A stretch of 64,000 nucleotides of DNA from assembly GCF_017573505.1 (NCBI RefSeq), contig NZ_JAGEOJ010000002.1:558001-622000 (forward strand), written 5' to 3'. Made by a program: the position numbers and the translations under genes. This stretch comes from Actinomadura barringtoniae (GTDB lineage: Bacteria > Actinomycetota > Actinomycetes > Streptosporangiales > Streptosporangiaceae). The notes under the pieces were generated by a model that was not told the DNA's origin, did not search any database, and worked only from the letters and a program-made list of their open reading frames with translations. Shown piece by piece: positions 1 to 64,000 of this stretch (within the stretch, counting starts at the first letter, position 1; each line of letters opens with the position of its first letter).

Positions 1-568
1 TGATGGGGTCGCGCTTGAGCGCGCGCGGGTTCTTCACCGCGTTCGCGCGCTGCCGTACGGCGATCCGCCCGAACTGCTCCTCGGTGGTGCCGTAGGCGTT
101 CATGTGCGCCCGCGCGTACATCGCGAACTGCTGCGGCGGGGCGAAGTAGCCGTACGGCGCCTGATATTGAACGTCGAATATCGGCGCCGGGGCGCGGCCC
201 GTCCCGCCCATCCGGAACTCCGAGCGCGCGTTGATGGCCCGGTAGCAGACGATGGTCTCGGCGACACCGGAGGCGACCGCCATGGCCGCCTGCGCGAGCA
301 CCGAGTGCGAGACGCTGCCGCCGCCGAACTGGTCGAGGTACCAGGAGACCTCCGGGACGCCGAGCGCAGGAGCGACCACCCAGGGCGGCGTGGAGTCGCC
401 CACCCGGTGCGTGGCCAGGCCGTCCACGTCGTCCACGGTCAGCCCCGCGTCGTCCAGGGCCGCGAGGATCGCGTCGGCGGCGAGGGTCAGCGTGGACACC
501 CCCGAGTTCTTGCTGAACGGGGTGTAGCCGACACCGGCGATCGCCGTCGCGTCGCGGAAGCTCCCCAC
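1..568 (-). CDS. Thiolase-fold lipid-transfer protein, Ltp2-like (partial, C-terminus off window)
   Basis: The first 189 residues of a thiolase-superfamily protein run off the left edge. The start is a GTG at 568 preceded by GGGAGGTGTTC. The protein opens IAGVGYTPFSKNSG and continues LAADAILAALDDAGL, as in the SCPx-thiolase/Ltp family of steroid side-chain degradation. Where a true thiolase has its nucleophilic cysteine, this protein reads FGGGSVSHSVLAQ, with no Cys. That favours an aldolase-type (Ltp2-like) or other non-thiolase role, but the C-terminal active-site residues are missing from the window. A KstR2-type box lies 19 bp upstream. The neighbouring flavin reductase is divergent and has the same box. 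The family call is firm; the reaction is inferred. Confidence 0.85.
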   Translation of the reverse strand, partial: MGSFRDATAIAGVGYTPFSKNSGVSTLTLAADAILAALDDAGLTVDDVDGLATHRVGDSTPPWVVAPALGVPEVSWYLDQFGGGSVSHSVLAQAAMAVASGVAETIVCYRAINARSEFRMGGTGRAPAPIFDVQYQAPYGYFAPPQQFAMYARAHMNAYGTTEEQFGRIAVRQRANAVKNPRALKRDPI

Positions 569-586
569 GAACACCTCCCATAACCA

Positions 587-600
587 AGCAAGCGCTTGGC
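587..600. promoter_or_regulatory. KstR2-type operator (Ltp2-like gene)
   Basis: AGCAAGCGCTTGGC matches 9 of the 10 fixed positions of the mycobacterial KstR2 box AnCAAGnnCTTGnT. On the minus strand it lies just downstream of a possible -10 TACGCT (610-605), so a bound repressor would cover the transcription start. The same 18 bases, ccaagcaagcgcttggct, recur at 754-771. Confidence 0.7.
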
Positions 601-723
601 TGTTAGCGTACCATGAGACCTAGGACCACCCCCGGACCTTCGACCGATTTCCACCCGGATCGGAATCGATGGGGCCGGACGTGCCTTTAGATGACATGTG
701 AACGACGGCGGCCCCTATCCGGC

Positions 724-753
724 TTGACACCCGGAACCGCGCCGCCCTATCGT
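724..753 (+). promoter_or_regulatory. Sigma70-type promoter of the flavin reductase
   Basis: A -35 TTGACA (724-729) and a -10 TATCGT (748-753) are separated by 18 bp, directly in front of the operator at 757-770. The -35 is consensus, so this is one of the clearer promoters in the window. Confidence 0.6.
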
Positions 754-756
754 CCA

Positions 757-770
757 AGCAAGCGCTTGGC
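757..770. promoter_or_regulatory. KstR2-type operator (flavin reductase)
   Basis: AGCAAGCGCTTGGC is identical to the box at 587-600 (9 of 10 fixed KstR2 positions). It begins 4 bp after the -10 hexamer, which places it over the expected transcription start. Confidence 0.7.
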
Positions 771-789
771 TAAGAAGGGACGGGATCAG

Positions 790-1398
790 ATGGCGGACGG
801 TGCGACAGCCGCGGCCCGGGCGATCCTCCACGACTCGGCCGAACGACCCATCAGCCAGGGAGTAGATGGCCGCATGCAGCAGGCATCGCCGAACGGCTCC
901 ACCGGGGCTCCGGTGACCGACATCGACGGCGCGCGCTTCCGGTCGGTCCTCGGCAGGTTCGCCACCGGCGTCGTCGCGATCACCGCGATCGACACCGAGT
1001 CGGGTCGTCCCACCGGGCTCGCCGCCAACTCGTTCACCTCGGTCTCGCTCGACCCGCCGCTGGTGGCCTTCTGCGTGGCCCACACCAGCACCACCTGGCC
1101 GCGCCTGCGCGGCTCCGAGCGCCTGTGCATCAACATCCTCAGCGAGCCCCAGCTCGAGGTCTGCAAGCAGCTCGCGATCAAGGGCGGCGACAAGTTCGCC
1201 AACATCACCTGGACCGGTTCCCCCAGCGGCCACCCCGTCATCGAGGGCGCGCTGGCCTGGATCGAGGTCTCGGTCGAGAACGAGGTCGTCGCCGGCGACC
1301 ACGTCATCGTCGTCGGGCGCGTCCACCACCTGGACAAGCACGCCGAAGGCGAGCCCCTCCTCTTCTACAAGGGCGGCTACGGCCGTTTCGACGGCTGA
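790..1398 (+). CDS. Flavin reductase family protein, HsaB-like
   Basis: A 202-residue flavin reductase-like (FMN-binding split barrel) protein. Such proteins supply reduced FMN to two-component monooxygenases; HsaB, which serves the 3-HSA hydroxylase of steroid degradation, is the closest named relative I recognise. Supporting motifs are FRSVLGRFATGVVAITA, then LAANSFTSVSLDPPLVAFC, and the C-terminal LLFYKGGYGRF, all in family order. The ATG at 790 follows AGAAGGGA with good spacing. An ATG at 874 would give a family-typical shorter N-terminus and is the alternative. No oxygenase partner is adjacent. Control by the box at 757-770 links it to the KstR2-type regulon. Confidence 0.85.
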   Translation: MADGATAAARAILHDSAERPISQGVDGRMQQASPNGSTGAPVTDIDGARFRSVLGRFATGVVAITAIDTESGRPTGLAANSFTSVSLDPPLVAFCVAHTSTTWPRLRGSERLCINILSEPQLEVCKQLAIKGGDKFANITWTGSPSGHPVIEGALAWIEVSVENEVVAGDHVIVVGRVHHLDKHAEGEPLLFYKGGYGRFDG

Positions 1399-1436
1399 GC
1401 AGACCCCGCACCCCCGCAACCCCGCACCCCGCAACA

Positions 1437-1499
1437 CGCCGATCTTGCTCTCAGCGCCCCTCCCGCCCCCGCCCAAGGGCGCTGAGAGCAAGATCGGCG
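1437..1499. repeat. Long perfect hairpin, copy 1 of a dispersed palindrome (bidirectional terminator?)
   Basis: Perfect 23-bp arms (1437-1459 and 1477-1499) flank a 17-nt loop. The arms contain GATCTTGCTCTCAGCGCC and its complement. The element sits exactly between two convergent genes. The same arms occur at 8754-8826, also between convergent genes. There is no T-tract, so a bidirectional terminator role is inferred from position. Confidence 0.75.
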
Positions 1500-1509
1500 T
1501 TGTTGTGCG

Positions 1510-2745
1510 TCAGCCGACGGACTCGGGTTCGGGCGAGCGGAGCCGCGCGAGGACCTCGATGGGGTCGTTCAGGACCTCGGCGAACGCGTGCTCGGCGGCG
1601 CCGACGAGGGTGACGTCGTCGCCGAGCGCGGCGGTACGGAGCTTCACGCGCTCGCGGGGAGCGTCCAGCGCGTTGGTGGCCATCGCGCTCCGCACCTGCG
1701 CGGCGGAGCCGAGGTAGATGTCCCGTAGGGTGCCGCCGAAGACGACCATGCCGGGGTTGAACAGGTTGACCAGGTTGGCCACGCCCCTCCCCAGCCAGTC
1801 CCCGACCCGGTGCAGCGCGTCGCGCGCCTGGATGTCGCCGCGGTCGGCGGCGTCCACCACGGCCCGTACGGCGTCGCGGCCGACCATGTCGGCGGACTCG
1901 CGGCGCCCGGCCAGCGACAGCAGGGTCCGCTCCCCCACCTCGGCCTCCAGGCAGCCGAGCGCGCCGCAGGCGCACGGGCGCCCGCCGGGGTTGACCACCA
2001 TGTGGCCGATCTCGCCGCCGTAGCCCTCCTGGCCGCCGAGCAGCCGCCCGCCGACGATGATGCCGCCGCCGAAGCCCACGTCGCCGTGCAGGTAGATCAT
2101 GTCCTCGCAGCCGACGCCCGCGCCGCGCTCGTGCTCGGCGATCGCGCCGAGGTTGGCGTCGTTGCGCACGGCGACCGGCAGGCCGAGCCCGAGCCGCCGC
2201 GACAGCGCGTCGCCGAGCGAGACGTCTCCGATGTCCAGGTTGGGCGCGAACCGGATCACGTCGTCGTTGCGCCGCACGGTGCCGGGGAACGCCATCGCCG
2301 CGCCCACGCAGACCGCGCCGCGGCTGGCCTTGCGTTCCAGCGCACGCGCCGCGCCCGCCAGCGCGCCGATCATCTCGTTGGTGTCGAACGCGGCGCGCGT
2401 ACGGGTCGCCTCACGGCGGTCCAGGATCTCGCCGCCAAGCCCGACCCGCGCGACCGCGAGCCGGTCCACGCCGACGTCGAACGCCAGCACGTACACCCGG
2501 GTCGACTCGGGCCGGACCACCAGCGACGGGCGCCCGGCCCGGCGTCCAGGGCCGCGCGGCAGCTCCTCCCGCACCAGCCCGGCGGCGGTGAGGTCGTTGG
2601 TGAGCGCCAGGATGGTGCTGCGGTTCAGCCCCATCGTCTCGGCCAGGGTGGCGCGCGAGGACGGGCCGCGCAGGTGCACCAGGCGCAGCAGCGTGCCGAG
2701 GTTGTGCCGGCGGATCTCCTCCGGCGACGGGCCTGCCTTCATCAT
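1510..2745 (-). CDS. ROK-family transcriptional repressor (NagC/XylR type)
   Basis: A 411-residue ROK protein. A winged-helix DNA-binding domain occupies about residues 10-75 (RATLAETMGLNRSTILALTNDL), followed by a sugar-kinase-like domain. The ROK zinc motif is present as CACGALGCLE, and the preceding GGEIGHM is intact. The N-terminal HTH makes it a regulator rather than a glucokinase. The ATG at 2745 overlaps the stop of the upstream ATPase gene (ATGA), so it is translationally coupled to the transporter operon and most likely represses it in response to the transported sugar. A TTGTT-N9-AACAA dyad at 7129-7147, ahead of the operon, is a candidate binding site. Confidence 0.9.
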   Translation of the reverse strand: MMKAGPSPEEIRRHNLGTLLRLVHLRGPSSRATLAETMGLNRSTILALTNDLTAAGLVREELPRGPGRRAGRPSLVVRPESTRVYVLAFDVGVDRLAVARVGLGGEILDRREATRTRAAFDTNEMIGALAGAARALERKASRGAVCVGAAMAFPGTVRRNDDVIRFAPNLDIGDVSLGDALSRRLGLGLPVAVRNDANLGAIAEHERGAGVGCEDMIYLHGDVGFGGGIIVGGRLLGGQEGYGGEIGHMVVNPGGRPCACGALGCLEAEVGERTLLSLAGRRESADMVGRDAVRAVVDAADRGDIQARDALHRVGDWLGRGVANLVNLFNPGMVVFGGTLRDIYLGSAAQVRSAMATNALDAPRERVKLRTAALGDDVTLVGAAEHAFAEVLNDPIEVLARLRSPEPESVG

Positions 2746-3500
2746 CCGGCCAGCCCCAGCTCCCCGCTGCGCCCGCTCGTGATCAGCTCGACCACCTGGG
2801 CATGGGTGACGTCGGCCGTGCGCACCTGGGCCGCCGTCCGCCCGAGGTAGAGCACGGCGATGCGGTCGGAGACGGCGAACACGTCGTTCATGTTGTGCGA
2901 GATCAGCACGACCGCCAGGCCCTTGTCGGCGAGGCGCCGGACCAGCTCCAGCACCTGCTGGGTCTGCGCGACGCCGAGCGCGGCGGCGGGCTCGTCCAGC
3001 ACGATGACGCGGCTGTCCCACAGCACCGCGCGCGCGATCGCCACGGTCTGCCGCTGGCCGCCCGACAGCGCCGCGACCGGCTCGCGCACCGACTTCACGG
3101 TACGGACCGACAGCCGCGACAGCGTGGTGGCCGCCAGCTCCTCCATCTCGGTCTCGTCCAGCGCCAGCCCGCGGCGCCGCTCGCGGCCGAGGAACATGTT
3201 CTGGACGATGTTGAGGTTCTCGCAGAGCGCCAGGTCCTGGTGGACGATGTCGATGCCCAGGTCGGTGGCCTCGCGCGGGCTGCCGAGCCGCACCGGCCGC
3301 CCCTCGAACCGGTAGTCGCCCGAGTCGAACGAGTAGACGCCCCCGATGCAGTTGACCAGCGTCGTCTTGCCGGCTCCGTTGTCGCCGACCAGCGCGGTCA
3401 CCTCGCCCGGGTAGGCACTGAAACTGACGTCGTGCAGGACCTTGACGGGACCGAAGCTCTTGTCGATTCCGCGCAGATCCAGAAGAGGGGACATGGACAT
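2742..3500 (-). CDS. Sugar ABC transporter ATP-binding protein (second copy)
   Basis: A single ABC domain of about 250 residues. Walker A is GDNGAGKTT, the signature LSGGQ and Walker B VIVLDEP. It matches half of an XylG/MglA-type ATPase and is a close paralogue of the protein at 4990-5775 along its whole length (shared LARLSVRTVKSVR and VVLISHNMNDVF; here SRLSVRTVKSVR). The ATG at 3500 follows GGGAG; an ATG at 3494 is possible. A 174-nt gap separates it from the permease gene, larger than elsewhere in the operon, so it could have its own promoter. It overlaps the ROK gene by 4 nt. Confidence 0.9.
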   Translation of the reverse strand: MSMSPLLDLRGIDKSFGPVKVLHDVSFSAYPGEVTALVGDNGAGKTTLVNCIGGVYSFDSGDYRFEGRPVRLGSPREATDLGIDIVHQDLALCENLNIVQNMFLGRERRRGLALDETEMEELAATTLSRLSVRTVKSVREPVAALSGGQRQTVAIARAVLWDSRVIVLDEPAAALGVAQTQQVLELVRRLADKGLAVVLISHNMNDVFAVSDRIAVLYLGRTAAQVRTADVTHAQVVELITSGRSGELGLAG

Positions 3501-3674
3501 GCCCTGCGGCTCCCACCGTGACGCTCCCCCGAGCACGGAGAAGCGGCCGTGGTCAGTGAGAGTACCAGTCACGTCCCCTCGCGACCGATGCGCGAGCGGC
3601 GCCGAGGCGGCCTCTTCACCGTTGGTGGAGAAGCCGCCGTCGGCGCCGCGGAACACCCGCCTGAAAGGCACGGC

Positions 3675-4976
3675 TCAGCGTCCGCCGGTCGCCGAACGCC
3701 TGCGGCGTGCCAGCGCGTCGATGCTCGCCGCGAACAGCAGCACGCCGCCCGTGATGAGCATGTTGAGGTAGGCCTTGGCGCCGAGCAGGCCGAGCCCGTT
3801 GGCGATGATCGAGACGACCAGGCCGCCGAGGATCGCGTCGCGCACCTTGCCGCGCCCGCCGAACAGGCTCGTACCGCCGATGACCGCCGCGCCGACCGCG
3901 TACAGCAGGTCGTTGCCCGCGCCCGCGCCGGTCGCGACCGAGTTCAGCCGGGAGGCCGCCACGATGCCGCTCACCGCGGCCATCGTCGAGCAGATCATGA
4001 AGACCGAGATGCGCAGCCGGCTCACGTTGATGCCCGCGCGGCGCGCCGCCTCGGCGTTGCCGCCGACCGCGTACAGGTGCCGGCCGTAGGGGGTGCGGGC
4101 GAGCGCGAACGTGGCGATGATGAACAGCACCGCGACCAGCAGCACGCCCCACGGCACGCCGTGCAGCACGATGAACGGGCTGGGCGCGCGGTCCAGGCCG
4201 AGCAGGTAGGTGCCGAACAGCAGCGCGGCGCCGACCACCACGACCTGCGCGACCACGAGCTGGATCGGGCGCGCCGACACGCCCCGCGAGCGCTGCCGCT
4301 GCCAGCGGCGCAGCTGCACGGCCGCGTAGCCCGCGGTGCACCCGATCGCCAGCAGCCAGCCCGCCCAGATCGGCATGTTCTTGTTGGCCAGCGCCACGAC
4401 GACGTTCTCGCGGACCGGCACCGTGCCGCCCTCGCCGATCAGCTTCAGCGTGACGCCCTGCAGGCCGAGGAACAGCGCCAGCGTGACGACGAACGACGGG
4501 ATGCGGATCACCGAGACCAGCCAGCCGATCGCCGAGCCGATGACCAGGCCGGACGCGAGCGCGACGAGCACCGCGACGTACCAGGGCTGGTCGGCGTCGA
4601 CCATCAGCTTGGCCATGATGGCCGAGCACATGCCGCCGGTGACGCCCGCCGACAGGTCGATCTCGCCGAGCAGCAGGACGAAGACCAGGCCCATGGCCAG
4701 GATCGTCACCGGCAGCGCCTGGGTGAACAGGTTGGCGATGTTCTGCGCGCTGAGGAAGGTGTTCGGGCGTAGCGCGTAGAAGAGGATGATCAGCGCGACC
4801 ATGCCGAGGATGGCGGGCAGCGCGCCGAGCTCTCCGGCGCGCACCCGGACGAACCAGTCCTGCGCGGCCGACCTCACGTCGAGCGTCCTGCGGTCGCTCG
4901 CGAAGTCGGAGTCCGCCAGCTTGGCGGCGGCCTCCTTCGAGCCCTTGGAGGTGTCGATCTTTGTTTCCTTGGACAT
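3675..4976 (-). CDS. Sugar ABC transporter permease, XylH/RbsC type
   Basis: A 433-residue polytopic membrane protein of the branched-chain amino acid/sugar permease family. Family landmarks include LLGEIDLSAGVTGGMCSAIMA, IPSFVVTLALFLGLQG and YAVGGNAEAARRAGI. The N-terminus has a polar stretch of about 50 residues before the first membrane segment. It begins 13 nt after the stop of the upstream ATPase gene, so the two are co-transcribed. As in XylH, it is expected to form the inner-membrane channel. The substrate is probably a pentose or other monosaccharide, but this cannot be read from the sequence. Confidence 0.92.
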   Translation of the reverse strand: MSKETKIDTSKGSKEAAAKLADSDFASDRRTLDVRSAAQDWFVRVRAGELGALPAILGMVALIILFYALRPNTFLSAQNIANLFTQALPVTILAMGLVFVLLLGEIDLSAGVTGGMCSAIMAKLMVDADQPWYVAVLVALASGLVIGSAIGWLVSVIRIPSFVVTLALFLGLQGVTLKLIGEGGTVPVRENVVVALANKNMPIWAGWLLAIGCTAGYAAVQLRRWQRQRSRGVSARPIQLVVAQVVVVGAALLFGTYLLGLDRAPSPFIVLHGVPWGVLLVAVLFIIATFALARTPYGRHLYAVGGNAEAARRAGINVSRLRISVFMICSTMAAVSGIVAASRLNSVATGAGAGNDLLYAVGAAVIGGTSLFGGRGKVRDAILGGLVVSIIANGLGLLGAKAYLNMLITGGVLLFAASIDALARRRRSATGGR

Positions 4977-4989
4977 CAGGGGGTCCCGT

Positions 4990-5775
4990 TCAGAGGTTCT
5001 CGGCGGCGGTGACCGGAGCGAGTCCGAGGTCCCCGGACCGTCCCGCGGTGATGAGCTCGACGACCTGGGCGGTGGTGACGTCGGTGCGCTTGACGTCGGC
5101 CGCGACCCGGCCGAGGTAGAGCGCGGTGATCCGGTCGGCCACCTCGAACACGTCGTTCATGTTGTGGGAGATCAGCACGACCGCGTGGCCGGTGTCGGCG
5201 AGGCGGCGGACCAGGTCCAGGACCTGGCGGGTCTGCGCGACGCCGAGTGCGGCGGTCGGTTCGTCCAGGATCACCACCTTGGAGTCCCAGAGCGCGGCCT
5301 TGGCGATCGCGACGGTCTGCCGCTGGCCGCCGGACAGGCTCGCGACCTGCTGCCGCACGGACTTGACCGTGCGGACCGAGAGGCGGGCGAGGGTCTCGCG
5401 CGCCGCCTCCTCCATCGAGTCCTCGTCGAGCACGATGCCGTTGGTGCGCTCGCGCCCGAGGAACATGTTCTGCACGATGTCGAGATTGTCCGCCAGCGCG
5501 AGGTCCTGGTAAACGACCTCGATGCCGAGGGCGGCCGCGTCGCGCGGGCTGCCGATCTCCACCTTCCTGTCCTCGAACTCGATCTCGCCCGAGTCCATCG
5601 GATGGATCCCGGCGATGCACTTGATCAAGGTCGACTTGCCCGCGCCGTTATCGCCGACGAGCGCCATCACCTGACCGGTGCGCACGGCGAAGTCCACGTC
5701 GTGGAGCACGTGCACGGGACCGAAGCTCTTGTTGAGCCCGGTCAGGCGGAGTACGGGGTTGCCGTTGTCTGCCAC
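4990..5775 (-). CDS. Sugar ABC transporter ATP-binding protein (first copy)
   Basis: A 261-residue single ABC domain. Walker A is GDNGAGKST, the Q-loop region reads VVYQDLAL, the signature is LSGGQRQTV and Walker B is VVILDEPTAAL. Xylose- and ribose-type systems usually use a tandem ATPase of about 500 residues; this half-length form must dimerise, either with itself or with the paralogue at 2742-3500. The ATG at 5775 follows GGGAGG in the leader. It lies between the binding-protein gene and the permease gene. Confidence 0.92.
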   Translation of the reverse strand: MADNGNPVLRLTGLNKSFGPVHVLHDVDFAVRTGQVMALVGDNGAGKSTLIKCIAGIHPMDSGEIEFEDRKVEIGSPRDAAALGIEVVYQDLALADNLDIVQNMFLGRERTNGIVLDEDSMEEAARETLARLSVRTVKSVRQQVASLSGGQRQTVAIAKAALWDSKVVILDEPTAALGVAQTRQVLDLVRRLADTGHAVVLISHNMNDVFEVADRITALYLGRVAADVKRTDVTTAQVVELITAGRSGDLGLAPVTAAENL

Positions 5776-5868
5776 GCGTTTCCCTCCTGGGGTTCCGTTG
5801 GACCCGTGGCGAGCCGGGGTCGTGGGGGCGGGGCCGCCGGCTCGCCACGGGGTGTCAACGGAGGGTCG

Positions 5869-6957
5869 TCACTGGATGCCTGCGGCCTGGCACTTGGCGG
5901 CGTAGGCGCCCTTGCACAGCTCGTCCTTCTTGACGAAGCCGTCGTCGACGACCACCTTCATGTTCTCCTTGGTCACGCCGATCGGGGTGAGCAGCACCGA
6001 CGGGACCTGACGCTTGCCGGTCGTGTCGTCGGCGGTGCCGTTGGTCTCGCCCTTCTGGCCCTTCAGGAGCGCGATGGCCAGCTTGGCCGCCGCGTCGGTC
6101 TCCTGCTTGATCGGCTTGTAGACCGTCATGCACTGGGTGCCGTCGAGGATGTTCTGCAGCCCCTGGACGGTCGCGTCCTGACCGGTGACCGGCACCTTGC
6201 CGGCCTGGTCGTTCTTCTTCAGGATCGAGATGGCCGCGTTGCCGACGCCATCGTTGGCGGCGAGCACACCGTCGATCTTGCCGCCCTTGGCGGTCCACAT
6301 CTGCTCGAAGATCGTGGCGGCCTGCTGGTTGTCCCAGTCCGGCACGGCCTGCTCGGCGACCTTCTTGTAGGCGGTCTTGGCGTCGAGCACCGAGTGCGCG
6401 CCCTTGGCGAACAGGGTCGCGTTGTTGTCGGTCGGCGCGCCGTTCAGGTAGGCGATGTTGGACGGCTTGCCGCCCAGGCACTTGTCCAGGCCCTTGCCGA
6501 GCTCCTCGCCGACCTTGGTGTTGTCGAACGAGACGTAGTAGTCGGAGACGCCGCCCAGCGTGAGCCGGTCGTAGTCGATGGTCTTGACGCCCTGCGCCTG
6601 CGCCTTGCGCTGGACGGCGGCGGCCGAGTTGGAGTCCAGGCCGTCCACGATCAGGACCGTGACGCCGTTGGTCAGCATCTGGTCGGCGATCGTCTGGAAG
6701 CGCTGGGTGGAGCCTTCGGCGTTCTGGATGTCGGACTGGACGCCGGCCGCGTCGAAGGACTGCTTGAGGAACGGCCGGTCGAAGCTCTCGTACCGGGCGG
6801 AGGACTTGGTGTCCGGCAGGATCACGCCGATCTTGCCCTTGGCGCCGCTGCCGGAGGACGCCGAGCCCTTGCTCCCGCCGTCGTCGCCTCCGCAGGCGGC
6901 GAGAGTGAGCGCGGCCGCCACGGATACGGCGCCGAGGCCGAGGATCCCCTTGCGCAT
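5869..6957 (-). CDS. Sugar ABC transporter substrate-binding lipoprotein, XylF-like
   Basis: A 362-residue periplasmic-binding-protein-fold lipoprotein. The signal peptide MRKGILGLGAVSVAAALTLA ends in a lipobox LAAC, followed by a Gly/Ser-rich linker. The body has the Peripla_BP_4/XylF pattern (IGVILPDTKSSARYESFDRP, GVTVLIVDGLDSNSAA, DGVLAANDGVGNAAI). The ATG at 6957 is chosen because AAGGAC lies 9 nt upstream; a GTG at 6963 sits too close to that site. It is the first gene of the operon and should be its most strongly expressed product. Confidence 0.92.
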   Translation of the reverse strand: MRKGILGLGAVSVAAALTLAACGGDDGGSKGSASSGSGAKGKIGVILPDTKSSARYESFDRPFLKQSFDAAGVQSDIQNAEGSTQRFQTIADQMLTNGVTVLIVDGLDSNSAAAVQRKAQAQGVKTIDYDRLTLGGVSDYYVSFDNTKVGEELGKGLDKCLGGKPSNIAYLNGAPTDNNATLFAKGAHSVLDAKTAYKKVAEQAVPDWDNQQAATIFEQMWTAKGGKIDGVLAANDGVGNAAISILKKNDQAGKVPVTGQDATVQGLQNILDGTQCMTVYKPIKQETDAAAKLAIALLKGQKGETNGTADDTTGKRQVPSVLLTPIGVTKENMKVVVDDGFVKKDELCKGAYAAKCQAAGIQ

Positions 6958-7399
6958 CTGCACGGGTCCTTTCTAGGTGCGGCCACGCCCGTGGCCGCGG
7001 AACTGAACAGGGTGGGTCATTCAGCGCGCGCCACCGATGAGCAAGATCAGCAAGCCATCGGTGCGAATGTTGTGACCCGCAACATATGTCGCGTTCGCGA
7101 CGGAAGTCGACCCCTGGCAAGGGTGAATTTGTTGTTGGCAGTAACAATCACGTAACGCGGCCGTCATCGAACGGGCGAGTTGATGTTCCGGCAGGTCGCC
7201 CGTGCTCCCCTCCGCCCCGGAGCTCTGCTCGACGGGACGGGCGATGCGGGCGGTGCATGAGTGCGAGGGTGCGGGACGCGGGTCTGGACGGGCGATCAGG
7301 CGCCCGGACCGGGAGGGGGAATGTTTCGCGGCCCAACATTTCGATCACCGGTGGGCCCGGCGCGCGGGATCGCGATCGGCCCAGCTTGAGGACCGGACC
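6958..7399. other. 442-bp intergenic region ahead of the sugar transporter operon
   Basis: No convincing gene. It holds two dyads: CACCGATG (7032-7039)/CATCGGTG (7056-7063) with a 16-nt spacer, and the TTGTT/AACAA dyad at 7129-7147. The promoter of the transporter operon must lie here, but I could not single out a convincing -10/-35 pair. Confidence 0.5.
7129..7147. promoter_or_regulatory. Candidate ROK operator
   Basis: TTGTT (7129-7133) and AACAA (7143-7147) form an inverted repeat with 9-nt spacing inside an unusually AT-rich patch about 170 bp upstream of the transporter start. ROK repressors typically bind T/A-rich dyads of this kind. The assignment rests on location and symmetry only. 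Confidence 0.35.
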
Positions 7400-7459
7400 A
7401 CGACGTGATCATGCAGACCTTCCGGAGTGCGCCGGAACCCCCCTGCATGATCACGTCGT
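7400..7459 (-). terminator. Long hairpin after the 98-residue protein gene
   Basis: Perfect 17-bp arms, ACGACGTGATCATGCAG (7400-7416) and its complement (7443-7459), enclose a second perfect stem TTCCGG/CCGGAA (7420-7425/7432-7437). It begins directly at the stop codon of the minus-strand gene. There is no T-tract. Confidence 0.55.
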
Positions 7460-7756
7460 TCAGTTGACGGCCAGAACCCGTGCGATCCGGTCCGCGGCCG
7501 CAGGCGCGTCGGAGGCGGCGGCGATGCGCTCCGCCCACGACCACCAGTACCACCAGCCGTCCGCGCCCCGCTCCGCCAGGATGTTCTCCGTGAGGGCGGA
7601 CGCGTCCGGGTTCATCACGTGCAAGCTCGGAGCCTGGCCGCGGGGCACGTTCAGCCGCACCCGGAATCCGCGCCGGACCAGTTGCTCGCCGAGCTCTTCC
7701 AGATATTCCATCCGCGTCTTCACTAACGCGGCGGTTCCCGTATCGTCAGGCGTCAT
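7460..7756 (-). CDS. Small protein of unknown function (98 aa)
   Basis: I do not recognise the family. The protein is 98 residues, soluble, with an N-terminal helix region (VKTRMEYLEELGEQLVRRGF), a short beta-like stretch (RVRLNV), a tryptophan-rich centre GWWYWWSWAE and an Ala-rich C-terminal helix. The ATG at 7756 has GGAG 7 nt upstream. Its plan (helix, strand pair, WW motif, C-terminal helix) recalls the unrelated-looking 77-residue protein at 26838-27071. Codon bias is normal for the genome and a strong hairpin follows, which supports a real gene. Confidence 0.65.
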   Translation of the reverse strand: MTPDDTGTAALVKTRMEYLEELGEQLVRRGFRVRLNVPRGQAPSLHVMNPDASALTENILAERGADGWWYWWSWAERIAAASDAPAAADRIARVLAVN

Positions 7757-7922
7757 CCTTGATCTCCGTTGGACGTCGCGTGGCCCGACGGGGCCCACTC
7801 TGGCCGGTATCGGGTCCGTCCGCAAGCACTTCGGCCCAGGTCAGCGAGGTGGCGCGTCGTGAGGCGAGCATCCGGGATATGTTTCGCGTTGTACACATGA
7901 CGGGCAGATGGGGGCATACACG

Positions 7923-8753
7923 GTGGCAGTCCCGGGACCGGATCCGAAGCTGACGCGGCCGGACCAGCCGCTTCCACCCCGTCCGGGTGGCGGCGCCACA
8001 CCGGTCCTGGCGAACCCGCTGCCACCCGCGCCGACCCCCGGGAACGGGAACTGGCACCGTTTCCACATCCCCATCGGCGTGTTCCTGGTGGCGTACGGGG
8101 TGACGAGCCTGCTGTTCGCCGTCATCGGCTGGTCCGACAAGCGCGACGAGATGGCCGGCTACCTCGGCTCGGGCGCGTCCTCCGGCGCGCTCATCGCCGT
8201 CAAGGCGGTCGAGGTCCTGCTCCTGGTCGTCACGATCGCCGGGATCGCGCGCCGCAAGGACGTGTGGCTGCTGCCCGCGCTGGCGGGCTGGATCCTCGGC
8301 TTCGCGGTCTTCTGCGTACTGGACGTCTCCAAGGGCAAGTGGTCCGGCCTCGCCGAGCACGTGGTCTACCTGGCGGGCTTCGTGCTCCTGCTGTTCATCT
8401 CGTACGGGCTGAGCGTGAAGGCGCGCGTCGCACGCGGTCACCGGCCGCCCCCGCCCGGATCGCTGGGCAAGCCCGTGGCGGGCCCGAGCATGCCCCGGCT
8501 GACCCGCACCCAGGAGATGGCCCTGGCGGCCATCAACCGCTGGCAGCGCCACCCCGCGCCGGGCGGGCAGCCCGGACAGCCCGGGCAGGCCGGGCAGGCC
8601 GGGCAGGCCGGGCAGGCCGGGCAGGCCGGGCAGGCCGGGCAGGCCGGGCAGGCCGCGCCCGGCGAGCAGTCCGCACCGCCCGCACCGCCCGCACCGTCCG
8701 GCCACGCCGCTCCGCCCGCACCACCCCCGCCCCCCGCACCCCCAGCGCCCTGA
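7923..8753 (+). CDS. Membrane protein with Gly-Gln-Ala repeat tail, unknown function
   Basis: About 276 residues. A Pro-rich cytoplasmic N-terminus (residues 1-40) precedes four predicted membrane segments (around GVFLVAYGVTSLLFAVIGW, GALIAVKAVEVLLLVVTIAG, LLPALAGWILGFAVFCVLD and VVYLAGFVLLLFISYGL). A C-terminal tail follows with tandem G-Q-A/P triplets and then Pro/Ala runs. The GTG at 7923 has TGGGGG 8 nt upstream; an in-frame ATG at 7908 is the alternative. The tail is encoded by an exact 9-bp repeat. I know no function for it. A large palindrome follows the stop codon. Confidence 0.7.
   Translation: MAVPGPDPKLTRPDQPLPPRPGGGATPVLANPLPPAPTPGNGNWHRFHIPIGVFLVAYGVTSLLFAVIGWSDKRDEMAGYLGSGASSGALIAVKAVEVLLLVVTIAGIARRKDVWLLPALAGWILGFAVFCVLDVSKGKWSGLAEHVVYLAGFVLLLFISYGLSVKARVARGHRPPPPGSLGKPVAGPSMPRLTRTQEMALAAINRWQRHPAPGGQPGQPGQAGQAGQAGQAGQAGQAGQAGQAAPGEQSAPPAPPAPSGHAAPPAPPPPPAPPAP
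8565..8654 (+). repeat. Ten 9-bp tandem units inside a coding sequence
   Basis: Eight perfect GGGCAGGCC units (8583-8654) preceded by two variants (GGGCAGCCC and GGACAGCCC). They encode Gly-Gln-Ala/Pro triplets. The unit is a multiple of three, so copy-number changes keep the frame. Confidence 0.9.
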
Positions 8754-8826
8754 CAACACGCCGATCTTGCTCTCAGCGCCCTCTGCGGCACCGAATGAGG
8801 GCGCTGAGAGCAAGATCGGCGTGTTG
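8754..8826. repeat. Long perfect hairpin, copy 2 of the dispersed palindrome
   Basis: Perfect 29-bp arms (8754-8782 and 8798-8826) with a 15-nt loop. The inner 23 bases of each arm are identical to those of the element at 1437-1499, while the loops differ. It also separates two convergent genes (stops at 8753 and 8831). Confidence 0.8.
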
Positions 8827-8830
8827 GGGG

Positions 8831-9898
8831 TCAGGGGATGACGACGATCTTCGCGTGCTCCTCGGGGTCGGCGAGGTCGTGGAAGGCCCCGGCGACGCCG
8901 TCCAGGCCGACCGTCCCGGTGATGATGGAGCCCGCGTCGATCCGGCCCTCGGCGATGTCGTGCAGCGTCGCCTCGTACTCCTTCGGCATCGCGCCGAAGG
9001 TGCCGCGCACGGTCAGCTCCTTGCTCACCGCGACGCCCGGCTCGATCCGGTCGCTCTGCATGCAGACGCCGACCAGCATGACCGTGGATCCGGCCGGGGC
9101 GCCCTCGATGACCTGCTGAAGGATCCCGGGCACGCCCACGCACTCGAAGACGACGGCCGACCGCGCCTCGACGCCGAAGATCTCGCTCGCCATCCGTTCC
9201 ACCGTGCTGGTCGGCACGCCGAGGTCGGCCCAGCGGTCGTACGGCGAGGCGGTCGCGGGGTCGATCAGCTCGTCCGCGCCCAGGCCCTCGGCGAGCGCGC
9301 GCCGCCGCGGCGAGAAGTCCACCGCGATGACCGGCCCGTGGCCGCGCGCCTTCAGCTGCGCGACGACGCCGAGCCCGATCGGCCCGAGCCCGAGCACGAC
9401 CGCGACGTCGTCCGCGCCGATGCCGCTGCGCGCGACGGCCCGGGTGGCGACCGAGAACGGCTCGGTGAGGGCGGCGACCTTCGGGTCGAGCCCGTTCGGC
9501 ACGGCCATCGTCAGGCCCTCGTTCAGGATCATGTACTCGCCGTAGCCGCCGGGGAACATCGGCGCGTACCCGATGATGCCCGCGCCCTGCGGCCCGATCC
9601 CGATCGGCGGCCCGCACACCACGGTCCCGACCGGCAGCGTCTGCTCGGTGCCGGGCCCGTACGCGACGATCTCGGCCGCGAACTCGTGCCCGAAGACCAG
9701 CCCGTCGCGCGGGTCGTACGGCGTGCCGCCCGACCGCCGCGCGGTCTCCATGAACGCGTCCGGATCGGCGAGCGCGTGCAGGTCGGACCCGCAGATCCCG
9801 CAGGCGAGCGTCCGGACGAGCAGCTGCCCCTCCAACGGCTCCGGATCGGCCACCTCGGTGACGACCATGCTGTTGTCCTTGGTCAGCGCGGCGCGCAT
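8831..9898 (-). CDS. Zinc-dependent medium-chain alcohol dehydrogenase
   Basis: A 355-residue MDR-family dehydrogenase. Catalytic-zinc landmarks are CGICGSDLHA near residue 35 and GHEFAAEIV near residue 69; the nucleotide-binding GLGPIGLGVVAQ follows. It lacks the usual four-cysteine structural-zinc loop in its standard form: the region after GHEF reads VVCGPPIGIGPQG. This places it in a divergent subgroup (2,3-butanediol- or threonine-dehydrogenase-like). The ATG at 9898 has GGAGG 5 nt upstream. The substrate is unknown, and no KstR2-type box was found ahead of it. Confidence 0.88.
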   Translation of the reverse strand: MRAALTKDNSMVVTEVADPEPLEGQLLVRTLACGICGSDLHALADPDAFMETARRSGGTPYDPRDGLVFGHEFAAEIVAYGPGTEQTLPVGTVVCGPPIGIGPQGAGIIGYAPMFPGGYGEYMILNEGLTMAVPNGLDPKVAALTEPFSVATRAVARSGIGADDVAVVLGLGPIGLGVVAQLKARGHGPVIAVDFSPRRRALAEGLGADELIDPATASPYDRWADLGVPTSTVERMASEIFGVEARSAVVFECVGVPGILQQVIEGAPAGSTVMLVGVCMQSDRIEPGVAVSKELTVRGTFGAMPKEYEATLHDIAEGRIDAGSIITGTVGLDGVAGAFHDLADPEEHAKIVVIP

Positions 9899-9989
9899 CG
9901 CACCCTCCACCCTCAACGACGTCGGCCCCCGGCACCTGAAACCGAACCATGTTCGCCGCGGGGTCGGCAACTTACCCTGCCACCTTCTT

Positions 9990-10009
9990 GTGGGGGGACG
10001 ACCCCCCAC
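9990..10009. repeat. G/C-run hairpin in a divergent intergenic region
   Basis: GTGGGGGG (9990-9997), loop ACGA, CCCCCCAC (10002-10009). A perfect 8-bp stem between the alcohol dehydrogenase and the M14 peptidase genes. Role unknown. Confidence 0.6.
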
Positions 10010-10026
10010 ACCCCCCGGCAAGACCA

Positions 10027-10061
10027 GGTGGCATGAACTCGCTTCGCTCGTTCATGCCACC
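10027..10061. repeat. 12-bp hairpin, divergent intergenic region
   Basis: GGTGGCATGAAC (10027-10038) and its exact complement (10050-10061) around an 11-nt loop. It lies 120 bp upstream of the M14 peptidase start. It could be a dispersed repeat, a leader structure or a binding site. Confidence 0.6.
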
Positions 10062-10109
10062 GGGCGCTGGCGCCATCATCGGACCTCCCGCGTCAACGAG
10101 GCAAGCCGC

Positions 10110-10125
10110 TCAATCGATCAGTTGA
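10110..10125. promoter_or_regulatory. Operator-like dyad ahead of the M14 peptidase
   Basis: TCAATCGATCAGTTGA matches 14 of 16 bases of the perfect palindrome at 50834-50849 ahead of the HbpS-like gene. It lies 56 bp upstream of the peptidase start. A shared regulator is possible but speculative. Confidence 0.3.
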
Positions 10126-10180
10126 TCTTGGCAGGAGTTGCCATTGGTCGCCGATTTGCCCGGTGCCAGCTTTGGGGCTC

Positions 10181-12697
10181 ATGAGAGCCCGAAACATCGC
10201 GTGGTCAGTGCTTCTGTCCACGTCGCTCGCGGTTCCGGCGTCACTGGTGACGTCGGCCGCGGCACAAGCATCGCCATCTTCGGCCCCCTCCTCATGCGAC
10301 CCGACGCAGACCACCCCCGTCTACCGGGGCAAGGTCCCCTCCCCCAAGCAGGTCCTCGGCTTCGAACTCGGTGACAAGGAGGCCACGGCCGCCGAGTCCG
10401 ACAAGTACCTGGAGGCCGTCTCCTCCTCCAGCGAGCGCGTCATCTCCGGCACGCTCGCCCGCACCGCGCAGGGCCGGCCGCTGAAGTACGCGATCGTCGG
10501 CCGCCCCGGCCTGCTGAGCAGGGCCGGGCTGGACAAGGTCCGCGGCCAGGCGAACGCGCTGCGCGACCCGCGCACCCCCGACAAGGTCGCCAGGAAGATC
10601 GCCGCCCGCGGCGTGCCGATCCTGTGGGTCTCGGGCAACGTGCACGGCGACGAGCCGAGCGGCACCGACGCGGCCCTGAAGGTGCTGCGCGACCTCGGCG
10701 ACCGCAAGGACTGCGCGGCGACCTCGATCCTGGAGAACGCCCTCGTCATCGTCCTGCCGACGCAGAACCCCGACGGGCGCACCCTCAACACCCGCCAGAA
10801 CGCCTACGGCTTCGACATGAACCGTGACTGGTTCGCGCGCACGCAGCCGGAGACCGACGGCAAGCTGGCGATGCTGAACAAGTTCCCGCCGTCGCTCTAC
10901 ATCGACGCGCACGAGATGGGCGGGACGTCGTTCTTCTTCCCGCCGAACGCCGACCCGATCTACCACGAGACGCCCGAGCAGTCCGTCGGCTGGATCAACG
11001 ACATCTACGGCGCCTCGATGGCCGCCGAGTTCAAGCGGCAGGGCATCGACTTCTTCAACCGCGACACCTACGACCTCTTCTACCAGGGGTACGGGGACTC
11101 GGTGCCGACCACCGGCTTCCTCGCCGCCGGCATGACCTACGAGAAGGGCGACGAGAGCCCCTACCCCGAGCGGGTCAAGGAGCAGTACCTCACCCAGTGG
11201 GTCTCGCTGTCGGCCGCGGTGCGCAACAAGACCAAGATCCTCAGCGAGACTCGCGCGATGGCGGTCGACGCCTACAGCCAGGGCAAGGCCGGGAAGCTGG
11301 AGCCCAACCAGATCTACAACCCGCCGAACCAGATCGACCGGCAGGTGCCCGACCGCAAGGTGCGCACGTACTTCCTGCGCGATGACGACCGCGCCAAGCG
11401 GGCCGAGGTGCAGACGATCGTCCGGCGGCTGCAGCGCATGAACGTGACCGTGCAGCGGCTCACCCGGCCGCTCGGCGTGCCGGACTACAAGGCGTACGGG
11501 CGTGCCGAGGCCAAGACCACGCTGCCCGCCGGCACGTACATGATCTCGATGGCGCAGGGCCAGAAGCACTGGATCCAGGCCATGCTGAACGAGGACTCCT
11601 ACACCCCGTTCCCCTACTTCTACGACGTGACGGCGTGGAGCATGCCGCTGCTGCAGAACGTGTCCGGCGGCTCGTCCGGCGCCGAGTTGAAGGCGCACGC
11701 CTCCCGGGTGCCGCAGCTGCCCGAGCCGTCGACCGCGCAGCACGGCACGAAGCCGAAGATCGGCATCCTGGCGCTGTCGTCCACCTCCTCCAGCGCGCGC
11801 CAGTCGGTCGGCTGGCTGCGCAGCCGCTTCGACCGGCAGTGGAAGCTGCCCTACACCGTGCTGACCCCGGCGGACGTGGCCGCGGGCAAGCTCGCGGGCA
11901 CGCAGGTGCTGCTCACCCCGAACGGCCCGGTGCAGGCCGGCTACGACGCGCTGGGCGACGCGGGCCGCAAGGCGCTGCAGGCCTGGACGCAGAACGGCGG
12001 CCGCTACATCGGCTGGCAGGGCGGCACGCAGCTCGCGGCGCGGCTCGGCCTCACCACCGCGACGCTGACCGACCCCACGTCCGACATCCCGGGCACGATG
12101 TTCCGGGTGACGGTGGACGGCAAGAGCCCGCTCGCCAAGGGCGTGGGCGGCTCGGCGTGGAACTTCACCTCCTATGACCCGGTGATGAAGGCCTCCAGTG
12201 GCGTCGCGGTCTCCTACCCGGCCGTGAACTCGCCCGAGTGGTTCGTCTCCGGCTACCAGAAGGGCGCCGAGGAGCTGGGCGGGACGGCGGCGGTCGTGGA
12301 CCAGCCGGTCGGGAAGGGCCGTTCGGTGCTGTTCGCCGCCGAGCCCAACTTCCGGGCGTTCAGCGACGGCACCGCCAAGCTGCTGCTCAACGCGATCACC
12401 GGGCCGAACCCGAGGAACGTGGCCGCCAAGACCCTCGCCGCGCCGTCCCCGAAGGCCGCGGGGTCCTGGTTCGAGTCCCCGATCCGGGTCTCGGTCCAGA
12501 CGGCCGACGCGGGCAAGGCCGCGGGCGTGCTGCGCTCGCTCGGCGCGAAGTGGACCGAGACCCGTTCGGGTGACGTCGTCCACTACGTGATCGACAACCC
12601 GAGCGGCCTGTCGGCGGACCATCACCCGTTCGCGGGCCGGATCCCGTCCCTGATCCGCAAGGCCGGGATCACTCCTGTGGCGGTGGTCCTCCCGTAG
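10181..12697 (+). CDS. Secreted M14-family zinc carboxypeptidase (large form)
   Basis: About 838 residues. The N-terminal signal peptide (MRARNIAWSVLLSTSLAVPASL, cleaved near AAAQA) exports the protein. The M14 fold carries the zinc ligands HGDEPSG (HxxE) near residue 150 and YIDAHEMGG further on, plus the substrate-binding NPDGR and NRDW motifs. A long C-terminal region (from about residue 510) resembles a glutamine-amidotransferase/ThuA-like domain (KIGILALSS, LLTPNGPVQ, GGRYIGWQGG) and may bind ligand or regulate. The ATG at 10181 starts the signal peptide; a GTG at 10163 would add six residues. It probably trims peptides outside the cell. Confidence 0.9.
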   Translation: MRARNIAWSVLLSTSLAVPASLVTSAAAQASPSSAPSSCDPTQTTPVYRGKVPSPKQVLGFELGDKEATAAESDKYLEAVSSSSERVISGTLARTAQGRPLKYAIVGRPGLLSRAGLDKVRGQANALRDPRTPDKVARKIAARGVPILWVSGNVHGDEPSGTDAALKVLRDLGDRKDCAATSILENALVIVLPTQNPDGRTLNTRQNAYGFDMNRDWFARTQPETDGKLAMLNKFPPSLYIDAHEMGGTSFFFPPNADPIYHETPEQSVGWINDIYGASMAAEFKRQGIDFFNRDTYDLFYQGYGDSVPTTGFLAAGMTYEKGDESPYPERVKEQYLTQWVSLSAAVRNKTKILSETRAMAVDAYSQGKAGKLEPNQIYNPPNQIDRQVPDRKVRTYFLRDDDRAKRAEVQTIVRRLQRMNVTVQRLTRPLGVPDYKAYGRAEAKTTLPAGTYMISMAQGQKHWIQAMLNEDSYTPFPYFYDVTAWSMPLLQNVSGGSSGAELKAHASRVPQLPEPSTAQHGTKPKIGILALSSTSSSARQSVGWLRSRFDRQWKLPYTVLTPADVAAGKLAGTQVLLTPNGPVQAGYDALGDAGRKALQAWTQNGGRYIGWQGGTQLAARLGLTTATLTDPTSDIPGTMFRVTVDGKSPLAKGVGGSAWNFTSYDPVMKASSGVAVSYPAVNSPEWFVSGYQKGAEELGGTAAVVDQPVGKGRSVLFAAEPNFRAFSDGTAKLLLNAITGPNPRNVAAKTLAAPSPKAAGSWFESPIRVSVQTADAGKAAGVLRSLGAKWTETRSGDVVHYVIDNPSGLSADHHPFAGRIPSLIRKAGITPVAVVLP

Positions 12698-12707
12698 GGG
12701 TGAACGT

Positions 12708-13379
12708 CTAGCGCACGATCCAGGCGATCGCGGTCATGGTGCCGGGCGGAACTTCGGTGAAGCCCCCGTCCCTGACCGCGATCGTCGCGTTCTGGACGCA
12801 GTCGTGCCAGGGGATGCCACGCGCCAGGTGCACGCGGACGCCGCCCTCCAGCCAGGCCGTCACATCGGCGGCCGGGGCCTGGCGCAGCAGGAGCTGGGCG
12901 GCGTGGCCGGACTGGGCCGCCGCCTTGCCCGTCGTCATCGTCACGTCCGGGTTGAGCGCGATCGCGGCGTACGGGACGGGCGGCGCGGGCGGCGGGTCCT
13001 CGGCGTCCTCCAGATCGAGCCCGGCGACCTGGAGCTTGGCGATCTGCGGCGGGACCTCGTCCACCTGGCCGGGCACGAACGCCCGCACCTCGGCGCCGTT
13101 CACCTTCACCGTGACGCCCGGCAGCTCCTGCACCTCGGGCCAGCGCACGCCCCGCGCACGCCGCGCCACCTTGCGAATACGGCGCGACTCCCATTCGTGA
13201 ACGGCCTGGTGCCATTCCCCCTCCGGATCGGCGGCGCGCGGGTCGGTGAGCAACTCCACGACGGCCGTCGCGGCGGCCTCACAGACCGCCCCATGAGTGG
13301 GCGGATCGGCCTTCTCCGCGCGTACTACCAGCTGCATCGCCCAGGGCGGGTCGTCAAGAGGGTCATAGTCAGGTCGCAC
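12708..13379 (-). CDS. PTH2-like peptidyl-tRNA hydrolase domain protein
   Basis: About 223 residues. The C-terminal half carries the PTH2 pattern TTGKAAAQSGHAAQLLL (conserved Lys and Gln-Ser-x-His region) and ends AIAWIVR, as in actinobacterial PTH2-domain proteins. The N-terminus WAMQLVVRAEKADPPTHG resembles another PTH2-like strand/helix unit, so the protein may be an atypical or two-part version. The GTG at 13379 is the first plausible start; its ribosome site is weak and an ATG at 13337 is possible. The 3' end lies 10 bp from the convergent M14 peptidase stop. Whether it acts on peptidyl-tRNA is not established. Confidence 0.7.
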   Translation of the reverse strand: MRPDYDPLDDPPWAMQLVVRAEKADPPTHGAVCEAAATAVVELLTDPRAADPEGEWHQAVHEWESRRIRKVARRARGVRWPEVQELPGVTVKVNGAEVRAFVPGQVDEVPPQIAKLQVAGLDLEDAEDPPPAPPVPYAAIALNPDVTMTTGKAAAQSGHAAQLLLRQAPAADVTAWLEGGVRVHLARGIPWHDCVQNATIAVRDGGFTEVPPGTMTAIAWIVR

Positions 13380-13526
13380 GCCTGGAGTATTCCATTGCGA
13401 CTTTGTCGTCCTGGTTGTGACTCTCCCGACCTGGATCTGGGTACGGCAACTCTTACCGTTCCCCAGGCGTTCATGGGGCACGAGGAGAGGAACGCGGCGG
13501 AAGGGCGCGATTTTCGGAGGTCGCCG

Positions 13527-14708
13527 GTGACCAGTGCCTTGAGCAACTCCATTCCCGGCATCGGGACGTTCTTCGTGGGCATCGACGTCGCGCCGGGCCG
13601 CTATCGGTGCGAGGAAGGCAAGGGCGGCTGGTGGGTCCGCTTCACGGGTCCGGGCGGAGGTGATCCGGTCGGCCACTGGCCGCTGCCCGCCGGTCCCGCC
13701 GAGATAGACATCGCCCCGACCGACTTCGCCTTCGAGACGCACGTCGGCACGTACTGGCGGATGGTGGCGCCCGCCGACGAGACCGGGTCCGAGGGCGGGC
13801 ACGAGCTGCGGCCCGTCGCCGACCCCGCGCTGCGCGCCGAGCTGGACGTCATCGTCGCCCGGCATCGGCCGCTCGCCTGGCTGGCGCCGCTGACCGTGCT
13901 GACGCTCGGGCTGCTGGGCGCTCCGATCCTCGGCGAGCTGTTCCTGCTGGGGCTGGCGTCGCTGGCCATCCTGATCGCGCTCGGCGCCCCGTCGTTCTCG
14001 CTGGATCTGCGGCGCGCCCGGGAGCTGGACCGCCGCCGCGACCGCTACCTGACGCCCGAGGACTTCGACGACGAGGGCAAGGCGCTGCTGGCCCGCACCC
14101 AGACCGCGATCGACGCCGTACGGGAGTCGCAGGTCAACCGCGAGGGCATGCTCGACCGGGTCGACAACGCGGTCACGCTGCCCCGCCAGGAGTGGGAGAT
14201 CGCGCAGGTGCTGGCGCGGCAGTCCAAGCTGCGCGGCGAGCAGGGCGAGTTCGCCGAGTCCGCGCGGCTGCCCGAGGTCGAGGCGGCGCTGCGGCCCCTG
14301 CGGGAGAAGCTGGAGCTGTCGGTGGAGGCGGTGACCCGCCGCGTCGAGGCTCTGGAACGTTACGCGGAGCGGGCGCGGGCGGCCGACGAGGCGCTGAAGG
14401 CGCACCGCTACCTGGAACGGCTCGCCGTGCACGCCCACGAGTACGACGAGCTGCTCGCCGACACCGTCCGCGACGACCTGGCCGTACCGGCGATCGAGCG
14501 GCTCACCGAGCAGGGCGACGAGCTCGTGCGGACGCTGCGCAGCCGCCTCGCCGACGCCGCCGAGGCGGGCGGCGAACTCCCGCCCGCCGAGCCCCTCAAG
14601 GCAGCCCCCGACGCCAAGCCCGGCCCCGACGCCAGGCCCGAGCCGGACGCCAATCCCGAGCCGGACGCCGGCCCGGATGCCAAGGACGCCGAGCCGGACG
14701 ACGAGTGA
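13527..14708 (+). CDS. Membrane/coiled-coil protein of unknown function
   Basis: A 393-residue protein I cannot place in a named family. Residues 1-90 form a beta-rich domain (FFVGIDVAPGRYRCEEGKGGWWVRF). Two adjacent hydrophobic segments follow (around residues 112-152), then about 200 residues of charged alpha-helical coiled coil (DLRRARELDRRRDRY onward) and an Ala/Asp/Pro tail with repeated PDA units. The layout suggests a membrane hairpin with both soluble domains on one side. The GTG at 13527 is preceded by GGAGG at 6 nt. An upstream in-frame ATG at 13473 is less well placed. The stop directly abuts the UbiA stop. Confidence 0.75.
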   Translation: MTSALSNSIPGIGTFFVGIDVAPGRYRCEEGKGGWWVRFTGPGGGDPVGHWPLPAGPAEIDIAPTDFAFETHVGTYWRMVAPADETGSEGGHELRPVADPALRAELDVIVARHRPLAWLAPLTVLTLGLLGAPILGELFLLGLASLAILIALGAPSFSLDLRRARELDRRRDRYLTPEDFDDEGKALLARTQTAIDAVRESQVNREGMLDRVDNAVTLPRQEWEIAQVLARQSKLRGEQGEFAESARLPEVEAALRPLREKLELSVEAVTRRVEALERYAERARAADEALKAHRYLERLAVHAHEYDELLADTVRDDLAVPAIERLTEQGDELVRTLRSRLADAAEAGGELPPAEPLKAAPDAKPGPDARPEPDANPEPDAGPDAKDAEPDDE

Positions 14709-15677
14709 TCAGATGGTGTTGGTGTACATGAGGGCGAAGACCAGGTAGGGCACCAGGAACACCCAGCTCACGACGATGATGCCGTGCAGCACCTCGCCCG
14801 GCTCTCGCGCCCGCCCGAGGTAGCGGTGGTAGACCGCGACCAGGATCGGCGCGCTCACCGCCTGCACCCACAGGGTCCGGTGCGGGAACACGTGACCGGT
14901 GGCGGCCAGCGCGACCGCGATCGCGCAGGACGCCGTCCACGCCGCCAGGCCGATCCAGTACGCGATCCGCGGCCCGAGCCTGACCGCGATCGTGGTGTAG
15001 CCGCTGGCCACGTCCGCCTTGTAGTCGGTCACGGTGGTGGGGATGTAGAGCGCGGTCGCGACCAGCACTCCCTCGGCGACCATCACCCACGGGAAGCCCT
15101 CGATCGGGCGTACCACCGTCCAGCCCGCCAGCAGCGCGAAGCCGCCGACCGAGACGGCGTTGGTCGCCACGTCGAAGCCGGGCCGGTCCTTCAGCCGGAT
15201 CGGGCGCACGCTGTAGAGCCAGCCGAGCACCAGGAAACCGAGCGTGACCAGCGCGAACGAGGTACGGATCGTGGCCGCGACCAGCAGCGCGGCCGCAGCG
15301 GTGACGTGCGCGGCGACCAGCGCGGCCCGGACCGAGAGCCGTCCGCTGGTGAGGGGCGCGTCGTCCTTGCGCGGGTTGCGCAGGTCGCCGTCCAGGTCGC
15401 AGGCGTCGTTGATGGCCAGTACGGCCAGCCAGACGAGCGGACCCCAGATCACCAGGCCGGTGAGCACGGGCCCGAGCGTCGGCAGGCATGCGCGCGAGGG
15501 CGGCAGGCACACGTTCTGCCCGGCGACGAGCTGCCGCGTCGCGAGCAGGTGGCCGACGTAGAAGGGAACGAGGGAGACCAGCCAGAGGGCCGGGCGGGCG
15601 ATCAGCCACAGCTCGACCAGCATCCGCCAGGGCGGCGCGTGCCCGTTCGCCGTGGGGGCTGCGTTGCGGACCCGCAC
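14709..15677 (-). CDS. UbiA-family prenyltransferase
   Basis: A polytopic membrane protein of 322 residues. Both Asp-rich motifs are present: NDACDLDGDLRNPRKD in the first cytoplasmic loop and DYKADVASGYTTIAVRLG in the second, which bind Mg-prenyl diphosphate. About nine hydrophobic segments are visible. UbiA enzymes attach prenyl chains to aromatic or other acceptors (quinones, heme O, chlorophyll, decaprenylphosphoryl ribose); no adjacent gene reveals the acceptor here. The GTG at 15677 is chosen because a near-perfect GGGAGGTGA lies upstream. A GTG at 15686 would overlap that site. Confidence 0.85.
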   Translation of the reverse strand: MRVRNAAPTANGHAPPWRMLVELWLIARPALWLVSLVPFYVGHLLATRQLVAGQNVCLPPSRACLPTLGPVLTGLVIWGPLVWLAVLAINDACDLDGDLRNPRKDDAPLTSGRLSVRAALVAAHVTAAAALLVAATIRTSFALVTLGFLVLGWLYSVRPIRLKDRPGFDVATNAVSVGGFALLAGWTVVRPIEGFPWVMVAEGVLVATALYIPTTVTDYKADVASGYTTIAVRLGPRIAYWIGLAAWTASCAIAVALAATGHVFPHRTLWVQAVSAPILVAVYHRYLGRAREPGEVLHGIIVVSWVFLVPYLVFALMYTNTI

Positions 15678-15920
15678 GTCCGTCACCTCCCGGAGGTGAA
15701 GATCGAGGAAGCGGGGCCCTTCCCATTAGACACTAAGTCCAATGAGTGCACCATGCGGGTCTGGCCGCTCGGCCCCCTCGCCCGAACGGCCAGATCGCCG
15801 CATACCCGGAAGACGAATCAGGACCCGCAAAGGTTCAATCCACCCCAATCAGGACTTATGGAACGTGAGCCCCTTCTGCGATCATGAAGCTCCCTTCGTT
15901 CCCCCCGCGAAAGGGTGCCC

Positions 15921-17579
15921 ATGCGGTTCCTTCCTGCTTCCCGCCGCCGAGCCGTGGTCGCCTGCGGAGCGGCCCTCGCCCTCGCGGGCGGGCTCGCCGC
16001 CCCGGCCCCGGCGCTCGCACAGACTGCGCCCGCCTCGTCGTCCGAGCAGCTCGTACGGGTCAACGCCCCCGACACCGCGGCCCGCCAGCGGCTCGCCTCG
16101 CTCGGCCTCGACCTCACCGAGGCGAGCGGCACCGGCTGGGCCGACGTCCTCCTGCACGGCTCCGGCGACGCCGCCCGCCTGCGCAAGGCCGGGTTCACCT
16201 GGAACGTCCGGAACACGGCCGCCTCCAAGGCAGCCGAAGCCGCCGCCGTCTCCACGCCGCTGCCCAGCGGCCGCACCGCCTACCGCACGCTCGACGACTA
16301 CGAGGCCGACCTGTCCAAGCTCGCCCGCACGTACCCGAGCAAGGTCCGCCGCATCACGCTCCCGTACCGCACGCTCGAAGGCCGTACGGTGCACGGCATC
16401 GAGATCGGCCACCACGTCGGCGCCGGCGACGGCCGTCCCGTCTTCGTGATGATGGGCCTGCACCACTCGCGCGAGTGGCCGTCCGGCGAGATGACGATGG
16501 AGTTCGGCTACGACCTGCTCAAGCACGACGGCCGGGACCGCGGCATCACGCGCCTGCTCGACCAGGCCCGCGTCATCCTCGTGCCGGTCGTGAACCCCGA
16601 CGGCTTCAACCAGTCGCGCAGCGGCCCCCTGGAGAACAAGCGCAAGAACTGCCGGATCGTCGACGGCCAGGACGCGCCGCCGCCGCTGTGCTCCCAGCCG
16701 GAGAACGCGCAGCTCGGCGTCGACATCAACCGCAACTACGGCTTCGGCTGGGGCGGCACCGGGTCCAGCGCGAACAAGACGGCGAGCGACTACCACGGCG
16801 CCGGTCCGTTCTCCGAGCCCGAGATCCGCAACATCCGCGACCTGGTCACCGGCCGCCAGGTGACCACGCTCATCACCAACCACACCTACGGCGGAACGAT
16901 CCTGCGGCCCTACTTCACCAAGGCCGAGGGCGACACCCCCGACGAGACCGCCTACAAGGCGCTCAGCGACAAGATGGCCGCGCAGAACGGCTACACCGGC
17001 ATGAAGTCGGGCGACGACTACGAGACGACCGGCGAGACCAACGACTGGTCGTACTACGCCACCCGCGGCCTCGGCTACACCTTCGAGTTCGGCAAGGACG
17101 GCTTCCACCCCGACTTCGCGAGCGTGGCCGGCGAGTACTACGGCACCGGCCCGTACGAGGGCAAGGGCAGCCGCGGCGCCTTCCTCCTCGCGCTGGAGAA
17201 CGCGGTGGACCGCAGCGCCCATTCGGTCATCCAGGGCCGCGCCCCGGTCGGCGCCACGCTGCGCATCGCCAAGAAGTTCACGCTGTGGACCTCGCCGTGG
17301 ACCAAGGCCGACGGCACCACCGGCGCTCCCCTGCCCGTCCCGACCGCCCTGTCCTCCACGATGGTCGTGGGTCCGGGCGGACGGTTCACCTGGGACGTCA
17401 ACCCGTCGATCCGCCCGCAGTCCCCGTTCACCGCGACCGGCGAGTCCCCGGTCACCGGCCTGATCCGCGAGTCCTGGACCCTCACCTGCACGCCGCGCGG
17501 CCACCACGGCGGAACGACCGTCAAGGTCACGGTCGACCGCGGCCAGACCGCCAAGGTCGACCTCGGCCGCTGCCGCTGA
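15921..17579 (+). CDS. Secreted M14-family zinc carboxypeptidase (carboxypeptidase T/A-like)
   Basis: A 552-residue exported peptidase. The signal peptide MRFLPASRRRAVVACGAAL ends near ALAQTA. A propeptide-like segment of about 80 residues precedes the catalytic domain. Zinc ligands lie in GLHHSREWPSGE (HxxE) and NHTYGG; substrate-binding DINRNYGFGWGG and the catalytic glutamate in GYTFEFGKDGF are intact. A C-terminal beta-sandwich domain of about 100 residues (from VIQGRAPVGATL) may aid anchoring or binding. The ATG at 15921 follows AAAGGG. It is unrelated in architecture to the M14 protein at 10181-12697. Confidence 0.92.
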   Translation: MRFLPASRRRAVVACGAALALAGGLAAPAPALAQTAPASSSEQLVRVNAPDTAARQRLASLGLDLTEASGTGWADVLLHGSGDAARLRKAGFTWNVRNTAASKAAEAAAVSTPLPSGRTAYRTLDDYEADLSKLARTYPSKVRRITLPYRTLEGRTVHGIEIGHHVGAGDGRPVFVMMGLHHSREWPSGEMTMEFGYDLLKHDGRDRGITRLLDQARVILVPVVNPDGFNQSRSGPLENKRKNCRIVDGQDAPPPLCSQPENAQLGVDINRNYGFGWGGTGSSANKTASDYHGAGPFSEPEIRNIRDLVTGRQVTTLITNHTYGGTILRPYFTKAEGDTPDETAYKALSDKMAAQNGYTGMKSGDDYETTGETNDWSYYATRGLGYTFEFGKDGFHPDFASVAGEYYGTGPYEGKGSRGAFLLALENAVDRSAHSVIQGRAPVGATLRIAKKFTLWTSPWTKADGTTGAPLPVPTALSSTMVVGPGGRFTWDVNPSIRPQSPFTATGESPVTGLIRESWTLTCTPRGHHGGTTVKVTVDRGQTAKVDLGRCR

Positions 17580-17646
17580 GCCGGACGCCGGCGCCGGTGC
17601 CGACGTCAGAACCGGCGCCGGCATCGGCGGTCGTAAGATCCAGAGC

Positions 17647-17934
17647 ATGTTCCTGCTGCTCCTGACCTACAACGCGCCGGTCGAGAAGATCGACGAGGTG
17701 CTCGACCAGCACGTCGCCTGGCTGGACGAGCACTACGCGGCGGGCATCTTCCTGGCGTCCGGCCGCAGGGTCCCGCGCACCGGCGGCGTGATCCTGGCGA
17801 CCGGCGTCGACCGCGACGGGCTGGAGGCCATCGCCGCCACCGACCCGTTCTGGCGGGAGGGCCTGGCCAGCTTCGAGATCGTCGAGTTCACCGCGACCAA
17901 GGCCGCGCCCGAGCTCACGGCCTTGATCGAATAA
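17647..17934 (+). CDS. YciI-family protein
   Basis: A 95-residue YCII-domain (dimeric ferredoxin-like alpha/beta barrel) protein. It shows the family pattern LLLLTYNAPVEKIDEVLDQHVAWLDEHYAAGIFLASG, with a His and Asp in the usual DxH position and GGVILATG in the second half. It stands 68 nt after the M14 gene and 63 nt before the sigma factor gene. YciI proteins adjoin SigE-family ECF sigma genes in many actinobacteria, but whether it shares regulation here is not shown. No enzymatic activity can be assigned. Confidence 0.85.
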   Translation: MFLLLLTYNAPVEKIDEVLDQHVAWLDEHYAAGIFLASGRRVPRTGGVILATGVDRDGLEAIAATDPFWREGLASFEIVEFTATKAAPELTALIE

Positions 17935-17950
17935 ATCCCGCCCGGGTGCC

Positions 17951-17984
17951 AACCTTTGCCGCCCCTCCGGTGTGTGTAACGGGC
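17951..17984 (+). promoter_or_regulatory. Candidate autoregulated ECF-sigma promoter, copy 1
   Basis: AACCT (17951-17955) as an ECF-type -35 and GTGTGTAACGGG (17972-17983) as the -10/start region. The same blocks at the same spacing occur ahead of the paralogous sigma gene (19751-19785), while flanking bases differ. AAC-type -35 elements are typical of ECF promoters. Confidence 0.5.
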
Positions 17985-17997
17985 GACAAGGAGGCGG

Positions 17998-18525
17998 ATG
18001 GTGCGATACGACGGTTTGCCCGAGTTCGTCGCGGCCCGAGGACCGGCGCTGCTGCGCTCGGCGTTCCTGCTCACCGGTGACCGGCATCTCGCCGAGGACC
18101 TCGTGCAGACCGCCCTGGTCAAGCTCGCGCCCCGGTGGCAGCGCGTGGCGAGCGGCGGCGACCCCGAGTCCTACGTGCGCAAGATCCTCTACAACGAGCA
18201 CCTCAACTGGTGGAAGCGCCGGGGCAGGCACGTCTACCCGAGCGCAGTGCCGCCCGAACCCGACCGGCACCCCGACATCGCCGACGGCGCCGTACGGTCG
18301 ATGCTCCTCGGCCAGGCCCTCGGGAGGCTGACCGCCAAGCAGCGCGCGATGATCGTGCTGCGCTTCTACGAGGACCGCTCGGAGACCGACACCGCGCGCC
18401 TGCTCGGCTGCTCGGTCGGCACCGTGAAGAGCCAGACCCACCGCGCCCTCGCCCGCCTGCGCGCCCTCGAACCCGGCCTCGCCGATCTCCTGACCGACAT
18501 CGAGATCACGGAGGTGGCGCGATGA
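17998..18525 (+). CDS. SigE-family ECF RNA polymerase sigma factor (copy 1)
   Basis: A 175-residue sigma-70 factor with only regions 2 and 4. Region 2 includes LRSAFLLTGDRHLAEDLVQTALVKL and the -10 recognition helix ESYVRKILYNEHLNWWKRR. Region 4 is LTAKQRAMIVLRFYEDRSETDTARLLGCSVGTVKSQTHRAL. Length and motifs fit the actinobacterial sigma-E subfamily. AAGGAGG lies directly upstream of the ATG at 17998. It overlaps the downstream membrane-propeller gene by 4 nt (ATGA), the usual layout for a sigma factor with its modulator. Confidence 0.92.
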   Translation: MVRYDGLPEFVAARGPALLRSAFLLTGDRHLAEDLVQTALVKLAPRWQRVASGGDPESYVRKILYNEHLNWWKRRGRHVYPSAVPPEPDRHPDIADGAVRSMLLGQALGRLTAKQRAMIVLRFYEDRSETDTARLLGCSVGTVKSQTHRALARLRALEPGLADLLTDIEITEVAR

Positions 18526-19730
18526 GCCCCCGCCTGCACGACGCGCTGAACGAACTGGCCGCGGGCGCCCCACCCGAGGTCAGCGCCGACCGAGTCCTCG
18601 ACGGCGCCCGCCGCCGCAGGCGCATCCGCCTTATCGCCGTCCCCACGGTGGCCGCCGCCGCTGCCGCCGCCATCCTCATCGGCACGGCGCTCGTCGAGGG
18701 CCGCACCGAGCCTCCCCGGCCCGCCGAACGGCCGGACCCGCCTCTGGTCACCGAACCCGGCAAGATCCTCAACCCGCCGGGCGTGCTGCCCGGCCCGCTC
18801 CCGAAGGGCAAGGTCGAGCCGATCGTGTACGCCTTCCTGGACCATTGCCGGGGCAAGAACCTCAAGGAGACCACCAGCGTCACCGGCGACTGCGCCCAAT
18901 GGCGGCTGGTCGGCCGGTCCGGGAAGCAGTGGCGGCTGCCGGACGGGGTCGGTTCGCGTGCGGTGAGGCCCGACGACTACATGAGCGGCGACGCACCGCT
19001 GGAGATCAGCCCGGACGGCCGGCGCATCGCCTACTACCGCGCGAAGGACCAGTGCATCGTGGTCCGCGACCTGACATCGGGCAAGGTCACCCCCGTCGGG
19101 CCGCGCTGGGTCCCGTCGGCCATTCCCAGTCTGATGTTCTCCGGCGACGGAACCCGGCTGGCCCTCAACCCACGCGACGAGACTCGCACCTCCCGGCCAT
19201 TGCTGGGTGACGTCCGGACCGGGACCTCCACAGCACTGCCCTCGGGAACCGTGATCGGTCTCAGCCAGGATGCGTCCACGGTCGTGCTGGGCGACATCTG
19301 GAACGAGAAGGCGCCCCTGACCGTCTCCGGCGCGGACGGCTCCGTGCGCTCCCGCGTGCGGCTCGACCCGACGGTCAGCCTGAGGGGCATGGACGGCAAC
19401 GCTCTCTCGCCCGACGGGCGCAGGCTGCTCGCTTCCACCGAGCACATGGACAAGGCCCTGCTCGTGAACGTTCAGACCGGCAAGATCGCTTCCACACTGC
19501 GGATCACCGGCGGGGTCGGGACGGTGGGGGCTTGGGCGGGGCCGACGGCGTACTTCAGCCCGAGAGACGTGTCAGCACCCCCGGGCCGACGGCTCGAACA
19601 GGAAACCCCTTCCGAGGCGTCACGGGGTGCCCTCGTCGACCTCACCACCGGCAAGTACCGCTACTTCGGCAGGACGTTCAGAATCGAGACGACACAGGCT
19701 TCCCAGGCCTTCGGCGGCTACCTCTCCTGA
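18522..19730 (+). CDS. Membrane-anchored beta-propeller protein, putative sigma-factor partner (copy 1)
   Basis: A 402-residue single-pass membrane protein. A short basic cytoplasmic N-terminus (MSPRLHDALNELAAGAPP) and a membrane segment at residues 38-58 precede an extracellular TolB/WD40-like propeller with repeats such as SPDGRRIAYYRAK and SPDGRRLLAST. Translational coupling to the sigma gene suggests it modulates that factor. It lacks the HxxxCxxC motif of zinc anti-sigma factors, so any anti-sigma role would be non-canonical. It is a paralogue of 20326-21540. Confidence 0.8.
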   Translation: MSPRLHDALNELAAGAPPEVSADRVLDGARRRRRIRLIAVPTVAAAAAAAILIGTALVEGRTEPPRPAERPDPPLVTEPGKILNPPGVLPGPLPKGKVEPIVYAFLDHCRGKNLKETTSVTGDCAQWRLVGRSGKQWRLPDGVGSRAVRPDDYMSGDAPLEISPDGRRIAYYRAKDQCIVVRDLTSGKVTPVGPRWVPSAIPSLMFSGDGTRLALNPRDETRTSRPLLGDVRTGTSTALPSGTVIGLSQDASTVVLGDIWNEKAPLTVSGADGSVRSRVRLDPTVSLRGMDGNALSPDGRRLLASTEHMDKALLVNVQTGKIASTLRITGGVGTVGAWAGPTAYFSPRDVSAPPGRRLEQETPSEASRGALVDLTTGKYRYFGRTFRIETTQASQAFGGYLS

Positions 19731-19750
19731 ACGAATTTCGCGCAGGCGCC

Positions 19751-19785
19751 AACCTGTCGCCGCCGCCTGGCGTGTGTTACGGGTG
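19751..19785 (+). promoter_or_regulatory. Candidate autoregulated ECF-sigma promoter, copy 2
   Basis: AACCT (19751-19755) and GTGTGTTACGGG (19772-19783) at the same spacing as the element at 17951-17984. The leader ends in GAGGGAGG before the ATG at 19799. Confidence 0.5.
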
Positions 19786-19798
19786 AGAGGGAGGCGCT

Positions 19799-20329
19799 AT
19801 GGCACGGTTCGACGGTCTTGCCGAGTTCGTGACCGCCCGCGAACGCGCGTTGATGCGGTCGGCGTACCTGCTGACCGGGGACGCGTTCCTGGCCGAGGAT
19901 CTGGTGCAGAGCGCCCTCCTCAAGGTCGCGCCCCGGTGGCGGCGCGTCACGGCCTCGGGCGACCCCGAGGCGTACGTCCGGAAGATCCTCTATCGGGAGC
20001 ATGTGAGCTGGTGGCGGCGCCGGGGACGACACGGGGACGTTCTCAGCGCCGCCCCACCCGAGGGTGACGGACTGCCGGACTTCGCGGACGGCGCGGTGAG
20101 CTCCGTGGTGCTGCGGCAGGCACTGGCACGGCTCACCGCGCCACAGCGCGCGGTCATCGTCCTGCGCTTCTACGAGGACTGCTCGGTCGCGGAGACCGCC
20201 GAGTTGCTCGGCTGTACGACCGGGACGGTCAAGAGCCAGACCCACCGCGCACTCGTCCGGCTCCGCCAGCTCGAACCGGGTCTGGCCGATCTTCTGTCCG
20301 AGGCCGAGACCGAGGAGGCGACCCGATGA
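19799..20329 (+). CDS. SigE-family ECF RNA polymerase sigma factor (copy 2)
   Basis: A 176-residue paralogue of the factor at 17998-18525. It matches closely through both regions: LMRSAYLLTGDAFLAEDLVQSALLKVAPRW, AYVRKILYREHVSWWRRRGRH and VIVLRFYEDCSVAETAELLGC. The region 2.4 and 4.2 helices differ at several positions, yet the upstream promoters of the two genes are nearly the same, so the two factors may cross-regulate. It is coupled to the following propeller gene by an ATGA overlap. Confidence 0.92.
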   Translation: MARFDGLAEFVTARERALMRSAYLLTGDAFLAEDLVQSALLKVAPRWRRVTASGDPEAYVRKILYREHVSWWRRRGRHGDVLSAAPPEGDGLPDFADGAVSSVVLRQALARLTAPQRAVIVLRFYEDCSVAETAELLGCTTGTVKSQTHRALVRLRQLEPGLADLLSEAETEEATR

Positions 20330-21540
20330 CACGCCTGCACGACGCCCTCCACGCCCTGGCCGACGAGGCCCCGCCGACCGCGATGGCCGAACGGATCGTC
20401 GTGCGCGCGCGCCGTCGCCACCGCGTTCGGACGCTCGCAGTCCCCACTGCGGCTGCAGGAGTCGCGGCAGCCGTCCTCGTCGGATCGCTGCTCGGCGGCG
20501 GCGTGCATCGTTCCGCGCCCGTGGGCAGCGGCCCCAAGGGCGTGATCAACTCCGGCCCCGTTCCCGTCCCGCTGCCCTCCGGCACCGTCGAGCCGATCAA
20601 GTACGCCTATACCGACAGCTGCCGGCAGGGCCAGGTCCCCATACCCGACGATCCCTGCCGTCAGTGGCGCGTGGTCGGTCTGTCCGGGAAGCAATGGCGG
20701 GTTACGGACGCACTCAGGTCGGCCACGCCCCACAAGGGCGGCGAGCCGGTATACGGGCCGCTTGTCGTCAGTGGCGACGGTCACCGCATCGCGTACTACC
20801 GGCTGGCCGACGAACGCTTTGTGGTGAGGGACCTCACCACGGGCCGAACCACGGTGGCCTCTCAACGGGTCCCTTGGTCGGAGTATCAGCGCACACAGGC
20901 CACGCTGGTCTTCTCCAGCGACGGGTCGCAGCTCGGCATCTCGCGCGTCCTCTACAAGAGCGAGGGGCACGCGCTCCTGATGGACACGGCCACCGGCCAG
21001 GTGCGTCAGCTGCCCGCCGGCAGCATCGCGGGGCTGGGCAAGGACGCCTCCACCGTCGTGCTCACGACGAGCAAGGGGAAGCGGACCTATCTCACGCTCG
21101 CGCGCTCGGACGGCTCGCAGGTCGGCCAGCCCAAGGAGCTCGATCCGGGTGTGGTCCTCGAAGGGACCGGCAACCAGCTCTCCCCCAACGGCCGCCTCCT
21201 GCTCACCACCCCGTACCGGGGCTCCGGGGCTGCGGACGATCCCGCGGTCGGGGCGAAGAGCCGGCTGAGCACCATCTCGCTGGTGGACGTCCGCACGGGA
21301 AGGGTCGTCAGCGTCGACTCGATCCACCTGCCTCCGGGCCTGGGTACCGACGGTGTCGAGGCCGAGTGGGTCGGGACCTCCACCATCCTCCTCGCCTGCG
21401 GCACCGACGCGTCGAGTCCGCCTGACCTGGAAACCAGGGCCTACATCGTCGACCTCGGCACCGGGCGGTCCCGGCTCGTCGGGTCGATCAAGCTGCACTC
21501 GTACGGCGGCGCGATGCTCTTCGGCGCCTACGCCCGCTGA
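20326..21540 (+). CDS. Membrane-anchored beta-propeller protein, putative sigma-factor partner (copy 2)
   Basis: A 404-residue paralogue of 18522-19730. The N-terminus TRLHDALHALADEAPPT and the membrane segment (TAAAGVAAAVLVGSLLGGG) match, and the extracellular part shares CRQWRVVGLSGKQWRV and the propeller repeats. The two extracellular halves have diverged more than the cytoplasmic tips, as expected if each pair senses a different cue while contacting similar sigma factors. It ends inside the convergent HAD gene, with a 13-nt overlap. Confidence 0.8.
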   Translation: MTRLHDALHALADEAPPTAMAERIVVRARRRHRVRTLAVPTAAAGVAAAVLVGSLLGGGVHRSAPVGSGPKGVINSGPVPVPLPSGTVEPIKYAYTDSCRQGQVPIPDDPCRQWRVVGLSGKQWRVTDALRSATPHKGGEPVYGPLVVSGDGHRIAYYRLADERFVVRDLTTGRTTVASQRVPWSEYQRTQATLVFSSDGSQLGISRVLYKSEGHALLMDTATGQVRQLPAGSIAGLGKDASTVVLTTSKGKRTYLTLARSDGSQVGQPKELDPGVVLEGTGNQLSPNGRLLLTTPYRGSGAADDPAVGAKSRLSTISLVDVRTGRVVSVDSIHLPPGLGTDGVEAEWVGTSTILLACGTDASSPPDLETRAYIVDLGTGRSRLVGSIKLHSYGGAMLFGAYAR

Positions 21541-22139
21541 GCGAGGAAGGCGCGGACCTGGTCGGGCGAGGTGAAGACCTCGGCGGTCATGCCGACGGCG
21601 CGGGCGCCTTCGACGAAGGAGGGCTTGTCGTCGAAGAAGACGATGTCGGCCGGGGCGACGCCGAGGCGTTCGGCGCAGATCTCGTAGGCGCGGGGGTCGG
21701 GCTTGGCGACGCCGATGCGGCACGAGTAGGTGAGCGCGTCGAAGCGGCCGAGCCAGGCGTGGTGACGGGCCTCGAAGCGGGGCACCAGGTCGGTGATGAT
21801 GTTGGAGAGCAGGCCGAGCGTGCGGCCCTGGTCGGCGAGCTCGCCGACCAGGGCCACCATCGCGTCGTCGACCTCGGTCCAGCTGGCCAGGTCGGCCTCC
21901 AGCACGGCCGGGATGTCGGGCAGCTGGGTGCCGAGGCGGGTCTCGACGGTCTTCCAGTACGCGACGCTGTCCTGCCCGGCGTCGTAGTCCGGGCGGCAGG
22001 CCCAGTACGCCTCCCAGAACCGTTCCCCCGAGACCCCGTCGGCCGAGACCCCGGCGAGCCGCTCGATCTCGGCCTTGGCCGCCGGGGTCTGGTCGCGGGC
22101 GATCACTCCGTACAGGTCGAACACGATCACAGGTGACAT
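21528..22139 (-). CDS. HAD-superfamily hydrolase (subfamily IA)
   Basis: A 203-residue HAD phosphatase-like protein. Motif I reads VFDLYGV, where the usual DxDGT second Asp is Tyr; DxYGV is common in the epoxide-hydrolase/haloacid-dehalogenase-like branch. Motif II is LLSNI, motif III includes KPDPRAYE and motif IV is IVFFDDKPSFVEGA. The missing second Asp argues against an ordinary phosphatase. The ATG at 22139 is close to the HAD core, so it is a complete short form. It overlaps the convergent propeller gene by 13 nt at the 3' end. Confidence 0.88.
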   Translation of the reverse strand: MSPVIVFDLYGVIARDQTPAAKAEIERLAGVSADGVSGERFWEAYWACRPDYDAGQDSVAYWKTVETRLGTQLPDIPAVLEADLASWTEVDDAMVALVGELADQGRTLGLLSNIITDLVPRFEARHHAWLGRFDALTYSCRIGVAKPDPRAYEICAERLGVAPADIVFFDDKPSFVEGARAVGMTAEVFTSPDQVRAFLAQRA

Positions 22140-22160
22140 ATGTTCGACCCTAGAGCATTT

Positions 22161-23396
22161 TCACCTGAGCAGCACGTCCGCCATCGTCGCGGCCGTCTTG
22201 CGGAGATCGTCCTCGCCGTAGCCGCGGCGGGTCACCTCCTGGGTGCCGATGCGCAGGCCGCGGTCCGGCTCGCCCGGCTCCTGCCAGGGCAGGCCGATCG
22301 CGCTGAGGTAGATCCCGGCCTCGGCCAGCCGCGCCATCGCCGCGCGCCCGTCGCCGACGTCCACGGCGACGTGGTGGGAGTCGGTGAAGCCGCGATCGGC
22401 GCCCGCGACCGTGAAGCCCTCCTCGGCGAGGGCGGCGGCCAGCAGGCGGGCGTTGGCGATGCAGGTGTCGGCGTACGCGCCGCCGCCCGCCATGATCTCG
22501 GCGGCGGTGACGGCCAGCGGCGCCAGGCGGCCCGCGTCGTAGTTGGCGGTGAGGCCCGGGAAGACCGCGGTGGACAGCCGTTCGGCCAGCCCCTCGTCGT
22601 CGGTGGCGATCACGCCGCCGGGCGGGCCGCCGAACGACTTGTAGGTCGAGAAGGTGAGGATCTGCGCCCCCTCGGCCAGCGGCTTCTGGAAGCGCCCGGC
22701 GGCGACCAGCCCGGCCATGTGCGACGCGTCGTACAGCAGCGTCGCCCCGGCCGCCGCGACGGCCTCGGCGATCGCGCCGACGCGGTGCGGGAACAGCAGC
22801 AGGCTCGCGCCGATCACCACCAGCCGCGGCCGCTCCCGGTCGAGGAAGCCCGGCAGGGCGTCCAGATCGACGTCGTAGGCGCCGGAGTCGTACGGCAGGT
22901 CCACCACGCGCAGCCCGCGCACGCCGGGAGCGCCGACCGCGTGGTGGCTGGTGTGGCCGCCGGCCCGTTCGGGCAGCACGGCGATCGTGTCCCCGGGCTC
23001 GGTCACCGCCGTGTAGACGGCGAGGTTGGCCATGGTCGCGCTGTGGCTGCGCACCTCGGCGAACCGCGCGCCGAGCAGCCGCGCGACGATCGTCGGGGCG
23101 AGCACCTCGAGGGTGTCCAGATGATCGAGCCCGGCCTGGTACTTCTCCCCCGGCCAGCCCATGCTCGGGCGCCCGCTCACGAGGGCCTCCGAGACCGCCT
23201 GCGCGGCCGGGCTCATCACGTTCGTGCCCGCGTAGAGCACGATCCCCTCGCGGTCGAACGACCTGGCATGATCATCGAGCGCCCGCCGCACGGTTTCGGA
23301 CACGCCCTCGGGCGAGAGGTCGGTCAGCTCCGCGGCGACCTCCGCGATCCGGGCACGAGCCACCGGCGACGCCCATGGCGCCAGTTCCTGGGTCAT
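22161..23396 (-). CDS. SHMT-like PLP-dependent enzyme (glycine hydroxymethyltransferase family)
   Basis: A 411-residue fold-type I PLP enzyme. The lysine that binds PLP is in FSTYKSFGGPPGGVI, the upstream Asp/His pair is in LLYDASHMAGLV, and the N-terminal region (LYAGTNVMSP, GWPGEKYQAG) aligns with serine hydroxymethyltransferase. It is shorter in conserved folate-contacting segments than housekeeping GlyA, and the STYKS motif differs from the usual THK, so it may act on another amino acid. It is divergent from the TetR gene; the 162-bp spacer holds the KstR2-type box and a second dyad. Confidence 0.82.
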   Translation of the reverse strand: MTQELAPWASPVARARIAEVAAELTDLSPEGVSETVRRALDDHARSFDREGIVLYAGTNVMSPAAQAVSEALVSGRPSMGWPGEKYQAGLDHLDTLEVLAPTIVARLLGARFAEVRSHSATMANLAVYTAVTEPGDTIAVLPERAGGHTSHHAVGAPGVRGLRVVDLPYDSGAYDVDLDALPGFLDRERPRLVVIGASLLLFPHRVGAIAEAVAAAGATLLYDASHMAGLVAAGRFQKPLAEGAQILTFSTYKSFGGPPGGVIATDDEGLAERLSTAVFPGLTANYDAGRLAPLAVTAAEIMAGGGAYADTCIANARLLAAALAEEGFTVAGADRGFTDSHHVAVDVGDGRAAMARLAEAGIYLSAIGLPWQEPGEPDRGLRIGTQEVTRRGYGEDDLRKTAATMADVLLR

Positions 23397-23411
23397 TCAC
23401 CCTCCTCAATC

Positions 23412-23430
23412 ACGTTCTAGGACAGAACGT
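23412..23430. promoter_or_regulatory. Inverted repeat in the spacer ahead of the SHMT-like gene
   Basis: ACGTTCT (23412-23418) and AGAACGT (23424-23430) with a 5-nt spacer form a perfect dyad 16 bp from the SHMT-like start. The half-sites are the inverse of the order in a KstR box, so it is a separate candidate operator. Confidence 0.4.
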
Positions 23431-23475
23431 AGAGAAAGGAACGGGCCGCGCGCCAGAGGGATCTTGCGAGGTCAC

Positions 23476-23489
23476 AGCAAGCGCTTGCT
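23476..23489. promoter_or_regulatory. KstR2-type operator, perfect match (autoregulatory)
   Basis: AGCAAGCGCTTGCT matches all 10 fixed positions of AnCAAGnnCTTGnT and is a perfect 14-bp palindrome. It lies 70 bp ahead of the TetR start and 80 bp ahead of the divergent SHMT-like start. It is the best copy in the window, placed at the regulator's own gene. Confidence 0.8.
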
Positions 23490-23523
23490 ACAACACGTAA
23501 CCTGATGTCAACGGGCCAACTTG

Positions 23524-23537
23524 AGCAAGCGGTTGGG
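23524..23537. promoter_or_regulatory. Secondary KstR2-type half-degenerate operator
   Basis: AGCAAGCGGTTGGG has 8 of 10 fixed positions. It is 48 bp from the centre of the perfect box, close to 4.5 helical turns, and 22 bp ahead of the start codon. Confidence 0.4.
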
Positions 23538-23558
23538 TGGAGACGGCATAATGAGAGG

Positions 23559-24224
23559 GTGACGACCACGAGCACTAATTCCGGACGGCCCAAAGCCAAC
23601 GAGGGCGGCGGCGGCACGCGCCGCCGGGGCAAGGGCTCACCCGCCCTGGCCTCGGAGCGGCGCGAACACCTGGTCAAGCTCGCGGCCGAACTCTTCGCCG
23701 AGAAGGGCTTCCAGGCCACGACGGTGCGCAACATCGCCGAAGAGGCCGGGATCCTGTCGGGCAGCCTGTACCACCACTTCGACTCCAAGGAGTCGATCGT
23801 CGACGAGATCCTCTCGGGGTTCTTCACCGAGATCATGTCGGCGTACCAGGGCGTCATCGACCAGGGCATGAGCCCCCGCGACACCATCGCGGGACTGGTC
23901 CGCCTCGCCTTCGGCACCCTGGAGCCGCACCGCGCCGCGATCACGGTGATGCAGAACGACTGGAACTACCTCAAGGGCATGGACCGGTTCGCCTACCTGA
24001 CCAAGTCCGAGGACGAGGTCGAGAAGATGTGGGTCGACACCATCAAGGCCGGCCAGAAGGACGGCTCGTTCCGCGAGGACATCGACCCCAAGCTCACCTA
24101 CCGGATGATTCGCGACACCGTCTGGGTGGCGGTCCGCTGGTTCAAGCCGGGCGGCCGGCTGAACTCCAAGGGCCTGGCCGAGCACTACCTCAAGGTCATG
24201 TTCGACGGCATCAACACGCACTGA
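23559..24224 (+). CDS. kstR2: TetR-family repressor, KstR2-like
   Basis: A 221-residue TetR regulator. The DNA-binding helices read FQATTVRNIAEEAGILSGSLYHHFDSKESIVDEIL. This closely tracks mycobacterial KstR2, and the C-terminal landmarks MWVD and YRMIRDTVWVAVRWFKPGG also match. KstR2 represses the steroid ring C/D catabolic genes and is released by a CoA thioester (HIP-CoA). The GTG at 23559 starts a Thr/Gly-rich N-tail of about 30 residues; an ATG at 23505 would lie between the two operators and is less likely. The perfect box upstream indicates autoregulation. Orthology is inferred from recalled sequence, not computed. Confidence 0.8.
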   Translation: MTTTSTNSGRPKANEGGGGTRRRGKGSPALASERREHLVKLAAELFAEKGFQATTVRNIAEEAGILSGSLYHHFDSKESIVDEILSGFFTEIMSAYQGVIDQGMSPRDTIAGLVRLAFGTLEPHRAAITVMQNDWNYLKGMDRFAYLTKSEDEVEKMWVDTIKAGQKDGSFREDIDPKLTYRMIRDTVWVAVRWFKPGGRLNSKGLAEHYLKVMFDGINTH

Positions 24225-24252
24225 CGACCGATCACCACGCGCCGACGGCCGG

Positions 24253-26628
24253 TCACCGGTCGGCGGGCCGCCGGATGAACGCGGCGAGGACGGCGGCGGC
24301 CACGGCCACGGCCGCCGCGAGCAGCAGCGGTGTGCGCAGCATGGCCTCGTAGTCGGGCCGGTATCCCCGCGCCGCCGAGGGCGGGGCGATCAGGTCGCCG
24401 TCTCCGCGGAAGGCCATGAAGACGCTGACCAGGCCCGTTCCGAGCAGCGCGATCTGTTCCTGCAACCCGGAGCCGAACCCGGCCAGGCCTTCGGGGACGT
24501 CGCCAAGGATCGCCATCGCGACCGAGACGGCGAGCGCTCCCCAGGCGAGGCCGTAGAGGAACAGCCAGGCGGCGATGACGAGGTAGGGCGAGCCGCCGTT
24601 CTGGCCGAACGCCAGCGCCGCCGTGGCGATCGCCACCAGCGCCGTCGCCGCCGTCATCGGCCAGCGCGGGCCGAGCCGCCAGCACAGCAGCCCCGTGACC
24701 GGCGCGCTCACCAATGCCCCGATCAGCACGGGCGACAGCCGCAGCCCCAGCAGGCTGCCCTGGCCGTACCCGCCGTAGAAGGTCCATTCGAAGACGGCCT
24801 GGTCGAGGACGCTGAGGGACGCGAACGCGGCGATCGCCGCCACCGCTGACAGGACCAGCCGCAGGGGCAGCAGGTGGGGCCGTACCGCCAGCGCCACCGT
24901 GACCAGGGCGACCAGCACGGCGGCGGCCGGGACCAGCCCGGCCAGGGTGCGCCAGTCGATCCAGCCGTAGCTGCCGCCGCACCACACACCGAAGATCACG
25001 CCCGCGCCGAAGAGGCTGAGGAGCACCGTTCCGGCAACGTCCGCGGCGCGCCCACGCCCCTCGCGGCGCGAGTCACGCGTACCGAACGCCCCGAGAACGG
25101 CCGCGAGCAGGACCAGCGGCACCGCCGCGAAGTACAGCACCCACCGCGCACCGAAGTCCCGGACCATGCGCGCCGTGACCGACGCGGCCACCTGGGGCAC
25201 GCCGAGAAAGGCTCCCCACACGCCCAGGGCGATGCCGAGGCGGCGTCCGGGGAACATGTCCTGGAGCAGCGCCAGGCTCGGCGCCAGGACCGCCGCCGCG
25301 CCGATCCCCATGAGCGCGCGCGGCAGCAGTTGAAGCCACGCTCCGGCGGCGTCCTGGAAGTCGAGGAAGAACCAGCCGCCCAGCATCAGGCTGATCGCGA
25401 AGACCCCGAGCCCGGCCAGGAACACCTTCTTGCGCCCGATCGAGTCGGCCAGCCGCCCGAACGGGACGACCGTCACGACCAGCGCCAGCGGGTAGGCGAG
25501 GCTGAACCACAGCTGGGTGTGCGCGTTGACCGGCATCGCGTTCAGGGTGAACGAGTTGCCGAGCCCGACCGCCAGCGCCGCGACCGTCACCGCGGCCAGC
25601 GTGAGAACGGCGTTGCCTCCGGCGATCCCCCGCGGCACGGCGGGCAGCGGGGGTCCGGGCGGCAGAAAAGGGGGCGGCCCCACCATCGGCGGCAACGTGG
25701 GCACCGCCTGTCCCGGCAAGGTCGGCGCCACTGGCGCCGCGCCCGGCGCCACCACGGGCGCGAACTTCCCGGTCGCCATGGACGCACCCTGCTCCAGCAT
25801 CGCCGCTGCCCCCGCAGGCGCCGCGCCCTGATGGTCGAGCAGATGCAGGAGCAACTGCGGCGCGCTGGGCCTGCGCCCCGGGTCCTTGCTCAGGCACGCG
25901 GCGACCAGCCCAGCCAGTTGCTGCGGCAACGCCGACAGATCCGGATCGGCATGAAGCACCCGGTGCATGACCGCGGGGATCGTGTCGTTGCCGAACGGGG
26001 AACGCCCGGTCGCCGCGTACAGCACGGTCGCGGCCCAGGCGAAGATGTCGGTGTGCGGCCCGACGACCGCGCCCGCGACCTGCTCGGGCGCCATGTAGGC
26101 CGGGGTTCCGACCACATGGCTGGTCATCGTCCCGGTCGCGTCCAGCGCCTTGGCGATCCCGAAATCGATCACCCTCGGACCGTCGGGCCCCATCAGGACG
26201 TTCGGCGGCTTGAAGTCGCGGTGCACGATCCCGGCCTCGTGAATGGCCGCCAGCGCGGTCGCGGTGCCGATCGCCAGCCGGTAGAGCTCCCCGCCCGTCC
26301 GCGGTCCCTCTTCCCGTACGAGCTCCTGCAGCGAACGCCCCGGGACGAACTCGCTGACGATGTACGGCTGATCCCCCTCGGAGTCCGCGTCGAGCACCTG
26401 CGCCGTGCAGAAACCGGCCACCCGTTCCGCCGCCTCGATCTCCCGCACGAACCGCGCCCGCGCCGAGGCGTCAGAAGTGAACTGCGCCCGCAGCAGCTTG
26501 ACCGCGACCCGTTCCCCTTCCGGCCCCCGCCCCTCGAAGACGACTCCCTGACCGCCCTCGCCAAGTCGCCCCGCGAGCTCGTACTCTCCCAGCCGTTCCG
26601 GATCACCCGGCCTGAGAGGTCCGGCCAT
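24253..26628 (-). CDS. Ser/Thr protein kinase fused to an MFS transporter
   Basis: A 791-residue fusion. Residues 15-265 are a Hanks-type kinase: glycine loop GEGGQGVVF, catalytic lysine VAVK (K44), HRDFKPPN (D138), DFG (D155) and APE at residues 180-182. It is an RD kinase and looks active. A Pro/Ala-rich linker (about 270-340) joins a major facilitator domain of some 12-14 segments with the loop motif GRLADSIGRKKV. PknB-like kinases usually end in one membrane helix and a sensor domain; here a drug/proton-antiporter-type transporter takes that place. The ATG at 26628 follows GGGGGAAC. An ATG 51 nt upstream is possible. Confidence 0.9.
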   Translation of the reverse strand: MAGPLRPGDPERLGEYELAGRLGEGGQGVVFEGRGPEGERVAVKLLRAQFTSDASARARFVREIEAAERVAGFCTAQVLDADSEGDQPYIVSEFVPGRSLQELVREEGPRTGGELYRLAIGTATALAAIHEAGIVHRDFKPPNVLMGPDGPRVIDFGIAKALDATGTMTSHVVGTPAYMAPEQVAGAVVGPHTDIFAWAATVLYAATGRSPFGNDTIPAVMHRVLHADPDLSALPQQLAGLVAACLSKDPGRRPSAPQLLLHLLDHQGAAPAGAAAMLEQGASMATGKFAPVVAPGAAPVAPTLPGQAVPTLPPMVGPPPFLPPGPPLPAVPRGIAGGNAVLTLAAVTVAALAVGLGNSFTLNAMPVNAHTQLWFSLAYPLALVVTVVPFGRLADSIGRKKVFLAGLGVFAISLMLGGWFFLDFQDAAGAWLQLLPRALMGIGAAAVLAPSLALLQDMFPGRRLGIALGVWGAFLGVPQVAASVTARMVRDFGARWVLYFAAVPLVLLAAVLGAFGTRDSRREGRGRAADVAGTVLLSLFGAGVIFGVWCGGSYGWIDWRTLAGLVPAAAVLVALVTVALAVRPHLLPLRLVLSAVAAIAAFASLSVLDQAVFEWTFYGGYGQGSLLGLRLSPVLIGALVSAPVTGLLCWRLGPRWPMTAATALVAIATAALAFGQNGGSPYLVIAAWLFLYGLAWGALAVSVAMAILGDVPEGLAGFGSGLQEQIALLGTGLVSVFMAFRGDGDLIAPPSAARGYRPDYEAMLRTPLLLAAAVAVAAAVLAAFIRRPADR

Positions 26629-26721
26629 CGTTCCCCCTGGTCCTTGGCCCCCCGCCGACAATGCGGACCATTGGACCACAATCCCGCACGATTGGTTCCC
26701 GTCCCGCGGGTATCAGCAAAC

Positions 26722-26755
26722 ACACCATGATCGTCCCTCAATGGAGAGATGGTGT
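26722..26755. repeat. Inverted repeat between the kinase fusion and a small gene
   Basis: ACACCAT (26722-26728) and ATGGTGT (26749-26755) with a 20-nt spacer. It lies in the divergent spacer, 94 bp from the kinase start. Confidence 0.35.
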
Positions 26756-26837
26756 TTTGTGTCACATATGAGTCTGAACTCGTGACGCTTGCGTCTCAGG
26801 GAACGCTGTTACGGATGAGGTCTACGGGGGAGGCGAG

Positions 26838-27071
26838 ATGTCGGCTCAACGCGGTGCCGCCGCAGGGCGGGAGGAACAGCCGCCTGTGGAGCTGCGCGCC
26901 GCCCTGATCCAGGGGCTGCAGGAGCAGTTCCCCGGCGTCCGGGTCTGGTTCGGCGAGGCCACCGGTTCCTGGTGGGCGCTGGTCCCCACCAACGCCGGCC
27001 CGCGCCTCCTCGAGGCGCCCACCCCCCAGCAACTCCGCGACGCCATCATGGCCACCCGCACCCGAACCTGA
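26838..27071 (+). CDS. Small protein of unknown function (77 aa)
   Basis: A 77-residue protein with a strong ribosome site (GGGGGAGG) before the ATG at 26838. The sequence has an amphipathic helix (LRAALIQGLQEQF), a strand VRVWFG, a SWWALV motif and a C-terminal helix PTPQQLRDAIMAT. I know no family name. It resembles small companions of actinomycete regulatory genes and shares its general plan with the protein at 7460-7756. It is divergent from the kinase-transporter fusion, so a shared promoter region is possible. Confidence 0.7.
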   Translation: MSAQRGAAAGREEQPPVELRAALIQGLQEQFPGVRVWFGEATGSWWALVPTNAGPRLLEAPTPQQLRDAIMATRTRT

Positions 27072-27196
27072 CCCCGCGCCGCACGCCTCACCAAAATGTG
27101 ACCCGTATCACTCCCCTGTCCTGACAACCGTTCATAGGGCTAGCGCGTCACGAACATGATCAAGCGGGCCTCGGGTTGCTATGGCAGGGGATCGAT

Positions 27197-27505
27197 GTGC
27201 GGGACAAGAGGAACACCCACGGATCCCGAGCGGTACGAGCCGGCGGCGAGGCGGCGGATGGGGCGCGGAAGGTCTCGGTGGTCGTCAACGGGTGGGGCGG
27301 GCATCTCACGCTGGAGCAGCACGCCGAACTGCTCGGGCAGCTGGTGACCGTCATCGGCCATTTGGGCGACGGTATTCGTGCGCAGGCGGGCTACCTCGGG
27401 CAGTACCCGCACGTGGTCGACGGGCTGCGCGAGGCGGCGGGCGGGTTGGACTCGGCGCGGGAGAGCCTCAAGAAGGTTCAGGGGCAGATCGAGGAGCTCG
27501 CCTAG
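27197..27505 (+). CDS. Small helical protein of unknown function (102 aa)
   Basis: A 102-residue protein. After a basic N-tail it reads KVSVVVNGWGGHLTLEQHAELLGQL and ends in a heptad-like helix GLDSARESLKKVQGQIEELA, which suggests a short coiled coil. The GTG at 27197 has AGGGG 6 nt upstream; a TTG at 27176 is less likely. It overlaps the convergent glycosyltransferase gene by 38 nt. I do not recognise the family, and no secretion signal is visible. Confidence 0.65.
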   Translation: MRDKRNTHGSRAVRAGGEAADGARKVSVVVNGWGGHLTLEQHAELLGQLVTVIGHLGDGIRAQAGYLGQYPHVVDGLREAAGGLDSARESLKKVQGQIEELA

Positions 27506-28424
27506 GCGCCAGGTGCCTTCGGGCGGCGAAGAAATCGCGGATCTCGCGTTCGCCGGTGTCCTGCCAGAAGCGGACGGAGTGGGTGACCAGGCGGCCCTCG
27601 TCGACGAGCTGTTCGGGTGAGGAGGGCAGGCCTCGCCAGCGCAGGGCCAGGGGGTCGTCGGGGCCGCCGAAGTCGGCGAGGTGGTAGCCGGCGGCGACGG
27701 TGAGCAGGGCGTAGATGTGGTCCTCGCCGGTCTTGGTGCCGACCAGTTCGGGGAGGTCGAGCCAGCCTCGGTCGTAGATCGCGCGCAGCGCCTCATGGGA
27801 GTAGACGCAGGCGCCGCCTAGGACGTGTTCGCCGGTGACGTAGCCGTTGGCGCGTGCTTGTTCGAGGAGGTCGCGCATGCGGCGGCGGAGCGCGGGGCGG
27901 CGGAGGCCGCGCAGGCCCGCTTCGGAATGAAGGGCTCGTCCGGCCTGGGTCCAGTCGCGCGATCCGCCGTCGGGGCCGTAGCGGTAGGAGCCGAGCAGGC
28001 CGAGGGCCGGGTCGTCGGTGAAGCGTTTCGCGGCGGCGGCCTCCAGGCCGGGGCCGAGCATCAGCGCGTCGGCGTCCAGTCGGAGGAGCAGGTCGAACTC
28101 GGCGTTCTCGAGGGCGTGGCGGAGACCTGCGGCGAGTTTTGCCCAGAGGCCGCCGTAGGTGCCGGGGGGTGTCGAGGGTGCGGGCAGGACGACGACCGGG
28201 GGGCCGAGCTCGCGGAGCCTTCTCATCTCGGGGACGCGGCCGCGGGTGTCGTCGATGACGACGATGAGCGCGGGGTCCTCGGAGTAGCAGAGCACGCTGG
28301 CCACGGTGTCGGGAGCGTCGTCGTCGGGCCCCGCGGGCAGCACGGCCGCCAGCCTTCGTCCACCCGTCACGGCGCCCACGTCGCAAAGGCAGGGGGCGTC
28401 ACGCGAGGCGACGCTATCAGCCAT
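27468..28424 (-). CDS. Glycosyltransferase (GT-A fold) family protein
   Basis: A 318-residue protein with a GT-A-type layout: VASVLCYSEDPALIVVIDDTRG in the nucleotide-binding half, then FDLLLRLDADALMLGPGLE carrying the metal-binding DxD. The acceptor half includes GEDHIYALLTVAAGYHLADFGGPDDP. No membrane segments or signal peptide are visible, so it is cytoplasmic. The ATG at 28424 is kept; a GTG at 28370 would remove a Cys-containing N-tail of uncertain value. It sits just outside the polysaccharide locus on the opposite strand, so a role there is only suggested. The 3' end overlaps the small convergent gene. Confidence 0.8.
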   Translation of the reverse strand: MADSVASRDAPCLCDVGAVTGGRRLAAVLPAGPDDDAPDTVASVLCYSEDPALIVVIDDTRGRVPEMRRLRELGPPVVVLPAPSTPPGTYGGLWAKLAAGLRHALENAEFDLLLRLDADALMLGPGLEAAAAKRFTDDPALGLLGSYRYGPDGGSRDWTQAGRALHSEAGLRGLRRPALRRRMRDLLEQARANGYVTGEHVLGGACVYSHEALRAIYDRGWLDLPELVGTKTGEDHIYALLTVAAGYHLADFGGPDDPLALRWRGLPSSPEQLVDEGRLVTHSVRFWQDTGEREIRDFFAARRHLAPRRAPRSAPEPS

Positions 28425-28588
28425 GACCGATGGGGTCGGGAGATCGTGACAGAACTAACCACAACGACAAATGAACCGCGACTTCTTGCGCATCCTTCAC
28501 ATAGATCCCACGGGTGGGCATGTCCAGACTCGCTATGATCCATCGCTGAACATCACAGGAGAGTCACGCCCCCCACAGAAAGGCCGTC

Positions 28589-29500
28589 ATGACGAACCCG
28601 GTTGGCCCCTCCGGCAAGGGGCGCCGTCGGATCTGGATCGCCGCCGCCTCCGTGGGCGGGATCGTGGTCGCCACGACCGCGGTGGGCGCCGTCCAGCTGA
28701 ACGGGAAGGCCGAGCCGTCCGCCGCCGGAAGCAAGGCGGTCGCGCCGGCGGCCGGCAACGCGCCGACCGCCGAGGCGGCCGGGATCGCTCTCCCGCGCGT
28801 CAAGTGGAAGGTCAGCTGGCACGACGAGTTCCGCGGCCGCGGCAAGCCGTCGAAGTACTGGCGGCCGGTGACGGGCAACGGCACCAACGGCTGGTCTCAC
28901 AAGGCGCTCCACTACTACCGGGCGGGCAACGCCGCACAGGACGGCAAGGGCCGGCTCCTCATCACCGCCGCCAAGACCGGGCCGAAGGACAAGCTCCGGT
29001 GCTGGAACGGCAGGTGCAAGTACACCTCGTCGCGCATCCAGACCAGCGGCACGTTCAAGCAGGCGTACGGCCGCTTCGCGATCCGCGCCAAGCTCCCCAC
29101 CGGCAAGGGCGTCTGGCCGGCGTTCTGGATGCAGCGGGCCGCCAAGCCGTACGGCGAGATCGACGTCGTCGAGACGATCGGCAGCAAGCCGAACCTCGTC
29201 CAGGGGTACGCGCACCAGACGCGGCGGGTCGGCGGCGGCACCAAGCTCATGCCGCGCTCGCTGGCCGCCGGCTATCACACCTACGGCGTCGACTGGACCC
29301 CGTACCGGGTCGTCTGGTGGGTGGACGGTCACCCGTACGCGCAGCTCAAGCGCTACAAGGGCTGGGTCTTCAACAGCCCCTTCTACCTCATCCTCAACGT
29401 CCAGGTCGGCGGCCAGTGGCCGGGGACCCCCACGCGCGCCACGCGCTTCCCGGCCCGCATGGCGGTCGACTGGGTGCGCGTCTATAAGGCGACCAAGTAA
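28589..29500 (+). CDS. Secreted GH16 family glycoside hydrolase (first copy)
   Basis: A 303-residue exported GH16 enzyme. A signal-anchor-like segment (IWIAAASVGGIVVATTAVGAV) follows a basic tail. The catalytic motif GEIDVVETIG supplies nucleophile E190, D192 and acid/base E195. The beta-jelly-roll landmarks WHDEFRG, GVWPAFWM and WWVDGHPY are present. GH16 enzymes cleave beta-1,3/1,4-glucans and galactans. It opens the polysaccharide locus and is followed by a strong hairpin, so it is a separate transcription unit. The ATG at 28589 follows AAAGG. It pairs with a second GH16 at the other end of the locus. Confidence 0.92.
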   Translation: MTNPVGPSGKGRRRIWIAAASVGGIVVATTAVGAVQLNGKAEPSAAGSKAVAPAAGNAPTAEAAGIALPRVKWKVSWHDEFRGRGKPSKYWRPVTGNGTNGWSHKALHYYRAGNAAQDGKGRLLITAAKTGPKDKLRCWNGRCKYTSSRIQTSGTFKQAYGRFAIRAKLPTGKGVWPAFWMQRAAKPYGEIDVVETIGSKPNLVQGYAHQTRRVGGGTKLMPRSLAAGYHTYGVDWTPYRVVWWVDGHPYAQLKRYKGWVFNSPFYLILNVQVGGQWPGTPTRATRFPARMAVDWVRVYKATK

Positions 29501-29582
29501 GGCTCTCTAACGAGAGTCTTCTCACCACAACTGAGATCTGCGTCACCGGATCGGCGCGCTCCAAAATGAGCGGCCGATCCGG
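29501..29582 (+). terminator. Two hairpins after the GH16 gene
   Basis: The first has a 7-bp stem (29501-29507/29512-29518, one G-T pair) with loop TAAC, followed by TTCTC. The second has arms CCGGATCGGC (29546-29555) and GCCGATCCGG (29573-29582) plus an inner GCTC/GAGC stem around CAAAAT. Together they should end the GH16 transcript before the long operon. Confidence 0.65.
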
Positions 29583-29899
29583 CGCTCAGGCTTTCTAAGT
29601 TACGAGCGGATTACCAGGGTTACGGCGAGCTGACAGGAAATTGTCCACGGCGCCATGACCACCCGTGGACAGGCTTAACGGCAGCCCGATCCGGCACTCA
29701 CAACAGCCCAGGTCGCAGCGCGATCTCGAACGCCAAGTCGTCGCCAAATCACAAAATGTGACCTAGTCCCACTCATATAGGTCGGTTGTACCGAACTGTC
29801 CGAGCGTGATAGAAATCCACCTCGGTCGACCCGGAAATAAACATCTCAGAACATGTTTCGCGCTTGTTTCGCGATGTGAAGAAAGGGAGCGATTACCAG
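29583..29899 (+). other. Intergenic leader of the polysaccharide operon (about 320 bp)
   Basis: No gene found. It is AT-richer than its surroundings and must hold the promoter of the ten-gene operon. AAAGGGAGCGATTACCAG precedes the ATG at 29900. No consensus -35/-10 pair or riboswitch fold stood out. Confidence 0.5.
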
Positions 29900-30529
29900 A
29901 TGGTGTCCTTCGCAAGGACACGGCAACACGACCCGGACGACCCATTGGGCGAAGCGGCTACCGTCCACCGGCCGGGACCTCCCGGCCTCCCCGGACTACC
30001 CGCGGGACTCGTCTCCCGCCGCCGCGCTCCCTACATCGCCCTCTTGGCCGTCGTGTTGATCCTGGGCGGGTTCGGCCAGACCCCGCCCGGCCGCCACCTC
30101 TTGCGAACCGCGGGCATCCTCGGCTCCCCCGCCTCCTACACAGAACTGGCCTTTGCGGCGCCGAAGTCGCTGCCGCGCGAGATCTCCCCCGGCTCCCCGC
30201 TCCCCCAGGTCTCCTTCATGATTCACAACTCGACGGACAGGGCCCGCGACTACCGCTGGTCCGTCACGCTCGCCCCCCGCCAAGAGACGGCCGGGCAACC
30301 GGCCGCTCCCGCCAAGCCCACCGCCCCCGCCAGGCCCGCTGCCCCCACCACTCTGACCACCGGGAACCTCAATCTGGCCGACGGCGGTTCCACGACCGTC
30401 ACGCCGCAGGCCGCCAAGGTCGCGTGCGTGTCCGGCCCGGTGGTCCTCACCGTCCGGCTCGAGGGCAGCGGCGAGACGCTGTCCTGGCAGGCCGACTGCA
30501 CCGCCGCCGACATCACCCAGCAAGGATGA
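29900..30529 (+). CDS. Single-pass membrane protein of the polysaccharide operon, unknown function
   Basis: A 209-residue protein. A cytoplasmic Pro/Gly-rich N-terminus is followed by one membrane segment (APYIALLAVVLILGGFG) and an extracytoplasmic domain (ASYTELAFAAPKSLPREISPGSPLPQVSFMIHNST) that looks like a small immunoglobulin-like beta sandwich, similar to the C-terminal part of DUF1616 proteins found in archaeal and actinobacterial polysaccharide loci. A Pro/Ala insert lies in the middle. The ATG at 29900 is chosen over a TTG at 29864. It is the first gene of the coupled operon, overlapping the next by 4 nt. Confidence 0.65.
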   Translation: MVSFARTRQHDPDDPLGEAATVHRPGPPGLPGLPAGLVSRRRAPYIALLAVVLILGGFGQTPPGRHLLRTAGILGSPASYTELAFAAPKSLPREISPGSPLPQVSFMIHNSTDRARDYRWSVTLAPRQETAGQPAAPAKPTAPARPAAPTTLTTGNLNLADGGSTTVTPQAAKVACVSGPVVLTVRLEGSGETLSWQADCTAADITQQG

Positions 30530-31773
30530 GCGCGCCCGGGAAGGCGTCCGCGCGCGCCGAGAAGCAGAACGCGAAGAGACCGAACGCGAGGCCGAACGCG
30601 AAGAGACAGGCCGCGTGGCCGCAGGGCGAACGGCCCGTGGTCGCACTGGTCACCGACGCCGTCCACCCGTACAACTTCGGCGGCCGCGAGATCCGCTACC
30701 ACGAGCTGTCGCGCCTGCTGTCGGCCACCGCCGACGTGCACATGTACACGATGCACTGGTGGGACGGGCCCAGGCGGCGCACCGACGGCCCGATCACCAT
30801 GCACGCCCTGACGCCCAAGCTCGCGCTCTACAAGGGGCGCCGACGATCCTTCAGGCAGGCGATCGTGTTCGCGCTCGCCTGCCTGGCGCTGCTGTGGCGC
30901 CGCTTCGACATCCTGAAGGTCGACCACATCCCGCAGTTCCAGCTCTTCACGTTGCGCCTGGTCGCGACCGTGCGGCGAAAACCGCTCATCGCCACCTGGC
31001 ACGAGGTCTGGGGAGCGGAGTACTGGAACGACTACCTGGGCCGTGGCGGCCGGCTCGCCTGGTGGGTGGAGCGCATGTCGATGCGCCTGCCCGACCACAT
31101 CATCGCGGCGTCGCCGCAGACCGCCGACCGCCTGTACGACCAGCTCGGCCCGGACGCCTCGATCATGGTGGCGCCGAACGGGATCGACCTGGAGGCGGCC
31201 CGCAACGCCGATCCGGCGGGTGACACCACCGACCTGGTGGTGGTCACCCGGCTGATGGTGCACAAGCGGATCGACATGCTGCTGGACGCCGTCGCCCTGC
31301 TGCACGCCGAGGGCCGCCGGATCACCTGCCGCGTCATCGGCACCGGTCCCGAACGCCTGGCCCTGCACGAGCAGGCCGAACGGCTGGGCCTGTCCGAGCA
31401 TGTGGACTTCCGGCACGACGTCGAGGAGCAGAAGGAGCTCTTCGCCCTCATCAAGGCGGGCCGGGTGTTCGTGCTGCCGTCCGAACGCGAGGGCTTCGGG
31501 ATCGCCATCCTGGAGTCGCTGGCGTGCGGCGTTCCGGTCGTGACCACCGCGGCCCCCGACAATCTGTCCCAGCATCTGGTCACCCGTTCGCAGCGCGGCC
31601 TGGTCTCCGAGCACACCCCGGCCGCGCTGGCGATGGCGATCGGCACGGCGCTGTCGGCGCAGGACGACCTGGACGGCGGGGACCCGTGGCTCGGCGACCC
31701 GTGGGTGGGCGACTACTCCTGGGACGCCATCGCCGCGCAGATCTCCGGAAAGTTCTGGCCCGAGGCGTCATGA
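30526..31773 (+). CDS. Glycosyltransferase family 4 (first GT4)
   Basis: A 415-residue GT-B enzyme. A Lys/Asn-rich N-tail (about 30 residues, AKRPNARPNAKRQ) precedes ALVTDAVHPYNFGGREIRYHELSRLL, the acceptor-side domain. The donor domain carries LVVVTRLMVHKRIDMLLDAVALL and the family EX7E motif in SEREGFGIAILESLACGVPV. It transfers a nucleotide-activated sugar to the growing polysaccharide or lipid-linked intermediate. The ATG at 30526 overlaps the previous stop by 4 nt and its own stop overlaps the next start by 4 nt. Confidence 0.9.
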   Translation: MSAPGKASARAEKQNAKRPNARPNAKRQAAWPQGERPVVALVTDAVHPYNFGGREIRYHELSRLLSATADVHMYTMHWWDGPRRRTDGPITMHALTPKLALYKGRRRSFRQAIVFALACLALLWRRFDILKVDHIPQFQLFTLRLVATVRRKPLIATWHEVWGAEYWNDYLGRGGRLAWWVERMSMRLPDHIIAASPQTADRLYDQLGPDASIMVAPNGIDLEAARNADPAGDTTDLVVVTRLMVHKRIDMLLDAVALLHAEGRRITCRVIGTGPERLALHEQAERLGLSEHVDFRHDVEEQKELFALIKAGRVFVLPSEREGFGIAILESLACGVPVVTTAAPDNLSQHLVTRSQRGLVSEHTPAALAMAIGTALSAQDDLDGGDPWLGDPWVGDYSWDAIAAQISGKFWPEAS

Positions 31774-32945
31774 GGATCCTGTTCGTCAGTCCGTACCCGC
31801 CCGCCAAGGACGGGATCGGAACCTACACGCACGTGCTCGGCGGCGCCCTGCGCGCGGCCGGGCACGACGTCGCCGTCGTCACCCCGCGGCCGCTGCCCGG
31901 CGCGCCGCCGGAGGTGATCGGCGCGCTCGGTCCCGGCGGCGCCACGCAGGCGCTGCGCGAGGCCGAGGCCTCGTTCGCGCCCGACGTCGTACACGTCCAG
32001 TTCGCCGTCCCCGCGTTCGGCTCCCGTACGCCGGCGATGGTGCGCTGGCTGGGCGAGCTGTCGCACGGGCGGCCGGACGGCCGCGCGGCGGTCGTCACGA
32101 CGATGCACGAGGTCACGCGCGACACCGCGCTGCTGCGCGGGGCCGGCGAGGCCCTGTACCGGCGGATCGCGGCGGGCAGCGACCACGTGATCGTGCACAC
32201 GGCGGCCGCGCAGGAGCTCGTCCCGGGCTCGCAGGTCGTCCCGCACTTCTCGTCCCCGCCGCCCGAGACCACCACGACCCCGGCCGAGCTGCGCGAACGC
32301 TTCGGGCTCGGCGAGTCCGAACGGCTGCTGCTGGCGTTCGGGTTCATCCACGTCGACAAGGGCCTGGACGACCTGGTCGCGGCGCTGGGGCTGCTGCGCC
32401 GCCGCGACGCCGGCCTGGCCGCGAACGTGCGCGTCGTCGTCGCCGGCACGGTCCGCGGCCGGACGGGTCCGTTCCGGCTCATGGAGCTGCGCGACCACGT
32501 TCACCTGCGGAAGGTGCTGCGCATGGCGCGCCGCGCCCGGCTGCTGGACCGGCTGGTGTTCACCGGATTCGTCCCGGACGGCGACATCGGCGCGTGGTTC
32601 GGCACGTCCGAGGCCGTCGTGCTGCCCTACCGCAAGGCCGAGCAGAGCGGGGTCGCCAACCTCGCGCGGGCGTTCGGCGTTCCGGTGCTGGCGACGACGG
32701 CGGGCGGGCTGGCCGAGCTCTTCGCCGACTCGCCCTGGACCGCGCCTCCGGCCAAGCCGAGCAGCCTGGCCGACCTTCTCCAGCGCTTCCTGACGACCAG
32801 TCCCCATGATCCACCCGCCCACCACGTACCGGAGCTCGGCGAGACCGTCGCCGCGACCGCCGAGGCGTACCGGACGCTCCTGAACGCCACCCGAGCCGAC
32901 ATCCAGGCGGACGCCGCTCAAGGGAGAGTGACCGATGGCCGCTAG
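31770..32945 (+). CDS. Glycosyltransferase family 4 (second GT4)
   Basis: A 391-residue GT-B enzyme. MRILFVSPYPPAKDGIGTYTHVLGGALRAAGHDV is the classical N-terminal glycine-rich loop. The donor side reads LLLAFGFIHVDKGLDDLVAAL, then LVFTGFVPDGDIGAWFGTSEAVVLPY and AEQSGVANLARAFGVPVLAT, the EX7E-like region in a variant form. It should add a hexose or deoxyhexose. It overlaps the downstream GT2 gene by 11 nt, the only overlap in the operon that is not 4 nt. Confidence 0.9.
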   Translation: MRILFVSPYPPAKDGIGTYTHVLGGALRAAGHDVAVVTPRPLPGAPPEVIGALGPGGATQALREAEASFAPDVVHVQFAVPAFGSRTPAMVRWLGELSHGRPDGRAAVVTTMHEVTRDTALLRGAGEALYRRIAAGSDHVIVHTAAAQELVPGSQVVPHFSSPPPETTTTPAELRERFGLGESERLLLAFGFIHVDKGLDDLVAALGLLRRRDAGLAANVRVVVAGTVRGRTGPFRLMELRDHVHLRKVLRMARRARLLDRLVFTGFVPDGDIGAWFGTSEAVVLPYRKAEQSGVANLARAFGVPVLATTAGGLAELFADSPWTAPPAKPSSLADLLQRFLTTSPHDPPAHHVPELGETVAATAEAYRTLLNATRADIQADAAQGRVTDGR

Positions 32946-33981
32946 CCTCACCGTCGTCATCTGCTCCCTGAACGGCGCGGACCGCATCGACAGGCCGCTG
33001 AACGCCCTCGACGCGCAGACCGCGCGCGGCGAGCTGGAGATCATCGTCGTGGACGACGGCTCGTCCGACGGCGTCGGCGACGTCGCCCGCGCACGCGGCC
33101 TCCCGGTCATCGCGCACGAGGCCAACCAGGGTCTGTCGGCGGCGCGCAACACCGGCATGCGGGCGGCGACGACGCCGCTGGTCGCGTTCATCGACGACGA
33201 CTGCGAGCCCACGCCCGACTGGGCCGAGCTGCTGATCGGCGCGTACGAGGACGGCGTCACGGGGGTGGGCGGCCCGGTCGTGCCCATCACCGGGACCGGC
33301 TTCATGTCCCGCTACGTCGAGCGCAACAACCGGCACGAGCCGCTGGAGCTGGAGCTCACCACGAGCCAGGCCCTCCCGTACCGGCTCTACCTCTACCTGC
33401 GCAACCAGTGGACGACGCCGCAGCCCAAGCCGCGGCGCGACGTCTACTCGTTCACCGGCGGCAACATGTCGTTCCGGCGCGAGGAACTGCTGGAGGTCGG
33501 CGGCTTCGACGAACGGTTCCGCTTCGGCTCGGAGGAGGAGGACCTCACCAGGCGCCTGCGCCGGGCCGGGCACGACCGCATGGTCTTCGTGCCGGAGGCG
33601 TGGATCACCCACCGCTTCGAGCCGACGCTGCGCAATGTGCTGCGCCGCAGCCTGCAGTACGGCCGCGGGAACGCGCTGCAGTACAGCAAGTGGCCCGGGG
33701 TCCGCCCGACGCTGTTCCCCTGGCCGGTCCTGACGTTCCTGCTGCTGGCGGCCTCGCTGCTGCTGTGGCCGCTGGTCGTGGTCGCCGTGCTGCTGCCGCT
33801 GTTGCTCTACCCGCGCGGCCTGAAGAACGCCACGCTGGGCGGCGCCCCCGAGGCGTTCGTCGACCCGTTCCTGCAGCTCACGCAGGAGGCGTACGAGAAC
33901 GTCGGCTTCGTGCGCGGCGCCCTGGCCTTCCGTGGCATGGAACGCGAACCCGAACCCGTTCGAGCTGGACATCCGGCGTGA
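32935..33981 (+). CDS. Glycosyltransferase family 2 (first GT2)
   Basis: A 348-residue GT2 enzyme. The nucleotide-binding motif LEIIVVDDGSSDG and the DxD-like FIDDDCEPTPDW are clear; GGNMSFRREELLEVGGFDERFRFGSEEEDL is the family acceptor loop with the conserved Glu/Asp. Two hydrophobic segments near residues 262-300 anchor it to the membrane. The ATG at 32935 follows AGGGAGAG. It is coupled to the DUF2206-like gene by a GTGA overlap. Confidence 0.9.
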   Translation: MAASLTVVICSLNGADRIDRPLNALDAQTARGELEIIVVDDGSSDGVGDVARARGLPVIAHEANQGLSAARNTGMRAATTPLVAFIDDDCEPTPDWAELLIGAYEDGVTGVGGPVVPITGTGFMSRYVERNNRHEPLELELTTSQALPYRLYLYLRNQWTTPQPKPRRDVYSFTGGNMSFRREELLEVGGFDERFRFGSEEEDLTRRLRRAGHDRMVFVPEAWITHRFEPTLRNVLRRSLQYGRGNALQYSKWPGVRPTLFPWPVLTFLLLAASLLLWPLVVVAVLLPLLLYPRGLKNATLGGAPEAFVDPFLQLTQEAYENVGFVRGALAFRGMEREPEPVRAGHPA

Positions 33982-36314
33982 TCGATGTCCGGCCACCCTT
34001 GAGCGATCAGTTCCCAGAGGAGGACCTGCCCCCCTCGCCTCGCCGGATCCGCGGCACCATCGAATGGCTGATCTTCCGGCGCGTCGTCACCTACGGCGGC
34101 TCGCTGGCGCTGATGGCGGCCCTCGCGATGCTCCAGGACCTGTGGATCGCGCAGCTGGTCCTGATCCCGATGCTGTTCACGGTGCCTGGACTGCTCCTGC
34201 TGAACGCGATGCGCGTGCCCGGCACGTCGGTGGCGAACTTCCCGCTGTACGTGCCGGCCTGCTCGCTCGTCGTGCTGATGACCTCGGGCCTGGCGGTCAA
34301 CATCATCGGCGCGCAGGCCGGGATGGCGCATCCGCTGCGGCCCGCGCCGCTGCTCATCGGGCTCGAGGTGATCTGCCTCGTGCTCCTGCTGTTCGGCACG
34401 ACCGCGCCGCTCAGCACGGCGATCCCGCGTCCGGCGATCCCGTCGGCCGCGTGGCTGGCGCTGATGGGCCTGCTGCCGCTGATGGCCGCGGTGGGCGCGC
34501 TCCGCCTGAACCACGGCCAGGGCTCGGCGGTGGCGATCGGCGTCCTGGTCACCTGCGGCGTGGTGCTGATCCTGGCCGCCGTGCTGGCCGGACGGCTGGA
34601 CGTCACGCTCATCTCGCTGCTGCTCTTCGCGATCTCGCTGGCGATGATGTGGGCGTACTCGCTGCGCAGCGACCTGATGTACGGGTTCGACATCTCCACC
34701 GAGTACGCCATCGCGACCCAGACGATCCAGGACGGGGTGTGGCAGATGCACCCCCACAAGGACGCCTACGGCGCGATGCTGAGCATCACCGTGCTGCCCG
34801 CGCAGCTGCACGCCCTGACCGGCGTGGACGTGGCGCTGGTGCTCAAGCTCGCCTATCCGGCCGCGTTCGCGATGTTCGTGGTCGGCATCTTCAACATCGC
34901 CACGCGCTTCCTGCCGCGCCGGTGGGCCTTGCTGGCCGCCGCGTACGTGCTGGTCCAGGGCGGTGTGTCGCAGCAGCTCCCGGCGCTCACCCGCCAGGAG
35001 GTCGCGCTGCTGCTGTTCCTGGCGCTGTGCGCGGCGATGCTGGAGATCGAGATGCCGCGGCCGCAGCGCGTCGCGCTGGTGATCATGTTCGGCCCGGCGC
35101 TGGTGGTGTCGCACTACTCGTCCGCCTACTTCGCGATCATGATGCTGGTCGGCGCGATCGTGATGCAGGTCCTGCTGGCGATCCTGCGCCGTGCGACACC
35201 CGTGCGCTGGACGGTGGTCGCGGCGACGGTCGCGGCGACGATCAGCGCGGTGGCCTGGTACGGGCCGGTCACGCAGTCGGCGTCCAACCTCGGCCAGCTG
35301 CGCACCGCGCTGAGCTCGGACGGGCTGCAGCTGCTGCCGCACGGCCAGGGCAAGGGCATCATCGGCGCGTACCTGGCCGGCGGCGACGGCGCGACCATCT
35401 CGGCGGCCGAGTACGACAAGAAGGTCCGCGAGGAGTACGCGGCGCAGCGCAAGTACGTGGTGCCGTCCGAGGGCGCGGACGATCCGAGGTACGCGCTCAA
35501 GGACGCGCCGCTCACCAAGCCGACGCCGCGCCTCATCCCGATCGGCCAGCTCCTGGAGCTCGCCGTCCTGATCTTCGCCCAGCTCGGGAACCTGCTGGCC
35601 CTGGTCGCGGCGGCGGTCATGGCGTTCACCCGAAGATCCCCGGGACTGACGCGGCAGGTGGGCCTGCTCGCGCTGCCCGCCCTCGGCGCCCTGGTGCTCT
35701 TCCGGCTGTCGGGCACCCTGGCCAGCACCTACAACCAGGGGCGCGCCCAGATCCAGGCGCTGACGCTGGTGTCGGTCGCGCTGTTCTGGATGCTGCACAA
35801 GAGCTCGCCGCACCTGCGCAAGGTCGGGCTGCGGTTCTCCAAGGGGGTCCTGGACGGCCTGATGTGGACGGCCGTCGCGGGCGCCGTACTGGCGATCTTC
35901 CTGAAGACCAGCGGGCTGTCGGCGGTCGGCCTGAACGGGTCGCCCGGCACCAACCTGAAGGGCGGCGGCGAGGACACCGAGCGCTACTACATGTACCGCC
36001 CGGAGATCGCCTCGGCCGCGTGGCTGGCCGCCAACGTCGCGAACAACAAGGACTTCGTCTACTCCGACCGCTACGGGCAGACGCGCCTGTTCACCCAGAT
36101 GGGCGCGTGGCGGCCCGGGATGCTGACCGACCTGGCGCCACCGGTGATCAACAACTCGGCGTGGATCTACGCCACCCGGGTGAACGTCGTCCAGGGCCGG
36201 GCCCGGTCCTCGGTGACCGACGGCATGGCCACCTACGCCTTCCCCGCCGACTTCATCAAGGAGCACTACGACCTCGTGTACAGCAACGGCACATCCGAGG
36301 TGTTCCACAAATGA
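33978..36314 (+). CDS. Large polytopic membrane protein, DUF2206-like (candidate polymerase/glycosyltransferase)
   Basis: A 778-residue protein with about 14-16 hydrophobic segments and a periplasmic-type C-terminal domain. The segment YGFDISTEYAIATQTIQDG followed by YGAMLSITVLPAQLHALTGVDV matches the DUF2206 pattern of archaeal and actinobacterial polysaccharide loci. Its position between glycosyltransferases and the flippase is where a Wzy-type polymerase or a GT-C glycosyltransferase would be expected, and the acidic DIxxEY motif fits a GT-C active-site loop. The function is inferred. The start is the GTG at 33978, overlapping the previous stop. Confidence 0.75.
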   Translation: MIDVRPPLSDQFPEEDLPPSPRRIRGTIEWLIFRRVVTYGGSLALMAALAMLQDLWIAQLVLIPMLFTVPGLLLLNAMRVPGTSVANFPLYVPACSLVVLMTSGLAVNIIGAQAGMAHPLRPAPLLIGLEVICLVLLLFGTTAPLSTAIPRPAIPSAAWLALMGLLPLMAAVGALRLNHGQGSAVAIGVLVTCGVVLILAAVLAGRLDVTLISLLLFAISLAMMWAYSLRSDLMYGFDISTEYAIATQTIQDGVWQMHPHKDAYGAMLSITVLPAQLHALTGVDVALVLKLAYPAAFAMFVVGIFNIATRFLPRRWALLAAAYVLVQGGVSQQLPALTRQEVALLLFLALCAAMLEIEMPRPQRVALVIMFGPALVVSHYSSAYFAIMMLVGAIVMQVLLAILRRATPVRWTVVAATVAATISAVAWYGPVTQSASNLGQLRTALSSDGLQLLPHGQGKGIIGAYLAGGDGATISAAEYDKKVREEYAAQRKYVVPSEGADDPRYALKDAPLTKPTPRLIPIGQLLELAVLIFAQLGNLLALVAAAVMAFTRRSPGLTRQVGLLALPALGALVLFRLSGTLASTYNQGRAQIQALTLVSVALFWMLHKSSPHLRKVGLRFSKGVLDGLMWTAVAGAVLAIFLKTSGLSAVGLNGSPGTNLKGGGEDTERYYMYRPEIASAAWLAANVANNKDFVYSDRYGQTRLFTQMGAWRPGMLTDLAPPVINNSAWIYATRVNVVQGRARSSVTDGMATYAFPADFIKEHYDLVYSNGTSEVFHK

Positions 36315-37225
36315 TCTCCATGGTGGTCATCAGCAAGGACGAGCCCGAGCTGGACGCCACGCTGAGCGGCGTGGCCGCCGCGGCGGACGCCTACGGCGCG
36401 GCCGACGGTCACGGCGAGCCGTACGAGATCATCGTGGTGGACGCCTCCGACGGCCGGCTCGACCACATCGCCGCCGCCCACCCCGGGGTGCGCTGGATCG
36501 CGTTCGAGCGTCCGGCCGGGGTGCGGGTGTCGATCCCCCACCAGCGCAACGCGGGCGTGCGCGCCGCCAAGGGCGACATCGTGGTCTTCACCGACGCCGG
36601 CTGCCGTCCGCTGGACGGCTGGCTGGGCGAGCTGCTGGCGCCGATCCAGGTCGACGGCGAGGACATCGTCGCGGGCGTGGCCGTCGGCCCCGAGGGCGCG
36701 GACGGGCTGTACGACGCGGAGGCGCTGCGCCGGGCCGAGGCCGCCTACCTGGACGAGTGCCCGACCATCAACCTCGCGTTCCGCACCAAGGTGTGGGAGG
36801 CGATCGGCGGGTTCGACGAGGCCTTCGAGTACGGCTCGGACGTCGACTTCGCCTGGCGGGCCATCGACGCGGGCCACAAGATCCGCAGTGCTCCCGGCTC
36901 GGTCGTCACGCACCACTGGGGCGACCGGCGGCGGCAGTTCAAGCGTTCCTTCGCTTACGGCAAGGCGCGCGCCCGCCTGTACCGCAAGCACCGCTCGCGG
37001 CGCGGGCAGCTGTTGTCCACGGAGCCGATGGTCGTCGTCTACCCGGTCTTCCTGGCCGGGATCCCCGTCGTGCTGGTGGCGTCGGTGTTCGTTCCGTGGG
37101 TGCTGCTCTACCCGCTGCTGCTCGCGGTCCCGGCCTGGCGCAACCGGCGGATCGGCGCCGGGCGCGTGATCGTCGACCACCTCGCCTACGGGGCCGGAGT
37201 GCTGGCGGAGCTGCCGTCGCGATGA
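36311..37225 (+). CDS. Glycosyltransferase family 2 (second GT2)
   Basis: A 304-residue GT2 enzyme with YEIIVVDASDGRLDHIAA at the nucleotide-binding edge, VVFTDAGCRPLDGWLGEL in the metal-site region, where the usual DxD is DAG, and a short acceptor loop TINLAFRTKVWEAIGGFDEAFEYGSDVDFAWRA. Two C-terminal hydrophobic segments (VVYPVFLAGIPVVLVASVFVPWVLLYPLLLAV) suggest membrane association. It overlaps genes on both sides by 4 nt. The weakened DxD leaves activity somewhat uncertain, although many GT2 enzymes vary there. Confidence 0.88.
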   Translation: MISMVVISKDEPELDATLSGVAAAADAYGAADGHGEPYEIIVVDASDGRLDHIAAAHPGVRWIAFERPAGVRVSIPHQRNAGVRAAKGDIVVFTDAGCRPLDGWLGELLAPIQVDGEDIVAGVAVGPEGADGLYDAEALRRAEAAYLDECPTINLAFRTKVWEAIGGFDEAFEYGSDVDFAWRAIDAGHKIRSAPGSVVTHHWGDRRRQFKRSFAYGKARARLYRKHRSRRGQLLSTEPMVVVYPVFLAGIPVVLVASVFVPWVLLYPLLLAVPAWRNRRIGAGRVIVDHLAYGAGVLAELPSR

Positions 37226-39645
37226 AGGTCCTCGTACTCCCCCGCGACGGCAACCCCTACCAGGAGCTTCTGTATACCGAGCTCCGGCGGCGGGGCATGC
37301 GCGTGCGCTACCTGGGCGGACTGACGCCTTCGCACACGCTGAACGTGCTGCTGCTGCCGCTGGAGCTGCTTGCCGGAAGGCTGACCGGCGCACGGATCGT
37401 TCACCTGCACTGGGTGTGGGCGTTCACGCTGCCGGGCGGGAGCCGGACGCGGCTCCTGGCCCAGGCGTGGTTCCGCGTGGTGCTGGCGACGGCGCGGCTG
37501 CTCGGGCTGCGGCTGGCCTGGACGGCGCACAACGTGCTGCCGCACCAGCAGGTCTTCGCGAACGACGTCGCCGCGCGGCGAACGCTCGTGCGCGCGTGCG
37601 ACCTGGTCATCTCCCACTCTCTCGGGACTCTCGACGAGCTGGCGGCGATGAGGGCCCACCCCAGGCGCGCGGCCGTCGTGCCGCACGGGCCCTATCCCGC
37701 TCCCGCGCTGCCCGCGCCCGGCGGGGGCGAAGGCGGAGGCGGGCGGTTCCTCTTCCTGGGCATGGTCGCCGAGTACAAGGGCGTCGAGGATCTGATCGCC
37801 GCGTTCGCCGAGCTGCCGTCGGGGGTCGAGGCGTCGCTGACGATCGCGGGCTCCTGCTCCGACGCGGCGCTGGCGGCCCGGCTGCGCGAGCTCGCGGCGC
37901 CGCTGGGCGACCGGGTGACGCTGCGGCTGGAGCACGTACCGGACGGCGAGCTGGCCGGACTGTACGGGGCGGCGGACGTGGTCGTGCTGCCGTTCCGCAA
38001 GATCACCACGAGCGGGTCGGCGCTGCTGGCGCTCAGCTACGGCCGCCCGCTCATCGTCCCGGACGTCCCGCCGCTCGCCGAGCTGCCGGACGACGCCGTA
38101 CGGCGGTACGAGCCCGCTGCCGAGCCCGGCGACCGCGTCCAGCTCACCAAGGCACTGGCCGAGCTCGCGCAGGCCGGTGCGGCGGACCTTGAGGCCATGT
38201 CGGAGGCCGCGCTCGCCTACACCCGCGAGAACGGCTGGGAGGCCATCGGCGAGACCACCGCCGAGGAGTTCGCCCGCATCGTCGAGGCACCACCGCCGCC
38301 CGCCGAACGCGGCCCCAGGGAACGCGGACGGCTCGCGGCCCTGGCGCACGGCTGGTTCCGCCGCGTCGCCGACGACGCGCTCTACCGGGGCTCGATGCTC
38401 CTGCTGTCCAACACGCTGGGCCTGGCCGCGTTCGGGTTCCTCTACTGGACGCTGGCGGCGCGCACCTACCCGCAGGCGCAGGTCGGGTGGCTGGCGGGCG
38501 TGACCGCGGGCGTGAACCTGCTCGCCACCGTGGCCTCGCTCGGCCTGCCCAACACCGTGATCCGCCACCTGACCAAGAGCGAGGACCCGCGCGAGCTGGC
38601 GCGGGTGACGGTCGCGGCGGTGACGGTCATCGGCGGGGCGCTCACCGTGCTCTGCCTGCTGCTGCTCACCCCGCTGCTGCCCGGCGGCGGCCCGAACCTG
38701 GGCGGAGACCTGCGTTCGGTGGGCCTGATGACGCTGCTGGTCGTCGCCACGGCCGGGGGCGCGCTGTTCGACGCGGGCCTGATCACCATGCGGGCGACCG
38801 GCGCGCTGCTGGTCAAGAACGTGGTCGGCCAGGTCGCCAAGGTGGGCGCGCTGCTCGCGCTGATCCCGTTCGGGCTGCCCGGGCTGATCGTGTCGTACGG
38901 CTCGGGCACCGTCCTCGCCTCGGTCCTCGGCGGGATCGCGCTGATGCGCAGGCTGCCGCCCGACCGCGTGCGGCTCGGCGCGCGCCGCGTGCTGCGCGAG
39001 CACCTGTCGTTCTCCGGCGGCAGCTACCTCGGCACGGTCTTCGGGATCCTGCCGAGCACGGTCACCCCGATCCAGGTCCTGGCGATCTCCGGCAGCAAGC
39101 AGACCGCGCTCTTCGCGGTGGCGTTCCAGCTGGCGGGGTTCATCAACTTCATCCCGTCGACCGCCGCGCAGGTCGTGTTCGCCGAGGCGCAGCGCGGTGC
39201 GCTCGCCAAGCAGCTCGCCAAGGCGGTCAAGGCGATCTACGGGCTGCTGCTGCCCGCCGTGCTGATCGCCATCGTCGCCGCGCCGCTCGTGCTGCGGCTC
39301 TTCGGCGACGCCTACGCGGAGGCCGCGACCGGCTGCCTGCGGTGGCTGGCGATCGGCGCGCTGCTCAGCGGCGGCTCCTACCTGGTCGACGCGGCGCTGA
39401 TCGCGCGCGACCGCACCAAGGCCTACATCTTCATGAACGGCGCCAACGCCACCCTCGTCCTGGTCATCACCGCGCTGTTCCTCCCGCACGGCCTCACGGC
39501 GGGCGCGGCGGGATGGGCCCTCGCGCAGGGCCTGTCGGTCCTGGTCGGGGCCGTCGTGCTGGCCACCAGCTTCCGGTCCCGGCTGTCGGACATCCCCAAG
39601 GTGAGCCGGGTCCCGTTCCCCCAGAGCGGAGGGGCCCGCCGATGA
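37222..39645 (+). CDS. Glycosyltransferase fused to a Wzx-type polysaccharide flippase
   Basis: An 807-residue two-domain protein. Residues 1-360 form a GT4-like glycosyltransferase (VLVLPRDGNPYQELLYTELRRR, FLFLGMVAEYKGVEDLIAAF, GLYGAADVVVLPFRKITTSGSALLALSYG). Residues about 385-795 form a MATE/Wzx-like exporter of about 14 segments (GSMLLLSNTLGLAAFGFLYWTLAARTYPQAQVG onward, with SFSGGSYLGTVFGILPSTVTPI in the second bundle). A charged linker (PPPPAERGPRERGR) joins them. Fusion suggests the last sugar transfer and membrane translocation of the lipid-linked unit are coupled. The frame is continuous and the start overlaps the previous stop, so it is not a frameshift artefact. Confidence 0.88.
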   Translation: MKVLVLPRDGNPYQELLYTELRRRGMRVRYLGGLTPSHTLNVLLLPLELLAGRLTGARIVHLHWVWAFTLPGGSRTRLLAQAWFRVVLATARLLGLRLAWTAHNVLPHQQVFANDVAARRTLVRACDLVISHSLGTLDELAAMRAHPRRAAVVPHGPYPAPALPAPGGGEGGGGRFLFLGMVAEYKGVEDLIAAFAELPSGVEASLTIAGSCSDAALAARLRELAAPLGDRVTLRLEHVPDGELAGLYGAADVVVLPFRKITTSGSALLALSYGRPLIVPDVPPLAELPDDAVRRYEPAAEPGDRVQLTKALAELAQAGAADLEAMSEAALAYTRENGWEAIGETTAEEFARIVEAPPPPAERGPRERGRLAALAHGWFRRVADDALYRGSMLLLSNTLGLAAFGFLYWTLAARTYPQAQVGWLAGVTAGVNLLATVASLGLPNTVIRHLTKSEDPRELARVTVAAVTVIGGALTVLCLLLLTPLLPGGGPNLGGDLRSVGLMTLLVVATAGGALFDAGLITMRATGALLVKNVVGQVAKVGALLALIPFGLPGLIVSYGSGTVLASVLGGIALMRRLPPDRVRLGARRVLREHLSFSGGSYLGTVFGILPSTVTPIQVLAISGSKQTALFAVAFQLAGFINFIPSTAAQVVFAEAQRGALAKQLAKAVKAIYGLLLPAVLIAIVAAPLVLRLFGDAYAEAATGCLRWLAIGALLSGGSYLVDAALIARDRTKAYIFMNGANATLVLVITALFLPHGLTAGAAGWALAQGLSVLVGAVVLATSFRSRLSDIPKVSRVPFPQSGGARR

Positions 39646-40943
39646 ACCCGGTTGAGCGAACGCAGCCCACCAAGCGGCTCGCCTGGCTGGACGTGCTGCG
39701 CGGGATCGCGGCCTGCGCCGTGGCGGCCCACCACGCGGCCGGATGGTTCCTGCCCGACCTCTACCGGCACACGAGCCGGTGGTTCAACCTGGGCATCTGG
39801 GGCGTCCTGGTGTTCTTCCTGGTCAGCGGCTACGTCATCCCGGCGTCGTTGGAGAAGACCGGGTCGCTGCGGCGCTTCTGGATCGGCCGGCTCTTCCGCA
39901 TCCATCCGCTGGTCGTCGTCGCGGTGTGCGGGGTCGGGGTCCTGGCGGTCGGCAACATCACCGCGTCCTCGGCCCGCGCGCTCTCCCACGCCGAGCCGAT
40001 CACCGCCGCGCTCGCGCACGGGTTCCTGCTGCAGGAGATGCTGAACGTCCCGAACGCGATCGTGGTCATGTGGACCCTCTCGTACGAGATGGTGTTCTAC
40101 CTGCTGGCGGCGGGTCTCTTCGCGGTCGGCCTGCATCGCCGTTCGGCCCCCATCGCCGTCTCCCTGGCGACGGTCGGGTTCGTGCTGGGCGCGGTGGTCC
40201 CGGCCGCCTTCCTGTCCCGCCACGTGGGCACGGTCCCGGTGATCGCCGTGGCCGCCCTCCTCCTGGCCGCCGCGATCGCCGCGTCCGTCGCCCGCCCCAC
40301 CGGCAGCCTGCGAACGGTCGGCGCGGTGTTGGGAGCCGTCGTCGCCCTGCTCCTGGTGACCCTCAACAGCAGGTCCGGCATCGGCTGGAGCTGCGCGCTG
40401 CTGGCGATGATGTTCACCGGGACCGTTCTCCACCGCGCCGACCAGGGCCGGCTGCGGCGTTCGACCGCGGCGCTCACCACCGCCGTCGTCGCCGTGCTCG
40501 CCGTCGTCGCCGGTTTCTGGAACTCCGGCGTCCCGGCGGGCGTGGAGAAGGACTACTCCACATACCCGCGCGAATGGGCGATCGCGCTCGTCCTCGCCGT
40601 CGCCGCGTTCGTCGCGGGCCGCGCGCTGAGCAACCGCCGCATGCCGGGCGCCCTGGCCTGGCTCGGAACGGTCAGCTACTCGGTCTACCTGATCCACCCG
40701 CTCCTGATGGCGGCGATGCTGGCGATCCTGCCCGAGTCGCAGTGGGGCCCGGCGGCCTTCGTCGCCTACTTCGCGATCCTGCTGCCGGTCTCGTGGCTGT
40801 CGTACCGCATCGTCGAGATCCCGATGCAGAACCTGGGCCGCCGCCTGGCCCGCCGCGCCGACCCGGCGCCGCCCTCCTCTTCCGCCGCCGCGCCCGCCGA
40901 GGTCCCGGCGCCCGCCCCCGCCGAACGCCTGGAGGTCCTGTGA
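39642..40943 (+). CDS. Acyltransferase family 3 (OafA/NodX-like O-acyltransferase)
   Basis: A 433-residue polytopic membrane protein. LAWLDVLRGIAACAVAAHHAAGWF carries the family RG motif and the conserved His; VFFLVSGYVIPASLEKTGSLRRFWIGRLFRIHP is the second hallmark, and GTVSYSVYLIHPLLMA the third. About ten membrane segments are visible, with a Pro/Ala-rich C-terminal tail. Such enzymes O-acetylate surface polysaccharides. The position directly after the flippase fits decoration of this polymer. The ATG at 39642 overlaps the upstream stop by 4 nt. Confidence 0.92.
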   Translation: MNPVERTQPTKRLAWLDVLRGIAACAVAAHHAAGWFLPDLYRHTSRWFNLGIWGVLVFFLVSGYVIPASLEKTGSLRRFWIGRLFRIHPLVVVAVCGVGVLAVGNITASSARALSHAEPITAALAHGFLLQEMLNVPNAIVVMWTLSYEMVFYLLAAGLFAVGLHRRSAPIAVSLATVGFVLGAVVPAAFLSRHVGTVPVIAVAALLLAAAIAASVARPTGSLRTVGAVLGAVVALLLVTLNSRSGIGWSCALLAMMFTGTVLHRADQGRLRRSTAALTTAVVAVLAVVAGFWNSGVPAGVEKDYSTYPREWAIALVLAVAAFVAGRALSNRRMPGALAWLGTVSYSVYLIHPLLMAAMLAILPESQWGPAAFVAYFAILLPVSWLSYRIVEIPMQNLGRRLARRADPAPPSSSAAAPAEVPAPAPAERLEVL

Positions 40944-42775
40944 CCACCACGCACGCTCCCGCTCCCGTCCGCGAAGACCACGCCCCGGGCCCCACGCTCC
41001 GCGCGCAAGGCCTGGCCGCGCTCCTCACCTGGCTGGTGGCCGGTACGGCGGCCGCCGCGATCCCCGCACTCCTCGACCTCGACCCGTTCGGCACCTGGTC
41101 ACGCCTGGTCCCCGCCGCGATCGGCCTGGTCGCCGCCGCGCTTCTCTGCGTCCCCGCCCTGCGCCGCAGCCGCCTGCCCATCTCCGGCGTGGCCGTGGGC
41201 CTCTTCGCAGCGTTCACCGTGCTGGTGGTGCGCTCCGCGTTGAGCGGCACGCCGTTCGCCTACGAAGGTGTTCTGGGCGACACCGGCCGGCTCTCGGCCA
41301 TGGCCAACCGCTACTCCTCCGAGTGGCGCGTCGTGGACGGCCTCGGTACGGGCGTCAGCTCCGAATACCCGCCGCTCTTCCCCTGGCTGATCGGCAAGGC
41401 CTCGGCGCTCCTGAGCATCCCCGCCTGGCGCCTGCTGGCCCCCGCCGAGATCCTCACCGTCTCCGGCTCGCTGGTCGCCGCGTTCGCGCTCTGGCTGCGT
41501 CTGGTCAAGCCCCCGGTCGCCGCCACCATCAGCGTCGTCGCGCTCCTCGCCCTGGGGAGCCCGAACGCGCTGGGCGCCGCGAACAAGTCCTACGAGGTCA
41601 TCGCCCTCGCGGTCACGGTCCCCTGGCTGATTCTGACGTTCGGCAACCCGCCGCGCGGACGCCTGCACTGGCTGCCCGCAGGCTTGCTGGGCGGCTTCCT
41701 ACTCCTGGACTACTACGCCTACGTCCTGTTCAGCGTGGCCGGAGTCCTCGCCCTGATGTGGTCCTCCTGGCGCGCCGACCGCCGCGCCTACCTCGTCCAT
41801 GTTCTGCGTACCACAGCCGTCTGCATCGCCATCGGCGCGGTCTACCTCGCCCCCTTCGCATGGGGAATGCTCCAGGACGGCGGCAAGCAGGTCAGCGACA
41901 CCTACCAACCCGACTACGCGCTGAAGGCCGTTTTCCCGTTCATCACCCCGAGCCTTCTGGCCTTCGTCGAGCTGGCAGGCCTGGGCGGCCTCATCTACTC
42001 GATACGGAAGACCTGGTGGAGCAAGCCGCTCCTGTCCCTCCTGGGCGGCTGCTACGTCTACGCGGGGGTCAGCTGGGTCCGCAACGAAGGCTCCGGCCAC
42101 ACGGGCCTCTACTACTACGCGGGCTTCCTCATCTCGGCGATCCTCCTGACCGCCGCCGTCCTCACAGCCTTCGAATACCTGCCCCGCCTAAGCCACACCA
42201 AGGGCGTCCTCGCCCTGGCCGCGACGTTCACCGTCGCGGGCGGCCTCTACTTCGTGAGCAACCAGCCTTCCCTCTCCCCCGGAGGCTTCCTCACGTACGC
42301 GCACCTGCAACCGGACGCCAACGGCCGCCTCCCCCGCCACGCCGCCGAAGCCGCCCGAACGTTCCGCCCGGCGGACGAGGCCCGCGACCGCTTCACCTTC
42401 CCAGTCGCCCCCCTGCGCGCCGCCGTGAAGGAGAACTTCACCGGCGACCCCACGATCCTGTCCCCCGACGAGGCGGTCTTCGTCTACGAGAAGTGGCACG
42501 GCTACCTGGGCTGGGACCGCGGCGCCACGGCGGCACTCCAGCGCTGGGACGCCCGCTTCGCCGAGCTGACCCGCCTCTCCGCCACCCCGGACCTGGCCAA
42601 CGCGACGACGGCCTTCGGCCGGATCGACGTCTACGTCCTCCACCGCGAAGGCACCAGCCTGGTCTGGCGTTCCAAACAGGGAGCCACGGCGACGTTCCGC
42701 CCCGCCCAGTTCCGCGGCTTCCAGGTCACCGACCTCCCCAACGGCTACGTAGTGGCCATCCAGAAGGCACCATGA
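40940..42775 (+). CDS. AftA-like GT-C membrane glycosyltransferase (arabinofuranosyltransferase-type)
   Basis: A 611-residue membrane protein. The first loop includes FAYEGVLGDTGRLSAMANRYSSEW and VSSEYPPLFPWLIGKASAL, which recalls AftA, the galactan 5-O-arabinofuranosyltransferase of mycolata (GDAGRL and EYPPLYFWLIG). The GD and EYPP acids are candidate GT-C catalytic residues. About ten hydrophobic segments are followed by a periplasmic C-domain of about 170 residues (PSLSPGGFLTYAHLQPDANG onward). Outside mycolata this would add arabinofuranose or another polyprenyl-phosphate sugar to the local polymer. The similarity is from memory. The start is a GTG at 40940. Confidence 0.72.
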   Translation: MTTTHAPAPVREDHAPGPTLRAQGLAALLTWLVAGTAAAAIPALLDLDPFGTWSRLVPAAIGLVAAALLCVPALRRSRLPISGVAVGLFAAFTVLVVRSALSGTPFAYEGVLGDTGRLSAMANRYSSEWRVVDGLGTGVSSEYPPLFPWLIGKASALLSIPAWRLLAPAEILTVSGSLVAAFALWLRLVKPPVAATISVVALLALGSPNALGAANKSYEVIALAVTVPWLILTFGNPPRGRLHWLPAGLLGGFLLLDYYAYVLFSVAGVLALMWSSWRADRRAYLVHVLRTTAVCIAIGAVYLAPFAWGMLQDGGKQVSDTYQPDYALKAVFPFITPSLLAFVELAGLGGLIYSIRKTWWSKPLLSLLGGCYVYAGVSWVRNEGSGHTGLYYYAGFLISAILLTAAVLTAFEYLPRLSHTKGVLALAATFTVAGGLYFVSNQPSLSPGGFLTYAHLQPDANGRLPRHAAEAARTFRPADEARDRFTFPVAPLRAAVKENFTGDPTILSPDEAVFVYEKWHGYLGWDRGATAALQRWDARFAELTRLSATPDLANATTAFGRIDVYVLHREGTSLVWRSKQGATATFRPAQFRGFQVTDLPNGYVVAIQKAP

Positions 42776-43695
42776 CCGGAAACATCCGCTGGATCGTCGT
42801 AGCCGTCGTGGTCACCGTGGCCCTGGCGGTCACCACCGCCGCGTTCGTCCTCACGGACAAGAACTCCGACAACGCCGGCACATCGGCCACACCACCGCCC
42901 ACCCCCACGACCCCCGTGCCGACCCCGACAGCGCCGTCGTCCCCACCGCCGTCCCCCAAGCCCAAGAACACCTCCCCCTGGAAGCTGGCCTGGTCGGACG
43001 AGTTCAACGGCAAGGTGCGCACCGCCCCGCAGTCCGGCAAGTGGACGTTCCAGGTGGACAACTACCACGCCAACGGCGAGCTGCAGGACTACACCCAGAG
43101 CACCTCCAACGCCTCCCACGACGGCAGCGGCAACCTCGCCATCACGGCCCGCACCTCCGGCGCTGGCAGGTACACCTCGGCCCGCCTCATCACCGACCGC
43201 AAGTTCACGCCCCGCTACGGTCGCCTGGAGGCGCGCATCAAGGTCCCGCCCGGCAAGGGCCTCTGGCCCGCGTTCTGGGCGATGCACGCCCCCAAGTGGT
43301 CCACGCCCCGATCCGAGATCGACGTCATGGAGCACCTGGGCCGTTCCCCCACCAAGGCCTTCGGCCGCCTCCACGGCGGCGCCGACTCCTCGGGCAAGCT
43401 CCGCAGCTTCCCCTTCCACACCTACGAGCTGCCCGGCGGCCAGGACTTCTCGAACGACTTCCACATCTTCTCGGCCGACTGGTACCCCGACCGCATCGAG
43501 TTCGCCGTCGACCACAAGGTCTACGCGGTCGACAAGAAGTCCAGCGCCCCCGGCGACTCCTGGACCTTCGACGCCCCCGTCTACCTGATCCTCAACCTCG
43601 CCGTGGGCGGCACCTGGCCCGGCGCCCCCGACTCCACGACCCGGTTCCCCGCCCGCATGCTGATCGACTACGTCCGCGTCTACAAGCGCGCCTGA
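42772..43695 (+). CDS. Secreted GH16 family glycoside hydrolase (second copy)
   Basis: A 307-residue exported GH16 enzyme. A signal-anchor segment (WIVVAVVVTVALAVTTAAFVL) is followed by a Pro/Thr-rich spacer of about 45 residues and the catalytic jelly roll. The motif SEIDVMEHLG gives nucleophile E182, D184 and acid/base E187. WSDEFNG, GLWPAFWAMH and YLILNLAVGGTWPG are intact. As the last gene of the coupled operon it probably trims or releases the polymer made by the preceding genes. Its 3' end overlaps the convergent MMPL gene by 16 nt. Confidence 0.92.
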   Translation: MTGNIRWIVVAVVVTVALAVTTAAFVLTDKNSDNAGTSATPPPTPTTPVPTPTAPSSPPPSPKPKNTSPWKLAWSDEFNGKVRTAPQSGKWTFQVDNYHANGELQDYTQSTSNASHDGSGNLAITARTSGAGRYTSARLITDRKFTPRYGRLEARIKVPPGKGLWPAFWAMHAPKWSTPRSEIDVMEHLGRSPTKAFGRLHGGADSSGKLRSFPFHTYELPGGQDFSNDFHIFSADWYPDRIEFAVDHKVYAVDKKSSAPGDSWTFDAPVYLILNLAVGGTWPGAPDSTTRFPARMLIDYVRVYKRA

Positions 43696-45791
43696 GACCG
43701 GGCGAGCGCGCGACGGGCGAACGGGCGGGGCAGCCACCAGTTGGCGTCGCCGCACAGCTCCATCAGCGCCGGTACGAGGACCAGGCGCACGATCGTGGCG
43801 TCGATCAGGACGGCGACGCCGAGGCCGAGGCCCATCTGCTTCACGGCGATGTCGGCGCCGAGCAGCACGGACAGGAAGACCATCACCATGATGGCCGCGG
43901 CGGCGGTGATGACGCGGGCGGTGCGGGCGAGGCCCTGCGCGACCGCCTCGCGCGTCTCCATGCCGTGCTCGTGGAACTCCCGGACCCGCGAGACCAGGAA
44001 GACCTCGTAGTCCATCGACAGCCCGAACAGGATGGGGAACATCATCAGCGGCACCCAGGTGGCGACCGGCATGGCCACCGGGAAGCCGAGCGCCGCGCCG
44101 CCCCAGCCCCACTGCACGACGGCCGTCAGCACCCCGTAGGCGGCCGCGATGGACAGCAGGTTCATCACCGCCGCCTGGAGCGCCACGACGACCGACCGGA
44201 CGAGTGCCACCAGCAGCACCATCGACAGGCCGACGACCACGGCGATCAGGAGCGGCAGCCGGGACCGCACGCTGTCGGCGAAGTCGATCGACGCGGGGTT
44301 GGGCCCGCCGACGTGGACCGTGGCGCCCGTTCCGGCGACGGCGCGCGGGACCACCTCGTCGCGGATGGTGTGGACGAGTCCGGGCGTCGCCTTGTCGTGC
44401 GGGCCGGTACGCGGGAACGCGACGAACACCGAGGCGGCGCCGTCCGGGCTCGTGCGCGGCGGCTGCACGCCCGCCACCCCCGGCGTCGAAGCGACGGCCT
44501 CGGCGACGCGTGAGGCGTCGCCGCCCTGGACGACGACGACCAGCGGCGCGCCGGTGCCTTCGCCGAAGCCCTCGGCGATGATGCGGTGCGAGGCGTAGCC
44601 GCTGGTGCCGTGGGGCTGGGTGCTGGAGTCGGGCAGGCTGAGCCGCATCGACAGCGCGGGCACGGCGAGGAGCACCAGAATCCCGGCGGCGGCGAGGCCG
44701 GCGGTCAGCGGCCGGCGCTGGACGGTCCGCGCCCACCGCTCGGCGAGCGGCCTGCGCGCCCGCCCGAGCCCGGGAACGCGCAGCCGGTCGATGCCCCGCC
44801 CGGCGAAGCCGAGCAGCGCCGGCAGCAGGGTCACGGCGGTGACCATCGTCATCAGCACGGTCACGCCCGCGGCGACCGCGACGCCGTTCAGCAGCTTCTG
44901 CTGCATGACGAACAGCCCCATCAGCGCGATCACGACCGTGGTGCCGGCGAAGAGCACCGCGCGCCCGGCCGTCGCGATGGCCTGCACCGTGGCCTCCTCC
45001 GGATCGTTCCCCTCGGCCAGCGACTCCCGGTAGCGGGTCACGATGAACAGCGCGTAGTCGATGCCGACGCCGAGGCCGATCAGCGCCGCGACGATGGGGC
45101 TGAACGCGGGCGCGGGCAGCACGTGGCCGAGCAGCATGGTGAGCGCGAGCCCGGTGCCGATCCCGAACAGGGCGGAGGCGATGGGCAGGCCCATCGCCAG
45201 GACCGAGCCGAACGCGACCAGCAGGATGACCATCGCGGCCAGCACGCCCACTCCCTCAGAGGGGCCGCCACCGGGTGTCTCGGCCTGGTCGATCGCCGCG
45301 CCGCCGAGCTCCAGCCGCACCGGGCCGTCACTGTGGCGCACGTCGTGCAGCAGCTTGGTGACCTCGGCCTTGGGCATGTCGTCGGAGGTGACGTCGAGGT
45401 TGGCGGTGGCGAACGCGATGCGCCCGTCCCGCGAGATCTGCCCCTGGCCCTGGTACGGCGAGGACACCGAGCTCACATGCGGGGTCCGGGCCAGCCGGGC
45501 GATCGCCGCCTGGACGCGGGCCCGCGCCGCCGGGTCGCGCACCCCGGCGTCCGCCTCGATCGCCAGCGTGATGCTGTCGCCGCTGAGCTGCGGGAAGTGG
45601 TCCTTGAGCAGCTGCTGGGCCTTGGCCGACTCCGCCTTCCCGCCGGAGAAATCGTTCAGCGGCTTGGCGGCGAAGCCGAAGCCCAGCGTCAGCAGGGCCG
45701 CCGTGCCGAGGAGCCAGGCGAGGACGGTCAGGCGCCGCCGCCGGTAACAGAGCCGTGCGAGCCGTGCGAGCCGTTCGGGCTGTGACGGCAC
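43680..45791 (-). CDS. MMPL/RND-family transporter
   Basis: A 703-residue RND-superfamily exporter with two six-helix halves, each with a large extracytoplasmic loop. Landmarks are the N-terminal RRLTVLAWLLGTAALLTLGFGFAAKPLNDFSGGKAES, ALIGLGVGIDYALFIVTRYRESLAEG and FGLSMDYEVFLVSRVREFHEHG, the last two with the Asp-Tyr pairs that relay protons in MmpL proteins. MmpL-like proteins export lipids or drugs. The start is a GTG at 45791. It lies next to a NarL-type two-component pair on the same strand (130-nt gap), which may control it. Confidence 0.9.
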   Translation of the reverse strand: MPSQPERLARLARLCYRRRRLTVLAWLLGTAALLTLGFGFAAKPLNDFSGGKAESAKAQQLLKDHFPQLSGDSITLAIEADAGVRDPAARARVQAAIARLARTPHVSSVSSPYQGQGQISRDGRIAFATANLDVTSDDMPKAEVTKLLHDVRHSDGPVRLELGGAAIDQAETPGGGPSEGVGVLAAMVILLVAFGSVLAMGLPIASALFGIGTGLALTMLLGHVLPAPAFSPIVAALIGLGVGIDYALFIVTRYRESLAEGNDPEEATVQAIATAGRAVLFAGTTVVIALMGLFVMQQKLLNGVAVAAGVTVLMTMVTAVTLLPALLGFAGRGIDRLRVPGLGRARRPLAERWARTVQRRPLTAGLAAAGILVLLAVPALSMRLSLPDSSTQPHGTSGYASHRIIAEGFGEGTGAPLVVVVQGGDASRVAEAVASTPGVAGVQPPRTSPDGAASVFVAFPRTGPHDKATPGLVHTIRDEVVPRAVAGTGATVHVGGPNPASIDFADSVRSRLPLLIAVVVGLSMVLLVALVRSVVVALQAAVMNLLSIAAAYGVLTAVVQWGWGGAALGFPVAMPVATWVPLMMFPILFGLSMDYEVFLVSRVREFHEHGMETREAVAQGLARTARVITAAAAIMVMVFLSVLLGADIAVKQMGLGLGVAVLIDATIVRLVLVPALMELCGDANWWLPRPFARRALARSQARL

Positions 45792-45921
45792 CGGAGATCA
45801 CCTCTGGGAGGTCGTCGGATGTGGTCCGTTCGAGAGTCCACGTCCGGCGTCGCCCTGGCATCCCGCGAAAGAAGTCAATCGCGGCCGCGCGTACTCCCCC
45901 GGAAGTACGCCCGGAGCGTCA

Positions 45922-46620
45922 TCATCCCGGCCGACCGCCGCCCGGGGTGACGAGGCCGCTCTCGTAGGCCAGCACCACCAGCTGCGCCCGGTCACGCGCC
46001 CCGGTCTTGGTCATGGCGCGGCTGACGTGCGTCTTGGCGGTGAACGGGCTGACCACCAGCGCCTCGGCGATCTCGTCGTTGGACAGTCCCCGCCCGACCA
46101 GCCTGACCACCTCGCGTTCGCGCGCCGTCAGTCCCGCCAGCGCGTCCCCTGAACGGGGAGCCGGTCGCGGCCCGGCCGCCCCCGCGGCAGCGCCCGTCTG
46201 GACGAACGCCTCGATCACCGCGCGCGTGACGGCGGGCGCGAGCAGCGACTCGCCGCGCGCGACGACGCGTACGGCCTGGTGGAGGTCGGCGGGCTCGATG
46301 TCCTTGACGAGGAAGCCGCTCGCCCCGGCGCGCAGCGCGCGGAACACGTTCTCGTCCTCGGCGTAGGTGGTGAGCACCAGGACGCGCACCCTGCCGAGCA
46401 GCGGATCGGCGGTGATGCGCCGGATCGCGGTGAGCCCGTCGACCTCGGGCATCCGCAGGTCCATCAGCACCACGTCGGGCAGGTGCTCGCGGGTCAGCGC
46501 CACGGCCGTGCCGCCGTTCGCGGCCTCGCCGGCGACCTCGATGTCGGGCGCCGCCTCCAGGAGCACCCGGAACCCGGCCCGCACCAGCGACTGGTCGTCG
46601 GCGAGCACCACGCGGATCAC
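45922..46620 (-). CDS. NarL/LuxR-family response regulator
   Basis: A 232-residue response regulator. The receiver domain has the phospho-acceptor Asp in VVLMDLRMPEVDG (residue 54), the acidic pair in LADDQ and the conserved Lys in FLVKDIEPADLH. The LuxR-type HTH (LTAREREVVRLVGRGLSNDEIAEALVVSPFTAKTHV) sits at residues 165-205. It is coupled to the upstream kinase gene through a 4-nt overlap. It probably drives the MMPL transporter gene downstream, by position. Confidence 0.92.
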   Translation of the reverse strand: MIRVVLADDQSLVRAGFRVLLEAAPDIEVAGEAANGGTAVALTREHLPDVVLMDLRMPEVDGLTAIRRITADPLLGRVRVLVLTTYAEDENVFRALRAGASGFLVKDIEPADLHQAVRVVARGESLLAPAVTRAVIEAFVQTGAAAGAAGPRPAPRSGDALAGLTAREREVVRLVGRGLSNDEIAEALVVSPFTAKTHVSRAMTKTGARDRAQLVVLAYESGLVTPGGGRPG

Positions 46621-47780
46621 GGGTTCACCGCGGGCAGCCGGACGCCCACCACGAAGCCGCCTCCGGGCCGCGGTCCCGCCTCGAACGTGCCGCCGAGCGC
46701 CTCGGCCCGCTCGCGCATCCCGCGCAGCCCGTGGCCGCCCGCTCCCGTTCCCCCGGCACCGTCGTCGGCGACCTCCAGCTCGATCCCCCGGGGTCCGCAG
46801 GCCAGCCGGACCCGGGCGCTGACCCGCGGTCCGCCGTGCCGCAGCACGTTGGTGAGCGACTCCTGCAGGATGCGGTACGCGGCGTGGTCGAGCCGGTCAC
46901 CGAGCCCCTCGTGCGACCCGATCACCTCAAGCTCGACCGAGACCCCGGCCGCCCGGACCGCGTCGACGAGCGCGGGCACGCGGTCCAGCCCGGCGGCGTC
47001 CCGTTCCCCGTCCTGGGCGCCCGCCCGCAGCACCCCGAGCGTCGCGCTCATGTCCCGCAGGGCGCGGCTGCCGGTGTCGCGGATCGCCTCAAGCGCCGGA
47101 GCGGCCTGGCTCTCCTCCCCGACCAGCTGCAGCGCCGCGCGCGCCTGAACGGTGATGGTCGCCATGCTGTGCGCCACGGTGTCGTGCAGTTCGCGCGCGA
47201 TGCGCACCCGGTCCTCGGCGACCCTGCGCGCGGCCGTCAGCTCACCCTCCTCGGCCAGGAGCCTGAGCCGTTCGCGCGACTCCTCCGCCAGGGCCCGCCT
47301 GCTGCGCACCACCTCGGCGAGGAGGATCACCGCCGCGGCCAGCGCCCAGTGGGTCACGAACGTCGCCATGCCCTCAAGGAAGGACATCCCCTTGCGGCCC
47401 ACGACGACGAAGAAGCCGATGGCGAAGAAGCCGCCGATGATCCCGGCGGCCCAGCGCAGGTGTCCCGCCATGACCGTCGAGTACAGCGGAACGGCCAGCA
47501 CGCCGATCGGCGAGATCCCCGGGAAGTTGGCCGAGTAGTAGCCGAAGAGCCCGAGGCTGCACAGCAGCAGGACGGCGATCGGCCTGCGCCGGTGCCACAG
47601 GATCGGCAGGGTCATGAGGGCGCCCAGCAGGTACGCCTGCGCGTCGACGGCTCTCGAACCCGGCTCGGAGGCCTCGTGAATCATCATCGCGTTGATCGCG
47701 CCGACCACCAGCGTCACGCCGGCGTCGGCGAGCACCCGTCGCGGTACCACCACAGCGCGAGCGTACGCCCGCAGGGCCAC
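46617..47780 (-). CDS. Two-component sensor histidine kinase (NarX/HisKA_3 type)
   Basis: A 387-residue kinase. Four to five membrane segments occupy the N-terminal 150 residues. The dimerisation helix carries the phospho-acceptor His in RIARELHDTVAHSMATI, and the ATPase domain has the N-box QESLTNVLRHG, the G1 box VADDGAGG and HGLRGMRERAEALGG. Partner of the NarL-like regulator, with the start upstream and a 4-nt overlap. The absence of an extracytoplasmic sensor domain suggests sensing within the membrane, as in LiaS/VraS-like kinases. Confidence 0.92.
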   Translation of the reverse strand: MALRAYARAVVVPRRVLADAGVTLVVGAINAMMIHEASEPGSRAVDAQAYLLGALMTLPILWHRRRPIAVLLLCSLGLFGYYSANFPGISPIGVLAVPLYSTVMAGHLRWAAGIIGGFFAIGFFVVVGRKGMSFLEGMATFVTHWALAAAVILLAEVVRSRRALAEESRERLRLLAEEGELTAARRVAEDRVRIARELHDTVAHSMATITVQARAALQLVGEESQAAPALEAIRDTGSRALRDMSATLGVLRAGAQDGERDAAGLDRVPALVDAVRAAGVSVELEVIGSHEGLGDRLDHAAYRILQESLTNVLRHGGPRVSARVRLACGPRGIELEVADDGAGGTGAGGHGLRGMRERAEALGGTFEAGPRPGGGFVVGVRLPAVNP

Positions 47781-47794
47781 GGCCGATCAGATCG

Positions 47795-48931
47795 TCAGGG
47801 GCGGGTGAGGATGGCGGCGCTGCCGTAGCTGCCGCCGAAGCCGGTGCAGAGGGCGACCTCGGGGTCCCTGGTCTGGTTGGTGCCGGTGCCGCGGAGCTGG
47901 CGGACCGCTTCGGCGACGTTGTTGAGGCCGTGGACGTAGCCCTCGGAGAGCAGGCCGCCGTGGGGGTTGACGGGGATGTGGCCGTTCCAGGCGATCTCTT
48001 GGGCGTGTAGGAGAACGCCCAGGTCGGAGCGAGGAACGAGGCCGAAGTCCTCCAGCTGGCGGGGCACCAGCCAGCTGTAGGCGTCATAGAGGAGGGCGAG
48101 GGAGACGTCGTCCGGCTTCATGCCCGCGGCCTCGTAGAGGGGGCCTGCCACGTAGGAGGAGAAGAGGCGCGTGACGTCGTCGGCCTTGTCCATGGTGGAG
48201 GCGCCGGGGCCTCCACCTCTGACGACCGCGTGGATGCGGGGTGCTTCGGGGGCCAGTGCCGTCTTGGTGATGACGAGGGCGCAGGCGCCGTCGGTTTCCT
48301 GGCAGCAGTCCAGGCGGCGCAGGGGTGAGGCCACCATCTTGTCGGCCATGTAGGTCGGCAGGTCTATGCGCTCGCGGCGGAGGGCTCGGGGGTTGCGGGA
48401 GGCGTGGGCTCGGGATTGGGCCACCACCGAGAAGGTGTGGGCCTCGGTGAGCTCCGCCTCGTGCAGGTAGCGCTGGCCCGCCAGGGCGAACTGGTGAACG
48501 GGGCCCGCCATGCCGTACGGGTGGGTGAACTGCTCCTCGGTGCCCTCGCCCAGCTTGAGGCCGAGGGTGTTCATGCGCTTGCCGGAACGGCCGTTGAGGG
48601 CACGGTAGACCAGGACCGACTCGGCCAGGCCGGCGTCGATCAGCATGGCGGCGTCGGCGAGGATCGAGGCGCTCTGGGTGCCGCCGCCGTAGATCTCGTT
48701 GTGCCAGCCGATCTCGGGCAGGCGCAGCTCGCGGGCCAGGTAGAGCACGGGGGCCGAGTCGTTCAGGTGGTAGCTGAGGATGGCGTCCGGGCGTTCGACA
48801 CCGGCGTCGGCGAGGGCTGCGCGGGCGGCCTCGGCGGCCAGTTGGAGCTCGGTCCTGCCGGACTCGCGGGACAGCTCGGTCATCCCGATGCCCGCGATCG
48901 CGGCGCGGCCCGAGAAGCCCTGCGTGCCCAC
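47795..48931 (-). CDS. Thiolase-fold lipid-transfer protein, Ltp2-like aldolase candidate
   Basis: A 378-residue thiolase-superfamily protein (RAAIAGIGMTELSRESGRTE, LAAEAARAALADAGV). Two catalytic signatures are altered: the nucleophilic Cys region reads IYGGGTQSASILADA with no Cys, and the usual GHP motif reads SEGYVHGLNNV, with Tyr where thiolases have His. That is the pattern of Ltp2, a steroid side-chain retro-aldolase that uses Tyr and a DUF35 partner. A DUF35 protein is encoded at 62845-63228. The GTG at 48931 follows GAGGAGGGCC. A KstR2-type box overlaps the -35 at 49026-49031. The aldolase role is inferred. Confidence 0.85.
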   Translation of the reverse strand: MGTQGFSGRAAIAGIGMTELSRESGRTELQLAAEAARAALADAGVERPDAILSYHLNDSAPVLYLARELRLPEIGWHNEIYGGGTQSASILADAAMLIDAGLAESVLVYRALNGRSGKRMNTLGLKLGEGTEEQFTHPYGMAGPVHQFALAGQRYLHEAELTEAHTFSVVAQSRAHASRNPRALRRERIDLPTYMADKMVASPLRRLDCCQETDGACALVITKTALAPEAPRIHAVVRGGGPGASTMDKADDVTRLFSSYVAGPLYEAAGMKPDDVSLALLYDAYSWLVPRQLEDFGLVPRSDLGVLLHAQEIAWNGHIPVNPHGGLLSEGYVHGLNNVAEAVRQLRGTGTNQTRDPEVALCTGFGGSYGSAAILTRP

Positions 48932-49002
48932 GGCCCTCCTCGGATATAGGTGTCGCCCGCCGAGACGGGGCGCGATCCGTCCCGGCGGGCGACCTCTCGC
49001 CG

Positions 49003-49031
49003 AACCTAGCCGTAAAGTGCTATCTAGACAA
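49003..49031 (-). promoter_or_regulatory. Promoter of the Ltp2-like aldolase gene
   Basis: On the minus strand, -35 TTGTCT (49031-49026) and -10 TAGGTT (49008-49003) with 17-bp spacing. The -35 lies inside the KstR2-type box. The -10 is the same hexamer as at 62831-62836. Confidence 0.55.
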
Positions 49032-49040
49032 GCGCTTGCT
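49027..49040. promoter_or_regulatory. KstR2-type operator (Ltp2-like aldolase)
   Basis: GACAAGCGCTTGCT matches 9 of 10 fixed KstR2 positions (G for the first A). It covers the -35 element of the minus-strand promoter and lies 87 bp ahead of the NarL gene stop on its other side. Confidence 0.7.
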
Positions 49041-49047
49041 CGGTTTT

Positions 49048-49680
49048 TCAGTCCGACATGCGGATCAGCCTGCGTTCCACCGCCGCCGCGACGGCTCCGG
49101 TACGGGTCTCGACGCCGAGCTTGCCGAAGATGTGGACCAGGTGGGTCTTCACGGTCGCCTCGCTGATGAACAGGTCCTTGGCGATCTGGCGGTTCGACAG
49201 GCCCTTGGCGAGGAGTTCGAGGATCTCGATCTCGCGGGTGGACAGGGCGGTGGGCTCGCGCATGCGGTTCATCAGGCGGCTGGCGACACGGGGCGACAGG
49301 GCCGTCTCCCCCCGGGCCGCCGTTTCGATGCCGCGGAACAGCTCGTCCGGCGGGCCCGCCTTCAGCAGGTAGCCGACCGCGCCGACCTCGATGGCACGGG
49401 CGATGTCGGCGTCGGAGTCGTAGGTAGTGAGGACGAGGACTCGGGGCGGCTCGGGCAGTTCCAGGATGCGCCGGGTGGCCTCCACGCCGTCGATCCCCTC
49501 GCCCAGCTGGAGGTCCATGAGGACCAGGTCGGGGCGGACCAGGCCGGCCTGGCGTACGGCGTCCTCGCCGTTGGAGGCCTCGGCCACCACCTCCACGCCG
49601 GGCTCGCTGCCCAGCAGTGCCCGGAGACCCGCGCGGACGACGGTGTGGTCGTCCACGATCATCAGCTTGACGGTGTTCAT
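49048..49680 (-). CDS. NarL/LuxR-family response regulator, SenR-like
   Basis: A 210-residue response regulator. The phospho-acceptor Asp is in LVLMDLQLGEGIDG, the acidic pocket in MIVDDHTVV and the conserved Lys in GYLLKAGPPDEL. The C-terminal HTH is LSTREIEILELLAKGLSNRQIAKDLFISEATVKTHL. It is coupled to the kinase gene by a 4-nt overlap. With the divergent HbpS-like gene this matches the SenS-SenR-HbpS layout of Streptomyces redox/heme sensing, so it is named by context. The ATG at 49680 is the only plausible start. Confidence 0.88.
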   Translation of the reverse strand: MNTVKLMIVDDHTVVRAGLRALLGSEPGVEVVAEASNGEDAVRQAGLVRPDLVLMDLQLGEGIDGVEATRRILELPEPPRVLVLTTYDSDADIARAIEVGAVGYLLKAGPPDELFRGIETAARGETALSPRVASRLMNRMREPTALSTREIEILELLAKGLSNRQIAKDLFISEATVKTHLVHIFGKLGVETRTGAVAAAVERRLIRMSD

Positions 49681-50771
49681 CGGCCGATCCTCGCTGCCAC
49701 CACGGTGCCCTCCCCAGGAGCGCTCTCGATCACCAATGTGCCGTCCACGGCGGCGAGCCGGTCGCGCATGGCGCGCAGGCCGTAGCCGCGGCCCGCGGCC
49801 GAGGGGCCGGGGCTGGACGGGTCGAACCCGGCTCCGTCGTCGGCGACGTCGAGCGTCACCGCGCCGTCCAGCCAGGTCAGCGTCACCACGATCGTGCCCG
49901 CCCCCGCGTGCTCGCGGGCGTTGGCGAGCGCGCCCTGCGCGACGCGGAGCAGGACGGCCTCGCCCTCGGGGGCCAGTGGGCGCTCGTCGCCGTCCAGCCG
50001 CAGAACGGTGCCGGGCGCCTCGCGTTCGATCATCCTGCGCAGCGCCTCGGCGAGCGACCCTCCGGCCAGGTCCGCGGGGGCGAGGCCGCGCACGAAGCGG
50101 CGGGCCTCCTCCAGATTGCCCTCGGCCGCGTCCGCCGCCTGCCGTACATGGTCGCGCGCGGTGGCCGGATCGCTGTCCCACTCGCGTTCGGCGGCCTGCA
50201 GGAGCATGCCCATGCTGGTCAGGCCCTGGGCGAGCGTGTCGTGGATCTCCCGGGCGAGCCGTTCGCGCTCCTCCAGGACGCCCGCCGAACGTTGCGCGTC
50301 GGCCAGTTCGTCGCGGGTGCGCTGGAGCTCCAGGAAGACCACGGTCGCCACGGCCATCACGGCGACCGGGCCGAAGACCAGGCTCGGGTCGAAGCGGTCC
50401 GACAGGCGTACCTGCGCCCAGATCACCGCGCCGGTGAGCAGGGCCGCGATCGCCACGGCCACAGTCGGCGGCAGCAGCCGCAGGCCCATGAAGAACAGCG
50501 GGATCGAGCACCACGCGAAGCTCGGCGCGATGAACACCAGGCCCAGCCAGGCCCCCAGCACCACCGCGAGCCAGACCAGCCGGCCCCGCTCCCCCAGCGG
50601 GTCCCAGAACACGATGCCCACCGAGTAGATCACCGCGACGACCACGCACAGGATGAGGGCGGTCTCGGCGTTCGCGCCGTGCCTGATCACCAGCCGCGAC
50701 GCCGCGGCGGCCATCAGCACGAAGAACCCCGCGTGCATGGCCGCGTAGACGCGGTTTCCTGCCCTGCTCAT
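49677..50771 (-). CDS. Two-component sensor histidine kinase, SenS-like
   Basis: A 364-residue kinase with five N-terminal membrane segments (FFVLMAAAASRLVI, ILCVVVAVIYSVGIVFW, LVWLAVVLGAWLGLVFIA and two more). The HisKA_3 helix carries His in RLAREIHDTLAQGLTSMGML, and the ATPase domain has the N-box GALANAREHAG, VADDGAGFDP and YGLRAMRDRLAAVDG. Streptomyces SenS is also a five-helix kinase that interacts with extracellular HbpS. The ATG at 50771 follows GGAGGGATC. An 18-bp palindrome lies 62 bp upstream in the divergent spacer. Confidence 0.88.
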   Translation of the reverse strand: MSRAGNRVYAAMHAGFFVLMAAAASRLVIRHGANAETALILCVVVAVIYSVGIVFWDPLGERGRLVWLAVVLGAWLGLVFIAPSFAWCSIPLFFMGLRLLPPTVAVAIAALLTGAVIWAQVRLSDRFDPSLVFGPVAVMAVATVVFLELQRTRDELADAQRSAGVLEERERLAREIHDTLAQGLTSMGMLLQAAEREWDSDPATARDHVRQAADAAEGNLEEARRFVRGLAPADLAGGSLAEALRRMIEREAPGTVLRLDGDERPLAPEGEAVLLRVAQGALANAREHAGAGTIVVTLTWLDGAVTLDVADDGAGFDPSSPGPSAAGRGYGLRAMRDRLAAVDGTLVIESAPGEGTVVAARIGR

Positions 50772-50832
50772 GATCCCTCCCCCCGGCATTACTGAACGTT
50801 AACGCAGCGTCACACGCGGCACGGGGGCGGGC

Positions 50833-50850
50833 ATCAACCGATCGGTTGAT
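50833..50850. promoter_or_regulatory. 18-bp perfect palindrome between kinase and HbpS-like genes
   Basis: ATCAACCGATCGGTTGAT is self-complementary over all 18 bases. It sits between the divergent kinase and HbpS-like genes, where an operator for both would be expected. A 14/16 match lies at 10110-10125 ahead of the M14 peptidase. Confidence 0.5.
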
Positions 50851-50944
50851 TCGCGATCAATCAGGCTCCCGATGGAACCCGACCCGATCCCGGCGAGAGT
50901 TGTGGATGTCAGCGAAAAACCGCTAACCACCAGGGAGAACCATC

Positions 50945-51484
50945 ATGCGGAAGCTCAACACCGTCGTCGGGATGACCGCCGGACTGGCCCTCGTCGGGGG
51001 CGCGATCGGCATCTCCGCCGCCCAGGCCGCCCCCGCGGCTCCCGCCGCCGCCCCGAACGCGGCCGTCGTCCAGCAGGTGAACGTGCTGAGCAGCGACGCC
51101 GCCATGAAGGTCGCGGACGCGGTCCAGAAGGAGGCCGCCAAGCAGAAGCAGAAGGTCGCGGTCGCGATCGTGGACCGCTCCGGCGACCTGCGCCTGGTGG
51201 TCAAGGGCGACGGCGCCGGCCCGCAGACCGTCGAGTCGGCCAAGCGCAAGGCCTTCACCGCCGTCTCGTTCGGCCAGCCGACCTCCAAGCTCGCCGACGG
51301 CGCGACCGGCAACGGCCCGACCACCAAGGACATCCCCGGCACGCTCTTCCTCGCGGGCGGCGTCCCGGTGGCCTCCGGCGGCGCCCCCATCGCGGGCATC
51401 GGCGTCGGCGGCGCTCCCCAGGGCTCGATCGACGAGTCGATCGCCCAGGCGGGCCTCAAGGCCATCCAGGGTCAGCTGCGCTGA
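50945..51484 (+). CDS. hbpS: Secreted HbpS/GlcG-family heme-binding protein
   Basis: A 179-residue exported protein. The signal peptide (MRKLNTVVGMTAGLALVGGAIGI, cleaved near AQAAPAAP) is followed by a GlcG/HbpS domain: VAVAIVDRSGDLRLVVKGDGAGPQTVESAKRKAFTAVSFG, then GTLFLAGGVPVASGGAPIAGIGVGGAPQGSIDE, which are the family hallmarks. HbpS binds heme outside the cell and modulates the SenS kinase in Streptomyces reticuli. The adjacent divergent kinase/regulator pair supports that role here. The start is the ATG at 50945 after AGGGAGAACC. Confidence 0.85.
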   Translation: MRKLNTVVGMTAGLALVGGAIGISAAQAAPAAPAAAPNAAVVQQVNVLSSDAAMKVADAVQKEAAKQKQKVAVAIVDRSGDLRLVVKGDGAGPQTVESAKRKAFTAVSFGQPTSKLADGATGNGPTTKDIPGTLFLAGGVPVASGGAPIAGIGVGGAPQGSIDESIAQAGLKAIQGQLR

Positions 51485-51626
51485 ATTGCCTTCGCGGCCT
51501 CGGGCCCTCGCCTAGAGGCTCGGTCCCCGAACCGCACAAGCGGTGAGCGCGACATCGCTTCGCGATCTTCGCGGGGAGCATCGCCTCCGGCTCGCGCCCC
51601 GCTCAGGTAACGCGCTCACGTGCGGG

Positions 51627-51932
51627 CTAGGCCCCGTGCTCGTACTGAATGGCGGCGCGCTCGGCCAGGATCGGCTTGATGAACTCGTCGATCACGGCAC
51701 GGTGCGCCGGGTGGTCACGGTAGGCGACGTAGTCGTCCTTGGACGCGAAGTCGCCTACCACCACGAAGTCGAAGTTGCCCGGGTTGACCCCGGCGTCGGT
51801 TCCGATGCTCAGCGAGCCGACCTCGGGGATCACCCCGGCCAGCGCCGAGAGCCGCGAGGCGACCTCCTCCGCCTGGCCGGTGGTGGTGCCCTCGGCCCAG
51901 CGGAACAGCACGACGTGCCGGAAGTTACTCAT
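51627..51932 (-). CDS. Dabb-family (stress-responsive A/B barrel) protein
   Basis: A 101-residue Dabb-domain protein. RHVVLFRWAEGTTTGQAEEVASRLSALAGVIPEV is the first barrel repeat, and FDFVVVGDFASKDDYVAYRDHPAHRAVIDEFI the second with the conserved His residues. Such dimeric barrels bind or transform small molecules; some act as polyketide cyclases or olivetolic acid cyclase-like enzymes. It overlaps the upstream flavodoxin-like gene by 4 nt, so the two are co-transcribed. No specific substrate can be given. Confidence 0.85.
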   Translation of the reverse strand: MSNFRHVVLFRWAEGTTTGQAEEVASRLSALAGVIPEVGSLSIGTDAGVNPGNFDFVVVGDFASKDDYVAYRDHPAHRAVIDEFIKPILAERAAIQYEHGA

Positions 51933-52381
51933 GTCGCCAGGCTAGCGGCGACGGTGGCGCCGAGATCCCAGCAGGCCTCCAGATCGGTCTTGCCGGGCTC
52001 GCCGGTGATGACCACGGGCGGGAGCACGGAACGCCACTTCAGCCCGGTCGTAATCGACTCCAGCGCGCGAAGGGCACCGGTGGCGTCGTTGTTGCCGTGC
52101 AGATAGGCCCCGTACGGGAGGCGGACCGTCGCCTCCAGGCACGGGTAGTAGACCTGGTCGAAGAAGTGCTTGAGGGCGCCGGAGAGATATCCCAGGTTGA
52201 CCGGCGTTCCGAGCAGGCAGGCGTCGGCCTCCAGCACGTCCACCGGGGACGCGGTGAGCGCCGGGCGGGAGACGACCTCCACGCCCTCGATCTCGTCGGT
52301 GGTCGCCCCGGACCGCACCGCCTCGTACATCGCCTGCAGAGCCGGTGACGGTGTGTGATGAACGATCAGCAGCTTCCTCAT
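51929..52381 (-). CDS. Flavodoxin-like NAD(P)H-dependent oxidoreductase
   Basis: A 150-residue flavodoxin-fold protein. KLLIVHHTPSPALQAMYEAVRSGA forms the FMN phosphate loop, ADACLLGTPVNLGYLSGALKHFFDQ is the second flavin-contact region, and WRSVLPPVVITG follows. It fits NAD(P)H quinone or azo/nitro-reductase-like proteins of the WrbA/NadhDH class, though somewhat shorter. It is coupled to the Dabb-barrel gene. The start is an ATG at 52381. The genes may form a small redox/detoxification pair. Confidence 0.82.
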   Translation of the reverse strand: MRKLLIVHHTPSPALQAMYEAVRSGATTDEIEGVEVVSRPALTASPVDVLEADACLLGTPVNLGYLSGALKHFFDQVYYPCLEATVRLPYGAYLHGNNDATGALRALESITTGLKWRSVLPPVVITGEPGKTDLEACWDLGATVAASLAT

Positions 52382-52535
52382 TGAGCACGACCCTAAACCC
52401 GCCCCCCGAACGAGGCGCGCCCTTCGTTCCGGTCATAGCCTGGGAGAGGCGTTAGACCAAAAGCGGTCAAAAGTAACGCCGCAGACGGGGAACAAGTTCC
52501 AAAGGATCTTGGTTGCGCCTCATCGGAGGTGTGGT

Positions 52536-54176
52536 GTGGAGCTAGAAGCGAAACCGGCCGGGCCGGTCTGGCCCTTCGCGCTACCGGCCGCGGGGGTGGC
52601 GGCGCTCGTCGCCGTCCCGGCCGTTCCGGACGCGCCGCGATGGCTGGACCGGCTGTCCCTGCTGGTGACCGGGCGCCCGCTCGCTCCCGTGCACGCCGTG
52701 GTGCTCGCGCTGGTGCTGGCGCTGGTCGCGCGCGGCGTCGTGCTGCGCCGCCGCGCCGCCTGGTACGGGCTGATGACCGTGGCGGGGATGGGCCTGCTGG
52801 CGGTGATCGCAGGCGACGACGCGCTCTGGCGCGCGCCGCTGATCGCCGCGGTGCTGGTCGCGCTGTGGCTGCGCCGCGACGACTTTCCGGTCCGCCCCCA
52901 TCCCGAACGCGTCCGTACCGCCGTGAAAACCGGCGCGGTGCTGGTCATCGGGGCGGTCGCCGGCTCGATGCTGATCGGCGGCGTGGCGATCCGTTCGGTC
53001 GCCGGCGACGTCGCCGACGGGCTCAGCGCCTCGCACATGGACGGCGCCGGCTGGCTGCCGAACGTGCTCGCACTCGCGGGCGCGGCCGGGCTGCTGGTGA
53101 TCGTGGTGACCCTGCTCGCCTCCGACCCCGCGCCTCCCGCGGGCGGTGAGGACGAGCGGCAGGCGGTCGCCGGGCTGGTCGCCAACCCCGGCTCGGACAC
53201 CCTCGCCCCCTTCGCGCTGCGCCGCGACAAGTCGTACGTGTTCAGCCGGGACGGCCGGGCGGCGATCGGCTACCGGGTCCTGTTCGGGCTCGCGGTCGTC
53301 GGCGGTGACCCGGTCGGCGACCCGCGCTCGCAGGAATCGGCGATCGAGGAGTTCCTGGCGATGAGCCGCCGGACCGGCTGGCGGCCCGCGGTCCTCGGCG
53401 CCAGCGCCGACCTGCTGCCCGCCTGGGGCGACCTGCGCTCGTTCGGCTTCGGTGACGAGGTCGTGGTCCGCCCCGCCGAGTTCAGCCTGTCGGGACGGCA
53501 GATGCGCAACGTGCGCCAGGCCGTGAAGCGCACGCACAACTTCGGCGTGAAGTCGGAGATCGTGCGCGAGGACGAGCTGACGCCCGAGCTGCGCGACGAA
53601 CTGCTGGAGGTCGCCTCCTCCTCGCTCGGCGGCGCGGCCGAACGCGGCTTCTCGATGAACCTGGACGAGCTGCTCACCGGCTTCCACCCCGGCACGATCG
53701 TGGCGATCGCCTACGACGAGGACGGCAGGGCCATCGCGTTCCAGCGCTACGCGACGGCGGGCAACGGCATCAGCCTGGACGCGATGCGCCGCTCGCCCGA
53801 CGGCCCGAACGGCGTCAACGAGCGGCTCATCACCGAGGTCATCGAGTACGCGCGCGAGCAGGGCATGGACCTGGTCTCGCTCAACTTCGCCGCGTTCCGC
53901 GAGCTGCTGGACTCCGAGGACCGCAACCCGGTCGAGAAGGCGGGCTACCAGGCCCTCCACCTGCTCGACCCGCTGATCGCGGTGGAGTCGCTCTACCTGT
54001 TCGACAAGAAGTTCCGGCCCGACTACCGGCCGCGCTCCATCGTCTTCCGCTCCTGGTTCGACATCGTCTGGCTGGCCGCCGCGCTGCTCACGCTGGAGTT
54101 CGGCCGCACCAAGCCCGCCACCGCCGACGAGCACGCGGTCGCCGAAGAGCCCGCCCACCACTTCGGCCCCTTCTAG
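52536..54176 (+). CDS. DUF2156 membrane protein (MprF-like lysyl-phosphatidylglycerol synthase domain)
   Basis: A 546-residue protein. About six hydrophobic segments fill the first 200 residues, followed by a soluble C-terminal DUF2156/GNAT-like domain (RDKSYVFSRDGRAAIGYRVLFGLAVVGGDPVG, PAEFSLSGRQMRNVRQAVKR, NGVNERLITEVIEYAREQGMDLVSLNFAAF). This is the catalytic domain of MprF/LysX-type enzymes, which transfer an aminoacyl group from aminoacyl-tRNA to phosphatidylglycerol. No tRNA-synthetase domain is fused. It ends with a hydrophobic SWFDIVWLAAALLTLEF. The start is a GTG at 52536 with GGAGG upstream. Confidence 0.85.
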   Translation: MELEAKPAGPVWPFALPAAGVAALVAVPAVPDAPRWLDRLSLLVTGRPLAPVHAVVLALVLALVARGVVLRRRAAWYGLMTVAGMGLLAVIAGDDALWRAPLIAAVLVALWLRRDDFPVRPHPERVRTAVKTGAVLVIGAVAGSMLIGGVAIRSVAGDVADGLSASHMDGAGWLPNVLALAGAAGLLVIVVTLLASDPAPPAGGEDERQAVAGLVANPGSDTLAPFALRRDKSYVFSRDGRAAIGYRVLFGLAVVGGDPVGDPRSQESAIEEFLAMSRRTGWRPAVLGASADLLPAWGDLRSFGFGDEVVVRPAEFSLSGRQMRNVRQAVKRTHNFGVKSEIVREDELTPELRDELLEVASSSLGGAAERGFSMNLDELLTGFHPGTIVAIAYDEDGRAIAFQRYATAGNGISLDAMRRSPDGPNGVNERLITEVIEYAREQGMDLVSLNFAAFRELLDSEDRNPVEKAGYQALHLLDPLIAVESLYLFDKKFRPDYRPRSIVFRSWFDIVWLAAALLTLEFGRTKPATADEHAVAEEPAHHFGPF

Positions 54177-54189
54177 CTCCCTCTCCATA

Positions 54190-54223
54190 AGCGCCCCGTT
54201 CCCAGGCCTGGGAACGGGGCGCT
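54190..54223 (+). terminator. 34-bp perfect palindrome after the DUF2156 gene
   Basis: AGCGCCCCGTTCCCAGG (54190-54206) is followed directly by its complement (54207-54223). In RNA it folds as a long stem with a small loop. No U-tract follows. Confidence 0.65.
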
Positions 54224-54275
54224 CCTGTTCGGTGCTTCTGTTCGGTGCTTCTGTTCGGTGCTCCTGTTCGGTGCT
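54224..54275. repeat. Four 13-bp tandem repeats
   Basis: Four contiguous copies of (C/T)CTGTTCGGTGCT, then a diverged fifth. They sit between the palindrome at 54190-54223 and the LLM promoter, in untranslated DNA. Confidence 0.8.
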
Positions 54276-54301
54276 CCTGTCTGGTCCTTCGGTCTGGCTG
54301 C

Positions 54302-54307
54302 TAGGCT
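54302..54307 (+). promoter_or_regulatory. Candidate -10 of the LLM/ligase operon
   Basis: TAGGCT resembles the TAGGTT -10 at 49008-49003 and 62831-62836. The KstR2-type box begins 5 bp later, over the likely transcription start. No convincing -35 was found. Confidence 0.35.
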
Positions 54308-54312
54308 TCCCA

Positions 54313-54326
54313 AGCGAGCGCTTGGT
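54313..54326. promoter_or_regulatory. KstR2-type operator (LLM/ligase operon)
   Basis: AGCGAGCGCTTGGT matches 9 of the 10 fixed KstR2 positions (G for A in the first half-site), 53 bp ahead of the LLM start. Confidence 0.65.
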
Positions 54327-54378
54327 ACGTAATGATGGGTCAGGCCCTGCCAGGCCCGCAGATGAAGGAGCCGTCCAC

Positions 54379-55452
54379 GTGGCTGACCGCCCGATGAAGT
54401 TCTCGACCTTCCACCTGTTCCACCAGAACCCGGGGCAGACCGCCCGGGAGGTGTACGACTACCAGATCGAGGTCGTCGAGCTCCTGGAAGAGCTCGGGTT
54501 CGACGGGGTGTGGGTCGCCGAACACCACTTCCGGGACTACGGCGTCGTCCCCAACATCTTCAACCTGCTGTCCAACCTGGCGGCGCGCACCGAACGGCTG
54601 CGCCTGGGCACCGGCATCGTGGTGCTGCCCCTGCACAACCCGATCCACGTGGCCGAGGAGGCCGCGATGGTGGACCTGTTGTCGGGCGGGCGGCTGGACA
54701 TGGGGATCGGCCGCGGCTACCAGAGCATCGAGTTCGAGAACTTCGGGCTCGACCTCGCCGAGGCCCGGGACCGCTTCAACGAGTGCCTGGACATGATCCT
54801 CGGCCTCTGGACGCAGGACGACTTCGAGTACAAGGGCAAGTTCTACGAGACCACGCATCCGCTGACGCTGATGCCCAAGCCGGTGCAGCGCCCGCACCCG
54901 CCGCTCAGGGTCGCCGCCGTGAGCCCCGAGACGGTCGAGATGTACGCGGCCCGCGGCATCCCGATCCTGGCCGACCCCGCCGCCCCGTTCAAGAAGATCG
55001 CCAAGGCCGCCGAGACCTGGCACGCGACCGCCGCCGCCAACGGCGTCGACTCCGACTCGGTCGAGCTGGTCGCCAGCCGCTCGGTCTACGTCGCGCCGAC
55101 CATCGAGCAGGCCCGCGAGGACCAGGCCCGCTTCGAGGCCGAGTTCGACCGCTCCCGGATCTTCAACGTGCAGAGCGCGCCGATCGACCCGAAGACCGGC
55201 CAGGCGGCCAAGGGTTTCGAGTACTACCAGAACCGCTACCTGAAGGGCGGTTCGGTCGACAACGAGTTCCGCTGGGAGCAGCTGGAGGTCATCGGCGACC
55301 CCGAGCGGGTCATCGGGCAGATCAAGATGCTCCAGGAGATGGGGTTCGGCAACCTCATGTGCGACTTCGGCAGCACCCGCCCGGTGCCGATCGAGGAGCT
55401 GCGCAAGGTCCTCAAGTTCTTCGCCGCAGAAGTGATGCCGGCGTTCCGTTAA
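54379..55452 (+). CDS. LLM-class flavin/F420-dependent oxidoreductase
   Basis: A 357-residue luciferase-like monooxygenase-superfamily protein. MKFSTFHLFHQNPGQTAREVYDYQIEVVELLEELGFDGVWVAEHHF gives the typical N-terminal TIM-barrel strand and WVAEHHF motif; LRLGTGIVVLPLHNPIHVAEEAAMVD and GRLDMGIGRGYQSIEFENFG follow. In actinobacteria such proteins use F420 or FMN for hydride transfer or monooxygenation, and homologues lie in mycobacterial cholesterol clusters. The GTG at 54379 follows AAGGAG; an internal ATG at 54394 is possible. It is the first gene of the operon with the ligase. Confidence 0.9.
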   Translation: MADRPMKFSTFHLFHQNPGQTAREVYDYQIEVVELLEELGFDGVWVAEHHFRDYGVVPNIFNLLSNLAARTERLRLGTGIVVLPLHNPIHVAEEAAMVDLLSGGRLDMGIGRGYQSIEFENFGLDLAEARDRFNECLDMILGLWTQDDFEYKGKFYETTHPLTLMPKPVQRPHPPLRVAAVSPETVEMYAARGIPILADPAAPFKKIAKAAETWHATAAANGVDSDSVELVASRSVYVAPTIEQAREDQARFEAEFDRSRIFNVQSAPIDPKTGQAAKGFEYYQNRYLKGGSVDNEFRWEQLEVIGDPERVIGQIKMLQEMGFGNLMCDFGSTRPVPIEELRKVLKFFAAEVMPAFR

Positions 55453-55478
55453 AACCACCCCCCTCGTCTGGAGGCGCG

Positions 55479-56990
55479 ATGTCCGTCGTTCAACGGTTCA
55501 CTCTCGGGGACGTTCTCAGCGAGCATCGGCGCGGCCGGCCGCTGGAGACCGCGGTCGTCGACGGCGACGTCCGGCTGACCTGGCCCGAGCTGGACGACCG
55601 GGTGAACCGCCTGGCGCACGCGCTGGCCGCGGACGGCGTCGGCCCCGGCGAACGCGTCCTGTGGCTCGGCCAGAACTCCTTCCGCGTCCTGGAGCTGCTG
55701 CTCGCCGCGAACCGGCTCGGCGCGGTCTTCTGCCCGGCCAACTGGCGGCAGAGCGCCGACGAGCTGGCGTACGTGCTGAACGACCTCACCCCCAAGGTGG
55801 TCGTCTGGGAGGAGTCCGAGGCGGTCGAGAAGGCCCGCGGCCAGGTCACGCTGGACGCGCGCTGGGTGAAGTCGCCCGAGGAGTACGAGTCCTACCTGTC
55901 CGACGACGCCACCGAGCCGGCCGGCGCCGCGGAGGTCCTGTCGGGCACGCCCGCGCTCGCGCTCTACACGGCGGCCTTCGACGGGCGCCCGAACGCGGCG
56001 CTGCTGAGCAGCACGGCCCTGATCGCGCACAGCATGTCGCTGCTGCACATCCGCCAGATGGAGAACGGCTTCACGTTCCTGGCGTGCGGGCCGCTGTTCC
56101 ACGTCGGCACGGTGATGTTCACGCTGGCCACGTTCCAGATCGGCGGCAAGCTGGTCTTCACGCCCGCGTACGAGCCGAAGGAGGTCTGCCGCCTCATCGA
56201 CGCCGAGAAGTGCACGCAGGCGTTCCTGTTCGGCCCGATGATCGACGGCCTGGTCGAGGCCAACAAGGAGGGCGACCACGACCTGTCCTCGCTGCGCTTC
56301 GTCTCGCACTCCCCCGAGTGGGACGCGATGATCACGGTGGACGACAGCCCGTGGTGCGCGTCCAAGATGGGCGGCTACGGGCAGACCGAGGTCGGCGGCA
56401 TGCTGACGTTCCTCGGCCTCGGCATGGGCGGCGCGGGATACGCGGGCCGGCCCTCCCCCCTCGTCCACGTGCGCATGCTCGGCCCGTCCGGCGAGGAGGT
56501 CGCGGCGGGCGAGGTCGGCGAGATCTGCGCCCGGGGCGCGAGCCTGTTCTCCGGCTACTTCAACCGGCCCGAGCTGAACGAGGCCAAGATCGCGGGCGGC
56601 TGGCACCACACCGGCGACCTGGGCCGCCGCGAGGCCGACGGCACGATCACCTTCATCGGTCCGAAGCTCCGCATGATCAAGTCGGCGAACGAGAACATCT
56701 ACCCGGCCGAGGTCGAGCGCGCGGTCAAGGCCCACGCGGCCGTCGCCGACGCCGCCGTGATCGGGGTGCCGGACGACCGCTTCGGCCAGTCGCCGAAGGC
56801 GATCGTGGTCCTCAAGGACGGGCAGACCGCGACCGCCGAGGACATCATCGAGCACGTCCGGGGCGAGATCGCCTCGTACAAGAAGCCGCGCGACGTCGAG
56901 TTCGTGGACGCGATCCCGAAGAAGGGCTACACCCCCGACTACGACGCGCTCGACGAGCAGTACGGCGGCGGCGCCTACCCGGGGGCGTAA
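55479..56990 (+). CDS. Acyl-CoA ligase-like (FadD/ANL) protein with degenerate ATP motifs
   Basis: A 503-residue ANL-superfamily protein. It keeps GGYGQTEVGG, HTGDLGRREADG and ENIYPAEVE, which mark an acyl-CoA synthetase fold. The ATP P-loop, usually YTSGTTGxPKG, reads YTAAFDGRPNAA, with no Ser/Thr run and no Lys. The C-terminal catalytic lysine motif (PKTxxGK) reads IPKKGYTPDYDALDE, so the lysine that forms the adenylate is displaced or lost. It could be a catalytically altered ligase, a CoA-binding partner, or inactive. The ATG at 55479 is 26 nt after the LLM stop, so they are co-transcribed. Confidence 0.88.
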   Translation: MSVVQRFTLGDVLSEHRRGRPLETAVVDGDVRLTWPELDDRVNRLAHALAADGVGPGERVLWLGQNSFRVLELLLAANRLGAVFCPANWRQSADELAYVLNDLTPKVVVWEESEAVEKARGQVTLDARWVKSPEEYESYLSDDATEPAGAAEVLSGTPALALYTAAFDGRPNAALLSSTALIAHSMSLLHIRQMENGFTFLACGPLFHVGTVMFTLATFQIGGKLVFTPAYEPKEVCRLIDAEKCTQAFLFGPMIDGLVEANKEGDHDLSSLRFVSHSPEWDAMITVDDSPWCASKMGGYGQTEVGGMLTFLGLGMGGAGYAGRPSPLVHVRMLGPSGEEVAAGEVGEICARGASLFSGYFNRPELNEAKIAGGWHHTGDLGRREADGTITFIGPKLRMIKSANENIYPAEVERAVKAHAAVADAAVIGVPDDRFGQSPKAIVVLKDGQTATAEDIIEHVRGEIASYKKPRDVEFVDAIPKKGYTPDYDALDEQYGGGAYPGA

Positions 56991-57001
56991 CCCCAGGGGA
57001 A

Positions 57002-57928
57002 CTACAGGACGGCGATGGGATTGATCGGACTGGCGGTGCCCCCCTCGATTCTGAGGGGGGCCGCCATGAACAGGAAGTCCGTCCGCCCGGCCTCGGCCGC
57101 GACCTGCGCCAGCTCCTCCAGCCAGAGCATCTCGGCCAGGTAGATCCCGTGCCGCCACAGGAAGATCATGTGCAGGTCGTCGGCGAGGCCCTCGTCGGCG
57201 AGCTGCCGTTCGTTCAGGCCGCCGATCGCCGCGTTGTCGCCGGCGACCATGCACACGTCCCGTTCGGCCAGCCAGCGCCCGCCGTCCGCCGACAGCCCCG
57301 GCTGACCCGCCCAGTAGGCCTCGGGCCCTTCCTGCCAGGCCAGCGGCCACCCCGTCCGCACGACCGCGACGTCACCGGCCCGCACTTCCACGCCGCAGGC
57401 CTCAAGATCCTCTGGCCCGATCCGGTCGGTCGCGTCCAGCCGCTCGACCCCGCGTACGCGCGGCACGTCGAACAGCACGCCGCGCGCCACGACCGGGCCC
57501 GCCTTGTCGATCCCGCAGCGCCCCGCGCCGTACGAGCGGACGCGGTCGGCCGGGTGCCCGTTGTAGAGCTCGTCGCCCGACCACATGTGGCAGAGCGCGT
57601 CCATGTGCGTGGTCGTGCCGTGCGGCGTGACCACGATCGCGTCGTCGGCCATCTTCAGCCCGGCGCCGATGGCCCGCGTTCCGGCCGCGTAGTCGCCGCC
57701 GTCCACCGACATGAAGTGCTGCGGCAGCGGCCGGCCCCGCAAATGCGGAACGGTCGTCGGCGCGGGCGACGAGGTGGCGCCGCGGATCGGCAGCGACAGG
57801 CTGAGCGCCCGCCCCTCCCGCACGCAGCCCGCGGCGGCGAGCACGACCTCCGGGGCCAGCAGGTTCAGGGCGCCGCGCTCGTCTTCGGCACCCCAGCGTC
57901 CCCAGTTGTTGGACTCATCGAGCATCAT
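57002..57928 (-). CDS. Cyclase-family protein (kynurenine formamidase-like)
   Basis: A 308-residue protein of the Cyclase family (PF04199). The metal/active-site signature is VVTPHGTTTHMDALCHM, corresponding to HGTHxDxP. Other landmarks are the N-terminal NNWGRWGAEDERGALNLL, ELYNGHPADRVRSYGAGRCGIDKAG and DLHMIFLWRHGIYLAEMLWLEEL. Members hydrolyse formyl-kynurenine, cyclic amides or act as lactonases. The ATG at 57928 follows AAGGAAGG; the 31-nt gap to the divergent hydrolase gene means their ribosome sites face each other. It converges on the ligase gene. Confidence 0.88.
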   Translation of the reverse strand: MMLDESNNWGRWGAEDERGALNLLAPEVVLAAAGCVREGRALSLSLPIRGATSSPAPTTVPHLRGRPLPQHFMSVDGGDYAAGTRAIGAGLKMADDAIVVTPHGTTTHMDALCHMWSGDELYNGHPADRVRSYGAGRCGIDKAGPVVARGVLFDVPRVRGVERLDATDRIGPEDLEACGVEVRAGDVAVVRTGWPLAWQEGPEAYWAGQPGLSADGGRWLAERDVCMVAGDNAAIGGLNERQLADEGLADDLHMIFLWRHGIYLAEMLWLEELAQVAAEAGRTDFLFMAAPLRIEGGTASPINPIAVL

Positions 57929-57959
57929 TCGGTTAGACCTTCCTTCGAAAGGACCGCGC

Positions 57960-59132
57960 ATGATTGTCGTGCAGGGCACCTGCGACCCGGCGTTCACCGG
58001 CGTACGAGAGATCTTCGAGCAGAACTTCGCCGACGGCCGGGAACTCGGGGCCTCTCTGGCGGTCTACGCCGGGGACCGCAAGGTCGTCGACCTGTGGGGC
58101 GGCGTCGCCGACCGGCGCAGCGGCCGCGAGTGGCTCGTGGACACGCCCTGCTTCGCGTTCTCCTGCACCAAGGCGGTGACCGCGACGGCCGCGCTGCTGC
58201 TGGCCGAGCGCGGCGCGTACGAGATGACCGGCCCGGTGACCAACTGGTGGCCGGAGTTCGGGGTGAACGGCAAGTCGGGCGCGACCGCCGAGCACCTGCT
58301 GTCGCACCAGGCAGGCCTGCCCGCGTTCGCCCGCCCGGTGATGGCCGAGGAAGCCGCCGACGCCGAGGCGCGCGCGAACGAGCTGGCCGCACAGACGCCC
58401 GAGTGGACGCCGGGTGAGGCGCACGGCTACCACGCGCTGACCTACGGCTGGCTGGCGGGAGAGATCGTCCGCCGCCACTCCGGCAAGACCGTCGGCGAGT
58501 TCGTCCGCGAGGAGTTCGCGGGCGACCTGGACCTGTGGATCGGCTCCCCCGACGAGGTGATCGACCGCGCCGCCAAGCTCACCGCGGGCAAGCGGCCCCC
58601 CGAAAACGGCGCGGACGCGCCCCGCGCGGTCGACGACGACAACGTCCTGGAGCGCCTGGCCAACGCCTACGTCGACCCCAACAGCCAGCTGAACCGGGCC
58701 CTCAACAACCCGCACCCCGGCAAGGGCGGCTACAACAACCCCGTGGTCCTGCGCGCGGGCTGGCCCGCCGCGGGCATGATCGCCACGGCCCGTTCGCTCG
58801 CGGAGTTCTACAACCGGCTGATCAACGGCCGGATCGTGCGCCCCGACACCCTCACCGACGCCCTGCGCCGCCGCGTCGACGGCCCGGACCGCACGATGCT
58901 GGTGAACAGCTCGTTCGGGCTCGGCTACATGCGCCCCTCGGCCACGTTCTTCACCCCGAAGGCGGGCCGCGAGACGGCGTTCGGCCACACCGGCGCGGGC
59001 GGCTCGATCGGCCTCGGCGACCCGCACGCCGGGCTCACCATCGCCTACCTGCCGAACATGATGGGCGACCAGCTGTCGGGCGACCTCCGCGCCTACCGCC
59101 TCACCGAAGCCGCCTACGCCGCCCTCGCCTGA
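57960..59132 (+). CDS. Beta-lactamase-fold serine hydrolase/esterase
   Basis: A 390-residue serine hydrolase of the class C beta-lactamase/EstB fold. The SxxK nucleophile motif is FSCTKAVTATAALL, the Tyr of the YxN-type motif is in YHALTYGWLAGEI, and HTGAGGS near the C-terminus matches the HxG/KTG box. Such enzymes in actinobacterial catabolic clusters (LipL/LipE-like) hydrolyse carboxylic esters. No signal peptide is seen, so it is cytoplasmic. It follows the divergent promoter gap and ends 23 nt before the convergent SDR stop. Confidence 0.88.
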   Translation: MIVVQGTCDPAFTGVREIFEQNFADGRELGASLAVYAGDRKVVDLWGGVADRRSGREWLVDTPCFAFSCTKAVTATAALLLAERGAYEMTGPVTNWWPEFGVNGKSGATAEHLLSHQAGLPAFARPVMAEEAADAEARANELAAQTPEWTPGEAHGYHALTYGWLAGEIVRRHSGKTVGEFVREEFAGDLDLWIGSPDEVIDRAAKLTAGKRPPENGADAPRAVDDDNVLERLANAYVDPNSQLNRALNNPHPGKGGYNNPVVLRAGWPAAGMIATARSLAEFYNRLINGRIVRPDTLTDALRRRVDGPDRTMLVNSSFGLGYMRPSATFFTPKAGRETAFGHTGAGGSIGLGDPHAGLTIAYLPNMMGDQLSGDLRAYRLTEAAYAALA

Positions 59133-59155
59133 TCGCCGCTTTCCTGAGCCGCGCA

Positions 59156-59896
59156 CTATTGCATCGTGATCCCGCCGCTGACCGACAGTGTCTGGCCGGT
59201 GATGTAGGCGGCGCGGTCGGTGCACAGGAACGCGACGATGCCCGCGATGTCGTCCGGGCGGCCGATCCGGCGCAGCGGGATCTGCTTGGCGAGCTTGTCG
59301 AGCAGCCCGGGGTGCTGGTCGGAGACCGCCCGGACCATCGGGGTGTCGGTCGGGCCGGGGCAGACGATGTTGCTGGTCACGCCGCCGCGCGCGGCCTCGC
59401 GGGCCAGCGTCTTGGCCAGCCCGAACAGCCCCGCCTTGGTGGCCGCGTACGCGCCCTCGCCGCCGGACCCGGCCCGCGCGCCGTCGGAGGAGATGAAGAT
59501 CAGCCGGCCTCCCCCGCGTTCCACCATGCCGGGCAGCAGGCCCTTGGTGAGCTGCATCGGGGCGCGCAGGTTGATCTTCCACATGAGGTCCCAGGCCGCC
59601 GGGTCGCTCTCGGTGAACGGCTCCACGATGCTGACCCCGGCGTTGTGCACGAGGATGTCGACGTCCCCGGCCGCGCCGATGAAGCGGTCGATGTCGTCCG
59701 GATCGGTGAGATCGACCCGCAGCGCGACGCCGCCGACCTCCTTGGCGGCCTCCTCGGCCGCCACGAGGTCGATGTCGGCGACGATCACCCGGGCGCCGAG
59801 CGCGGCCAGGTCGGCGCAGATCGCCCGGCCGATGCCCCCGGCTCCCCCGGTGACGACGGCCGTACGGCCCGACAGGCTCATTCCGTCCACGTTCAT
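59156..59896 (-). CDS. Short-chain dehydrogenase/reductase
   Basis: A 246-residue classical SDR. The cofactor motif TGGAGGIGR, the structural NAG (VHNAGVS), and the catalytic Ser with YAATK (Tyr and Lys) are all present. VIVADIDLV after beta-2 ends with Asp, which favours NAD over NADP. The ATG at 59896 overlaps the isochorismatase-fold stop by 4 nt, but GGGAGGG is immediately next to it; a GTG at 59890 has better spacing to the ribosome site. It is the second gene of the operon controlled by the box at 60533-60546. Confidence 0.92.
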   Translation of the reverse strand: MNVDGMSLSGRTAVVTGGAGGIGRAICADLAALGARVIVADIDLVAAEEAAKEVGGVALRVDLTDPDDIDRFIGAAGDVDILVHNAGVSIVEPFTESDPAAWDLMWKINLRAPMQLTKGLLPGMVERGGGRLIFISSDGARAGSGGEGAYAATKAGLFGLAKTLAREAARGGVTSNIVCPGPTDTPMVRAVSDQHPGLLDKLAKQIPLRRIGRPDDIAGIVAFLCTDRAAYITGQTLSVSGGITMQ

Positions 59897-60516
59897 CCCT
59901 CCCAGGCGGCGGCGAGCTCGGCGCCGGTGGTCCGGGCGGCGAGCAGGCTGATGGTGTTGGCCATGACGGCGTCCCCGTACTCGGCGGGCATGCCCGCCAC
60001 GGCGTCGGTGAGCACCACCACCCGGTAGCCGAGGTTGACCGCCTCCAGGCACAGGCCCGGGATGCCGAGGTTGAGCGACAGCCCCATCGCGACGACCGTA
60101 CGGACGCCGAGCGAGCGCAGCGTCTGGTCGAGCGCGGTCCCGGTGAACGGGGAGAACCCGTGGTAGCGCCGCGACTCCAGGTCGCCGGGGCCCGCCAGCT
60201 CCGGCACGACCTCGATCGCCCCGGTGCCCTCCAGCATGTGGTTCGGGTCCTTCAGCAGGCCCTTGATGAACGGGCAGTTGTCGGTGTGGCTGCCCGCCCG
60301 GTCGGCGCGGAACGCGGCCGTGCACTGCACGACCCGTACGCCCGCCGCCCGTGCCGCCGCCGCGGCCCGCGCCGCGTTCGCCACCACCCCGCGCTCGTCG
60401 CAGGCCTTCACCAGCTCGGGGAACTTGGCGAGATCCCCGACCACGCCGCGCTGCATCTCCATGACCAGGAGCGCGGTGTGCCGGGGGTCGGCCAGCTCTG
60501 CAAGATCGATCGCCAC
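59893..60516 (-). CDS. Isochorismatase-fold protein with altered catalytic triad
   Basis: A 207-residue cysteine-hydrolase/isochorismatase fold protein. The canonical catalytic Asp (LVxDMQ) is Glu (VMEMQRG), and the catalytic Cys position, normally in TDxCV, reads LNLGIPG, with Gly. The Lys position reads ESRRYHGFSPFTGT. The fold signature is kept (GVRVVQCTAAFR, GYRVVVLTDAVAGM). It may be a non-hydrolytic binding protein or use another mechanism. The GTG at 60516 begins 17 nt after the box. It is coupled to the SDR by a 4-nt overlap, so co-expression is very likely. Confidence 0.85.
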   Translation of the reverse strand: MAIDLAELADPRHTALLVMEMQRGVVGDLAKFPELVKACDERGVVANAARAAAAARAAGVRVVQCTAAFRADRAGSHTDNCPFIKGLLKDPNHMLEGTGAIEVVPELAGPGDLESRRYHGFSPFTGTALDQTLRSLGVRTVVAMGLSLNLGIPGLCLEAVNLGYRVVVLTDAVAGMPAEYGDAVMANTISLLAARTTGAELAAAWEG

Positions 60517-60532
60517 GCGACCCAGGCTATCG

Positions 60533-60546
60533 ACCTAGCACTTGCT
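60533..60546. promoter_or_regulatory. KstR2-type operator overlapping the -10 (isochorismatase-fold/SDR operon)
   Basis: ACCTAGCACTTGCT has 9 of 10 fixed KstR2 positions. On the minus strand the -10 TAGGTC (60537-60532) lies within it, so binding would block the polymerase. The divergent endonuclease V gene begins 45 bp away. Confidence 0.6.
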
Positions 60547-60590
60547 TGGGTAGTCCGCCCTGCCCCGCCCTACCGATAGCGTGCTGGTTC

Positions 60591-61268
60591 ATGGAGGTAC
60601 GGGACCTGCACGAGTGGCCTGCCACAGCCGAGGAGGCCGAAAAGATCCAGGACCGGCTCCGGCCCCTGCTGGATCTCGCCGGGCCGGGTCCGGCGGCGCC
60701 GCGGACGGTCGCCGGACTGGACGTCTCGTACGCCGACGGGAGCGACCGGCTCGTGGCGGCGGCAGTCGTCCTGGACGCGGCGACGCTCGACACGGTCGAG
60801 GAGTCCGTGGTGGCGGGGACGGCGACGTTTCCCTATGTGCCGGGGCTGTTCGCGTTCCGGGAACTGCCGACGCTGATCGAGGCGCTGCGCGGGCTGACGG
60901 TGACCCCCGACGTGCTGGTCTGCGACGGCTACGGGCTGGCGCATCCGCGACGGTTCGGACTGGCCTGCCACCTGGGCGTTCTCACCGATCTACCGACGTT
61001 CGGGGTGGCCAAGACCGGTTTCGTCGGCACGTACGCCCCGCCCGGGGAGGATCGCGGCGACGCGAGCCCGCTGACCGACGCGGGCGAGGTCGTCGGGCGG
61101 GTGCTGCGGACCCGGGACGGCGTGAAGCCGGTGTTCGTCTCGGCCGGGCACCGCATCGATCTTGATACCGCGTGCCGGCTCACCCTGGGCCTCTGCCCCG
61201 GCTACCGGCTGCCCGAGACCACCCGCCGGGCCGATCATCTGTCCCGGCAGGCCCTGCGCCACACCTGA
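60591..61268 (+). CDS. nfi: Endonuclease V (deoxyinosine 3' endonuclease)
   Basis: A 225-residue endonuclease V. The family motifs are in order: AGLDVSYADG (catalytic Asp of beta-1), YVPGLFAFRELPTLIEAL, DVLVCDGYGLAHPRRFGLACHLGVLTD and FGVAKTGFVG. It cleaves the second phosphodiester 3' of hypoxanthine in DNA, part of repair. The start is the ATG at 60591. A weak ribosome site suggests a short or absent leader. It does not fit functionally with the neighbouring catabolic genes, although it is divergent from the isochorismatase operon. Confidence 0.9.
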   Translation: MEVRDLHEWPATAEEAEKIQDRLRPLLDLAGPGPAAPRTVAGLDVSYADGSDRLVAAAVVLDAATLDTVEESVVAGTATFPYVPGLFAFRELPTLIEALRGLTVTPDVLVCDGYGLAHPRRFGLACHLGVLTDLPTFGVAKTGFVGTYAPPGEDRGDASPLTDAGEVVGRVLRTRDGVKPVFVSAGHRIDLDTACRLTLGLCPGYRLPETTRRADHLSRQALRHT

Positions 61269-61290
61269 AGGCGGGTCGGTTCCCCCGCCG

Positions 61291-61336
61291 CCATTCCATG
61301 ATCGTTACACTGAGTAACGGAAAGATCACGGAATGG
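61291..61336. promoter_or_regulatory. Nested inverted repeats ahead of the channel-like gene
   Basis: An inner perfect dyad GTTAC (61304-61308)/GTAAC (61314-61318) with 5-nt spacing sits inside an outer dyad CCATTCC (61291-61297)/GGAATGG (61330-61336). Location just ahead of the gene suggests an operator or leader hairpin. Confidence 0.4.
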
Positions 61337-61353
61337 TGGATTTCGGGGGGACA

Positions 61354-62769
61354 GTGAGTGACACCGAGGGCGGGCGCCCGAAGCTCGCCGGGCAGACGCC
61401 CGAGGGCTGGGACGACGACCCGCTGAGCCTGGAGCCGACCGAGCGCTGGTCGCGGCGGTTCGCGCTCGGCGTGCGGATCCTGCTGGGCCTGGCGACCGTC
61501 TGGCTGATCTGGTCGGTGTACGACTACCTGTCACACGGCGGATTCGGCCTGAACATGGACGACCCGCAGGGCTACGGGACCCTCCTGCTCTCGACGATCG
61601 TCTTCGTGATCCTGCTCGCGCTGGAGATCCTCAAGCCGCTGGCCGAGCCGGACGCCAAGCGCATCCGGTCGCGGTTCGGCTGGGTGAGCGGGCTCGCGAC
61701 CGTGCTGTGCCTGGCGGGCATCGTGCTGTCCTGGGTGATGGTGTACGGCAAGGGATCCGAGGAGACCGCGCTCGGCAAGCTGGTCGCCTCGCCGGCCCAG
61801 GCGAACCAGGTCCTGCACAAGGACCTGCCGAACGCCGGGGCGGGTTACACGCGCCTTCCGACCGGTGTCTTCATCCAGTCCATAGAGTTCAAGGGCACCA
61901 GCGACGTGGCGGTGTCCGGCTACGTCTGGCAGCGCGTTCCGAAGGGCCTCCCCATCCAGCCCGGGGTGGTGCTTCCCGAGGCCGGCGACGCCTACAACAC
62001 CACGAAGGTCTACGAGGAGAAGCAGAGCGACGGGACGCTGACCGGCTGGTACTTCAACGCCGAGATCCGCCAGCTCTTCGACTACGGGGCCTACCCGCTC
62101 GACAAGCAGAACGTGTGGCTGCGGATGTGGCCGACCGACTTCAACACCAACGTCGTGCTCACCCCCGACTTCGCGGCCTATCCGCCCTGGAAGATCCACA
62201 ACCTGCAGGCGATGGACGGCCAGCTGGTCTACGGCGAGTGGAACCCCGACTTCACCGGCTACAGCTACGTCAACAACCAGTACTCCTCGAACTTCGGCTA
62301 CCAGAAGGCGGCCGGGATCAGCGGCAGCAGCACCCCGGAGCTCTACTTCAACGTCGGGCTGAAGCGCGACCCGCAGGGGCCGCTGTACGGGCAGCTGATC
62401 CGCTGGCTCTTCATCGCCCTCATCGTTTTCGCCGCGCTCTTCCTGATCACCGTGGACGAGGAGCAGCGGGAGGTCGTCGGCTTCACCACGTTCGAGGTGA
62501 TGAGCTTCGCGGTCGGCATGCTGCTGGTGATCGTCTTTGACCAGAACGCCATCCGGGACGCCACCGGAGCCAGGGGCGTGGTGTATCTGGAGTACTTCTC
62601 CTACGCCCTCTACTTCATGATCCTCATGGTCGGGCTGAACGCCATGATGATCACCGCCAAGGCGCGGTTCCGGTTCCTGGCGTGGGGCGGGAACCTGCTG
62701 CCGAAGCTGCTCTACTGGCCCGGCTACTTCGGCCTGGTACTGATCGCGACGGTCCTCGCGTTCTTCTGA
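61354..62769 (+). CDS. Membrane protein resembling a pentameric ligand-gated ion channel
   Basis: A 471-residue protein. Three N-terminal hydrophobic segments (FALGVRILLGLATVWLIWSV, GTLLLSTIVFVILLALEIL, VSGLATVLCLAGIVLSWVMV) precede a beta-rich extracytoplasmic domain with YPLDKQNVWLRMWP, like the Pro-loop (FPxDxQ) of pentameric channels. Four C-terminal segments follow, with a channel-like M2 (VVGFTTFEVMSFAVGMLLVIVFDQNAI) and an M2-M3 loop. The pre-M1 LYFNVGLKRDPQGPLYGQLIRW is also similar. The extra N-terminal helices are unusual. No disulphide loop is seen. The GTG at 61354 follows GGGGGGACA; an ATG at 61333 is possible. The family assignment is tentative. Confidence 0.55.
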   Translation: MSDTEGGRPKLAGQTPEGWDDDPLSLEPTERWSRRFALGVRILLGLATVWLIWSVYDYLSHGGFGLNMDDPQGYGTLLLSTIVFVILLALEILKPLAEPDAKRIRSRFGWVSGLATVLCLAGIVLSWVMVYGKGSEETALGKLVASPAQANQVLHKDLPNAGAGYTRLPTGVFIQSIEFKGTSDVAVSGYVWQRVPKGLPIQPGVVLPEAGDAYNTTKVYEEKQSDGTLTGWYFNAEIRQLFDYGAYPLDKQNVWLRMWPTDFNTNVVLTPDFAAYPPWKIHNLQAMDGQLVYGEWNPDFTGYSYVNNQYSSNFGYQKAAGISGSSTPELYFNVGLKRDPQGPLYGQLIRWLFIALIVFAALFLITVDEEQREVVGFTTFEVMSFAVGMLLVIVFDQNAIRDATGARGVVYLEYFSYALYFMILMVGLNAMMITAKARFRFLAWGGNLLPKLLYWPGYFGLVLIATVLAFF

Positions 62770-62806
62770 CCGGCGAGGCCGCGTCCGTGACCGGCGAAGG
62801 AGTGTC

Positions 62807-62836
62807 TTGTTCAGCCAACCAAGCGTGCGCTAGGTT
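62807..62836 (+). promoter_or_regulatory. Promoter with weak KstR2-type box (DUF35/VOC/ligase operon)
   Basis: -35 TTGTTC (62807-62812) and -10 TAGGTT (62831-62836), 18-bp spacer. A degenerate box AGCGTGCGCTAGGT (62822-62835; 7 of 10 fixed KstR2 positions) overlaps the -10 and lies within the outer dyad CCAACC/GGTTGG. The ATG at 62845 is 8 nt past the -10, so the transcript may be leaderless. Confidence 0.5.
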
Positions 62837-62844
62837 GGCTGGCG

Positions 62845-63228
62845 ATGGACCGCCCGCGCCCCGTACCCGTGCCGACCCCGCTGACCGAGCCGTACTGGAC
62901 GGCCTGCCGGCGGGGTGAGCTGGCGCTGCAGCGGTGCGCGGCGTGCCGGCGGTTCGTGCACTTCCCCGAGCCGGCCTGCCCGTACTGCGGCGGCGGCGAG
63001 CTGCCGTACGAGACGGTCGCCGGCCGCGGCACGGTGCACGCCTTCAGCGTCGTGCACCGTTCGTTCCTCCCCGGCTTCGAGCCCCCGTACACGATCGCCT
63101 GGATCGACCTCCCCGAGGGCGCCCGGGTGTTCGGCGACATCACCGGCTGCGCGCCCGAGGACGTGCGGATCGGGATGCCGGTGGAGGTGCGCTTCGACGA
63201 GGACATCCCCCATTGGAGGCCCACATGA
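62845..63228 (+). CDS. DUF35 OB-fold/zinc-ribbon protein (ChsH2-like)
   Basis: A 127-residue DUF35 protein. The zinc ribbon is formed by ALQRCAACRRF and PACPYCGGGE (CxxC...CxxC) near residues 31-50, then an OB fold with GRGTVHAFSVVHRSFLPGFE. In cholesterol degraders, a DUF35 unit partners Ltp2 (aldolase) or forms part of the ChsH hydratase. Here it is first of three coupled genes and its Ltp2-like partners would be at 1-568 or 47795-48931, far away. The start is the ATG at 62845; a ribosome site is not seen, consistent with leaderless translation. Confidence 0.88.
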   Translation: MDRPRPVPVPTPLTEPYWTACRRGELALQRCAACRRFVHFPEPACPYCGGGELPYETVAGRGTVHAFSVVHRSFLPGFEPPYTIAWIDLPEGARVFGDITGCAPEDVRIGMPVEVRFDEDIPHWRPT

Positions 63229-63569
63229 CCCGGATCGGCAACGTCCTGTACGGCGCCAAGAACGTGGACGAGGCGGTCCGGTTCTACCGCGACGCGCTCG
63301 GCCTGGCCGTGAAGTTCCAGGACGGCGACCGGTTCGCGGCGCTGGACGGCGGCGGCGTCACGTTCGCCATCGCCGGGCCGGAGGAGGACGTCACCGGCGG
63401 CGAGCCCGCGGTGTCGTTCAAGGTCGACGACGTCGCCGCGCTGGCGACCTCGCTGACCGCCGCCGGCGCCGAGCTGGTGCGCGGCCCCGAAGAGGGCCCC
63501 CACGAGACCCGTGCCGTCCTGCGCGACCCCGCGGGCAACCCGTTCGTCATCTACGCGAGCCGCAAGTAG
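63225..63569 (+). CDS. VOC-superfamily (glyoxalase/bleomycin-resistance-like) protein
   Basis: A 114-residue single VOC unit. NVLYGAKNVDEAVRFYRDALGLAVKFQDGDRFAALDGGGVTFAI is the first beta-alpha-beta-beta-beta repeat, and VSFKVDDVAALATSLTAAGAELVRGPEEGPHETRAVLRDPAGNPFVIY the second, with conserved His and Glu-like positions. In catabolic clusters such proteins isomerise or cleave CoA esters, as in methylmalonyl-CoA epimerase, or act as dioxygenases. It is coupled to the DUF35 gene by a 4-nt overlap (ATGA). Confidence 0.88.
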   Translation: MTRIGNVLYGAKNVDEAVRFYRDALGLAVKFQDGDRFAALDGGGVTFAIAGPEEDVTGGEPAVSFKVDDVAALATSLTAAGAELVRGPEEGPHETRAVLRDPAGNPFVIYASRK

Positions 63570-63618
63570 CCCCCCGCCGCACGTCCCCACCCCCTGCAGG
63601 AGTTGAAGGAGTCCAGCC

Positions 63619-64000
63619 GTGGCGCGAGAGAACTCTCCGTTCAGCAACTACGCCTACGCGATCCTCACCGCGAACGCGCTGCGCACGCCCGACAAGGTGG
63701 CGCTGACCTATTGCGGCGACCAGAGCTTCACCTATGACCAGCTCAACCGGAAGGTCAACCGGGTCGCGCACGCGCTCCTGGCCGCCGGCGTCGGGCGCGG
63801 CACCCGGGTCGCCTCCCTGATGAACGAGACGCTCCATGTGGCCGAGGTCTACCTCGCCCAGATGAAGATCGGCTCGACCGTCGCGGCGCTCAACCCGTAC
63901 TGGCCCGCCGACACGCTGCAGCAGGTCGTCGAGCATTCCGAGTGCACCGCGTTCGTCTACGACGCGACGGTGGAGGGCCTGGTCAACGAGATCCGGCCGA
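63619..64000 (+). CDS. Acyl-CoA ligase (FadD/ANL family), partial
   Basis: The first 127 residues of an ANL-superfamily ligase run off the right edge. TPDKVALTYCGDQSFTYDQLNRKVNRVAHALLAAGVGRGTRVASLMNETLHVAEVYLAQMKIGSTVAALNPYWPADTLQQVVEHSEC matches the N-terminal FadD domain. The catalytic motifs lie beyond the window, so activity cannot be judged. The start is a GTG at 63619, preceded by AAGGAG. It is 49 nt after the VOC gene and likely the third gene of the operon. Confidence 0.88.
   Translation, partial: MARENSPFSNYAYAILTANALRTPDKVALTYCGDQSFTYDQLNRKVNRVAHALLAAGVGRGTRVASLMNETLHVAEVYLAQMKIGSTVAALNPYWPADTLQQVVEHSECTAFVYDATVEGLVNEIRP

Follow-up and report, generated by a model that had tools for sequence, protein, structure and literature searches.

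A KstR2-type repressor with a monooxygenase cluster in Actinomadura barringtoniae, and the apparent division of a steroid regulon between two repressors

KstR2 represses steroid-ring catabolism in bacteria. The mycobacterial KstR2 regulon holds about 15 HIP genes, according to the available parts of PMC3068626 and PMC5380842, and fadA6-kstR2-ipdF-fadE30 is given as its known gene order in the accessible text of PMC5380842. The M. tuberculosis probe for Rv3557c/Rv3558 that was gel-shifted contains AGCAAGCGCTTGGT (PMC3068626, in the part available). Larger predicted KstR2 regulons are already known. For instance, Nocardioides simplex has 29 operons with predicted KstR2 sites, about a third of which are induced by phytosterol, as the accessible sections of PMC7807495 have it. 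Literature on KstR2 in Actinomadura or in Nonomuraea was searched for and none was found; the same holds for KstR2 combined with regulon evolution, and for KstR2 combined with operator and Pseudonocardia. The present study concerns a stretch of 64,000 nucleotides of A. barringtoniae (the window), whose TetR regulator, here called KstR2-W, is judged from its sequence to be a KstR2-type protein, but not simply "the" KstR2 of its genome. The point of interest is what looks like one regulon split between two repressors with different boxes, together with an apparent reversal of this state in one species.

KstR2-W is encoded at 23559–24224 on the + strand (221 aa). The closest solved relatives are 2ibd (2.1e-57) and the M. 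tuberculosis KstR2 type represented by 4w97 and 4w1u (both named KstR2; about 8e-54), and the next one, 4mxm, follows at 9e-19. The match listing describes 2ibd only as a possible transcriptional regulator; we take it to be the KstR2 of R. jostii. The recognition helix of KstR2-W, GILSGSLYHHF, is identical in 2ibd and 4w97. Among the orthologs compared, which are the best 80 of 185 relatives of KstR2-W, this helix is present in 77 and GIQSGSLYHHF in three. Identities within the same best 80 of 185 are mostly 77–93% for named Actinomadura, 71% for A. terrae, and 63–71% for Nonomuraea and kin. The initial annotation held that the TetR protein resembles KstR2, and both the protein, by its solved relatives and helix, and its operators support the KstR2 type.

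The annotation had also placed a perfect palindrome ahead of the regulator, and ANCAAGNNCTTGNT indeed matches exactly at 23476–23489. This primary self-operator, AGCAAGCGCTTGCT, stops 69 bases short of the start codon, so that the AnCAAGnnCTTGnT operator is present in the promoter of KstR2-W itself. Upstream of the orthologous genes, the self-operator matches the published KstR2 motif perfectly in 51 and with at most one mismatch in 65 of the best 80 of 185, and it is kept across Streptosporangiales. The commonest form in the Nonomuraea orthologs of this set (best 80 of 185) is AGCAAGCGCTTGGT, the sequence contained in the gel-shifted probe. A second sequence, AGCAAGCGGTTGGG at 23524–23537, had been listed as a weaker box. 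The site exists with two mismatches, and is better described as a conserved second element near the −35 of the KstR2-W gene, with 69 matches among the orthologous loci (best 80 of 185). Divergent from the regulator lies a gene for an SHMT-like PLP enzyme (22161–23396, − strand), whose membership in the regulon is uncertain.

With a scoring matrix built from the orthologs' self-operators alone and a threshold of 9, the window yields seven intergenic sites scoring 9.1–26.0, namely 587 (16.8), 757 (16.8), 23476 (26.0), 23524 (9.1), 49027 (16.9), 54313 (16.8) and 60533 (11.7). One further site of at least 9, at 59535 (9.1), is genic. In fifty first-order random windows, the threshold of 9 was reached by 0.5 sites per window on average and by no more than 2. 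The window boxes are confirmed as real; every coordinate of the earlier box list (587, 757, 23524, 49027, 54313 and 60533) was found, all of them intergenic and scoring 9.1–16.9. Each of 587, 757, 49027, 54313 and 60533 has one mismatch.

The operator at 587–600 stands before a thiolase/lipid-transfer-like gene (1–568, − strand; 386 aa, extending past the window to −592, with PF22691 in its C-terminal part). The same box precedes the same gene in Actinomadura sp. J1-007 (G027), and a variant does so in A. xylanilytica (G030). Since an in-frame ATG lies at 790, the box at 757–770 is upstream of a flavin reductase (790–1398, +; PF01613), which is likely a partner of luciferase-like monooxygenases (LLMs). 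The operator at 49027–49040 belongs to the gene of an Ltp2-like thiolase-fold protein (47795–48931, −), for which the best solved match is 6ok1_A, "lipid-transfer protein" (E 3.6e-64), presumably the Ltp2 of Thermomonospora; the best NCBIfam model, PRK07855 "lipid-transfer protein", gives 314.5 bits, short of the 469 set as its cut-off. AGCGAGCGCTTGGT at 54313–54326 is the operator of an operon with an LLM (54379–55452, +) and an AMP-forming acyl-CoA ligase (55479–56990, +). The weaker operator ACCTAGCACTTGCT at 60533–60546 occupies a divergent promoter, with an isochorismatase-fold hydrolase (59893–60516, −) and an SDR dehydrogenase (59156–59890, −) on one side and endonuclease V (60591–61268, +), perhaps no true target, on the other. 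At the corresponding position, G027 and G030 carry the variant ATCTAGCACTTGCT. A box in this isochorismatase/endonuclease V promoter is common to the window genome, G027, G030 and locus L114.

A box at 62822–62835 had been proposed ahead of a DUF35/VOC/ligase run. It scores 1.5 and is rejected as an operator. The run consists of a ChsH2-like DUF35 protein (62845–63228, +), a VOC/glyoxalase-fold protein (63225–63569, +) and an acyl-CoA ligase of 524 aa (63619–64000, +) that runs on outside the window. The idea of one regulon is supported for most of the named genes. The isochorismatase/endonuclease V box, though weak, persists in relatives. Within 24253–43695, no gene finds a reciprocal best match when compared with the syntenic regions of G027 and G030, and the roughly 19 kb after the regulator therefore looks inserted relative to these two genomes.

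The whole genome of 11.7 Mb was scanned as well. Exact ANCAAGNNCTTGNT occurs 10 times, which is not above the 10 of the reversed-motif control, and ANCAAGCGCTTGNT with at most one mismatch occurs 36 times against 30, not clearly enriched; G002, G006 and G021 have fewer sites than the control (15, 7 and 9 versus 23, 28 and 15). Because raw counts do not rise above the reversed motif, number alone is no evidence, and genome-wide counts were rejected as such. The box signal rests on clustering, intergenic placement and conservation. Nine of the 36 ANCAAGCGCTTGNT sites fall in C12:553111–660781, a cluster of about 108 kb that makes up 0.9% of the genome, and 9 of the 10 RNCAAGCGCTTGNY sites are intergenic by our gene calls. 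The regulon, described at first as dispersed, is mainly this cluster, which extends past either end of the window, and includes some sites farther off.

Several further boxes deserve mention. A perfect box at C15:47253 (L069:6253), far from the main cluster, is flanked by a PhyH-phosphotriesterase-P450-SDR operon and an LLM gene, and a box at C23:574114 (L071:6114) is upstream of an acetoacetate-decarboxylase-like/SDR/two-amidohydrolase operon. In four genomes a KstR2-W-type box occupies the divergent promoter of genes for a helicase of about 1,600 aa of the Lhr type and an alpha/beta-hydrolase (L073:5979, which is C12:452979; L225:10434; L227:8863; L229:9744); in three of the four, the domain checks covered at least one of the two genes. 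A helicase of this type is an odd target for a catabolic repressor, and boxed endonuclease V and Lhr genes make little metabolic sense.

The conservation of the boxes was examined in the loci of the best 80 of 185 relatives. Apart from the self-operators, 107 of 108 sites scoring at least 9 are intergenic, though about 87% of the sequence is coding; sixty column-permuted matrices on the same loci gave means of 2.8 intergenic (maximum 17) and 13.9 genic sites (maximum 80). Similarly, a comparison of three clusters found 41 sites intergenic and 3 genic, with permuted means of 1.0 and 4.0. G027 and G030 keep boxes at the same genes as the window genome. The shared boxed units are LLM-359 aa-CoA ligase; thiolase with flavin reductase; the regulator; the Ltp2-like gene; LLM-CoA ligase; isochorismatase/SDR with endonuclease V (weak); ACAD-like-ACAD-HyuA-HyuB-LLM with SDR (variants); ABC transporter with Zn-ADH (weak); and LLM with hydrolase-LLM-LLM. 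In the wider set (best 80 of 185), 16 loci, A. alba included, have such a box ahead of an Ltp2-like gene, and many loci keep a box at the Ltp2 position with a different gene behind it. A box precedes the LLM ortholog in 13 of the best 80 of 185 loci, 11 of them with the letters of AGCGAGCGCTTGGT. The LLM is found in 13 of 36 Actinomadura, all 13 of which have ipdC, and the module is patchy. The genomes are related, and such counts are not independent. LLMs, a flavin reductase, CoA ligases, thiolases and acyl-CoA dehydrogenases, taken as a set, suggest a CoA-dependent route that degrades an alicyclic acid. The 20-kb locus of G011, where KstR2-W is diverged, showed no boxes, and one is retained in G012.

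The initial annotation remarked that the canonical KstR2 targets are absent from the window. This is so because they sit on another contig, C74, in the company of a second KstR2-type regulator and behind an operator of another type. This regulator, KstR2-C (C74:73915–74517), is the next closest in the genome and is 45% identical to KstR2-W. It lies in the order thiolase-TetR-SDR-acyl-CoA dehydrogenase, which corresponds to fadA6-kstR2-ipdF-fadE30. About 30 kb away on C74, echA20-ipdABC were found as matches to the echA20-ipdA-ipdB-ipdC run of Nonomuraea and named by order and domains (enoyl-CoA hydratase, two CoA-transferase, nitronate-monooxygenase-type). The HIP promoters on C74 carry AACAAATGTTTGGT and ACCAAACAGTTGTT; KstR2-W operators were not found at the HIP genes (ipdABC, fadA6, fadE30) of the window genome, which have the other box type. 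In 20 of 20 echA20 promoters from genomes with KstR2-C the box is AACAAATGTTTGGT (21 Actinomadura promoters examined; 30 congeners hold KstR2-C).

The two types of box differ in their half-sites. Among 25 strict intergenic boxes in 25 C loci, two f20 genomes included, CAAG in both half-sites occurs in none, CAAA in one or both in every one, and CAAG in just one in four. At the W loci (best 80 of 185), self-operators included, both half-sites read CAAG in 55 of 58 such boxes. The recognition helix of KstR2-C is L(G/A)GSLYYHF, against LSGSLYHHF in KstR2-W. A third KstR2-type paralog, with the helix GILAGSIYHHF and CAAATGTTTG-type boxes, was seen at L207 and L208 (G024:C18 and G022:C17), and a further ipdC copy (63%) lies within a few kb of the third-paralog gene in G022 and G031.

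In other Streptosporangiales, KstR2-W itself adjoins HIP genes. This is the case in 24 of the best 80 of 185 loci, 23 with ipd genes and one, Sphaerisporangium, with fadA6 only; the others are from most Nonomuraea, Thermoactinospora, A. alba, A. sp. HBU206391 and two MAGs. Of the remaining loci in this set, four have other marker neighbours alone and 52 have none in the fetched flank, some of them cut by a contig end. The echA20 promoters at KstR2-W carry AGCAAGCGTTAGGT in 16 of 23, AGCAAGCGCTAGGA in three and no clear box in two, and two are cut. In A. alba the HIP operon, an Ltp2-like gene and an LLM operon, each with a W-type box, lie within 20 kb. The Nonomuraea loci led us to reject the notion that KstR2-W is just a paralog confined to Actinomadura that has taken on a new role; judged by gene context, KstR2-W would work like KstR2 in Nonomuraea.

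Where KstR2-C is present, no HIP genes were found at KstR2-W. Both regulators occur in 32 of 41 genomes; ipdC lies within 32 kb of KstR2-C in 28 and on another contig in four, and within 60 kb of KstR2-W in none of the 32. Seven of the 41 have KstR2-W without KstR2-C, with ipdC at KstR2-W in one, elsewhere in one (G003) and absent in five, and the two with neither regulator have no ipdC. Of 30 genomes chosen from the 80, three have KstR2-C and none of these has HIP genes at KstR2-W, and 27 are without it, 24 of them with HIP genes at KstR2-W. KstR2-W was found in 34 of the 36 Actinomadura congeners searched. It is at least 78% identical in 31 of 31 with ipdC and in none of the five without, where it has diverged (62–67%) in three and was not found in two.

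A. atramentaria (G003) departs from its congeners. It has a C-type HIP cluster with echA20-ipdABC, fadA6, ipdF and fadE30, and KstR2-C is missing between fadA6 and ipdF, where the predicted genes are 17 bases apart. The echA20 promoter carries AGCAAGCGCATGTT, with a W score of 18.2 versus 6.6 for the usual box, and the fadE30 promoter AGCAAACGCTTGGT, with 19.4 versus 5.3. KstR2-W of this species has lost its primary self-operator. It is likely that KstR2-W took the HIP promoters back here after the loss of KstR2-C, an apparent reversal seen in one genome.

In the regulator tree, KstR2-W forms a clade of its own (100/97), as do the mycobacterial group (99/96) and KstR2-C with f20 (99/97). The best tree joins W and C at 71/68, and trees with W or C joined to the mycobacterial group are not rejected (AU p 0.38 and 0.43); the bootstrap is unsettled, with a long-branch risk for the f19 rows. 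In the IpdC tree (33 rows), the copies group by regulator type and not by host (W 97/94; C 87/97, below star). The FadA6 tree is less clear, with the C-type copy of G094 beside W copies.

From the established sequences, positions, conservation and gene content we infer binding, repression, effector, direction of change and pathway as follows. KstR2-W quite probably represses itself and the catabolic cluster of about 108 kb until a steroid-derived acyl-CoA releases it, in a regulon split with KstR2-C. Through CAAGCGCTTG-type boxes it would repress its own gene and the cluster's operons, a dimer sitting on the palindrome next to every promoter until the pathway yields a CoA ester, probably HIP-CoA or a closely related compound, that would free the promoter. 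The past regulon of KstR2-W may have comprised the HIP genes (echA20-ipdABC, fadA6) and the monooxygenase/Ltp2/CoA-ligase module, an arrangement that A. alba partly retains. With KstR2-W on a non-HIP cluster and the HIP genes near KstR2-C with another box, one circuit appears split between two repressors; in Actinomadura the HIP genes would now be with KstR2-C and its CAAA half-site boxes, and KstR2-W would have kept the other module. A. atramentaria lacks KstR2-C, and there KstR2-W would have regained the HIP promoters. The broadest form of this reading is tentative, and we hold it with slightly less than even confidence: Streptosporangiales split an ancestral steroid regulon by changing the operator code (CAAG or CAAA half-sites), with a matching SLYHHF/SLYYHF change of helix, A. 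atramentaria lost KstR2-C and returned its HIP operators to the former type, and the W module is an undescribed steroid-type branch.

Alternatively, KstR2-W may have changed its effector, sensing the CoA ester of a non-steroid substrate of the monooxygenase module and having no steroid role in Actinomadura. The boxed genes, which are LLMs, thiolases, hydantoinase/carboxylase-like proteins, CoA ligases and an ABC transporter and not HIP enzymes, would agree with this, as would G059 and G180, of another genus, which keep KstR2-W and have no ipdC. Nevertheless, we regard it as unlikely, given that KstR2-W neighbours HIP genes in A. alba and in most Nonomuraea loci, that the HIP promoters of A. 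atramentaria carry W-type boxes, and that the C-terminal motif RDT.WVAVRWF of KstR2-W resembles solved KstR2, where KstR2-C has VAANWY. The location of HIP genes at KstR2-W and the way its conservation follows ipdC in Actinomadura favour a steroid-derived effector. The initial annotation had offered a rewired regulon or an effector other than HIP-CoA; the rewiring is supported, and the other effector is not favoured because of the Nonomuraea and A. alba loci.

It is less probable still that the two repressors cross-regulate, each binding both box types in one merged regulon with no partition. Both are of the KstR2 type with similar helices, the boxes share a CAA core, and the four C-locus boxes with a single CAAG half-site could be read in this way. 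However, boxes with two CAAG half-sites are confined to the W loci in the comparison above, the echA20 promoters are identical in all 20 examined with KstR2-C, and the boxes differ in the genome without it. That another TetR protein reads the boxes, the synteny of regulator and box being incidental, seems very improbable. The window genome does hold 120 TetR-like matches to KstR2-W at E ≤0.001, and one exact box adjoins another TetR gene (C15:76711), but the self-operator is kept ahead of the KstR2-W gene across Streptosporangiales, the helix is identical to that of KstR2, and M. tuberculosis KstR2 was gel-shifted on the same kind of sequence (PMC3068626, in the part available).

A split of the regulon between KstR2-W and KstR2-C would provide a natural rewiring series in which regulator, helix and operators are all readable, from HIP genes adjoining KstR2-W, as in most Nonomuraea and in A. 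alba, through partition (Actinomadura) to apparent reversal (A. atramentaria). The KstR2 motif, when employed as an annotation tool for steroid genes, would mark the wrong genes in Actinomadura. Candidate genes are also named here for a steroid-linked pathway.

Compared with known systems, KstR2-W shares family, recognition helix and the AnCAAGnnCTTGnT operator with KstR2 (Rv3557c / MSMEG_6009 / ro04598), but in the window genome it fronts the LLM/Ltp2/ligase cluster and not the HIP genes. KstR2-C and its f20 relatives are likewise KstR2-type, and KstR2-C has the fadA6-kstR2-ipdF-fadE30 order with HIP genes nearby; it differs from KstR2-W in overall identity, helix and CAAA half-sites. KstR is also a TetR protein and regulates steroid catabolism, yet KstR2-W reaches only 23.8 bits with the NCBIfam KstR model, below the cut-off of 280. 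The side-chain aldolase Ltp2/ChsH2 has its counterparts in 47795–48931, nearest to 6ok1_A, and in 62845–63228 with both ChsH2 domains, 14 kb away; the difference is that here the putative Ltp2-like gene stands behind a KstR2-type box.
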